DNA of 36,238 nt, taken from Bacillota bacterium (lineage in GTDB: Bacteria > Bacillota > Clostridia > Lachnospirales > CAG-274). Below the pieces are notes generated by a model. That model saw nothing but the letters and a program-made list of their open reading frames with translations. It did not search any database and was not told the origin of the DNA. The stretch covers positions 1 through 36,238 of the forward strand of contig JAFSVK010000009.1 of the NCBI GenBank assembly GCA_017444985.1. The letters run 5' to 3'. Positions 1 through 36,238 of the stretch are shown here, one piece after another. A program made the position numbers and the translations under genes. How positions within the stretch are numbered: position 1 is the first letter of the stretch; each line of letters starts with the position of its first letter.

Positions 1-279
1 GAAAATCGTCTTCTTGTGATGCAATTTTTTCTTGAAATTATAATTCTTATTCTACCTCATCATTTTTTTGATAATAATTGATTATAAAAATGTAGCTAAA
101 GGATTTCTTTATTTCCTTAACTTAATGACATTGGGTTCCCTATAGGTAAATCGTTTAGGGAAAAACTCAAAGTGGAGGTTTTAGATGTTTTGTTTATAAA
201 AAGCATGATCATAAATCTACTGTGTTTTCTGCTTGTGTGGTGTGGTAATAATATCGTACTGTACTGATGGTTAAAAACA
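1..279. other. Intergenic left edge, no gene recognised
   Basis: AT-rich sequence running from the window edge to the argS terminator. The short reading frames show no recognisable protein. An SD-like GGAGG at about 173-177 precedes an ATG that runs into a stop after four codons. I see nothing else to support here. Confidence 0.5.
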
Positions 280-320
280 AAGGGCTGTGAAAAAAACGAA
301 ATTTGCTTTTTCACAGCCTT
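280..320 (-). terminator. Rho-independent terminator of argS
   Basis: An inverted repeat has arms AGGGCTGTGAAAAA and TTTTTCACAGCCT around a short loop. It lies 10 bases beyond the argS stop, and on the minus strand it is followed by a T-rich tail (TTTGTTTTTAA). Confidence 0.8.
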
Positions 321-329
321 GCTTATGTT

Positions 330-2024
330 TTACATTTGTTCGGGGGCTTGAAGTCCTATGACGTTAAGTCCCTTTTTGATAGCTTCCTTCACGCAGTAGA
401 CAAGGGCAAGTCTTGCTTTCTTTGTTGCCTCATCACTGGAGGATATATTGTTTTCGGTGTAGAATTTATTAAATGCCTGGCATATCGCTATAATATGTCT
501 TGTAACGAGATAGGGCTCGTTTTTCTGTGCGGCTTCTTTAAACTTTTCGGGGAACTCCTTAAGTTTTCTGCACACATTTACGCTTGCCTCATCCGTAACA
601 AGGTTGAAATCGGCATTCTTATCTATGGAAACGTCTTGTTTTCTTATTATGGAGCAGGCTCTTGCATAGGTGTACTGTGCGTAGGGGCCTGTTTCGCCTT
701 CAAAACTAAGCATTTTTTCAAGGTCGAATACCACATTCTTTATTCTTGAATTGTAAAGGTCGTCAAATATTATGGCACCTATACCTACTTGCTCCGCTAC
801 TTGATCCTTATTTTCAAGGTCGGGATTTTTGTTTTCTATTATGGAGCGGGTCTTTTCAACGGAAGAGTTTAAGATATCCTCCATAAGAACAACATGTCCT
901 TTTCTTGTGCTGAGCTTTCCGTCACCCAAGCTTACAAGACCGAAGGGTACGTGTACAAGCTTATCCGACCAATCATAGCCCATAAGTTCAATTACTTTAA
1001 ACCACTGAGCAAAGTGGAGATTTTGGTCAAGGGCTGTAATATATATACATTTTTCAAAATCATAGGTCTCTTTTCTGTATATGGCTGCGGATATATCCCT
1101 TGTGGGGTAAAGTGTACCGCCGTCACTTCTGAGTATTAAGCAGGGGGGCATATTGTAGGGCTCAAGGTCTACTATTTGTGCACCTTTGCTCTCCGTTAAA
1201 AGACCTTTTTCTCTTATTTCTTCCACAACCGCTTGCATTTTGTCGTTGTAGAAACTTTCTCCCGCATAGGAGTCGAAGGTGACACCGAGTCTTTTATATA
1301 TCCTGTTGAACTCCAACATACTTATATCGCAGAACCATTTCCAAAGGGAAAGAGCCTCTTCGTCGCCTTCTTGCATTTTTACAAGCCAGCTTCTTGCCTC
1401 ATCGTTAAGGGAAGGGTCCTTTTCCGCTTCTTCGTGGAACTTTACATATATCCTGCTGAGTTCTTTGATATCGTCCTTTTCCACAGCTTCCTTGTTTCCC
1501 CACATTTTGTAGGCAACTATAAGCTTTCCGAACTGTGTGCCCCAGTCTCCCAAATGGTTTATACCCACACACTTATAGCCTAAGGCAGTGTATATATTGT
1601 ACAAAGCATTTCCTATGGCGGTGGAACGAAGGTGTCCTATGTGGAAGGGCTTTGCTATATTGGGGGAGGAATAGTCAAGAACTACGGTCTTTCCTTCTCC
1701 CTGGTTTGAAAGTACGTAATCTCCGCCTTTATCCAATATTTCCTCAAGTATCTCTTTTACAAATATACTTTTATCGGCATAAAAATTTATATAGGCGCCT
1801 ACGGTCTCCACTTTGGATATAAAGTCGGGTTTTTCCAGTTTTGAGGCTATTTCCTCCGCTATGATATTGGGTGCTTTTCTAAACTGCTTTGCAAGGCGAA
1901 AACAGGGGAAGGCATAGTCTCCGTTTTTGGTATCTGCAGGCACTTCTATAAGGGCTGCTACATCCTCCTTGGGAAGACCGCAGGCATTGGAAAGTGCCAA
2001 AGCTATTTCATTTATGTTTTTCAT
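330..2024 (-). CDS. argS: Arginyl-tRNA synthetase (class I)
   Basis: Charges tRNA-Arg with arginine using ATP in the cytoplasm. The 564-aa protein has the usual length and order: an N-terminal Add-1-like domain, a class I HIGH signature (FHIGHLRS, about residues 120-130), a KMSKS-loop equivalent (KLSTRKGH) and a C-terminal DALR-type helical anticodon-binding domain ending in VIGLQAPEQM. The start is placed at the ATG at 2024, because AAGGAG lies 5 bases upstream and the protein then begins MKNINEIALAL. A longer in-frame start at 2063 has no such site. The gene overlaps the end of the Bfd-like gene by 17 bases, so the two are probably co-transcribed and translationally coupled. I see no T-box in the short upstream space. 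Confidence 0.97.
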   Translation of the reverse strand: MKNINEIALALSNACGLPKEDVAALIEVPADTKNGDYAFPCFRLAKQFRKAPNIIAEEIASKLEKPDFISKVETVGAYINFYADKSIFVKEILEEILDKGGDYVLSNQGEGKTVVLDYSSPNIAKPFHIGHLRSTAIGNALYNIYTALGYKCVGINHLGDWGTQFGKLIVAYKMWGNKEAVEKDDIKELSRIYVKFHEEAEKDPSLNDEARSWLVKMQEGDEEALSLWKWFCDISMLEFNRIYKRLGVTFDSYAGESFYNDKMQAVVEEIREKGLLTESKGAQIVDLEPYNMPPCLILRSDGGTLYPTRDISAAIYRKETYDFEKCIYITALDQNLHFAQWFKVIELMGYDWSDKLVHVPFGLVSLGDGKLSTRKGHVVLMEDILNSSVEKTRSIIENKNPDLENKDQVAEQVGIGAIIFDDLYNSRIKNVVFDLEKMLSFEGETGPYAQYTYARACSIIRKQDVSIDKNADFNLVTDEASVNVCRKLKEFPEKFKEAAQKNEPYLVTRHIIAICQAFNKFYTENNISSSDEATKKARLALVYCVKEAIKKGLNVIGLQAPEQM

Positions 2025-2199
2025 ATTGCTCCTTAAGTGTATTAAATACGTTTTCAGTGTCACGGCAGCAGGCAGAACACATTATGCCTATGCGAGTTTT
2101 ATCCACAAGGTCTTTGTAAGTGCCTGTGCCGTTTTTGATCTCTTCTTCTATATCTTTAGTGTATATATTATAACACTGACAAATAAGTCTGTTTTTCAT
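2008..2199 (-). CDS. Small Bfd-like [2Fe-2S]-binding protein
   Basis: A 63-aa protein with paired cysteines at C7-x-C9 and C41-x-x-C44 in the context ICQCYN ... GIMCSACC. This is the spacing of the BFD-like [2Fe-2S] domain found in bacterioferritin-associated ferredoxin and as a domain in NirB and other reductases. Stand-alone forms are thought to pass electrons or assist iron mobilisation. Its partner here is unknown, since no bacterioferritin or reductase gene is nearby. The start at 2199 is chosen because the Fe-S domain begins there. Its SD-like AGAGGT lies inside the end of the 157-bp repeat at 2202-2358. The 3' end overlaps argS by 17 bases. Confidence 0.8.
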   Translation of the reverse strand: MKNRLICQCYNIYTKDIEEEIKNGTGTYKDLVDKTRIGIMCSACCRDTENVFNTLKEQYEKHK

Positions 2200-2201
2200 A
2201 T

Positions 2202-2358
2202 GGGTACCTCTAAAAAGTGCTATTGAAGTAAAATTGAGATAGCTTGTTCGAGGACTAGGAAATGGCTCGAAGCCAATGTAGAGCATTGGTGAGAGACATT
2301 GACGACGTACTCGGGCAAGATAGCCAATTTTACGATTTATGACTTTTTAGAGGTCCCC
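2202..2358. repeat. MITE-like 157-bp repeat, copy 1
   Basis: The ends are imperfect inverted repeats with consensus GGGNACCTCTAAAAAGT. Pairing continues inward (GTAAAATTG with CAATTTTAC, then an interrupted stem). The centre holds small hairpins GGCT-CGA-AGCC and CCAATG-TAGAG-CATTGG. A second 157-bp copy in the same orientation lies at 36076-36232, more than 90% identical by eye and with most differences in one 8-base patch. No transposase is encoded, so a non-autonomous element is the best reading. I could not identify a clear target duplication. Confidence 0.8.
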
Positions 2359-2466
2359 TTAAGATTAGGTAAGTTGACTATCTCCGAGATAGGATCATCT
2401 ACAAAGTTGTCGATAGATACCGTTAAACAACTTGCAACCGACAACAATATAGCTTATACACTTTGA
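2359..2466 (+). pseudogene. 3' remnant of an Rpn/PD-(D/E)XK-family transposase-like gene
   Basis: An open frame of 35 codons with no start encodes LRLGKLTISEIGSSTKLSID followed by TVKQLA and a short tail to TGA at 2464. The pattern 'LGKLSIEEIAxxTGLSIEEVKxL' is typical of the C-terminus of Rpn-family (recombination-promoting nuclease/putative transposase) proteins. The frame begins exactly at the right end of the 157-bp repeat, and a terminator follows the stop. It is best read as the tail of a gene whose body was lost when the repeat inserted or by recombination. Assignment rests on a short match remembered from the family. Confidence 0.5.
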
Positions 2467-2470
2467 TAGC

Positions 2471-2512
2471 AAAAACACTCCTTCCGTAATGACCGAAGGA
2501 GTGCTTTTTTTT
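2471..2512. terminator. Bidirectional terminator
   Basis: The perfect stem CACTCCTTC/GAAGGAGTG has a 10-base loop and is followed by T8 on the plus strand and by GTTTTTGC on the minus strand. It terminates the minus-strand operon ending at 2514 and would also have served the Rpn-like remnant on the plus strand. Confidence 0.85.
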
Positions 2513-2513
2513 A

Positions 2514-2879
2514 TTATTGCGGCAATATTTCGAGCCAGTAGCCGTCGGGGTCTGTTATGAAGTATATGCCCATATCGTGATTTTCGAAGCAGATACAGCC
2601 CATTTCACCGTGCAATTTGTGGGCTGCCTCAAAGTCGTCTACTCTGAAGGCTAAGTGAAATTCGCAGTCTCCCAAGTCGTAGGGTCTGTCCATATCTCTC
2701 ATCCAAGTAAGTTCAAGCTCAAAATCGGAATATTCATTACCTATGTATACTATTATAAAAGAGCCGTCTTTTGCCACTTTTCGGCGTATTTCCTTTAGCC
2801 CCAGTGCCTTTTGGTAGAAGTCGAGACTTTTGTCCAGGTCGTATACATTGTAATTTTCGTGTATCATTGAAAACTTCAT
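2514..2879 (-). CDS. Glyoxalase I-like (VOC superfamily) protein
   Basis: A 121-aa single VOC-domain protein. The four metal ligands of lactoylglutathione lyase are all in place: H7 (MIHENYNV), E56 (LELTW), H75 (EFHLAF) and E117 (YWLEIL). The DPDGYWLEI ending is typical of GloA. It probably isomerises the thiol adduct of methylglyoxal or a related 2-oxoaldehyde, though VOC proteins vary widely in substrate. The start has GGAGGG 8 bases upstream. Its ATG overlaps the stop of the preceding metallo-hydrolase gene as ATGA, implying coupling. That neighbour belongs to the glyoxalase II fold but does not look like a true GloB. It is the last gene of the four-gene operon. Confidence 0.85.
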   Translation of the reverse strand: MKFSMIHENYNVYDLDKSLDFYQKALGLKEIRRKVAKDGSFIIVYIGNEYSDFELELTWMRDMDRPYDLGDCEFHLAFRVDDFEAAHKLHGEMGCICFENHDMGIYFITDPDGYWLEILPQ

Positions 2880-3544
2880 ATCAAGCCCTCCAATTCAAAT
2901 ACCTGTTGTGTATGTGTTATGGTGTATATGTTTTCTTTTCTTGTACGGATATACTCCTCTACCCTTTTGTGATCTCCCCAAAAGTGCATGGGAAATATAT
3001 GTTTTGCCTCTACATTTTCCAAAAAGAAATCCGTACCGCAACCGCACTCATTTTCCTGCCTCGGGTCTACAAGTAGGAAGGCTATATCCACTTTTGGGAT
3101 ATTTTCAAAGCCTTTTTTAATTATATGTCTGTAAGACTCCCTCATGCGCAGGTTTTCTTTTTCATCCTCACCTTCCCAATACCAATCGTTAAGGTCTCCC
3201 GCATGGTAAATTATTTTACCCTTGTACTCTATTATAAATGCCACACCCTCATCCGTAGACTTAAGAGTAGTGACTTTCATACCGTCTATGTCTACACTCT
3301 TATTTGTCCCTATTTTTAGGGTGTTTTCCGTAGGCTTTACTCTTATATCGTTTGAAAGTATTATTTTTCTTGCAGGCATATTCATTATATATTCATTGAA
3401 ATGGTCTCTGTGCCTGTGAGAGGAAAATATATAAAGAGGTTTATCCGTAGGTGGTATATCGCCTTTCCAATAGTCAAAAAGAAAAGCTCTGTCATCAAGC
3501 TCCAAAAGAAAGGAACTGTGGTCTATATATGTAACTTTATCCAT
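2876..3544 (-). CDS. Metallo-beta-lactamase-fold hydrolase
   Basis: A 222-aa protein of the MBL superfamily (UlaG/YtxM-like small hydrolases). The metal-binding HxHxDH motif is at residues 43-48 (SSHRHRDHF), with HAGD at 114-117 supplying the next ligands and a late histidine in PMHFWGDH. An insert with clustered cysteines (NECGCGTD) lies between the last two motifs. The substrate cannot be read from sequence. The start is supported by AGAGGTG 5 bases upstream. It overlaps the MATE gene by 8 bases and the glyoxalase gene by 4, so the three are translationally coupled. Confidence 0.85.
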   Translation of the reverse strand: MDKVTYIDHSSFLLELDDRAFLFDYWKGDIPPTDKPLYIFSSHRHRDHFNEYIMNMPARKIILSNDIRVKPTENTLKIGTNKSVDIDGMKVTTLKSTDEGVAFIIEYKGKIIYHAGDLNDWYWEGEDEKENLRMRESYRHIIKKGFENIPKVDIAFLLVDPRQENECGCGTDFFLENVEAKHIFPMHFWGDHKRVEEYIRTRKENIYTITHTQQVFELEGLI

Positions 3545-4904
3545 ATTTCACCTCTTTTTTTATTTCCGTAAGCCTCTTCCAAGAAGGGGAGAAAATGTAG
3601 TAGGCTATCATACAAAACATACCGAAAGCAAAAGATATGGGAAAACTGTACATTATCTTTTTGCCGTCTATAAACCTTGCTATAAGGTAGGCTGAGGGTA
3701 TCCTTACCGCCCAAAGCATCAGAAGGTTTACAAGGGTAGTGTATTTTACCCTTCCCGTGCCGTTTATAATACAAGATATGCCGTTAAATACAGCATACAT
3801 CCACTGACAGGAAAGCATTATACATACATTTATGCCTGCATAGGTAAGGACCTGAGGGTCATCTGTAAATATTTTAAGTATGGGTTCTCTCAAAAGTATA
3901 AATATAAGTCCGAAGCCCAGGGTTATAAGCCCCGAGGATAGAGGTATACTTATTTGACCCTTGCGAAGTCTCTCCATTTCCCCCGCACCGTAGTTTTGCC
4001 CCGAATAGGTAGTAGCTGCCGCAGAGATACCCGTTATCGCCATATTTGCAATACCCGTAACTCTTCCCGATACGGACCAACCCGCCATAAAAAGGGAGTG
4101 CTGTTCATTTACCAACTTTTGAAGTGCAAGGTGCCCGAAGGAAAACAAGGAGTTGTTAAGACCTATAGGCAAACCGAGAAAAATAAGTCTCTTAAGTTGT
4201 TTACCGTCCAATACCTTAGGCAGATATGTAAGCTCTATTTCCTTATACTTTCTTCTGATGTATATTATACTTACTATCCATGAAAAGAACATAGCTATAC
4301 TTGTAGCTACAGCCACACCGCAAACTCCGAGTTTAAAAAATGCCACAAGCACCACATCCAAGGCGATATTTACAATACAGGAAACGAAGAGAAAATACAA
4401 ACTTGCACGGCTGTCACCCATGCCTCTTAATATGCCCGCATTCATATTGTAGCCTATATTTCCCACAGCCCCGAAAAGTACTATTCTTGTGTACAAAAGT
4501 GCCTGTTCCCATACATCCTCGGGTACATCCATTATTTTAAGTAAGAGGGGTGCCAGAAAAAATCCCAACACACTTACGGGAAGCGCACAAATATAAACAA
4601 AAGTATTTGATGTGCCGCAAAGCCTTTTAATACTGTTTTTATCCCCTGCCCCCGCATATTGAGACATAAGTATACTTACTCCCGTGCCTATACCCAAGAA
4701 AATACACACAAGCACCTCCACAGGCTGTGCACTGGTACCTACCGCCGCAATGGCTGTATGGTCGCAAAAGTGACTTATAACAAGGGTATCCACCGTAGTA
4801 TACAAATACTGCAGGATATTGCTCAGTATTATGGGTAGAGCGAATATCATTATTGCAGGCATTATAGCCCCTTTTGTCATATCTATTTTTTTGTGGGTAT
4901 TCAT
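3537..4904 (-). CDS. MATE family efflux transporter
   Basis: An integral membrane protein of 455 aa with about 12 hydrophobic segments in two similar halves. It begins with the family-typical N-terminus (MTKGAIMPAIMIFALPIILSN, QYLYTTVDTLVIS), and GAVGNIGYNMNAGILRGMGD ends the first half. MATE carriers export cationic drugs, metabolites or precursors using Na+ or H+ gradients; the substrate is unknown. The ATG at 4904 is preferred over the in-frame GTG at 4913, because the only purine-rich site (AAAAGAG) lies at the right distance from the ATG. It follows the YetA-like gene by 16 bases and overlaps the next gene by 8. Confidence 0.92.
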   Translation of the reverse strand: MNTHKKIDMTKGAIMPAIMIFALPIILSNILQYLYTTVDTLVISHFCDHTAIAAVGTSAQPVEVLVCIFLGIGTGVSILMSQYAGAGDKNSIKRLCGTSNTFVYICALPVSVLGFFLAPLLLKIMDVPEDVWEQALLYTRIVLFGAVGNIGYNMNAGILRGMGDSRASLYFLFVSCIVNIALDVVLVAFFKLGVCGVAVATSIAMFFSWIVSIIYIRRKYKEIELTYLPKVLDGKQLKRLIFLGLPIGLNNSLFSFGHLALQKLVNEQHSLFMAGWSVSGRVTGIANMAITGISAAATTYSGQNYGAGEMERLRKGQISIPLSSGLITLGFGLIFILLREPILKIFTDDPQVLTYAGINVCIMLSCQWMYAVFNGISCIINGTGRVKYTTLVNLLMLWAVRIPSAYLIARFIDGKKIMYSFPISFAFGMFCMIAYYIFSPSWKRLTEIKKEVKYG

Positions 4905-4920
4905 AAATATCACTCTTTTA

Positions 4921-7302
4921 TCAATAACTCATATCTGCTTGTGTTAGAGCTCTGTAAAAGCTTGCTAAGGGTATCATGCTTTGAGCAAAGTTTTTACTGC
5001 TCATATTTCCTACTATTACCGCATCTTCTATCTTTTTCTTTGCCATGCTGTAGGAAGGCATATCATTCATGGCATTTTTAAATGTTTTTAAACCGTATTT
5101 GAGATAGTCTTTATTTCCCGTTAAGTCATAGGCTACCGTCAATGCCTCAAGCAAGAGGGTGTTTGTTCCCAATCTGTTTAAGCTTGGTAGCTCCTTGTAG
5201 TAGAAAATACCCCACTGCTCTACATAGCAGTTTTCTATCATATCATCCACTGCCCTTATTATAAGGCCCTTAAGCTCCTCCGAAGGGAAGAATCTATAGT
5301 ATCTCATAAGGGAGCCTATAGCTACGGATATCATAAAGCCTACCCTTATAACACTGTTATCGGTATAGGGTGCCAGCCAGTGGCCGTACTGCTTTTCCCA
5401 AATAAAGAAATCATTAAGTATTTTATCGCATTTTTTAAGCCACTTTTTATCTCCCGTTTGCACGTAAAGAGCGGTAAGTGTTCTTAGAGCCCAGCCTGTT
5501 TCTCTGGCGTTTGCCTCCCCCGCTTTGGCATACATGGGCATATCCAAAAGTCTTTCCACATTTTCACCTATACCTATGGCTGTTTCAAGACCTCTTTCAT
5601 CTCCCGTAAGGTTGTAGTAGTCCAAAAGACCTTCCACCCACTCATGGGAGCAGACCATAACACCGTTTACCGTATGCCCTGCGGTATGTTCCCACTGTCC
5701 CCCTATATACATAGGGTCTTTGTGATAGTGGCACACATCCACATCCATCCAATGTCTGCAAGAGGCAATATTATAATCAAGAAATCTTCTTATACCCGTT
5801 CTTACAAACTGCAAGGCACAGGCATGGGGATAGTCGTATTCATTGTTACACCATACTATCCTGCCGCCTCCTCGACCCTGCTCGGTATAGTTTGCATCGT
5901 AGGAATCACCGAAGTTTAGCATACCGTAGGCTCTTGAGTGGGCATCCGCCCTTGCCACAAGATTTTCCTCCACATCCGTCCATATCTCCGTAGGGAAAAT
6001 GTCGGGCCAAACCTTTGCTCTTTGATGTACCTCGGGCAAAACATAAGGTCTGTAAGACATTTGATATACTATGCTTCTGTCGTTTAAAGAACTTATGCTC
6101 TCCTCCGCCTTATGGAAGTGAAGAAGGAAATTTTGTTGCCTTGACATACCGCTTTGCAATACTATTTTCTCCGAATTTTCGGGTACAAGCATTATTATAA
6201 TGCCGTTTTTATCCGCATATACAGCCTTGGGATAGTTCTGTTGTGCCTGAAAGATCGTAGCGCATACTCCCCCTTCTCTGTCGGTACAGTCTGCAAAAAA
6301 TGTACCGTGAAATACTTCCGCAAAATGTTCGTTAGCCTCTTTAAGAAGAAAATCTCCGTCTACAAGCTTTGAAACAGGCTCTCCTTCCATTCCTATAATA
6401 TAATTTGTTTTGTAGTTGGAAGATGCCGCAAGGCTCCTTACCTCACCTAAAGCCACCTCCTTCATAAGCTTATCCGCCCCGTCACTGCTTGATACTCTGT
6501 AAACGGAGCCGTCAAAAAGAGCATTCTGATTTAAAGAATCTCCGCAACCCGTGGAATCAAGATGTTTTTCATCTTCCTTACCCACAAGCTGCTTTATATA
6601 TGTATTTTTATTTCTTAATATACTGTACTCAAGAGATCTTATTTCAAGAGGAGCATCGGTAGTATTTATAATTCTATAAGCCACCTCCGTATAGGGTCTT
6701 CCCGCCAAGAATGTGAGCCTTAACTCAAAATCTATATCCTTTTCGCCACCTATGTGAGCGCCCTTCGTCTTAAGTATGGTACATATAGGACCCTCTTCTA
6801 CCGTCTCCCAGCCCTTTATAACATTTTTATACTCATCTCTTTCCCCTGTTTTAAGCACGGGACCTAAGAAATTTTCACTCTCGTAATTCTTTCCACCCGC
6901 AATAATGCTTTCAAATATATTTTCGTTTATGTCAAAATATACCCTTTCCCCTTCGCTCAAAGTCTCCACGGAAAAGCCCTTTTCTTTTTTGTTTACGGAA
7001 AGTGCATCGTATTTTACGGCTGTAAGATCCTCCTCACTGTCGGATATGACACAGGTAAGCTTTTTGTTTTTATTTTTGGGAATATCCGCAAGAAATCTTA
7101 AAAACAAAAACCTGACCGACCCATCCTCATAACGGGATGTGACTTTATACTGCAAGGGAAGACTTTTATCCCCATCGCATACATAAACAAAACTCCCGTC
7201 ATACATAGCCCCCTTTTCCAAAGGCACCCCCAAAAAACAAGGCTCTAACACCCTGTCAAAACGATACAGCTTGTCTATGTGTATGTCTATAACTCTTTTC
7301 AT
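4921..7302 (-). CDS. YetA/PcRGLX-like carbohydrate-active protein (PL26-like)
   Basis: A 793-aa cytoplasmic-looking protein without a signal peptide. The overall plan resembles Bacillus YetA and the exo-rhamnogalacturonan lyase family PcRGLX: an N-terminal RIFT-barrel-like region (about 1-80), a central beta-sandwich (about 90-400) and a C-terminal alpha/alpha-toroid (about 420-790). The toroid carries conserved-looking patches such as NFGDSYDANY, WCNNEYDYPHA, QWEHTAGHTVNG, WVEGLLDYYNLTGD and RETGWALRTL. It probably acts on an oligosaccharide derived from pectin or a related polymer, but no sugar transporter or sugar-catabolic gene is adjacent, so the substrate is open. SD GAGAGGAG precedes the ATG. 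First gene of the operon, with a promoter at 7346-7374. Confidence 0.7.
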   Translation of the reverse strand: MKRVIDIHIDKLYRFDRVLEPCFLGVPLEKGAMYDGSFVYVCDGDKSLPLQYKVTSRYEDGSVRFLFLRFLADIPKNKNKKLTCVISDSEEDLTAVKYDALSVNKKEKGFSVETLSEGERVYFDINENIFESIIAGGKNYESENFLGPVLKTGERDEYKNVIKGWETVEEGPICTILKTKGAHIGGEKDIDFELRLTFLAGRPYTEVAYRIINTTDAPLEIRSLEYSILRNKNTYIKQLVGKEDEKHLDSTGCGDSLNQNALFDGSVYRVSSSDGADKLMKEVALGEVRSLAASSNYKTNYIIGMEGEPVSKLVDGDFLLKEANEHFAEVFHGTFFADCTDREGGVCATIFQAQQNYPKAVYADKNGIIIMLVPENSEKIVLQSGMSRQQNFLLHFHKAEESISSLNDRSIVYQMSYRPYVLPEVHQRAKVWPDIFPTEIWTDVEENLVARADAHSRAYGMLNFGDSYDANYTEQGRGGGRIVWCNNEYDYPHACALQFVRTGIRRFLDYNIASCRHWMDVDVCHYHKDPMYIGGQWEHTAGHTVNGVMVCSHEWVEGLLDYYNLTGDERGLETAIGIGENVERLLDMPMYAKAGEANARETGWALRTLTALYVQTGDKKWLKKCDKILNDFFIWEKQYGHWLAPYTDNSVIRVGFMISVAIGSLMRYYRFFPSEELKGLIIRAVDDMIENCYVEQWGIFYYKELPSLNRLGTNTLLLEALTVAYDLTGNKDYLKYGLKTFKNAMNDMPSYSMAKKKIEDAVIVGNMSSKNFAQSMIPLASFYRALTQADMSY

Positions 7303-7345
7303 AAAATACTCCTCTCTTTAAAACACTACTTATGTAATTGCAAGT

Positions 7346-7374
7346 ATTATACCTCAAAATATCACGGATTTCAT
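7346..7374 (-). promoter_or_regulatory. Sigma-A-type promoter for the YetA-like operon
   Basis: Minus strand: -35 ATGAAA, 17-bp spacer, perfect -10 TATAAT. It ends about 44 bases before the start codon at 7302. Confidence 0.6.
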
Positions 7375-7541
7375 TTAAAATTATGCTTGATTTTGTGCTG
7401 TATCTTTGAATTTGTGATAAAAAATATTTCTCTTTACTCTCAAAGCCTCTTTATCGCTATAAATACGAGCTATATTGCAATTTTCTAAAATTTTCCTCAA
7501 TATTTATAAGAAAAATAATATATAAATACAAGAAAAAAATA

Positions 7542-7570
7542 TTGTGTTTTTTTTAAACAGATTATATAAT
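7542..7570 (+). promoter_or_regulatory. Sigma-A-type promoter for the SIR2 gene
   Basis: -35 TTGTGT, 17-bp spacer, perfect -10 TATAAT at 7565-7570. The start site would be near 7577, leaving a leader of under 30 nt before the GTG at 7604. Confidence 0.55.
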
Positions 7571-7603
7571 CAAAAATAAATAAGATGCATAGCAAAAGAG
7601 GCG

Positions 7604-8566
7604 GTGATAGATATAGAAGATCGTTCCAAAACAAACAATAAAGCAAAAGAATTGCCGATCTTAAATCTTGATAAAGGTTATCCCAATATACTTTTTGCAG
7701 GCAGTGGACTCTGTTATAGCGAGGATTACAAGTGGACCGCAGTTATAGAAAATATTGCAGAAAATAAGGATAATGTAAGTATGCTTAAAGCCGGAAACTC
7801 TTCAAGCTTTCAACTACCAAATACCGTATTGGCTTATTCTCTTGCATCGGTAGATGATAACAAAAGACACGATTCTTATATTGATGCCTTTAAAAATTAT
7901 GAACACAAACCGAATGATATTATAAAAAATCTCTTGGGATTGCCATTTGATGCTATACTCACAACAAATTATACCTATGAATTTGAATGTGCACAAAAAA
8001 GGGATTACTACAGCCTAAAATCAAAACTAAAATATGCAAACTGCACCGAAAAAGATAATAAGTATTTGATACATACCTATAACCAAATAAACAAGGGTAT
8101 TCCCATTTGGCATATTCACGGAGAGTTGCGGCGTAAAACATCTATGATCTTATCTCATGATGAATATGCACGCTTAATACAAAATGTATTAAACTTCAAT
8201 ACAAATCGCGGTAATTATTACGAAGAAAACCGCAACCATTTAAAAGTAAAATCTTGGATAGATTATTTTTTGGTAGGCAATATATATTTTCTCGGATATT
8301 CCCTTGATTTCTCGGAGTTTGATATATGGTGGCTTCTAAACAGAAGATTAAGGGAAAATACCGAGATCGGGAAGGTCTATTTTTATGATCCCGTAGATAA
8401 TACAGCTAATAATATATATAAACATGAAGCACTTAAAATGCGAGGTGTTAATGTAGAAACTTTAGGTTTTACAGTTAACGATAAAGAATTTGACTATACA
8501 AATTTTTACGCAAATGCTGTAAATGATATTAAAGAAAAAATACAAAATATAACCAACTTATACTGA
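7604..8566 (+). CDS. Stand-alone SIR2-like domain protein (possible NADase, defence)
   Basis: A 320-aa protein of the SIR2-like (SIR2_2) group. The NAD-binding glycine motif is at residues 32-39 (AGSGLCYS), the TTNYT motif at 120-124 contains the asparagine used by SIR2 NADases, and IHGEL has a candidate catalytic H172. A typical late FLGYSLDFSEFD segment follows. The zinc-ribbon cysteines of deacetylase sirtuins are not evident. Such proteins often deplete NAD during phage infection, alone or with a partner; no obvious sensor partner is adjacent. The GTG start has AGAGG only 2 bases upstream, so the true start is uncertain (TTG at 7652 is weaker). The gene is more AT-rich than the housekeeping neighbours, suggesting transfer. 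Confidence 0.8.
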   Translation: MIDIEDRSKTNNKAKELPILNLDKGYPNILFAGSGLCYSEDYKWTAVIENIAENKDNVSMLKAGNSSSFQLPNTVLAYSLASVDDNKRHDSYIDAFKNYEHKPNDIIKNLLGLPFDAILTTNYTYEFECAQKRDYYSLKSKLKYANCTEKDNKYLIHTYNQINKGIPIWHIHGELRRKTSMILSHDEYARLIQNVLNFNTNRGNYYEENRNHLKVKSWIDYFLVGNIYFLGYSLDFSEFDIWWLLNRRLRENTEIGKVYFYDPVDNTANNIYKHEALKMRGVNVETLGFTVNDKEFDYTNFYANAVNDIKEKIQNITNLY

Positions 8567-8719
8567 TGCAGCACTTCACAAGCAACTATACGCATATACA
8601 GTTGTAAATCAGGGTAAATACGACATTTTTGCCTACTAAATTGTTAAGTTTTTTAAGATTTCATGAATAATTCAGGATTAGTAATAAGCTTATAAGAAAA
8701 AATAAAAAGAGGTTAAAAC

Positions 8720-11700
8720 ATGAATTGTTGTAGAATCAAAGAATTATTAGGATACTATATTTATTATTTTGTTATAGCTTTATGTTGTATCGTAAATCTA
8801 CTATTTATTATGACACAAAACGTGTCGGCATCATCTACGAATAGTATAAGTATGATGTATAGCTATGAGATAGGAGAAAGTCTCGAAAAAACTATACTAA
8901 AAATATTCCCAAAAGGAGAAATAAGAAGTGGCGACTATATTATAATAGAATGTCTTTCAGGAATAGAATTTAATTTTGAAATGCAAGAACCATATTTTTT
9001 TGAAAAGGAGTGTGATAACGGATACATACTTACTTATGATGGACTTATAAATAAAATGATGTTTACAGGTAAAAGTGCATATAGTATTTACAGCGAACTT
9101 AATTACAAAAACTATTCTTATGGGGAAATGCCTTTTAAAATTGAATTTATTGACAACACCAGTGCTAAGGTATATCTTGCACCCATTCCGAGTAGTGCCG
9201 TTGACAGATCGGGAATTATAACAATAGGAAAGCCTTGTTATGAAATACCTCTTAAGGGTGTATTTAAAACTGATGAAAATAGTACCCCTATGTTATGGAT
9301 AGATGGCTGTAATACAACAATAAGTGATTCTATTAGTATAACTGTTGCACTTTCTGCAAGATCAAGTTCGATTGGCGAGTCAACTTTTTCAATAAGTGAT
9401 GTAAATGCAGGTATATATAGCGTAGATGTTGGAAAGATAACCGTAAGAGAAACAGGAGCGGACTTCTTTAAACAAGGAGATATAGTAACTTGTAATTTAA
9501 GTGAAGGATATAGGATTTCCAGCCCAAATTTAATCATAAAGGACAATAAATCTAAAGCTACTACAAATGTTGGCACTTATGATAATTATTTTGAGTTTGA
9601 AATTCCAAAGGAATGGATAGATAACGAGAAGCTTAATTACTTTACTATAGAAAATTTGCAAATAGTTCCTTTAAATAGGGGTAAAAACTATGGCAGTGTT
9701 TTCTTAACCATAAAAAGTAGGAATTCTTCTTTGTCACCCAAAACAATAAAAATAGCAGAATTTGTATATGCAGATGGTATGGAAGAGGATGATGGAAGTA
9801 ATAATATAAGCTATACCAACGAAAGAATACCATATAAGGTAGATGGTGGAAATATATATTTTAATAAAAATACAGGAGAAATAGTAGATGCAGACTATAC
9901 CGTAAAAAATGCAGTAATACCAAGTGTTATTAGTGAAACACCTGTTAAATCAATAGGCAATGCATCATTTGAGGGCACACAGCTCAGTACAATTGTTTTG
10001 CCTGATACAATAACAAATATAGGCGATTTTGCGTTTAAGGAAACACAAATTACAAATATTAATTTGCCTGAAGGAGTAGTGAATATAGGAATAGGTGCTT
10101 TTTATAAAAGCAAACTTAAAAGTTTTGAATTTCCGAATAACATAGAAGTTGTATCAAAACAGTGTTTTTCTGAGTGTAGTTTACAGGGAACACTATTGAT
10201 TCCTGAGAACATAAAAAGAATAGAATATGGTGCATTTAGTGGCTGTTCACAAATAGAAAGAATTGAGGTTTCTTCGGGTGTTACATTTATAGGCTCAAGT
10301 GCATTTAATGGGTGTAGTGGTCTTACTTCTGTTGTGATACCTAAAACAGTAAAAAATATAGGATACCAAACTTTTAATGGAGTTCCTTTTACAATGGTAA
10401 TGTATGGACACAGAAATTCTATCGCTGAAGGATATGCAAAAAAATACAAAATATTGTTTATGGGGATAGGGTCAGATTCAGAAGCGCAAATAGATACATC
10501 ATTTGAAACTACCACAGAAGTAACAACAGAAGCTTTCACAGAGGTTACTACAGAAAGTACCACAGAAATAACAACAACTTTTATAAATACAGAAGAGAAT
10601 TGTGCGATTATAGAATTAGTTCCAAGTGCAACAAGTATTAAGGCAGGAGATAGTTTAGTTTTAGATGTAAATATTAGTAATAATCCGGGGTGTGCAGGAT
10701 TTGCAATATATGTTTATTATGACACGGAAGTATTTAGTTTTGTAGAAAAAAATTTCCGAGGATCATTTTATACGATGTCATGTCATAACTATCCTGATGA
10801 AGGATATGTTAAACTCGCAGCAGCAGCTAATTCTGATAATAATCTGAAAGAAGATATTCTTTGGCAACTTAATTTTACAGTAAAAGAAGATGCTTACTAC
10901 AAAACTGCAGTATTTTCAGCGAACGTTACTCAACTTTTTAATATGGAACAAACTAGAACTGGTGATAATTTACCTTCGCAGGTAAAAAATGGTTATGTTA
11001 CTATAGAAGATAATAATGAAAAAAAATCTATTTCAGAAGCTATTGTAACTTTAAGTTCAGGATCAAATATTTATGATGGAAATGCTATAAAACCAAGTGT
11101 AACCGTTGTGTATGGAGGTAAAACACTTAAAAACGGTCAAGATTATAATCTATATTATTTCAATAATGTAAATGCAGGTACAGCATCTATTAGAATTACC
11201 TACATAGGTAGATATTCGGGTGAAGTTGAAAAAACTTTTATTATATTGCCAAAGTCTCTAATTTCGACAGATGTTAACCTGAGTTCAATAGCCTACACTT
11301 ATGATGGAGAATATAAACAGCCTGATGTAACAATAAAAGATGGTGAAAAATTACTTATAAGTGATATAGATTATACTATTTCATGTTATGACAACTTAAA
11401 TGCAGGATTAGCTACAATAAAAATTGTAGGAAAAGGAAATTACTCGGGAGAATTTTTAGGAAAATTTAGCATAGCTCCAAAATCGATTTTAGGTGCATCT
11501 CTTGATTTAACTTCCGATACATATGTATATAATGGATTATCTAAAGAACCTGTTGTGATACTTAATGATGGTGTAAAAAACCTTGTAAAGGACTTAGATT
11601 ACACTGTTTCTTACACAAACAACACTAATGTTGGTAAAGCAACCGTAACAGTTTCCGGAATAGGAAACTATCATGGAATTATAGAAAAAGAATTTAATAT

Positions 11701-11902
11701 TATTCAAAGAGGAGATGTTAGTAGAGATGGAAAAGTCGATTCTAAAGATGCCTCGGTAGTTTTGCAACACACAAGCGGAATAAAACCTATTGAAGGAGAG
11801 TTATATGAGGCTGGTGATACAAATAATGACAAATCAATAGATTCTAAGGATGCCTCTGTAATACTGCAATATACCTCAGGTATTTTAACAGAAATAAAAT
11901 AG
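8720..11902 (+). CDS. Secreted modular protein: LRR, cohesin, Ig-like repeats, dockerin
   Basis: A 1060-aa exported protein. A hydrophobic signal segment lies at about residues 12-37 with likely cleavage after VSA. A beta-rich N-terminal region is followed by BspA-type leucine-rich repeats (about 385-580; units like IGNASFEGTQLSTIVLPDTI). A Thr/Glu-rich linker (about 593-623) leads to a cohesin-like domain (about 628-765; VNISNNPGCAGFAIYVYYD). Three repeats of about 70 aa follow (YDG...DYT...NAG...GNYSG). The type I dockerin (997-1060) has two Ca-binding loops, DVSRDGKVDSKD and DTNNDKSIDSKD. No catalytic domain is visible, so a scaffold or adhesion role is likely. SD AGAGG lies 7 bases before the ATG. 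A terminator follows at 11997. AT-rich. Confidence 0.88.
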   Translation: MNCCRIKELLGYYIYYFVIALCCIVNLLFIMTQNVSASSTNSISMMYSYEIGESLEKTILKIFPKGEIRSGDYIIIECLSGIEFNFEMQEPYFFEKECDNGYILTYDGLINKMMFTGKSAYSIYSELNYKNYSYGEMPFKIEFIDNTSAKVYLAPIPSSAVDRSGIITIGKPCYEIPLKGVFKTDENSTPMLWIDGCNTTISDSISITVALSARSSSIGESTFSISDVNAGIYSVDVGKITVRETGADFFKQGDIVTCNLSEGYRISSPNLIIKDNKSKATTNVGTYDNYFEFEIPKEWIDNEKLNYFTIENLQIVPLNRGKNYGSVFLTIKSRNSSLSPKTIKIAEFVYADGMEEDDGSNNISYTNERIPYKVDGGNIYFNKNTGEIVDADYTVKNAVIPSVISETPVKSIGNASFEGTQLSTIVLPDTITNIGDFAFKETQITNINLPEGVVNIGIGAFYKSKLKSFEFPNNIEVVSKQCFSECSLQGTLLIPENIKRIEYGAFSGCSQIERIEVSSGVTFIGSSAFNGCSGLTSVVIPKTVKNIGYQTFNGVPFTMVMYGHRNSIAEGYAKKYKILFMGIGSDSEAQIDTSFETTTEVTTEAFTEVTTESTTEITTTFINTEENCAIIELVPSATSIKAGDSLVLDVNISNNPGCAGFAIYVYYDTEVFSFVEKNFRGSFYTMSCHNYPDEGYVKLAAAANSDNNLKEDILWQLNFTVKEDAYYKTAVFSANVTQLFNMEQTRTGDNLPSQVKNGYVTIEDNNEKKSISEAIVTLSSGSNIYDGNAIKPSVTVVYGGKTLKNGQDYNLYYFNNVNAGTASIRITYIGRYSGEVEKTFIILPKSLISTDVNLSSIAYTYDGEYKQPDVTIKDGEKLLISDIDYTISCYDNLNAGLATIKIVGKGNYSGEFLGKFSIAPKSILGASLDLTSDTYVYNGLSKEPVVILNDGVKNLVKDLDYTVSYTNNTNVGKATVTVSGIGNYHGIIEKEFNIIQRGDVSRDGKVDSKDASVVLQHTSGIKPIEGELYEAGDTNNDKSIDSKDASVILQYTSGILTEIK

Positions 11903-11996
11903 ATTTAATAAAAGCTTTATCAAACAATGAGACTATGTTCAAAATTTTAGGTCTCTCTGTAATTACTTTTTCACAAAAATTTCTATAAAAAAGCAG

Positions 11997-12035
11997 CAGG
12001 GATATGCCCCAAAATAGGCATATCCCTGTTTTTTC
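11997..12035. terminator. Strong terminator shared by convergent genes
   Basis: The perfect 12-bp stem CAGGGATATGCC/GGCATATCCCTG is followed by T6 on the plus strand. On the minus strand a T-run follows a short gap. It separates the dockerin gene from the convergent ATPase gene that ends at 12071. Confidence 0.9.
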
Positions 12036-12070
12036 ATTTTGTTAAATTCGCATTTTGCGACCCCATACCC

Positions 12071-13438
12071 TTAATATAATCCTTCCCCATCAACGAGTAT
12101 AAATTCCTCGGTACTTTCAAAATCAAATCCGCTTGTGCAGACAAAACCCATATTGGAAACGGATATTCCTTTTATGTTTTCAAGTTGTTTTTTCTCCTGT
12201 TGGCATTCCTTTTCGGTCATTGGTCTGTCAAAATATTTGCACTCATAAAAATCAAAGTGGTCACCCGTGCGTTTTATAACGCAGTCAAACTCTCCGTTGG
12301 TTTTTGTTTCGGGATCGTCGTACCAATAGCTTCCGAAATCTTCTATATCGGGATACTTTCCAAGGAGGGACATCCTATGAAAATATTGCAGGGTGATTCC
12401 TTCCAAACGCCTGCTGATGTATTGGTTCAGTATCGCTTCGATGTTTCTTCCGTAAAACTGTTCTTCACCGATCCTTATAATATTTCCCGTGCGACCGAAT
12501 ATGAATGTAAAATAAAACCTCATCAAATTATCGACTATCTCATAAAACTGTTTTTTCTTATCGTTACGCCGATTTATGGGTTCCGTCTTTTGAATGGTTT
12601 CCATATCAAGCAAAATTTTTAACTGTTTATCAAGAAGTCCCGTCTCATGACTTGCGAGCTTATCCCTTATCTCTGTGTACCTTTTCTTGCCGTTACCCAG
12701 TATTTCAAGTATTCTTGCATCGAAGGATTTGCGTATCTCTTTTAACATTACATTTTCAATATGTGAGCGTATCAATCCCGTTTCGGGAAGGAGATATCGC
12801 AGTATATTCTCCCCTATACTTAATTTGGTGTCAAGGTTTTCAAGCACATAAGGGCTACCTCCAAAAACAGCGTAAAAGGCAATTTTATCTCTGACAGGAA
12901 GTTCGGGATAAAACAATGATGCTTCATAATAATCAAAATCTCTTATATGTTGTATCAAAGAAAAGCGTCCGAAAAGAGGATTGCTTTCTTCCAAAAGCTC
13001 TTTCATAACGGTTATATAGGAGCCACATAATATGATCTTTACATTTTCGGGTAGTCTATCAATGACGGATTGCATATAGGAATCTACTTCGTTTTTCTTT
13101 TTAGTCTGCTTTAAATACGGGTATTCGTCAATGATAAGCAGTATTTTTTTATCCAAGGTCTTTAAATAGTCCATCATATCAAAGAGGGAATCAAAGCGTA
13201 TATTAGGAAGAGAAAGTGCCTCCGAAACGCTTCTGTATATAAGCTCCATATTCCCCTCAAAGGTACTTGTAACACATAAATGATTTATGACTATACCGTC
13301 AAAATTTTTTGCAGCTTCTTTTATAAGTGTCGATTTACCTACCCTACGCTTGCCGTAAATGAGTATGGCAGTTTTTTTATGTAGGTTCGACAATTCTTCA
13401 TTTATTTTTTGCAATTCCTTATGACGACCGATAAACAT
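12071..13438 (-). CDS. AAA family ATPase with DUF234-type nuclease-like C-terminus
   Basis: A 455-aa protein of the 'ATP-binding protein' family common in archaea and Clostridia. Walker A is GKRRVGKST at residues 29-37, and a Walker B-like ILLIIDEYPYL occurs near residue 95-105. A winged-helix-like middle follows. The C-terminal DUF234 region carries a PD-(D/E)XK-like pattern (GEFDCV ... FYECKY, about residues 385-410). The biological role of the family is unsettled; mobile-element or defence links are often suggested. SD AAAGGTG lies 5 bases upstream. It has its own near-consensus promoter at 13497-13525 and shares a terminator with the convergent dockerin gene, so it is a single-gene unit. 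Confidence 0.82.
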   Translation of the reverse strand: MFIGRHKELQKINEELSNLHKKTAILIYGKRRVGKSTLIKEAAKNFDGIVINHLCVTSTFEGNMELIYRSVSEALSLPNIRFDSLFDMMDYLKTLDKKILLIIDEYPYLKQTKKKNEVDSYMQSVIDRLPENVKIILCGSYITVMKELLEESNPLFGRFSLIQHIRDFDYYEASLFYPELPVRDKIAFYAVFGGSPYVLENLDTKLSIGENILRYLLPETGLIRSHIENVMLKEIRKSFDARILEILGNGKKRYTEIRDKLASHETGLLDKQLKILLDMETIQKTEPINRRNDKKKQFYEIVDNLMRFYFTFIFGRTGNIIRIGEEQFYGRNIEAILNQYISRRLEGITLQYFHRMSLLGKYPDIEDFGSYWYDDPETKTNGEFDCVIKRTGDHFDFYECKYFDRPMTEKECQQEKKQLENIKGISVSNMGFVCTSGFDFESTEEFILVDGEGLY

Positions 13439-13496
13439 AGCGCATCACCTTTCTGAAAGATTTTTCTCTGAAAGATTATTCAGTATCTATGTTACA

Positions 13497-13525
13497 AATA
13501 TAAGCTAAATTTATGTATTTGTCAA
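13497..13525 (-). promoter_or_regulatory. Sigma-A promoter of the DUF234 ATPase gene
   Basis: Minus strand: perfect -35 TTGACA, 17-bp spacer, -10 TATATT. The transcript would start near 13490. A direct repeat TCTGAAAGATT occurs twice in the leader (13452-13480). Confidence 0.8.
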
Positions 13526-13545
13526 GCCCCGATTTGTAAAAATTA

Positions 13546-13585
13546 AGGGGTGTGAAAAAGCACATTTTGTTTTTTCACACCCCTA
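13546..13585 (-). terminator. Terminator of metE
   Basis: An inverted repeat AGGGGTGTGAAAAA/TTTTTCACACCCCT lies 14 bases past the metE stop. It resembles the argS terminator in design. The T-run is partly inside the stem. Confidence 0.75.
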
Positions 13586-13598
13586 AGGTATAATTATA

Positions 13599-15872
13599 TC
13601 ACTTTAATCTCTCTCTAACCTCTTCCGCTGCCTTTACAAGATTTTTAAGGCTTTGTGTTGTTTCCTTTTCTCCCCTTGTTTTGAGACCGCAATCGGGGTT
13701 TACCCAGAGTTTTTCGGCGGGGATGTATTGGAGCATTTTTTCTATTGCCTCTGCTATCTCGGCTTTGGAGGGTACTCGGGGGGAGTGTATGTCGTAGACT
13801 CCGGGTCCTACCTGAGTGCGGAAATTCTTTTCCTTAAGGGTCTTTAGTATGGCAAGGTCGGACCTTGAGGCTTCGAAGGTTATAACATCCGCATCCATAT
13901 CGTCTATGGAGGTTATAATGTCTTCAAACTCGCTGTAGCACATGTGGGTGTGTATCTGTGTGGTTGGCTTTACTTTGCTGTGTACAAGTCTGAAGGCGGG
14001 TATTGCCCAATCAAGGTAATCTTTTTGCCAATCGGCTTTTCTTAAGGGTAGTTTTTCTCTTAAAGCAGCCTCATCCACCTGTATGATATTTATGCCCGCT
14101 TTTTCCAAATCAAGCACCTCTTCCCCTATGGCAAGGGCTATTTGGAGAGTACTTTCCTTCAAGGATATATCTTCCCTGGGGAAAGACCAGTTAAGTATGG
14201 TCACGGCGCCTGTAAGCATACCCTTAAGGGGTTTATTTGTAAGGCTCTTGGCATAGGCAGACCAGACAACAGTCATAGGCTTTTCTCTTGAAACATCTCC
14301 CCATATTATGGGAGGCTTTACACAGCGAGTGCCGTAGGACTGTACCCAAGCTTTTTCCGTAAAAAGAAAGCCCGAAAGACAACTGCCGAAATACTCCACC
14401 ATATCGTTTCTTTCAAACTCTCCGTGAACAAGTACATCAAAACCCATATCTTCTTGTTCTTTTATACAAGAGGCTATTTTGTTTTTAATAATATCCTCGT
14501 ATTTATATCGATTCATCTCACCTTTTCTTAGTGCGGTACGGGCTTGTTTTACATCCTTTGTTTGAGGGAAAGAGCCTATTGTGGTGGTGGGAAGAAGAGG
14601 CAGTTTAAAGTTGTCTTTTTGTATCTTTTCTCTTTCCTCAAAACATGGCTTTCTTATAAGATCTTCTTTTTTAAGAGCCTTTACCCTCTTTTGTACCTCT
14701 TCATTTTCGCCCTTTCTTTTTTGTTTATGAAGATTTTGGTTATTGATATATTCCGCCGAAATTTCGGGAGTTTCAAGTGAAAGTATATTTTTAAGCTCCG
14801 AAAGCTCATCAAGCTTTTCCTCCGCAAAGGCAAAATGCTTTTTATATTCTTCGTCTAACTTCCCTTCGCTTTTAAGAGAACAAGGAAGATGAAGGAGAGA
14901 ACAGGATGTACTTACAACTATATTTTGAACATTCTCTTTAAGCTCTTTTAAAATATCCAAACTCTTTTTATAGTCGTTTCTCCATATATTTTTACCGTTT
15001 ATAATGCCTGCAAAAAGTACCTTTTCTTTTGGAAAGGGCTTTTCTTTTATTAGAGGGAGACTTTTCTTTCCCTCTATAAAGTCCATACCTATGCCGTCAA
15101 AGGGTAGAGTACGCAACACATCCATACAATCTCTCACATCTCCGAAATAGGTTTGCAAAAGAACTTTTACACCCTTGTTTTGAGTAAGTATATTTTTATA
15201 GAGTTTTTCAAAAAGGGCTATATCCTCCCTATCCATATCCAACACCAAAGCAGGCTCATCAAACTGTATCCATCCCACCTTAAGGGAAGAGAATTTTTCA
15301 AGGATATCAGTGTATGCCTTTATAATATCCTCAGCAAGATCCCTTGCCTTTTTACTGCCCTTATATTTTGCAAGCTTAAGGAAGGTGTAGGCACCGAGTA
15401 TAACAGGCTTTGTTTCTATACCCAATTCTTTCGCCTCTGTATAAAGCTTGAAAGGTTTTTCTCCCACAAGCTTTATTTGGGTGTTATCGTCTATTTCGGG
15501 CACGATATAGTGGTAGTTGGTGTTAAACCACTTTTTCATAGGCAGTGCCTTTACATCACCCTTTTCCCCTTGATAGCCTCTTGCAACGGCAAAGTAGGTA
15601 TCTAATGGGGATAAGTTTAGTTTTTGGTACCTTTCGGGTATCACATTAAGTAAAAATGCGTTATCCAATACCCCATCATAATAAGAAAAATCGTTAGAGG
15701 GTATAATATCCACACCTTTATTTTTTTGTAAGCACCAATTATACGCCCTTATTTCCCTCGCCTTTTCTTCAAGCTCTTGTAAAGATATATCATGTTTAAA
15801 ATATGCCTCACAAGCAAATTTAAGTTCTCTTTCTACTCCTATTCTGGGATAACCCACTACTGATATTTTCAT
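13599..15872 (-). CDS. metE: Cobalamin-independent methionine synthase
   Basis: Transfers the methyl group of 5-methyltetrahydrofolate (polyglutamate form) to homocysteine, giving methionine. The 757-aa length matches the two-barrel MetE family. The N-terminal folate-side half starts with [20 protein letters not shown]. The C-terminal half contains [12 protein letters not shown], the Zn-binding HTHMCYSEF and the late Zn cysteine in [16 protein letters not shown] lies 7 bases before the ATG. No S-box or T-box fits in the roughly 100-bp upstream gap. Control is more likely by the adjacent LysR regulator, whose candidate operator lies at 15956-15970. Confidence 0.97.
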
Positions 15873-15903
15873 TACATTTCCTCCATATATTTAATATGGA
15901 ACA

Positions 15904-15933
15904 ATAATAGCATATATTTTTGTAATGTGTTAA
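15904..15933 (-). promoter_or_regulatory. Promoter of metE
   Basis: Minus strand: -35 TTAACA (15933-15928), 18-bp spacer, -10 TATTAT (15909-15904). The start site would be near 15897, giving a 25-nt leader. Confidence 0.6.
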
Positions 15934-15955
15934 CATCTAAAAAGAATAGTATGCC

Positions 15956-15970
15956 ATAGTTTAAAACTAT
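15956..15970. promoter_or_regulatory. Candidate LysR-type operator (T-N11-A palindrome)
   Basis: A perfect 15-bp palindrome (ATAGTTT, one central base, AAACTAT) fits the LysR-family T-N11-A rule. It lies directly after the lysR stop. Its centre is about 66 bp upstream of the inferred metE start site, the classical position for LysR-type activation. Confidence 0.6.
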
Positions 15971-15971
15971 A

Positions 15972-16883
15972 TCAGCCGTAATACCCCTTTACATAGGCTT
16001 TAAGATGTTCTATATAACGAGCGGTCATTTTATTTATAGGCCTTTCGGTGGTGACTATATAGCCTATTTCCATGGTCTCATCACTTTCAAGAGGTATGGA
16101 AACTATATCGTTTCCGTTAAGATCCGAACTTAATACTCCCGAAGATATGGTATACCCCTCAAGACCTATAAGTAAGTTAAAAAGGGAAGCTCTGTCGGAT
16201 ACCACTATATTTTTGGGGCTTTCCTCCGTAATATGCAACTCTTCCGCAAAATAAAAGGAATTTTTCACTCCCTGGTCGTAGGTAAGACGGGGGAAGGCTT
16301 TAAGCTCCTCTAAGGTGACCCTTTCCTTTTTGGCAAGGGGATTTGTCTTACTTACAAAAACATGGGGGCGAGCCTTAAAAAGAGGCTCAAAATGCAACTG
16401 CGAATCCTTCAATATGTGCATAATGACCTCTCTGTTGAAATTGCTTAAATACAGTACCCCCACATCACTGTTGTGCAAGAGAACATCATCTATTATCTCC
16501 GCCGTTTTAAGCTCCCTGAGTGTAAACTCGTATTTGTCTCTGTCATACTCCTTTACAAGAGCCACAAAAGCATTTACCACAAAGGCATAGTGCTGTGAAG
16601 ATACGGCAAAAGCCCTTTTTAATGGGGGCGTATCCTTGTATTCCTTTTCAAGTATATCCGCCTGCTCCACCACCTGCCTTGCGTAGGATAAAAACTTTTT
16701 GCCCTCCTCCGACAGGTATACGCCTCTGTTGCTTCTGTTGAATATGGCTATACCCATTTCCTTTTCCAGCTCAAACACCGCCTTTGAAAGTGAGGGCTGG
16801 GTTATAAAAAGCTTTCCCGCCGCCATGGATATAGAGCCTGTTTCGGCTATGGTGATAATATATTTTAATTGTTGAAGTGTCAT
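15972..16883 (-). CDS. LysR-family transcriptional regulator, probable regulator of metE
   Basis: A 303-aa LysR-type regulator. The N-terminal winged helix-turn-helix (about residues 1-60; TGSISMAAGKLFITQPSLSK) is followed by a linker helix and a periplasmic-binding-like effector domain (about 90-295). It sits directly upstream of metE in the same direction, separated by 99 bp that contain a palindromic operator candidate. That suggests it controls methionine synthesis (MetR/CmbR-like role), but the effector cannot be read from sequence. The ATG is preceded by GGGAG, and a promoter is visible at 16910-16938. Confidence 0.9.
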   Translation of the reverse strand: MTLQQLKYIITIAETGSISMAAGKLFITQPSLSKAVFELEKEMGIAIFNRSNRGVYLSEEGKKFLSYARQVVEQADILEKEYKDTPPLKRAFAVSSQHYAFVVNAFVALVKEYDRDKYEFTLRELKTAEIIDDVLLHNSDVGVLYLSNFNREVIMHILKDSQLHFEPLFKARPHVFVSKTNPLAKKERVTLEELKAFPRLTYDQGVKNSFYFAEELHITEESPKNIVVSDRASLFNLLIGLEGYTISSGVLSSDLNGNDIVSIPLESDETMEIGYIVTTERPINKMTARYIEHLKAYVKGYYG

Positions 16884-16909
16884 ACGGTTCTCCCTTTTTG
16901 TTTTTTTAA

Positions 16910-16938
16910 ATTATAGTTTATTTTTTGGTGTATTACAA
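16910..16938 (-). promoter_or_regulatory. Promoter of the lysR gene
   Basis: Minus strand: -35 TTGTAA, 17-bp spacer, perfect -10 TATAAT, about 27 bases before the start codon. Confidence 0.7.
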
Positions 16939-17066
16939 GGGAAAGTGATATTTCTTGGGCTTGGTAAGTTGTAATTTGCAGTTTTTGAACATTAGGAATA
17001 GCTCTGTGATCATAGGTGTTGGTTGCTCAATTGTCAGCCCTTTGGGCTTCCTTTCCCTCCCGGGGT

Positions 17067-17124
17067 GGGTACCTCTCCGTCACAGCTGTGCTGTGCCACC
17101 TCTCCTTTCAGGCGAGGCTTTGTC
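17067..17124 (-). repeat. Dispersed palindromic repeat A, copy 1
   Basis: Read on the minus strand it contains GACAAAGCCTCGCCTGAA, GGAGAGGTGG, the hairpin CACAGC-ACA-GCTGTG and ACGGAGAGGT. The same blocks occur on the plus strand at 24917-24986 with different loops and stems but conserved GAGAGGT boxes. Confidence 0.7.
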
Positions 17125-17220
17125 GCAGTTACGGTTTTTGCAGGGAAATTTGCTTTTTATACATTCTCAGAAACTACAAAAAATGTAAAAGTATGGATGC
17201 GGTGCTGCAGTTGCAGAAAG

Positions 17221-17294
17221 AAAGCCTCCCCACGGTAGGCTCCCATGAAAGGGAACTGTCGGCATTAGCCGACTGAGAGGTTTCTTTTCCAAAA
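17221..17294 (+). repeat. Dispersed palindromic repeat B, copy 1
   Basis: Contains AGGCTCCCATGAAAGGGAA, the hairpin GTCGGC-ATTA-GCCGAC, then TGAGAGG and a TTTTCCAAA tail. A minus-strand copy lies at 24734-24808, with the same stem but a CGAG loop. Confidence 0.7.
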
Positions 17295-17368
17295 CCATAA
17301 AATTAGTATACAACCGCAAATACCAATTTACAGACCAAAATAATTTTTTCCCGACATCAATAAATTTC

Positions 17369-17456
17369 AATTTATCGAGCCGAGGATAGAAAAATCGAAT
17401 TTTTATACGCGGATGCTAAAATTCGATTTTTCTCTTTTGATTTTAGTCGATAAATT
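17369..17456. repeat. Nested inverted repeat upstream of the stalk-domain gene
   Basis: The perfect inner stem is AGAAAAATCGAATTTT (17388-17403) against its complement at 17418-17433, around a 14-base loop. It lies inside an outer stem AATTTATCGA/TCGATAAATT. The element ends 12 bp before the -35 box of the next gene. It could form a cruciform or act as a terminator or MITE; no second copy is seen in this window. Confidence 0.75.
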
Positions 17457-17468
17457 TTAATTTTATAC

Positions 17469-17497
17469 TTGTATGCCAAAATGCAAAGTGCTATAAT
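17469..17497 (+). promoter_or_regulatory. Promoter of the stalk-domain gene
   Basis: -35 TTGTAT, 17-bp spacer, perfect -10 TATAAT at 17492-17497. It lies about 38 bases before the ATG. Confidence 0.75.
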
Positions 17498-17535
17498 ACC
17501 CTTGTTAAAATATTTCCAAAATTCGGAGGCATATT

Positions 17536-18414
17536 ATGAAATTCAAAAAATTAACAGCTACACTTTTATCTGTTTTTGCCCTTTCTCAGGCTTGCTATGC
17601 ACAGGATGTACAAGTATCTCTTAACGGAAATATCGTAAACTTTCCTTCACAGCAAGCTCTTATAGTGGAAAACAGAACACTTATACCCGTAAGAGGGCTT
17701 TTTGATGAGATGGGATACAGTATCGATTGGAATAACGATACTAAGGTGGTGACCCTTCAAAAGGACGGTAAGACCATAAAGCTTACCATAGGCGAAAGCT
17801 CCTACAGTGTAAACGGCAATGAACTCACTCTTGACGTTCCCGCACAGATCATAAACGAAAGAACCATGATACCCCTTCGTGCCATATCCGAGGCTACAGG
17901 CTGTCAGGTGCTTTGGGATAACGATAAAAAAATAGCTACCGTAATAGATGAAAGCATCGTCGAAAACGGTGGCGTTGTGATAAATCTCGAAAACGACAGT
18001 GAGGTAGATTTTTTAGACAAATATAACGCTATCACAAATAACTTTAGTGAAAAAAGCACACAGTTTGCCAATGAGACCGTAGCCATCGTTTCCGATCAAA
18101 ATAACTTTAAAACACAAGAGCAATACAAAGAAGCACTTAAAAAATTACAAATTGCGGTTTCAAACTATCGTTCTACCATAACACAAACAAAACAGGCAAT
18201 AAATGCCCTTCCCGATACTGCGAAATTTGCAAAGCTTAAAACTGCAGCTATAGACTATATAGAAACATTTGAGGAATTTGCCTTAAATGCGGAAAACCTT
18301 TGCAACAGCAAAATAACCTTTGATGAATTTAGCACCAATTATAACAAATTAGGTACGGAGCTTGCTCTTAAAGAAGCAAAAGTAAACGACGAAATGAAAG
18401 CTCTTGCAGCATAA
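17536..18414 (+). CDS. Exported stalk-domain (copper amine oxidase N-terminal-like) protein
   Basis: A 292-aa exported protein. The signal peptide runs over residues 1-22 (KFKKLTATLLSVFALSQACYA). Residues about 25-137 carry the two-part Cu_amine_oxidN1/stalk domain (VSLNGNIVNFPSQQALIVEN, RTLIPVRGLFDEMGY, then RTMIPLRAISEATGC). In spite of its name this domain has no oxidase activity; it is common on clostridial surface proteins. The C-terminal half (about 150-292) looks alpha-helical and charged, without a recognised family. GGAGG lies 7 bases before the ATG, and a strong terminator follows, so it is a single-gene unit. Function unknown. Confidence 0.85.
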   Translation: MKFKKLTATLLSVFALSQACYAQDVQVSLNGNIVNFPSQQALIVENRTLIPVRGLFDEMGYSIDWNNDTKVVTLQKDGKTIKLTIGESSYSVNGNELTLDVPAQIINERTMIPLRAISEATGCQVLWDNDKKIATVIDESIVENGGVVINLENDSEVDFLDKYNAITNNFSEKSTQFANETVAIVSDQNNFKTQEQYKEALKKLQIAVSNYRSTITQTKQAINALPDTAKFAKLKTAAIDYIETFEEFALNAENLCNSKITFDEFSTNYNKLGTELALKEAKVNDEMKALAA

Positions 18415-18426
18415 AATCGTGTATAC

Positions 18427-18467
18427 AAAGACTGTGGAAACAAATTTGTTTCCACGGTCTTTTTTTA
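18427..18467 (+). terminator. Terminator of the stalk-domain gene
   Basis: The stem AAAGACTGTGGAAAC/GTTTCCACGGTCTTT (one G-T pair) is followed by T7, 12 bases past the stop codon. Confidence 0.9.
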
Positions 18468-18502
18468 TTTACAAACTGCAATTTTTATGATAGTATATAG
18501 CA

Positions 18503-18508
18503 TATAAT
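18503..18508 (+). promoter_or_regulatory. Possible -10 box for the lipoprotein gene
   Basis: A perfect TATAAT lies 40 bp before the lipoprotein ATG. No convincing -35 box occurs at 16-18 bp upstream, so this is tentative. Confidence 0.35.
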
Positions 18509-18548
18509 TTTGATCGTGTTACAATATACTAAAAAGGGGGGCGATTTT

Positions 18549-19565
18549 ATGAAGAAAAATTTATTGACCATGGTCACCTTGTGTCTTTTATTGTGTGCTT
18601 GCAGTAGTAACAGCGTTGTTAGCGATGCTACGGATCAGGTGGCGAATGTTGTACAGGCGGATAATGAAAATGTTTTGAAAGTAAAAAACGGCACCAACAG
18701 TAACTACCCCGATATTACCTATGGGGAGGCTTTCGGTAGCTTTTTTTCATCACCTACCTGGAAATATTTCAAAGGTACCCAAGAAGGTCCCGATGATGAC
18801 GGAGACGGCAAGCCCGATTACACCAAAGAAGATGTGGATGTTGTGGAATTTACAGGGCGTTGCACCTATAGGGATGTGGAGGTGAAGGCGCTGCTGCAAT
18901 TTGTATTAGACAAAGATACAGACACTTTTCAAGCAACCTTCCTTTCTTTCAACGATGTGCCTCAATCCTCCCTTATAATGATCGCTCTTTTGGAAAAGGC
19001 TTTTACAAGCTACTATGAAGAGCATAAACCCGCAGAGGTCGAAGAATCCCCTGTAGAAAAGGAAGATGTTAATACCGATATTTACACACAAAACTCGGAG
19101 TCAAATAGCGGCAGTACTTCCCTGTGGGAAGAAACACCTTCGGATGATACTCCTCAATACGCCGACGATACTCCCGAATACTACGAAGATACACCTCAAT
19201 ACAGTGAAGAGCCTCAGCAAACAAGCGGTTATAATTATGAAGCTTTGGAGTATGCGGGTTCATATCAGGGCTGGAGCGGTTATAACATTTCATTCAGTGC
19301 CTACTCCTCAGTTAGTAGCAATGAAATAGGTGTGGCAGAAATATACGATAGCGGAAGCTATATAGGAAGGTATAGCGTGTATATTTGTGATAGTTCACCG
19401 GATTGGGATCTGTCACAGTATGACCAAACTTATATTTATTATGATGAAAGCGGTGGTTTGTATTACCTTTCATTTTATGAAGAAGGTGGTGTAAAAATGC
19501 TGGAGTACAACAGCCAATATAGAAATACGGATATTTTGGAAATGACGGAGCATTATGTATCATAA
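18549..19565 (+). CDS. Putative lipoprotein with acidic Pro/Tyr/Thr-rich region
   Basis: A 338-aa protein with a lipoprotein signal: MKKNLLTMVTLCLLLCAC, with the lipidated cysteine expected at C18. A globular region (about 50-170) includes an acidic DDDGDGKPDYT stretch that resembles a calcium-binding loop. A low-complexity segment (about 175-235) is rich in Asp, Glu, Pro, Thr and Tyr, with repeats such as DDTPQYADDTPEYYEDTPQY. A Ser/Tyr-rich C-terminal domain follows. I do not recognise the family. The ATG at 18549 is preferred over an upstream in-frame GTG (18510) because AGGGGG precedes it and the signal peptide begins there. Confidence 0.8.
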   Translation: MKKNLLTMVTLCLLLCACSSNSVVSDATDQVANVVQADNENVLKVKNGTNSNYPDITYGEAFGSFFSSPTWKYFKGTQEGPDDDGDGKPDYTKEDVDVVEFTGRCTYRDVEVKALLQFVLDKDTDTFQATFLSFNDVPQSSLIMIALLEKAFTSYYEEHKPAEVEESPVEKEDVNTDIYTQNSESNSGSTSLWEETPSDDTPQYADDTPEYYEDTPQYSEEPQQTSGYNYEALEYAGSYQGWSGYNISFSAYSSVSSNEIGVAEIYDSGSYIGRYSVYICDSSPDWDLSQYDQTYIYYDESGGLYYLSFYEEGGVKMLEYNSQYRNTDILEMTEHYVS

Positions 19566-19889
19566 AAAGATGATGTTAAAGCGATATGCGTTTTTCCTTG
19601 AAAATGTTGGGAGGCAGGTAAAGTTCAAGCCGTTACGAAAAAATCCCATAATAATCTTTGTATTTTTTCAAAGCAAAAAACAACGGTTCTTCCCACCGGA
19701 ACGACACGCGTCAGCACTTTTGCTACGCAAAAGTCAGGCATTCGCCTGCCCGCATCTATCTTTACGGTGCACAGGTCGTTCCCTACAAGTTGTTCAAGGA
19801 ACCTGTTGTTACTAATATTTCTGTGTTTTTCATTGTATATAAAAAAAAGGGAACTTTTTTGGCTTCGCAAGCTTAAAAGTTCCCTTTTT
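19566..19889. other. Intergenic region with a palindromic element and a terminator
   Basis: No gene is supported. The region holds a long inverted-repeat element (19679-19810) and the terminator for the convergent SNF transporter (19842-19890). Confidence 0.7.
19679..19810. repeat. Inverted-repeat element with internal hairpins
   Basis: The outer arms AACAACGGTTCTT and AAGGAACCTGTTGTT pair with one bulge. Inside lie GGAACGAC/GTCGTTCC, the hairpin ACTTTTGC-TAC-GCAAAAGT and the hairpin CAGGC-ATTC-GCCTG. The design matches palindromic dispersed repeats seen in many gut Clostridia. Only one copy is present here. Confidence 0.65.
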
Positions 19890-19890
19890 T
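19842..19890. terminator. Terminator between convergent lipoprotein and SNF genes
   Basis: AAAAAAGGGAACTTTT and AAAAGTTCCCTTTTTTT pair around a small loop that itself contains GGCTTCGCAAGC. A-run and T-run flanks allow it to work in both directions. Confidence 0.85.
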
Positions 19891-21284
19891 TATAATATTC
19901 CCAAAGCCACTAAAAACAGTACCAAAAGAAGTACGGGGGCTATGAATTTTATCATAACTTTATACAATCCCGCTCTGTTTAGCTTTTCTCCGTTTTTGGT
20001 AGCCTCAGCCACTATGGTATCGGGCTTTAATATCCAACCTATAAATATACAGGTAGCTATTGCCACAACAGGCATAAGCATATTGTTTGAAATAAAGTCA
20101 AATATATCCAAAAGCTGTCCCGTTTTGCCGTTTGGCATTTTAAGCTCGAAGTAGAATACATTATATCCCAAACAAATTATAATGCCCAACAAAAGAGCTG
20201 CCACACCCTCTATTACTGTGGCTTTTCTCCTGCTCCAACCAAACTTATCCATAAGTCCCGAAACGATGGCCTCCATTATGGATATAGAGCTGGTCAAAGC
20301 GGCAAAAAGCACCATCAAGAAGAAAACGATACCTATAACTATACCCACAACACCCATACTGTCAAATATTTTAGGCATAGCTTGAAACATAAGCCCGGGG
20401 CCGCTGTGTTCCATGCCCTCTCTGCCCATAAATACATATACCGCAGGTATTATCATAACACCTGCAAGAAAAGCCACCATAGTATCAAAAAATTCTATAT
20501 GGTTTACGGCACGAGGTATGTTATCCTCATCTCTGACATAAGAACCGTAGGCTATCATAATACCCATAGCAACACTTATGGAATAAAACAGCTGACCCAT
20601 AGCATCTGTAATAACACCAAAAAGATCATCTAATGTCATATTGGAAAAATCAGGCACAACATATATTTTAAATCCTTGCAGACCCGTTCTTACATGTCCG
20701 CTTGCATCGGTGTAGGTAAGGAAAAGGGAAAATACGGATATTCCCAAAACAAGAAGTATAAGTATGGGCATAAGTATCTTGGAAAATTTTTCTATGCCCT
20801 TTTCCACTCCTATATATATTACGACCACAGTTGCAAGTAAAAATATAACATTAAATATTATGGGTTCGGGAAAGCTTGATATGAAAGAGCCGAAATACTC
20901 TTGCTCCGCAGCCCTCCCTGCACTGCCCGATATAAAGGCACAAAAATATTTAAGTACCCAACCTCCTATAACGCAATAATAGGGCATTACCATAAATGGT
21001 ACAAGGCTTGCGATACCTCCTATCCACCCACCCTTTTTAGATAGTTTTGAATAGGCTGTAAGGGGTCCTTGTTTTGTTTTTCTTCCTATGGATATTTCCG
21101 TTATAAGCAGTGTAAAACCAAATGTCAAGGCTATAACGATATAGCATAAAAGGAAAATACCTCCCCCATCCTTTGCCGCCAGATAGGGAAACCTCCATAT
21201 ATTACCAAGTCCTACCGCACTTCCCGCAGCTGCCATTACAAAACCGAAAGAGCCGCTAAAGGAAGAACGACTTTTTTCTTCCAT
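19890..21284 (-). CDS. SNF-family sodium-dependent transporter
   Basis: A 464-aa membrane protein of the neurotransmitter:sodium symporter family (LeuT/MhsT-like), which takes up amino acids with Na+. The TM1 signature is clear: GFVMAAAGSAVGLGNIWRFP, which contains the unwound substrate/Na+ site, followed by YLAAKDGGGIFLLCY. About 11-12 hydrophobic segments follow. The start at 21284 is chosen because GGAGG precedes it and the family's cytoplasmic N-terminus begins there; the in-frame extension to 21317 would run into the rplQ terminator. Substrate is unknown, with hydrophobic amino acids the usual guess. Confidence 0.93.
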   Translation of the reverse strand: MEEKSRSSFSGSFGFVMAAAGSAVGLGNIWRFPYLAAKDGGGIFLLCYIVIALTFGFTLLITEISIGRKTKQGPLTAYSKLSKKGGWIGGIASLVPFMVMPYYCVIGGWVLKYFCAFISGSAGRAAEQEYFGSFISSFPEPIIFNVIFLLATVVVIYIGVEKGIEKFSKILMPILILLVLGISVFSLFLTYTDASGHVRTGLQGFKIYVVPDFSNMTLDDLFGVITDAMGQLFYSISVAMGIMIAYGSYVRDEDNIPRAVNHIEFFDTMVAFLAGVMIIPAVYVFMGREGMEHSGPGLMFQAMPKIFDSMGVVGIVIGIVFFLMVLFAALTSSISIMEAIVSGLMDKFGWSRRKATVIEGVAALLLGIIICLGYNVFYFELKMPNGKTGQLLDIFDFISNNMLMPVVAIATCIFIGWILKPDTIVAEATKNGEKLNRAGLYKVMIKFIAPVLLLVLFLVALGIL

Positions 21285-21299
21285 GATCTCCTCCAAATT

Positions 21300-21326
21300 A
21301 AAAAGAGGGCTGTACACAGCCCCCTG
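21300..21326 (-). terminator. Terminator of the rpsM-rplQ operon
   Basis: Minus strand: GGGGGCTGT-GT-ACAGCCCTC followed by T5, 12 bases beyond the rplQ stop. It separates the ribosomal operon from the SNF transporter gene. Confidence 0.8.
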
Positions 21327-21337
21327 TTTATAATTTA

Positions 21338-21841
21338 TTATATAAGTTCAAGAATAACTATTTCGGCAGCGTCTCCGCGTCTCATACCAAGCTTTATGAT
21401 CCTTGTGTATCCGCCGTTTCTCCCCTCATACTTAGGTGCAACATTCTCGAACAAGTGATTGGGAAGGTTAACTTCCTTGGAAAGTGTTCTCTTTTTTCTG
21501 CCCTTTGCAGGTACTTCCGTTACGGGATATAATACGGAAAGCATCTTTCTTCTCGCATTGAGACGGGAAGGTGCATCCTTCTTTATAGTCTTTGTAACAT
21601 CACTTACGGTCTTGTTGCCGTTTTTGTCAACTGTTGTCTGCTTAACAACTACCTCTGCCTCTGTAAAGTTGTCTTTCTCCTTTACGGCAAGGGTTATAAG
21701 CTTCTCGGCAATAGATCTGACTTCCTTAGCTTTTGAAACGGTAGTCTTTATCTTGCCGTGGTATAATAAATTGGTAACCTGGTTACGAAGCAACGCCTTA
21801 CGCTGGCTTGCGTTACGGCCAAGCTTTCTGTATTCAGCCAT
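21338..21841 (-). CDS. rplQ: Ribosomal protein bL17
   Basis: A component of the large ribosomal subunit near the exit tunnel. The 167-aa protein begins with the diagnostic [20 protein letters not shown] and ends [16 protein letters not shown]. It is longer than the 120-130 aa of E. coli or B. subtilis because of an insert at about residues 60-125 ([18 protein letters not shown] and following), as in other Clostridia. AAGGAGG precedes the ATG. It follows rpoA by 11 bases and ends the operon. Confidence 0.97.
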
Positions 21842-21852
21842 TACAATCCTCC

Positions 21853-22806
21853 TTAATCATCGCTGGGGCTTAAGCTAAGACCCAACTCATCCAACTTCTT
21901 AAGCACTTCCTCAAGAGACTTACGTCCTAAGTTACGCACTTTCATCATATCATCTTCTGTTTTACCTGCAAGATCCTCTACGGTATTTATACCCGCTCTC
22001 TTAAGACAGTTGTAGGAACGAACGGAAAGATCCAACTCTTCAATGCTCTGTTCAAGAACTTTCTCCTTCGTACCCACTTCCTTCTCCACAAGGATCTCGG
22101 TATTTTTAGCGCTTTCCGAAAGGTCAACAAAAAGGCGAAGATGGTCGTTTAATATCTTTGCACCTAAAGATACGGCATCATCGGGGGTTATGGTACCATT
22201 TGTCCATACCTCAAATGTAAGCTTGTCGTAATCCGTTATCTGACCTACACGGGTGTCTTCAACTTTAAAGTTTACTCTTCTTACGGGAGTATAAAGTGAA
22301 TCCACAGCAATCATTCTAAGTGGTTGGTCGGCTCTCTTGTTTTTGGATGCCTCTACATAGCCTCTGCCCTTTGTAATGGTTATCTCCATAAAAAGCTTTG
22401 TTTCCGCACCGCCGCTTAATGTTGCGATATGAAGGTCGGGATTTAAGATCTCGATATCGGGATCCACTTTTATATCCCCTGCCTTAACTTCGCAATCTCC
22501 CGATGCATCTATGTATGCCATCTTTGTTTCGGAGCCCTCGCTGTTGTTTTTGATAGCGAGATTTTTGAGATTAAGTATAATCTCCGGCACATCCTCCTTT
22601 ACACCGGGTATGGTGCTGAACTCATGAAGAACGCCGTCTATTTTTACATTGCTTACAGCAGAACCGGGAAGGGAAGAAAGAAGTATTCTTCTCAGGGAAT
22701 TACCCAAAGTTGTTCCGTAACCTCTTTCCAAAGGCTCAACTGTAAAGCATCCGTATGTATCTTGTTTTTCTGTTATTTCAATACGAGGTTTTTCAAACTC
22801 AAACAC
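21853..22806 (-). CDS. rpoA: RNA polymerase alpha subunit
   Basis: Nucleates RNA polymerase assembly and contacts promoter UP elements and activators. The 317-aa protein has the N-terminal dimerisation domain ([20 protein letters not shown]) and the C-terminal HhH domain ([33 protein letters not shown]). The start is set at the GTG at 22806: AGGAGG lies 9 bases upstream, and the protein then begins with the family-typical [10 protein letters not shown]. The longer TTG start at 22815 directly abuts the SD and is unlikely. Confidence 0.97.
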
Positions 22807-22874
22807 TCGGCCCAACCTCCTTAATAGTCATTAATACCCAAATTTCATCCTTACCGAGTAACAATATGATATTA

Positions 22875-23465
22875 TTACTTGGAGTACAACTCGACAATAA
22901 GTGTTTCGTTGATGGGTAAATCTAACTGTTCTCTCTTAGGAAGTGTGGTAACAGTACCTGTAAGCTCGTCATGGTTTGCTGTTAACCACTCGGGAACTAT
23001 TCTGCTTGATGTAACATCAAGAACATCTTTAAATCTCTGTAAGTCTTTCTTAGACTCCTTAACGGCAACCACATCGCCTGCTTTAAGCTGTATTGAAGGA
23101 ATGTTAGCCTTCTTGCCGTTTACTGTCACAAGATTGTGTCTTACGATCTGTCTTGCTTCTTTTCTTGTTCTGCCGTAGCCAAGTCTGTAAACTACGTTGT
23201 CAAGTCTGAGCTCAAGAAGCTGTAAGAGGTTCTCACCTGCTATACCGTGCATTCTTTCAGCCTTTTCGTAGTAGTTTCTGAACTGCTTTTCAAGAACACC
23301 GTATATAAATTTAACTTTCTGTTTTTCTTTAAGCTGAATACCGTATTCGCTTAATTTGCGCATATTTCTCTTGCGCTTGCCAAGCTTTTTGCTTGAGCCA
23401 AGAAGTGAGGGTTCTATTCCCAGATATCTGCATCTTTTTACTATGGGGCCCATTTCTCTAGCCAT
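22875..23465 (-). CDS. rpsD: Ribosomal protein uS4
   Basis: A small-subunit 16S rRNA-binding assembly protein and often a translational autoregulator. The 196-aa protein begins MAREMGPIVKRCRYLGIEPS and carries the S4 RNA-binding domain (RLDNVVYRLGYGRTRKEARQ). The start at 23465 has GGAGG 8 bases upstream; the in-frame upstream codons to 23495 are not family-like. It is 81 bp from rpsK, and that gap contains a hairpin. It is 68 bp from rpoA. Confidence 0.97.
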   Translation of the reverse strand: MAREMGPIVKRCRYLGIEPSLLGSSKKLGKRKRNMRKLSEYGIQLKEKQKVKFIYGVLEKQFRNYYEKAERMHGIAGENLLQLLELRLDNVVYRLGYGRTRKEARQIVRHNLVTVNGKKANIPSIQLKAGDVVAVKESKKDLQRFKDVLDVTSSRIVPEWLTANHDELTGTVTTLPKREQLDLPINETLIVELYSK

Positions 23466-23506
23466 TAAAAAGTACCTCCGAATATATATAATCAACGATA
23501 GGTATT

Positions 23507-23529
23507 AGACAAGGTAAACACCTTTGTCT
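23507..23529 (-). promoter_or_regulatory. Hairpin in the rpsK-rpsD spacer
   Basis: Minus strand: AGACAAAGGT and ACCTTGTCT pair (one bulged A) around a 4-base loop, about 40 bases before rpsD. No T-run follows, so it is not a normal terminator. It could be a processing site or part of an S4 regulatory structure. Confidence 0.4.
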
Positions 23530-23546
23530 ATACTCACATACTAAAA

Positions 23547-23942
23547 TTAAACTCTTCTTCTCTTAGGAGGTCTGCAACCGTTGTGAGGAACGGGTGTAAC
23601 ATCCTTTATCATTGTTACGTCAAGGCCGGATGCCTGTAAAGCTCTGATAGCGGCTTCTCTTCCGCTTCCGGGTCCCTTTACGAAAACTTCTACGGTCTTA
23701 AGACCGTAATCCTTTGCAGCGCCTGCCGCCTTCTCTGCAGCCATCTGAGCCGCATAGGGTGTGCTCTTCTTGGAGCCTCTGAAACCAAGCTCACCTGCAC
23801 TTGCCCATGAAAGAGCATTTCCAACGCTGTCTGTTATGGTAACTATTGTATTGTTAAAACTTGACTGAATATGTGCCTGCCCACGCTCAACAACTCTTCT
23901 GTCGCGACGTCTGCGGACACCGGTCTTTTTTGCTTTAGCCAT
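23547..23942 (-). CDS. rpsK: Ribosomal protein uS11
   Basis: A small-subunit platform protein, 131 aa, normal length. Diagnostic segments are [51 protein letters not shown] and the C-terminal [19 protein letters not shown] lies 8 bases before the ATG. It follows rpsM by 25 bases in the operon. Confidence 0.98.
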
Positions 23943-23967
23943 ATCGATATCCTCCTATAAAAATCTA

Positions 23968-24339
23968 TTACTTCTTCTTATTCGCAACAGTTCTTCTCGG
24001 ACCCTTACGTGTTCTTGCATTGGTCTTAGTCTTCTGTCCTCTTACGGGAAGACCCTTTCTGTGGCGAATACCTCTGTAGCATCCGATTTCTACAAGACGC
24101 TTGATATTCATGGCAACTTCTCTTCTTAAGTCACCTTCTACCAATGTGTTTGTGGACTCGATCGCATCTCTTATCTTAGCGACCTCTTCGTCTGTAAGAT
24201 CCCTTACTCTTGTGTCGGGGTTGATACCTGCAACTTCAAGAATCTTGTTTGATTTTGCTCTGCCTATACCGAATACATAGGTAAGGCCTACTTCAATACG
24301 CTTTTCTCTGGGTAAATCTACACCTGAAATACGAGCCAT
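23968..24339 (-). CDS. rpsM: Ribosomal protein uS13
   Basis: A small-subunit head protein contacting the P-site tRNA and 16S rRNA. The 123-aa protein starts [20 protein letters not shown] and ends [17 protein letters not shown], normal for the family. The ATG at 24339 has AGAGGTG upstream at a good distance; the in-frame GTG at 24348 is too close to that site. It is the first gene of this operon. The usual rpmJ and infA are not found upstream, where a long untranslated leader lies instead. Confidence 0.97.
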
Positions 24340-24531
24340 TGACTGCACCTCTTCTTTCTTTAGTATTTTTATTTTGCCGAAAAATGACGAATTCGACTTG
24401 TTGAATACCGTTTAAGAGGAGCAAAAATTTCTCCGAAGCAGCCGCACTTCGAATGAAAGTGAGGCGTTCAAGGGCTTTTCGCCCCATCTTGCCATAAAAA
24501 TCCAAATAAGCGGATATTCAACCGAATACTG
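24340..24531 (-). promoter_or_regulatory. Structured 5' leader of the alpha operon
   Basis: About 185 nt lie between the inferred start site (near 24525) and the rpsM ATG. The ends of the leader core can pair (GTTGAATATCCG with CGGTATTCAAC), closing a domain that holds smaller hairpins: GGGC-loop-GCCC, CACTT-loop-AAGTG and GGAG-loop-CTCC. No rpmJ or other small gene is found in it. This looks like an r-protein autoregulatory leader, but no specific family is recognised. Confidence 0.5.
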
Positions 24532-24560
24532 ATTGTAACACATAAGGAAAATAAATTCAA
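24532..24560 (-). promoter_or_regulatory. Promoter of the rpsM-rplQ operon
   Basis: Minus strand: -35 TTGAAT, 17-bp spacer, -10 TACAAT. A TTGTCA lies a little further upstream at 24569-24574 and may be an alternative. Confidence 0.7.
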
Positions 24561-24663
24561 GAAAAAGAATTGACAAATGCGTTTTTTTTAAATTTTCTAC
24601 CATTTGCACAACTCATAAGGATATTTTTGTTGTTTTTTGTTGAAAGTTTCAGTAAAATTCTTA

Positions 24664-24694
24664 AAAGGGGTGCAAAATCGTTCCACACCCCTTT
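24664..24694. terminator. Terminator-like hairpin
   Basis: The perfect stem AAAGGGGTG/CACCCCTTT has a 13-base loop. Its design is close to the terminators after argS and metE. It lies about 390 bases past asnB, so it may be a second terminator for that operon on the minus strand. Confidence 0.5.
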
Positions 24695-24733
24695 GGTTGA
24701 TATGTTTTTAAAGTTGGGATATAAATTTGCGGC

Positions 24734-24808
24734 TTTGGAAAGGGAACCTCTCAGTCGGCTCGTGCCGACAGCTCCCCGTCAGCCGTGGCTGTTCAAGGGA
24801 GCCTTCCG
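24734..24808 (-). repeat. Dispersed palindromic repeat B, copy 2
   Basis: On the minus strand it reads AAGGCTCCCTTGAA, GGGGAGCT, the hairpin GTCGGC-ACGA-GCCGAC, TGAGAGGTTCCC and a TTTCCAAA tail, matching the copy at 17221-17294. An extra CAGCC/GGCTG hairpin is present. Confidence 0.7.
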
Positions 24809-24916
24809 CACTAACGCTTACTTTCTTCATATATATCACCGCATCCTTACAGTAACATTTCTTGTAATTTTTTATAATGTATGAAAAACAAATTACCTTG
24901 TAAAAACCGCAGCCCT

Positions 24917-24986
24917 GACAAAGCCTCGCCTGAACAGCCGTAGCTGACGGAGAGGTGGCAGCTTTAGCTGACGGAGAGGTTCCGCC
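24917..24986 (+). repeat. Dispersed palindromic repeat A, copy 2
   Basis: Starts GACAAAGCCTCGCCTGAA like the minus-strand copy at 17067-17124. It contains AGCTGACGGAGAGGT twice in tandem, 24 bases apart. Each tandem unit is preceded by a small CAGC/GCTG hairpin with a different loop. Confidence 0.7.
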
Positions 24987-25026
24987 ATAGAGATAAAGTC
25001 CTTAATTACCAAAACCTTTGACGGAA

Positions 25027-25065
25027 AAATCAATTTTTTTTTTTGCATTTGCTAAAAATTGATTT
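25027..25065 (-). terminator. Candidate terminator of the glt-asnB operon
   Basis: The perfect AT-rich stem AAATCAATTTTT/AAAAATTGATTT begins about 18 bases past the asnB stop, with a T-run on the minus strand. Its low GC makes it weaker than typical terminators. Confidence 0.45.
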
Positions 25066-25082
25066 GGGGCGACAGTTTATTC

Positions 25083-26663
25083 TCAAACTCCGCTTTCGCC
25101 GTAGTTTGACAGTACTCTTGCCGAAGGGTCGTTTACGTTGCAACCCTCCCAATCTTTGTTGGGCATCCAGAAATCGGCGATCATTTCACTGTTTCCCGGG
25201 TAGTACTTTTCAAATATATCTCTGTAGAGAAGAGATTCCTTTGTAAAAGGCTGAGCATGACTGTATTTTTTAACACCCTCTTTAAATTCTTCATCGGTAT
25301 ATACTTCTTCTGCGTACTCTTTAAGGTAGTCTACCATGGAATGACCCACAGCATCGGAAAAGGCAGCCTTTTCTCTGTAGAGTATATTTTTTGGCAGGTA
25401 GTCGCCCTCAAAGGCATGTCTTAACAGATACTTTCCTTTGTTGTATTTGTTAAGTTTCATCTCCGGGTCTATTGCCATAACATATTTTACAAAATCCAGA
25501 TCCCCGAAGGGTACTCTTGCTTCAAGGGAGTTTACGGATATACAGCGGTCAGCCCTAAGTACGTCGTACATGTGAAGCTCTCTCACTCTTTTTTGGGATT
25601 CCTCCTGAAAAGCTTGGGCTGAAGGGGCAAAATCCGTATATTTGTAACCGAAAAGCTCATCCGATATTTCTCCCGTAAGAAGCACCCTTATATCCGTTTT
25701 TTCGTGTATGGCTTTACACAAAAGATACATGCCCATACTTGCCCTTACGGTGGTTATATCGTAGGTAGCAAGTAAATGTATAACATCTTCAAGAGCATTT
25801 AAAACATCTTCTTTTGTTATTATCACCTCGGTGTGGTCGCTTTTGATATACTCTGCCACTTCCTTGGCATATTTCAGATCTATGGCATCGGTATCCATAC
25901 CTATGGCAAAGGTCTTTATAGGCTTGTCGCTTTTTTTCCGGGCTATGGCGCACACAAGGGAAGAGTCTAAGCCACCCGATAACAAGAAGCCCACCTTGGC
26001 ATCGGAATCAAGGCGTTTTTCAACACCCGATACAAGCTTATCGTGTATATTTTTACAGACCGTATCTATATCTTCCTTTATAACGGTCTCCACTTTCGTC
26101 ATATCTCTGTAGCTTATAAACTCCCCGTCTTTATAGTAGCAACCCGGAGGAAAGGGAAGTATCTTTTTACAAAGACCCGTTAAATTTTTAGGCTCACTTG
26201 CAAAAATAATATCCTCGTTTTTGTCGTAACCGTAGTAAAGAGGGCGAATACCTATAGGGTCTCTTGCCGCTATGAACTTTTTGGCTTTATTGTCGTATAT
26301 TATACAAGCATACTCCGCATCAAGCATCTTAAACATATCAACGCCGTGTTCCTTATAAAGAGGAAGGAGTATTTCGCAATCGCTGTCACTTTTGAAAGTA
26401 TATCCCTTAGCCGAAAGTTCTTTTTTAAGCTTTCTGAAACCGTATATCTCACCGTTACAAACAAGGTAGTTGCCTTCAAACTCAAAAGGCTGCATACCCT
26501 CGGGTGTAAGACCCATTATCGAAAGCCTTTGAAAGCCCAAAATACCCTCTCCGCAATCTATTATCCTGCTGTCATCGGGACCTCTTGAGACCGTTGCCGA
26601 AAGTCCCCTTTCCACATCCTCTTTACTGCCGCCTTTACCGCAGTATCCCATTACTGTACACAT
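25083..26663 (-). CDS. asnB: Asparagine synthase (glutamine-hydrolysing)
   Basis: Converts aspartate, glutamine and ATP to asparagine, glutamate, AMP and PPi. The 526-aa protein has the two usual domains. The N-terminal class II (Ntn) glutaminase begins MCTVMGYCGK with catalytic Cys2, with RGPDDS and LVCNGEIYGF following. The C-terminal synthetase has the PP-loop FLLSGGLDSSLVCAIA and LTGEISDELFGYKY. The spacing to purF is 18 bases with GGAGG before the ATG, so it is the last gene of the glt operon. No T-box is present, unlike many asparagine genes in the phylum; control is probably through the operon. Confidence 0.96.
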   Translation of the reverse strand: MCTVMGYCGKGGSKEDVERGLSATVSRGPDDSRIIDCGEGILGFQRLSIMGLTPEGMQPFEFEGNYLVCNGEIYGFRKLKKELSAKGYTFKSDSDCEILLPLYKEHGVDMFKMLDAEYACIIYDNKAKKFIAARDPIGIRPLYYGYDKNEDIIFASEPKNLTGLCKKILPFPPGCYYKDGEFISYRDMTKVETVIKEDIDTVCKNIHDKLVSGVEKRLDSDAKVGFLLSGGLDSSLVCAIARKKSDKPIKTFAIGMDTDAIDLKYAKEVAEYIKSDHTEVIITKEDVLNALEDVIHLLATYDITTVRASMGMYLLCKAIHEKTDIRVLLTGEISDELFGYKYTDFAPSAQAFQEESQKRVRELHMYDVLRADRCISVNSLEARVPFGDLDFVKYVMAIDPEMKLNKYNKGKYLLRHAFEGDYLPKNILYREKAAFSDAVGHSMVDYLKEYAEEVYTDEEFKEGVKKYSHAQPFTKESLLYRDIFEKYYPGNSEMIADFWMPNKDWEGCNVNDPSARVLSNYGESGV

Positions 26664-26681
26664 TTTTCTTCCTCCGTGCCT

Positions 26682-28106
26682 CTATTCCTTATGTATCTTT
26701 TCGTCAAATTTATTTTTGTTTCCCGCCTCCGACACATCTACGGGGTAATTTCCCGTAAAGCAACCGTCGCAGTACCCGAAACCATTGTTTATAATATCAC
26801 CTAAAGCCTCTGTAGGCAGATAGGCAAGGCTATTCGCTCCTATAAAGCTTGCTATCTCATCCTTGGATGAACATTTATCCGCTATAAGGTTTTCCTCCGA
26901 ATCTATGTCCGTTCCGAAGTAGCAGGAATGTATAAAGGGTGGAGATGATATCCTTACATGCACTTCCTTTGCCCCTGCCTGCCTTAAAAGGCCCACTATC
27001 CTTCCCGCTGTTGTTCCCCTTACAATGGAGTCATCTATCATTACCACTCTCTTGCCCCTAACGGTTTCTTCTATGGGGCTAAGCTTTATCTTTACCGCAT
27101 TTTCTCTGCCGTTTTGCTCGGGTTGTATAAAACTTCTTCCTATATATTTATTCTTTACAAAGCCTATGCCGTAGGGTATGCCGCTTTCTCTTGCGTAGCC
27201 TAAGGCGGCATCTATACCCGAATCGGGTACGCCTATAACAACATCCGCTTCTACGGGAGAGTATTTTGCAAGTATCTGCCCTGCATGGAGCCTTGCTTTA
27301 TGAACACTTACACCTTCTATAACGGAATCGGGACGGGCGAAATATATGTACTCAAAAATACATATCCTCTTTCTTCCACTGCAGTTGGTCTTTATGGATC
27401 TTAAGCCGGACTCGTCTATAACAACTATCTCTCCCGCTTCCACATTCCTTAAAAACTTAGCTCCCACAGCCTCTAAAGCACAGGTCTCCGAAGCCACTAC
27501 CATAGCCCCGTCTTCACACTCGCCTATACACAAAGGTCTGAAACCTTCGGGATCTCTAAAGGCTATAAGTTTTGTGGCTGTCATAAGTATGCAGGAATAG
27601 GCTCCCTTTAAAAAGGGCATAGCCTTTTCCACCGCTTCTTCCGTAGATGCCGCACTAAGTCTTTCTCTTACAATGGCGTAGGCTATAGCCTCGGTGTCGG
27701 AAGAACCGTGAAATATACCTGCGGACATTTCAAATATCCTTCTCAAAGTCCCTGCGTTTACAAGGTTCCCATTATGTACAAGAGCCATATTGCCCTTTAT
27801 ATGCCTTATAACAAGGGGCTGTATGTTATTCATACTCTTGCCCCCGGTAGTGGAATATCTTACATGTCCCACTGCCATATTGCCCTCACCGAGCTTTTCG
27901 GTCTCCTCTTTTGTGAAAACCTCGGATACCAAGCCGTCGGCTCTTTTTTCTCTGAATATCCCGTCATCACATACGGTTATACCGCAACTTTCCTGCCCTC
28001 TGTGTTGCAGGGCATACAAACCGAAATAGGCAGGTATAGCCACCTTTGTCCTCTTTTTTTCATATATTCCGAATACTCCGCATTCTTCATGTATGGAATC
28101 AAACAT
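26682..28106 (-). CDS. purF: Amidophosphoribosyltransferase
   Basis: First committed step of purine synthesis: PRPP and glutamine give phosphoribosylamine. The 474-aa protein is of the Bacillus type, with a short propeptide MFDSIHEE before the catalytic Cys9 (CGVFGIYE). Cysteines fitting the 4Fe-4S cluster are seen (a cysteine in RKRICIFEY, one in SCYFGTD, and YCDGC near the end). The PRPP loop reads RVVMIDDSIVRGTT. It is unusual that purF sits here rather than with other pur genes. It lies between the ANTAR gene (9-base gap) and asnB (18-base gap), clearly in the nitrogen operon. This may be a second copy or the only one; the window cannot tell. Confidence 0.96.
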   Translation of the reverse strand: MFDSIHEECGVFGIYEKKRTKVAIPAYFGLYALQHRGQESCGITVCDDGIFREKRADGLVSEVFTKEETEKLGEGNMAVGHVRYSTTGGKSMNNIQPLVIRHIKGNMALVHNGNLVNAGTLRRIFEMSAGIFHGSSDTEAIAYAIVRERLSAASTEEAVEKAMPFLKGAYSCILMTATKLIAFRDPEGFRPLCIGECEDGAMVVASETCALEAVGAKFLRNVEAGEIVVIDESGLRSIKTNCSGRKRICIFEYIYFARPDSVIEGVSVHKARLHAGQILAKYSPVEADVVIGVPDSGIDAALGYARESGIPYGIGFVKNKYIGRSFIQPEQNGRENAVKIKLSPIEETVRGKRVVMIDDSIVRGTTAGRIVGLLRQAGAKEVHVRISSPPFIHSCYFGTDIDSEENLIADKCSSKDEIASFIGANSLAYLPTEALGDIINNGFGYCDGCFTGNYPVDVSEAGNKNKFDEKIHKE

Positions 28107-28115
28107 TTTACACCT

Positions 28116-28697
28116 CTAAAGATATTGCTCGCTGAGTTTATCTATAATATCAAGGGCGGCAATATTTTTCTTCTTTCGTTTGTTCATAGCATACTTTTCC
28201 AGATATTGATGAGCCTGTTCTTCCGTCATGGATTTATACTCCATAAGCATAAATTTGGCTTTGTCTATAGTCTTTATATCGGAAAGTTTTTCCTCAAGTT
28301 TTTTGTTTTTAAGATATAAAGACATAGCTCTCATAGCCGCAATATCCACTGTTCTTATAATTTGGTAAAGTACGGTTTTTGAAAAGGGCTTTCCCACGGG
28401 AATGACCCCTGCCTTTTCCATACGCTCCGACAACTTTTCCGCCGCCTCGGCTTTTATAAGAAGTATACAGTTTGCAGTGAAATTTTCGGCTATTTTCTCC
28501 GCCAACTCAATACCCGTTTCGTCCATGAGAGGGGAGTTTACCACAACCAAGTCAATACCCGTATCCGACTCCAAAACATTAAGAGCTTGATAGGCGGACT
28601 CTTCAAACCTGAGCTCGTAGCTGAAATACTCACGAAGAAAAGCAAGAAGGGATTCGGAAAATGTTTTATTGCTTGAAACTACAAGTACCTTTTCCAA
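28116..28697 (-). CDS. ANTAR-domain regulator with degenerate receiver domain
   Basis: A 193-aa protein. Residues about 1-110 have a response-regulator receiver fold, but the acidic pair is replaced by SSN (8-10) and the phospho-acceptor position is N54 (DLVVVNSPL); K103 in GKPF is kept. Residues about 125-185 match the ANTAR RNA-binding domain (LEEKLSDIKTIDKAKFMLME and MTEEQAHQYLEKYA). ANTAR proteins bind paired hexaloop hairpins and prevent termination, typically for nitrogen genes. Phosphorylation-independent control is expected here, perhaps by binding the neighbouring glutamine synthetase homologue. The TTG start is supported by AAGGAGGG 6 bases upstream. No clear ANTAR hairpin pair is seen in this window. 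Confidence 0.9.
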   Translation of the reverse strand: MEKVLVVSSNKTFSESLLAFLREYFSYELRFEESAYQALNVLESDTGIDLVVVNSPLMDETGIELAEKIAENFTANCILLIKAEAAEKLSERMEKAGVIPVGKPFSKTVLYQIIRTVDIAAMRAMSLYLKNKKLEEKLSDIKTIDKAKFMLMEYKSMTEEQAHQYLEKYAMNKRKKKNIAALDIIDKLSEQYL

Positions 28698-28709
28698 ACT
28701 GTACCCTCC

Positions 28710-29987
28710 TTAAAATATATAAAAATACTTCTTCTCCATAAAATCTTCTTTATCTCGAGCCACGGAATATTCTCTCCACTGCTCGTTTGCCTCTTCCAAG
28801 GTCTTGTTAAGTATTTCCGAGGGAATATAGTTTTTTAAAAACTCGGATATTTGTGCTGTTTGGGCTGCCTCCGATATATTTTTGGCAAGGGCGGACAGGG
28901 AGTTTTCCTTTTCGGGAAGAGGCTCCTTATCAGCTATTGCCTCAAGGGAGGCGTATATTATAAGTCCGAAAACGATATAGGGATTACATACACAGTCCGA
29001 TATTTTTAAAGTCACCAAAAATCCATCTTCACCCGAGGACAGGCGTACAAGCTCATACCCTTCTTTATCCGACCAACTTACGTTAGAGGGTGCGCCGTAA
29101 CGTCCAAGCCTCAAGTAGGAATTGACGGTAGAGTTGGTAAAAAGTGTAAAGTCCTGTATATACTTTAATACTCCCGCTGCCCCATACCTTGTTATCTCTT
29201 TACATTCTTCCTCTTTTTCTTCCAAAAAGTCCGTATCCGGGTAAATGTTAAAGCTTATGTTCATGGCATTACCGCTACCCTCTCTTAAAGGTTTTGGCAT
29301 AAAGGAGGCATAAACTCCGTGAGTATCCGCTACAGACCTTACGGCGGATTTAAAGCTTAAAAAGGTGTCTGCAGCCTTTAAAGCGGATGCGGTGTTAAAA
29401 TCTATCTCGTGTTGACCCCAACCGCTCTCATGTCTTGAAGATATGGGACGTATACCCATTTGCTCCAAGGTAAGACACACATCTCGCCTTATATTTTCTC
29501 CCTTATCATCGGGTGCCGTATCACAGTAGCCCGCATAATCGTGGGGTGTTTTCGTGGGAAGTCCTCTTTCGGATAATGTAAAGAGTGTAAACTCACAAGA
29601 TGTACCGAAGCGAAAACAATAGCCTGCGGATATCGCTGCCTTCATGGCTTTTTTGAGAAAATATCTCGAATCTCCTTCAAAGTGGGTGCCGTCGGCATAG
29701 CGTATGAAACAGTACATCCTTATTACTCTGCCTTGTTGGGGTCTCCAGGGAAGTACCGTCATGGTACGGGGATCGGGGAAAAGAAATATGTCCCTGCCCT
29801 TAGCAATATCAAAACCCGCTATCTTCTCCGAAGCTATCCTTACACCCTTTTCAAATATGCCCTCCAATTCGGAGGAAAGTATGGATATATTTTTCAATCT
29901 TCCGTAAAGATCGCAAAATGTCAACTTTATAAACTTAACATCGTTTTCCTCTATATATTGCAGTATTTCTTTTTCGGTATAGATCAT
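28710..29987 (-). CDS. Glutamine synthetase family protein, divergent active site
   Basis: A 425-aa homologue of type I glutamine synthetase. The N-terminal beta-grasp domain (VKFIKLTFCDLYGRLKNISI) and catalytic domain are both recognisable (LPWRPQQGRVIRMYC, HFEGDSRYFLKK, SFMPKPL, CNPYIVFGL). Several conserved sites are changed. The usual E-x-E-F metal motif reads GTSCEFTLF (first Glu to Ser), the usual GSG(M/L)H reads GSGNAMN (active-site His lost), and the SSI/SIRGF loop reads SEKIAGF. The glutamates in RHE and QHE remain. It may be an enzyme of changed specificity or a regulatory pseudoenzyme. It is 24 bases from gltD and 12 from the ANTAR gene. AAGGAG precedes the ATG. Confidence 0.85.
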   Translation of the reverse strand: MIYTEKEILQYIEENDVKFIKLTFCDLYGRLKNISILSSELEGIFEKGVRIASEKIAGFDIAKGRDIFLFPDPRTMTVLPWRPQQGRVIRMYCFIRYADGTHFEGDSRYFLKKAMKAAISAGYCFRFGTSCEFTLFTLSERGLPTKTPHDYAGYCDTAPDDKGENIRRDVCLTLEQMGIRPISSRHESGWGQHEIDFNTASALKAADTFLSFKSAVRSVADTHGVYASFMPKPLREGSGNAMNISFNIYPDTDFLEEKEEECKEITRYGAAGVLKYIQDFTLFTNSTVNSYLRLGRYGAPSNVSWSDKEGYELVRLSSGEDGFLVTLKISDCVCNPYIVFGLIIYASLEAIADKEPLPEKENSLSALAKNISEAAQTAQISEFLKNYIPSEILNKTLEEANEQWREYSVARDKEDFMEKKYFYIF

Positions 29988-30011
29988 ATTCTTCTCCTTT
30001 ACACCCTACCC

Positions 30012-31493
30012 TTACAGGTTGGTATATCCCATAAGGTACTCATCCACTTCTTTTGCCGCTTTTCTGCCTTCGTCTATGGCTCTTACCACAAGGGATTGAC
30101 CTATATGCATATCTCCTGCGGTAAAGACCTTTTCTGCGGTGGTGGAGTGTTTGTTTTTCTCCGTTTTAACATTGGTACGCTCATCCACTTCCACACCGAA
30201 GGCCTGTGTAATATAGCTTTGAGAGCCCAAAAATCCTGCGGCTATGAGACAAAGCTCACAATCCAGTATCTTTTCGCTGCCTTCTATTTCTTTGGGAACT
30301 CTTCTGCCGCTGTTTTTATCCGTTACAAACTCAAGCTTAACTGTCTTTACAGCCTTAAGTCTACCCTCATCATCCTTTATAAATTCCTTTACGGTGGTCT
30401 CGTATATACGAGGGTCATTTCCGAAAACTGCTATAGCCTCTTCCTGACCGTAGTCTGTTTTGCAAACTCTGGGATATTGAGGGAAAGGATTGTTTTCCGC
30501 TCTCTCATCCGGAAGCTTAGGCATCATTTCAAGCTGTGTTACGGAACGACAGCCCTGTCTTACGGAGGTACCCACACAGTCGTTACCCGTGTCGCCTCCG
30601 CCTATTATTATAACGTTTTTATCTTTGGCACTTATATACTTGTTATCCGTAAGCCCCGAATCAAGCAAACTCTTGGTGGTAGCTTTCAAGAAATCCACCG
30701 CAAAGTGTATACCCTTCGCATCCCTTCCCTCTGCCTTTATATCTCTGGGGTTTGAGGAACCGCAAGCAAGTACCACGGCATCAAATTCACTTAATATCTC
30801 CTTAGAGGAAACATTTTCACCTACATTTGCATTTGTAACAAACTCCACGCCCTCTTCTTCCATAAGGGCTACACGCCTGTCTATTATGTGTTTTTCAAGC
30901 TTCATATTGGGAATGCCGTACATCAAAAGGCCTCCCACACGGTCGAATCTCTCATACACTCTTACAAAGTGGCCCCTTTTGTTAAGGGTATCGGCAACGG
31001 CAAGACCCGAGGGACCCGAACCTATTACCGCCACCTTTTTACCGCTTCTGTGTATTTTCTCTGCCTTTATGATTCCCTCTTCAAAGCCGTATTCTATAAG
31101 AGCATTTTCATTTTCCCTTACGGCAACGGGACTGTCGTACACACCGCATATACAAGCCTTTTCACAAAGGGCGGGGCATACTCTTGAAGTAAACTCGGGG
31201 AAGTTATTTGTTATCAAGAGCCTTTTTAAAGCCGTCTTCTTTCTGCCGTGATAGAGTTCATCGTTCCACTCGGGTATAAGGTTGTTTAAAGGGCAACCCG
31301 ATATCATACCTCCAAGCATTTTGCCGTTTTGACAAAAGGGGACACCGCAGTCCATACACCTTGCCGCCTGTTTACATCTTTCACCTTCCTCAAGAGGAAG
31401 ATGAAATTCATTATAATTTTTGATTCTCTCCAAGGGTGCTACAGCCCTGTTTTCTATTCTCTCATATTCCAAAAAGCCCGTGGCTTTACCCAT
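30012..31493 (-). CDS. gltD: Glutamate synthase small subunit (NADPH)
   Basis: Oxidises NADPH and passes electrons through FAD and Fe-S clusters to the large subunit. The 493-aa protein has N-terminal cysteine clusters (CKQAARCMDCGVPFC, SGCPLNN, CPALCEKACICG) for two 4Fe-4S centres. An FAD-binding VAVIGSGPSGLAVADTL follows, then a second nucleotide-binding motif NVIIIGGGDTGNDC and the C-terminal FAD contact TAGDMHIGQSLVVRAIDEGR. The length is typical. It starts 2 bases after the gltB stop, and its SD (AAGGAGG) lies in the last codons of gltB, so translation is coupled. Confidence 0.96.
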   Translation of the reverse strand: MGKATGFLEYERIENRAVAPLERIKNYNEFHLPLEEGERCKQAARCMDCGVPFCQNGKMLGGMISGCPLNNLIPEWNDELYHGRKKTALKRLLITNNFPEFTSRVCPALCEKACICGVYDSPVAVRENENALIEYGFEEGIIKAEKIHRSGKKVAVIGSGPSGLAVADTLNKRGHFVRVYERFDRVGGLLMYGIPNMKLEKHIIDRRVALMEEEGVEFVTNANVGENVSSKEILSEFDAVVLACGSSNPRDIKAEGRDAKGIHFAVDFLKATTKSLLDSGLTDNKYISAKDKNVIIIGGGDTGNDCVGTSVRQGCRSVTQLEMMPKLPDERAENNPFPQYPRVCKTDYGQEEAIAVFGNDPRIYETTVKEFIKDDEGRLKAVKTVKLEFVTDKNSGRRVPKEIEGSEKILDCELCLIAAGFLGSQSYITQAFGVEVDERTNVKTEKNKHSTTAEKVFTAGDMHIGQSLVVRAIDEGRKAAKEVDEYLMGYTNL

Positions 31494-31495
31494 AT

Positions 31496-34400
31496 TTATG
31501 CCTCCTTTCCCATGTATTCAAAAGCTTTCAGTTCTGCCTCATCCAAGGAAGAACCTTGCTTTACAAGTTCTTTTATCTTTTCGCTCATCCATTTGTAATC
31601 TTTGGGGATTATCTTTTTAAAGCAGGGTATATAGTTCTTGAAATCATCAAGTATAAGCTTTGCTTTCTCCGATGCGGTATTTTGGTAGTATTCTTCTATA
31701 ATGCTTCTCAACTCCGCAATATCCTCTGCATCGGCAAGGGTGGTGACCTCAAGATCGCTCTTGTTAAGTCTTGTGTAGAGGTCGTGCTTTTCATCAAGTA
31801 CATAGGCTATACCCCCCGACATACCTGCGGCAAAGTTTTTACCCGTTCTGCCAAGTATTACGGCTCTACCACCTGTCATATACTCACAGCCGTGGTCTCC
31901 CACGCCCTCACATACGGCTACGGCACCGGAGTTTCTTACGCAAAATCTCTCTCCCGCCACACCGTTTATAAAGGCTTTGCCCGAGGTAGCACCGTAAAGC
32001 ACCACATTACCAACTATAATGTTTTCATCTGCTTTAAAATCTGCCTTTTCGCTCTTGCGAAGTACAAGCTTACCTCCCGAAAGACCTTTTCCGAAATAGT
32101 CGTTACTGTCTCCCTCAAGTCTAAGTGTAAGACCCTTTGGTATAAAGGCACCGAAGGACTGACCTCCGCTTCCCTTACAATTTATAACAAAGGTATCGTC
32201 TTCGAGAGCGTTATCACCGTGTATGCGGGTTATTTCGGAACCAAAGAATGTACCCACACAGCGGTCTGTGTTCTTCACATCTATATTTACACTTTGATGC
32301 TCACCCTTCTTCAAAGCCGAACCTATCTTCTTTATTATAACCTTTTGGTCTACCGTTCTGTCAAGACCAAAATCATATTCATCTTCTTTTACAAAGTGCT
32401 TTTTCTCATCCGTATCCACACTAAAGAGTATACTGTTGAGATCTATGTTAAGCTCATGGGCTTTATTCTTTACTTTAAGAAGGTCGGTTCTGCCTACAAG
32501 CTCGTCTACCGTTCTTATTCCAAGCCTTGCCATATACTCTCTGAGCTCTTCCGCTATAAAGTGCATGAAGTTTATGATATATTCAGGCTTACCTTGAAAT
32601 CTTGCTCTGAGCTTGGGATCTTGAGTAGCTATACCCATAGGACAGGTATCCAGGTTACAAACTCTCATCATAACGCAACCCATAGTTACAAGGGGCGCTG
32701 TGGCAAAGCCAAACTCCTCCGCTCCCAAAAGAGCCGCAACAAGTACATCTCTACCCGTCATAAGCTTTCCGTCGGTCTCTATGCGTACTCTTGAACGAAG
32801 GCCGTTAAGTACCAAGGTTTGATGTGTCTCAGCCACACCCAGCTCCCAAGGAAGACCTGCATTGTATATGGAGCTTTTCGGAGCCGCACCCGTTCCGCCA
32901 TCGTGCCCCGATATAAGTATTACCTGGGCTCCCGCCTTTGCCACACCTGCCGCAACGGTACCTACTCCCGCCTCGGAAACCAGCTTTACGGAAATACGGG
33001 CTTTGGAGTTGGCATTTTTAAGGTCGTATATAAGCTGTGCCAGATCCTCTATGGAGTATATATCATGGTGAGGAGGCGGCGATATAAGACCTACACCCGC
33101 CGTAGAGTGACGGGTCTTTGCTATCCAAGGATATACCTTTCCCTTAGGGAGATGACCGCCCTCACCGGGCTTTGCACCCTGTGCCATTTTTATCTGTATC
33201 TCCTTTGCGGATACCAGATACTTACTTGTTACTCCGAATCTACCCGATGCCACCTGCTTTATGGCAGAGCATCTGTTATCTTCCAATCTTTCGGGGCTTT
33301 CTCCGCCCTCACCGCTGTTGGACTTTCCGCCTATGCTGTTCATGGCTATAGCCATACATTCATGAGCCTGTTGGGATATGGAGCCGTAGGACATGGCACC
33401 TGTTTTAAAGCGTGTGCATATACTTTCCACCGACTCAACTTCATTTATATCTATACCACCCTTGGGGTCGAAATTAAAGTCTACAAGGGAGCGAAGTGTA
33501 AGCTCGTTATCCTCTCTTGTAAGAGCTGCGGAGTACTCTTTAAATGTTTGATAGGAACCTGTTTTGGTAGCCTGTTGAAGTAAGTGTATGGTCTCGGGTG
33601 TGTAGAGATGGTCTGTCTTATTGCTTCTGAGCTTGTGGCTACCCACACTCAATATATTTTTCTCTCTGCCCAAACCCAAAGGTTCATAAGCATCGGCATG
33701 GAGTTTTTCGGTGCGAAGACTTATCTCCTTTAAACCTATACCACCTATACGGCTTACTGTACCCGCAAAATATTTTTCCGTAAGTTCTTTTGATATACCC
33801 ACAGCCTCAAAAAGTTTACTTCCCTGATAGGATTGTATGGTAGAAATACCCATTTTTGAAGCTATTTTAACTATACCGTGTATCACGGCGCTGTTGTAAT
33901 CATCCTCAGCCGCATAAAAATCCTTTGTAAGAGAGCCGTCTTGTATAAGGGAATGTATACATTCATGGGCAAGGTAGGGATTTACGGCACAAGCACCGTA
34001 TCCCAAAAGTGTGGCAAAGTGATGTACCTCTCTGGGTTCTCCGCTTTCAAGTATAAGAGCTACCGCCGTGCGCTTCTTCGTAGCCACAAGATGTTGTTGA
34101 AGTGCGGATACCGCCAAAAGTGAAGGTATGGGGCAGTGGAACTCATCCACATCTCTGTCGGAAAGCACCATAATATTTGCTCCGTCCTTATATGCCTTAT
34201 CCACCTGCACGAAAAGCAACTCTATAGCCTTTTCAAGAGGGGTGCCCAAATAATAAGTTATGGGTATCACCGCTGTTTTAAGACCCTTTGAATCAAGACT
34301 CTTTATTTTGAGCATATCGGTTTCCGTAAGTATGGGGTTTTCCACTCTCAGCACCCTACAATTTTCGGGGCTTTCATCCAAAAGGTTACCGTCACTTCCA

Positions 34401-36031
34401 AGGTATATACCCATATCCGTTACAAGCTCTTCTCTTATGGCATCAAAGGGAGGGTTCGTTACCTGTGCAAACATCTGCCTAAAGTAGTTGAAAAGAGGGG
34501 GCATTTGTTTATCCAAAGGAGGAAGGGCTATATCGCTTCCCATAGAAGCTATGGGCTCCGCTCCTTTTTCTGCCATGGGCAGTATGGATGTTCTTATGTT
34601 TTCATAGCTGTAGCCGAAAACCTTTTGTAGCCTTGCAAGTTCCTCATCGGAATAGGACTTAACGGCTTTATTTGGTATATGAAGGTCGTGAAGACCTATT
34701 AGATTTGCATCCAGCCATTCTCCGTAGGGTGAACGGGAGGCATAACGATCCTTTAACTCCTCATCATCAACGATACGCCCCTGTAGGGTATCCGTCAAAA
34801 GCATTTTACCGGGACGAAGTCTGTCTTTTTTAACTATATTTTCCTCCGGCACATCTACACAGCCCGTTTCGGAGGAAAGTATGAGGAAGCCGTCCTTTGT
34901 AACTATATATCTTGAAGGTCTGAGACCGTTTCTGTCAAGCACCGCACCTAAAATATCGCCGTCTGTGAATACTATGGAAACGGGACCGTCCCAAGGCTCC
35001 ATCATCGTAGCGTAGTAGGCGTAAAAATCACGCACGGACTTTGAAAGTGTGGTGTTATTCTTCCAAGGCTCGGGTATGGTTATCATTACCGCCATGGGAA
35101 GGGGTATACCCGACATTACCATAAGCTCCAAAGCATTATCAAGTCTTGCGGAGTCCGAACCCTTTACATTTATGGAAGGAAGTATTTTGTACATATCATC
35201 CTTAAGAAAGGGAGAGTACATTTTCTCTTCACGTCCCAACATTTTATCCGCATTACCCGTAATGGTATTTATTTCACCGTTGTGAACGATAAGCCTGTTG
35301 GGGTGAGCTTTTTGCCAGCTGGGTACGGTATTTGTGGAGAAACGGGAGTGTACGGCGGCTATTGCCGATACAAAGCCTTTATCCCTCAGGTCGTTGTAAA
35401 ATCCCCTCAGCTCATACACAAGGAACATACCCTTGTAAACTATGGTCTTGCTCGAAAATGAACATACATAGGTATTTTCGTCGGACTGTTCAAACTCTCT
35501 TCTTGTTATAAAAAGCTTTCTTTCAAAATCAATGCCCTTGGAGCAATTTTCGGGACGCTTTACAAAGCCTTGCACTATGGAGGGCATACTTTCAAGAGCT
35601 TTTTTACCCAGTATGTTTGCCTTTGTGGGTACCTCTCTCCAGCCTAAAAATTCAAGACCGTTTTTTTCGGATATTATTTCAAAAAGCTTTTTGGCTCTGC
35701 TTCTTTTAAGTTCATTGTTGGGAAAGAAAAACATTCCCACACCGAAGTCTCCCTTCTCTCCCATATCAAAGCCCAGCTTTTTACCTTCTTTTATAAAAAA
35801 ATCATAGGGCATTTGCAGTATTATACCTACGCCATCCCCCGTTTCACCTCTTGCATCCTTACCCGCACGGTGTTCAAGCTTTTCTACTATTTGCAGGGCA
35901 GTTTCCACAACGTAACGAGACTGCTCACCTTTTATATTAACACATGCCCCTATACCACAGTTGTCATGTTCAAAGGTCGGATCGTAAAGACCTTGAGGAT
36001 TAAAGGGATCTTCTTTTCTGAAATTGTCCAT
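31496..36031 (-). CDS. gltB: Glutamate synthase large subunit
   Basis: Makes two glutamates from glutamine and 2-oxoglutarate. The 1511-aa protein matches the bacterial large subunit. After a 24-residue propeptide, catalytic Cys25 (HDNCGIGAC) heads the class II amidotransferase domain (to about 430). A central linker domain and the FMN/synthase domain follow (GEGGESPERL, KPGEGGHLPKGKVYP). The 3Fe-4S cysteines are near residue 1120 (CVMMRVCNLDTCPMG). The C-terminal GXGXG beta-helix spans about 1280-1430 (GSGGQSFGAF, GLSGGKLVL, AGMSGGIAYV). First gene of the six-gene operon. SD is GAAAGGA. The 157-bp repeat lies 44 bp upstream. Confidence 0.97.
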   Translation of the reverse strand: MDNFRKEDPFNPQGLYDPTFEHDNCGIGACVNIKGEQSRYVVETALQIVEKLEHRAGKDARGETGDGVGIILQMPYDFFIKEGKKLGFDMGEKGDFGVGMFFFPNNELKRSRAKKLFEIISEKNGLEFLGWREVPTKANILGKKALESMPSIVQGFVKRPENCSKGIDFERKLFITRREFEQSDENTYVCSFSSKTIVYKGMFLVYELRGFYNDLRDKGFVSAIAAVHSRFSTNTVPSWQKAHPNRLIVHNGEINTITGNADKMLGREEKMYSPFLKDDMYKILPSINVKGSDSARLDNALELMVMSGIPLPMAVMITIPEPWKNNTTLSKSVRDFYAYYATMMEPWDGPVSIVFTDGDILGAVLDRNGLRPSRYIVTKDGFLILSSETGCVDVPEENIVKKDRLRPGKMLLTDTLQGRIVDDEELKDRYASRSPYGEWLDANLIGLHDLHIPNKAVKSYSDEELARLQKVFGYSYENIRTSILPMAEKGAEPIASMGSDIALPPLDKQMPPLFNYFRQMFAQVTNPPFDAIREELVTDMGIYLGSDGNLLDESPENCRVLRVENPILTETDMLKIKSLDSKGLKTAVIPITYYLGTPLEKAIELLFVQVDKAYKDGANIMVLSDRDVDEFHCPIPSLLAVSALQQHLVATKKRTAVALILESGEPREVHHFATLLGYGACAVNPYLAHECIHSLIQDGSLTKDFYAAEDDYNSAVIHGIVKIASKMGISTIQSYQGSKLFEAVGISKELTEKYFAGTVSRIGGIGLKEISLRTEKLHADAYEPLGLGREKNILSVGSHKLRSNKTDHLYTPETIHLLQQATKTGSYQTFKEYSAALTREDNELTLRSLVDFNFDPKGGIDINEVESVESICTRFKTGAMSYGSISQQAHECMAIAMNSIGGKSNSGEGGESPERLEDNRCSAIKQVASGRFGVTSKYLVSAKEIQIKMAQGAKPGEGGHLPKGKVYPWIAKTRHSTAGVGLISPPPHHDIYSIEDLAQLIYDLKNANSKARISVKLVSEAGVGTVAAGVAKAGAQVILISGHDGGTGAAPKSSIYNAGLPWELGVAETHQTLVLNGLRSRVRIETDGKLMTGRDVLVAALLGAEEFGFATAPLVTMGCVMMRVCNLDTCPMGIATQDPKLRARFQGKPEYIINFMHFIAEELREYMARLGIRTVDELVGRTDLLKVKNKAHELNIDLNSILFSVDTDEKKHFVKEDEYDFGLDRTVDQKVIIKKIGSALKKGEHQSVNIDVKNTDRCVGTFFGSEITRIHGDNALEDDTFVINCKGSGGQSFGAFIPKGLTLRLEGDSNDYFGKGLSGGKLVLRKSEKADFKADENIIVGNVVLYGATSGKAFINGVAGERFCVRNSGAVAVCEGVGDHGCEYMTGGRAVILGRTGKNFAAGMSGGIAYVLDEKHDLYTRLNKSDLEVTTLADAEDIAELRSIIEEYYQNTASEKAKLILDDFKNYIPCFKKIIPKDYKWMSEKIKELVKQGSSLDEAELKAFEYMGKEA

Positions 36032-36075
36032 TTTTTCACTTTCCTTTCAATAATGAGGCTTCTGTTTAAAATTTA

Positions 36076-36232
36076 GGGGAGCTCTAAAAAGTGCTATTGA
36101 AGTAAAATTGAGATATCTTGTTCGAGGACTGGGAAATGGCTCGAAGCCAATGTAGAGCATTGGTGAGAGACATTGACGACTAACCTTTGCAAGATAGCCA
36201 ATTTTACAATTTATGACTTTTTAGAGGTTCCC
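36076..36232. repeat. MITE-like 157-bp repeat, copy 2
   Basis: Same length and orientation as the copy at 2202-2358, with ends GGGGAGCTCTAAAAAGT and ACTTTTTAGAGGTTCCC. The central hairpins are identical between copies, and most changes fall in an 8-base patch (36180-36188 region). It lies between the glt operon and whatever is upstream beyond the window, so the operon promoter must be within it, between it and gltB, or beyond it. I see no good -35/-10 pair in the 44 bp between. Confidence 0.8.
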
Positions 36233-36238
36233 TTTATA

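Follow-up and report, generated by a model that had tools for sequence, protein, structure and literature searches.

In Clostridium saccharobutylicum, the GlnA–NitR pair joins an ANTAR protein to glutamine synthetase (GS) and glutamate synthase (GOGAT) genes and acts by antitermination under nitrogen limitation, according to a review (PMC6316151). In Bacillus, feedback-inhibited GS, a GSI-alpha protein, serves GlnR and TnrA as a nitrogen receptor for transcription regulators (PMC9249791). In Pseudomonas, AmiC, a non-catalytic ligand-binding protein, acts over the ANTAR antiterminator AmiR (PMC3369936). The leaders bound by EutV and other ANTAR proteins carry a hexaloop that overlaps an intrinsic terminator; the published recognition features are A1 and G4 of the hexaloop, and the targets include nitrogen genes, such as glutamate synthase in Desulfotomaculum (PMC3369931, PMC8934654). 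The minimal motif is held to be a single hexaloop (PMC8934654). The candidate receptor described here bears on how non-phosphorylatable ANTAR antiterminators in Clostridia receive their nitrogen signal.

The window, by which we mean the whole stretch of 36,238 nucleotides that was analysed, belongs to a genome of 2.67 Mb (98.5% complete). It carries an operon in the order gltB-gltD-GS-ANTAR-purF-asnB, running from 36031 down to 25083 (Table 1). An earlier note on this DNA had placed a GS homologue in a GOGAT operon beside an ANTAR regulator, and the gene order agrees.

Table 1 Features of the operon and of the adjoining contig end
Feature	Position in window	Strand	Size	Evidence or remark
gltB, glutamate synthase large subunit	31496..36031	-	1511 aa	NF008730, 1639 bits
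gltD, glutamate synthase small subunit	30012..31493	-	493 aa	TIGR01317, 649 bits
Pseudo-glutamine synthetase (pseudo-GS), GSI-alpha fold	28710..29987	-	425 aa	Profile matches, residue mapping, AlphaFold model
ANTAR antiterminator	28116..28697	-	193 aa	Pfam ANTAR, E 2e-15; TTG start as listed
purF-type amidophosphoribosyltransferase, glutamine-using	26682..28106	-	474 aa	TIGR01134, 494 bits
asnB, asparagine synthase, glutamine-using	25083..26663	-	526 aa	NF006949, 626 bits
Dispersed repeat at contig end, between gltB and the probable promoter/attenuator	36074..36238	-	~165 bases	Copy number in the genome 40 or more

The pseudo-GS ORF starts with ATG and has no internal stops. It matches Gln-synt_C (PF00120, E 8e-56) and Gln-synt_N (PF03951, E 2e-15), and the nearest solved structures are Bacillus-type GSI-alpha enzymes. 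The AlphaFold model (mean pLDDT 89) finds S. aureus GS as its best PDB match (Z 47.1, rmsd 2.1, 397 residues). The Pfam domains and the model alignment give the GSI-alpha architecture, a beta-grasp N-domain followed by a catalytic C-domain. Both its fold and its ancestry make the protein a GS, and the claim that the type I fold and signatures are retained is borne out by both Pfam domains, the GSI-alpha relatives, and the model alignment. The score against the NCBIfam GlnA equivalog TIGR00653 is 237.5 bits and does not reach the cut-off of 429.2.

The metal ligands of type I GS belong to two sites, termed the first and the second. Residues are numbered as in B. subtilis GS, to which pseudo-GS was mapped by alignment. 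The second-metal ligands are all altered (E132 to S, in GTSCEF; H245 to N; E333 to T), and the first-metal ligands E134, E189, and E196 are retained, as are Y156, G241, R298, and R321. The six metal ligands (E132, E134, E189, E196, H245, E333) read SEEENT, compared with EEEEHE in 63 of 63 intact relatives. Further changes are R62 to I, R331 to L, and R335 to K, together with D53, E304, and R316, which are A, G, and G and are kept in 0 of 16 sequences from the clade. The Asp-50 loop is altered from FDGSSIEGF to RIASEKIAGF. The catalytic Glu and His do not reappear at shifted positions, and GSGNAMN aligns with VNGSGMH without a gap.

The earlier note had read lost catalysis from three features: the Ser in place of the first Glu of the E-x-E-F metal site, the missing His of GSG(M/L)H, and the altered SIRGF-type loop. 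The Ser and the loop are confirmed, and E132 is lost across the clade too. For the His, the letters were right but were given too much weight; H245 is retained in 53 of 53 orthologues covering the position, and H245N is private to the window's pseudo-GS. The losses common to the Ruminococcus flavefaciens group are E132, D53, E304, R316, and R331.

E134, G241, and R298 contact the alpha-amino and alpha-carboxyl groups of the amino acid; these and most other residue roles are taken from published work on GS (PMC9249791, PMC10799026). Among inactive ANTAR-linked GS, E134, G241, R298, and Y156 are each present in 39 of 39 rows, compared with 3 of 39 for E132 and 46% for E333, and the window's own protein likewise has an intact pocket for the amino acid. 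On residue mapping, pseudo-GS is thus shown to be without second-metal, phosphate-binding, ammonium, and flap residues and to keep the alpha-amino and alpha-carboxyl holders of glutamate or glutamine. Judged from these residues, it cannot be an ordinary GS.

The earlier note had offered, as an alternative to a sensor, an amide-forming enzyme acting on another substrate; gamma-glutamylpolyamine and methylamide synthetases are ligases of this kind. Pseudo-GS retains the GS fold and gives weak matches to gamma-glutamylputrescine synthetase and type III models, and most orthologues retain H245, R335, and the first metal site. However, none of the three second-metal ligands is preserved in the window's protein, E132 and the phosphate-contacting R316 and R331 are changed clade-wide, and the linked genes are only ANTAR, GOGAT, and amidotransferase genes, with no substrate-specific gene. 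Because the second metal site and the phosphate-binding arginines are lost, a ligase is disfavoured, and we regard it as highly improbable.

The genome does not depend on pseudo-GS for GS activity. A search for a second, intact glnA, proposed in the earlier note, finds one rather than none, on contig C74 behind apparent purC, purB, and purA, plus a type III glnN on the neighbouring contig C162, which also encodes an AmtB–PII fusion. Since the genome has both GlnA and GlnN, GS activity of pseudo-GS is dispensable. The resident glnA is now without an ANTAR neighbour.

The ORF next to pseudo-GS has a C-terminal ANTAR domain (56.5 bits, cut-off 27.3) and a receiver domain that scores 28.5 bits, slightly below its cut-off. 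The receiver is degenerate, with Asn54 in place of the phospho-accepting Asp. The phospho-acceptor is missing from 82 of 82 ANTAR proteins examined in relatives; the acidic pair, too, is mostly missing. The window's genome encodes no other ANTAR protein. Without a phospho-acceptor, the signal must come otherwise than by ordinary phosphorylation, and by analogy with AmiC for AmiR (PMC3369936), a ligand-binding partner is a natural candidate for the input. In the Ruminococcus clade, the ANTAR protein ends in a fixed tail, mostly D-K-[LI]-[SN]-E-Q-Y-L (window 28116-28160), which is absent from other GS-linked ANTAR proteins. The tail could dock in the pseudo-active site, by analogy with the GlnR tail in Bacillus GS.

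At least 53 full orthologues, 62–70% identical, are found, nearly all in R. flavefaciens and near relatives. The ANTAR gene lies directly after the pseudo-GS gene in 53 of 53, and nearly all share the operon order. At one locus (L080), the GS–ANTAR pair is separate from gltB yet still together. Linkage by itself, as read from gene order, would not be proof of contact between the two proteins. A dead GS could instead serve as a scaffold or subunit, forming mixed dodecamers with active GS or an anchor for GOGAT, with the ANTAR gene merely co-transcribed. GSI builds large oligomers of one subunit type, an intact GlnA is encoded alongside pseudo-GS in the genome, and the pseudo-GS gene lies between enzymes of one pathway, all of which would suit such a role. 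On the other hand, the conserved partner is ANTAR and not gltB, as the stand-alone pair at L080 illustrates. Moreover, a single further GSI-type protein was found in R. flavefaciens, likewise dead and linked to ANTAR, and the remaining GS is a type III GlnN of different architecture. We consider a scaffold unlikely.

The dN/dS of pseudo-GS between close pairs is 0.02–0.07, similar to gltD and purF; therefore, the dead protein is maintained. In a quick tree, the window's pseudo-GS falls inside the R. flavefaciens-group clade (support 100) on a long terminal branch (0.49). The window's gltB, gltD, purF, and asnB are mostly 75–83% identical to the R. flavefaciens group, and its rpoA is mostly 80–89% identical to its own family compared with 62–64% to that group. 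In a relative (G011, 98% complete), the sole GS gene lies near an ANTAR gene, and there is no GlnN. The GS–ANTAR operon of the window was thus probably acquired horizontally. A misbinned contig was considered and rejected, as the rpoA that matches the genome's own family lies on the same contig. The window's copy could in principle be on the way to a pseudogene after transfer into a genome that has GlnA; besides the long branch, it alone among the orthologues has lost H245, and R335 and E333 are lost as well. Nevertheless, its ORF is full-length, its ANTAR partner is the sole one in the genome, its amino-acid pocket is intact, and most of its catalytic losses are common to a clade under the selection described above. 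Decay is very unlikely; the extra losses of H245 and R335 could be drift.

The operon lies directly upstream of an rpsM-rpsK-rpsD-rpoA-rplQ cluster (21338-24348). Two relatives (G011 and G005) carry adk-map-infA-rpmJ at this place, consistent with insertion of the operon at a rearrangement point. Elsewhere, the window encodes a BspA-type protein with leucine-rich repeats and a dockerin at the C-terminus (8720-11902), which suggests a cellulosome-associated surface protein, and just before it an ORF with a SIR2-like domain (7604-8566).

Some 100 bases ahead of gltB, Ruminococcus leaders have in common a sigma-70-like promoter, together with a hexaloop and a terminator that overlaps it. A1 and G4 of the hexaloop (GAAC-AANGAC-GTT) are invariant in 37 leaders. 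In 96.6% of cells the stem of the hexaloop is paired, with little variation, and the terminator pairs covary, with 54 compensatory cells compared with 9 in shuffles. The 5' strand of the terminator overlaps the hexaloop, so that the two structures are mutually exclusive. A covariance model places further copies of the attenuator before a stand-alone asnB in two Ruminococcus genomes (L135, strain FD-1; L136) and, in the genome with the split pair (L080), before both the pair and gltB (L133, L137). In a pattern scan, a hexaloop–terminator also appears before pyrG, which encodes the glutamine-using CTP synthase (L082, ~14120-14240, minus strand). Within the window's family, weaker matches lie just upstream of intact glnA in 14 genomes.

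In the window itself, the Rfam gathering scan gives no match, and no attenuator was found in the last 207 bases before gltB. The covariance model gives a single match in the genome, at the end of C162 (5881-5929, plus strand), after the amtB–PII fusion and glnN genes. Many contigs of this genome end in the repeat at the window's contig end. The end of C162 overlaps the window's contig by exactly 141 bases of the repeat, and among the copies only that of C162 is 100% identical. In another genome (L066), the order glnN-attenuator-gltB is intact. The C162 attenuator is therefore probably joined to the window's gltB through the repeat.

ANTAR-linked GS proteins were surveyed more widely; because loci were picked for their similarity to a dead query, the survey gives no frequency of dead GS. 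ANTAR-linked GS that are roughly 40–48% identical occur in several families of the same order, mostly with intact catalytic residues. Dead proteins form a genus-level clade in one family, f6 (E132K/R, E333I, R316N, R331H), and are also found at L224 (E132S, E333I) and L120 (E132R, E196T, E333V). Single-site losses at L108, L219, and L225 each concern one row; they could be errors in the sequence or one-off events, and no conclusion here rests on them. R. flavefaciens-group genomes (L257-L265) have a second GS–ANTAR pair with a dead GS (E132K, E189K, H245S/C), before which no convincing hexaloop was found. Genomes with a dead ANTAR-linked GS carry one or more other GS, in most cases GlnN; the exception, G202, is a 91% complete draft.

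Two groups stood out among the loci. A separate clade (L196, L205, L208, L209, L215-L218, L223) has a 414-aa ANTAR-linked GS with E132K/R and E333I, and at L196 a GltD-like C-terminus is encoded just upstream. In the other group (L192, L193, L195, L203, L206, L212, L214), a 391-aa ANTAR-linked GS keeps all metal ligands and has lost D53, R316, and R321; it is possibly half-way to a pseudoenzyme.

The quick tree requires seven changes between intact and dead. AU tests do not reject a union of the window clade with either the second R. flavefaciens pair (p 0.49) or the g88 clade (p 0.59), nor a union of all three (p 0.42); for a grouping of L120 with the window clade, p is 0.075. Independent losses in the three large dead clades would thus rest on their differing substitutions and are not proven; we considered them as a firm claim and dropped it, because a single origin survives the AU tests. 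We tentatively extend the proposal to a general class, in which dead GS serve the phosphorylation-independent ANTAR antiterminators of Clostridia as nitrogen receptors, having lost catalysis on several occasions with the amino-acid pocket held fixed; R. flavefaciens would have two such pairs with differing inactivating changes beside type III GlnN. We put this somewhat short of even odds.

Pseudo-GS is probably a nitrogen sensor for the ANTAR protein, because catalysis is lost, the residues that hold the amino acid are kept, and ANTAR is always adjoining. On comparative evidence from sequence, we propose, with a probability of roughly 0.6, that it reads glutamine or glutamate and controls a phosphorylation-independent ANTAR antiterminator. 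The earlier note had given as its first alternative a nitrogen-sensing pseudoenzyme that controls ANTAR; this view gains support from the ANTAR pairing in every complete neighbourhood, from purifying selection, and from the retention of amino-acid-binding over catalytic residues. The sole ANTAR protein of the genome, with no phospho-acceptor, and the putative ANTAR-type attenuators on linked genes point the same way. In the proposed mechanism, pseudo-GS would bind glutamine (or glutamate), and ligand occupancy would decide whether it holds or frees the ANTAR protein. When nitrogen is short, free ANTAR protein would bind the hexaloop and block the terminator, so that transcription would continue into the gltB operon. 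This sign, with the operon on under nitrogen shortage, is borrowed by analogy from NitR of C. saccharobutylicum (PMC6316151). The arrangement would resemble AmiC with AmiR, and glutamine-bound Bacillus GS with GlnR and TnrA. Points against it include the lone hexaloop of the leaders, where the classical ones are paired, and the place of the window's own attenuator on another contig, reached through a repeat.

Bacillus GS reads glutamine via E304 and R62 (PMC9249791), and both residues are lost in pseudo-GS; therefore, pseudo-GS must sense by a different chemistry, or its ligand may be something other than glutamine. Pseudo-GS might then sense another signal, such as 2-oxoglutarate, a nucleotide, or the state of the ammonium transporter or PII, and relay it to ANTAR. 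Some archaeal GS respond to 2-oxoglutarate (PMC10799026), and an AmtB–PII fusion is encoded on the neighbouring contig. The retention of all three alpha-amino and alpha-carboxyl contacts in every dead row fits an amino-acid ligand instead, and we consider another signal unlikely.

If glutamine or glutamate sensing is true, a GS that has discarded catalysis and kept its amino-acid pocket is the likely receptor for a non-phosphorylatable ANTAR protein. It would show a metabolic enzyme with a regulatory side role turning regulator-only, in major rumen fibre degraders. GS-annotated genes of this type are not to be counted as ammonia-assimilating in rumen metagenomes.

Both the GS–ANTAR (NitR) pair and the control of nitrogen genes by ANTAR proteins are known, whereas such a pair with a dead GS appears to be undescribed. 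No paper joining an ANTAR protein with a GS-like pseudoenzyme was found in the open literature searched, and neither this gene order nor the hexaloop attenuators seen here turned up in it. In the GlnA–NitR pair, GS is an enzyme, as far as the review tells (PMC6316151), whereas pseudo-GS is without catalysis. Bacillus GS is active, is glutamine-bound, and has partners that bind DNA (PMC9249791), whereas pseudo-GS is paired with an ANTAR protein, which binds RNA. AmiC binds amides and is no GS derivative (PMC3369936), and the contact of pseudo-GS with its ANTAR protein is proposed. Two-component ANTAR proteins such as EutV have a phosphorylatable receiver Asp, in contrast to the ANTAR protein here. 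Finally, eut leaders carry two hexaloops, whereas one conserved hexaloop is recognised in each leader here.
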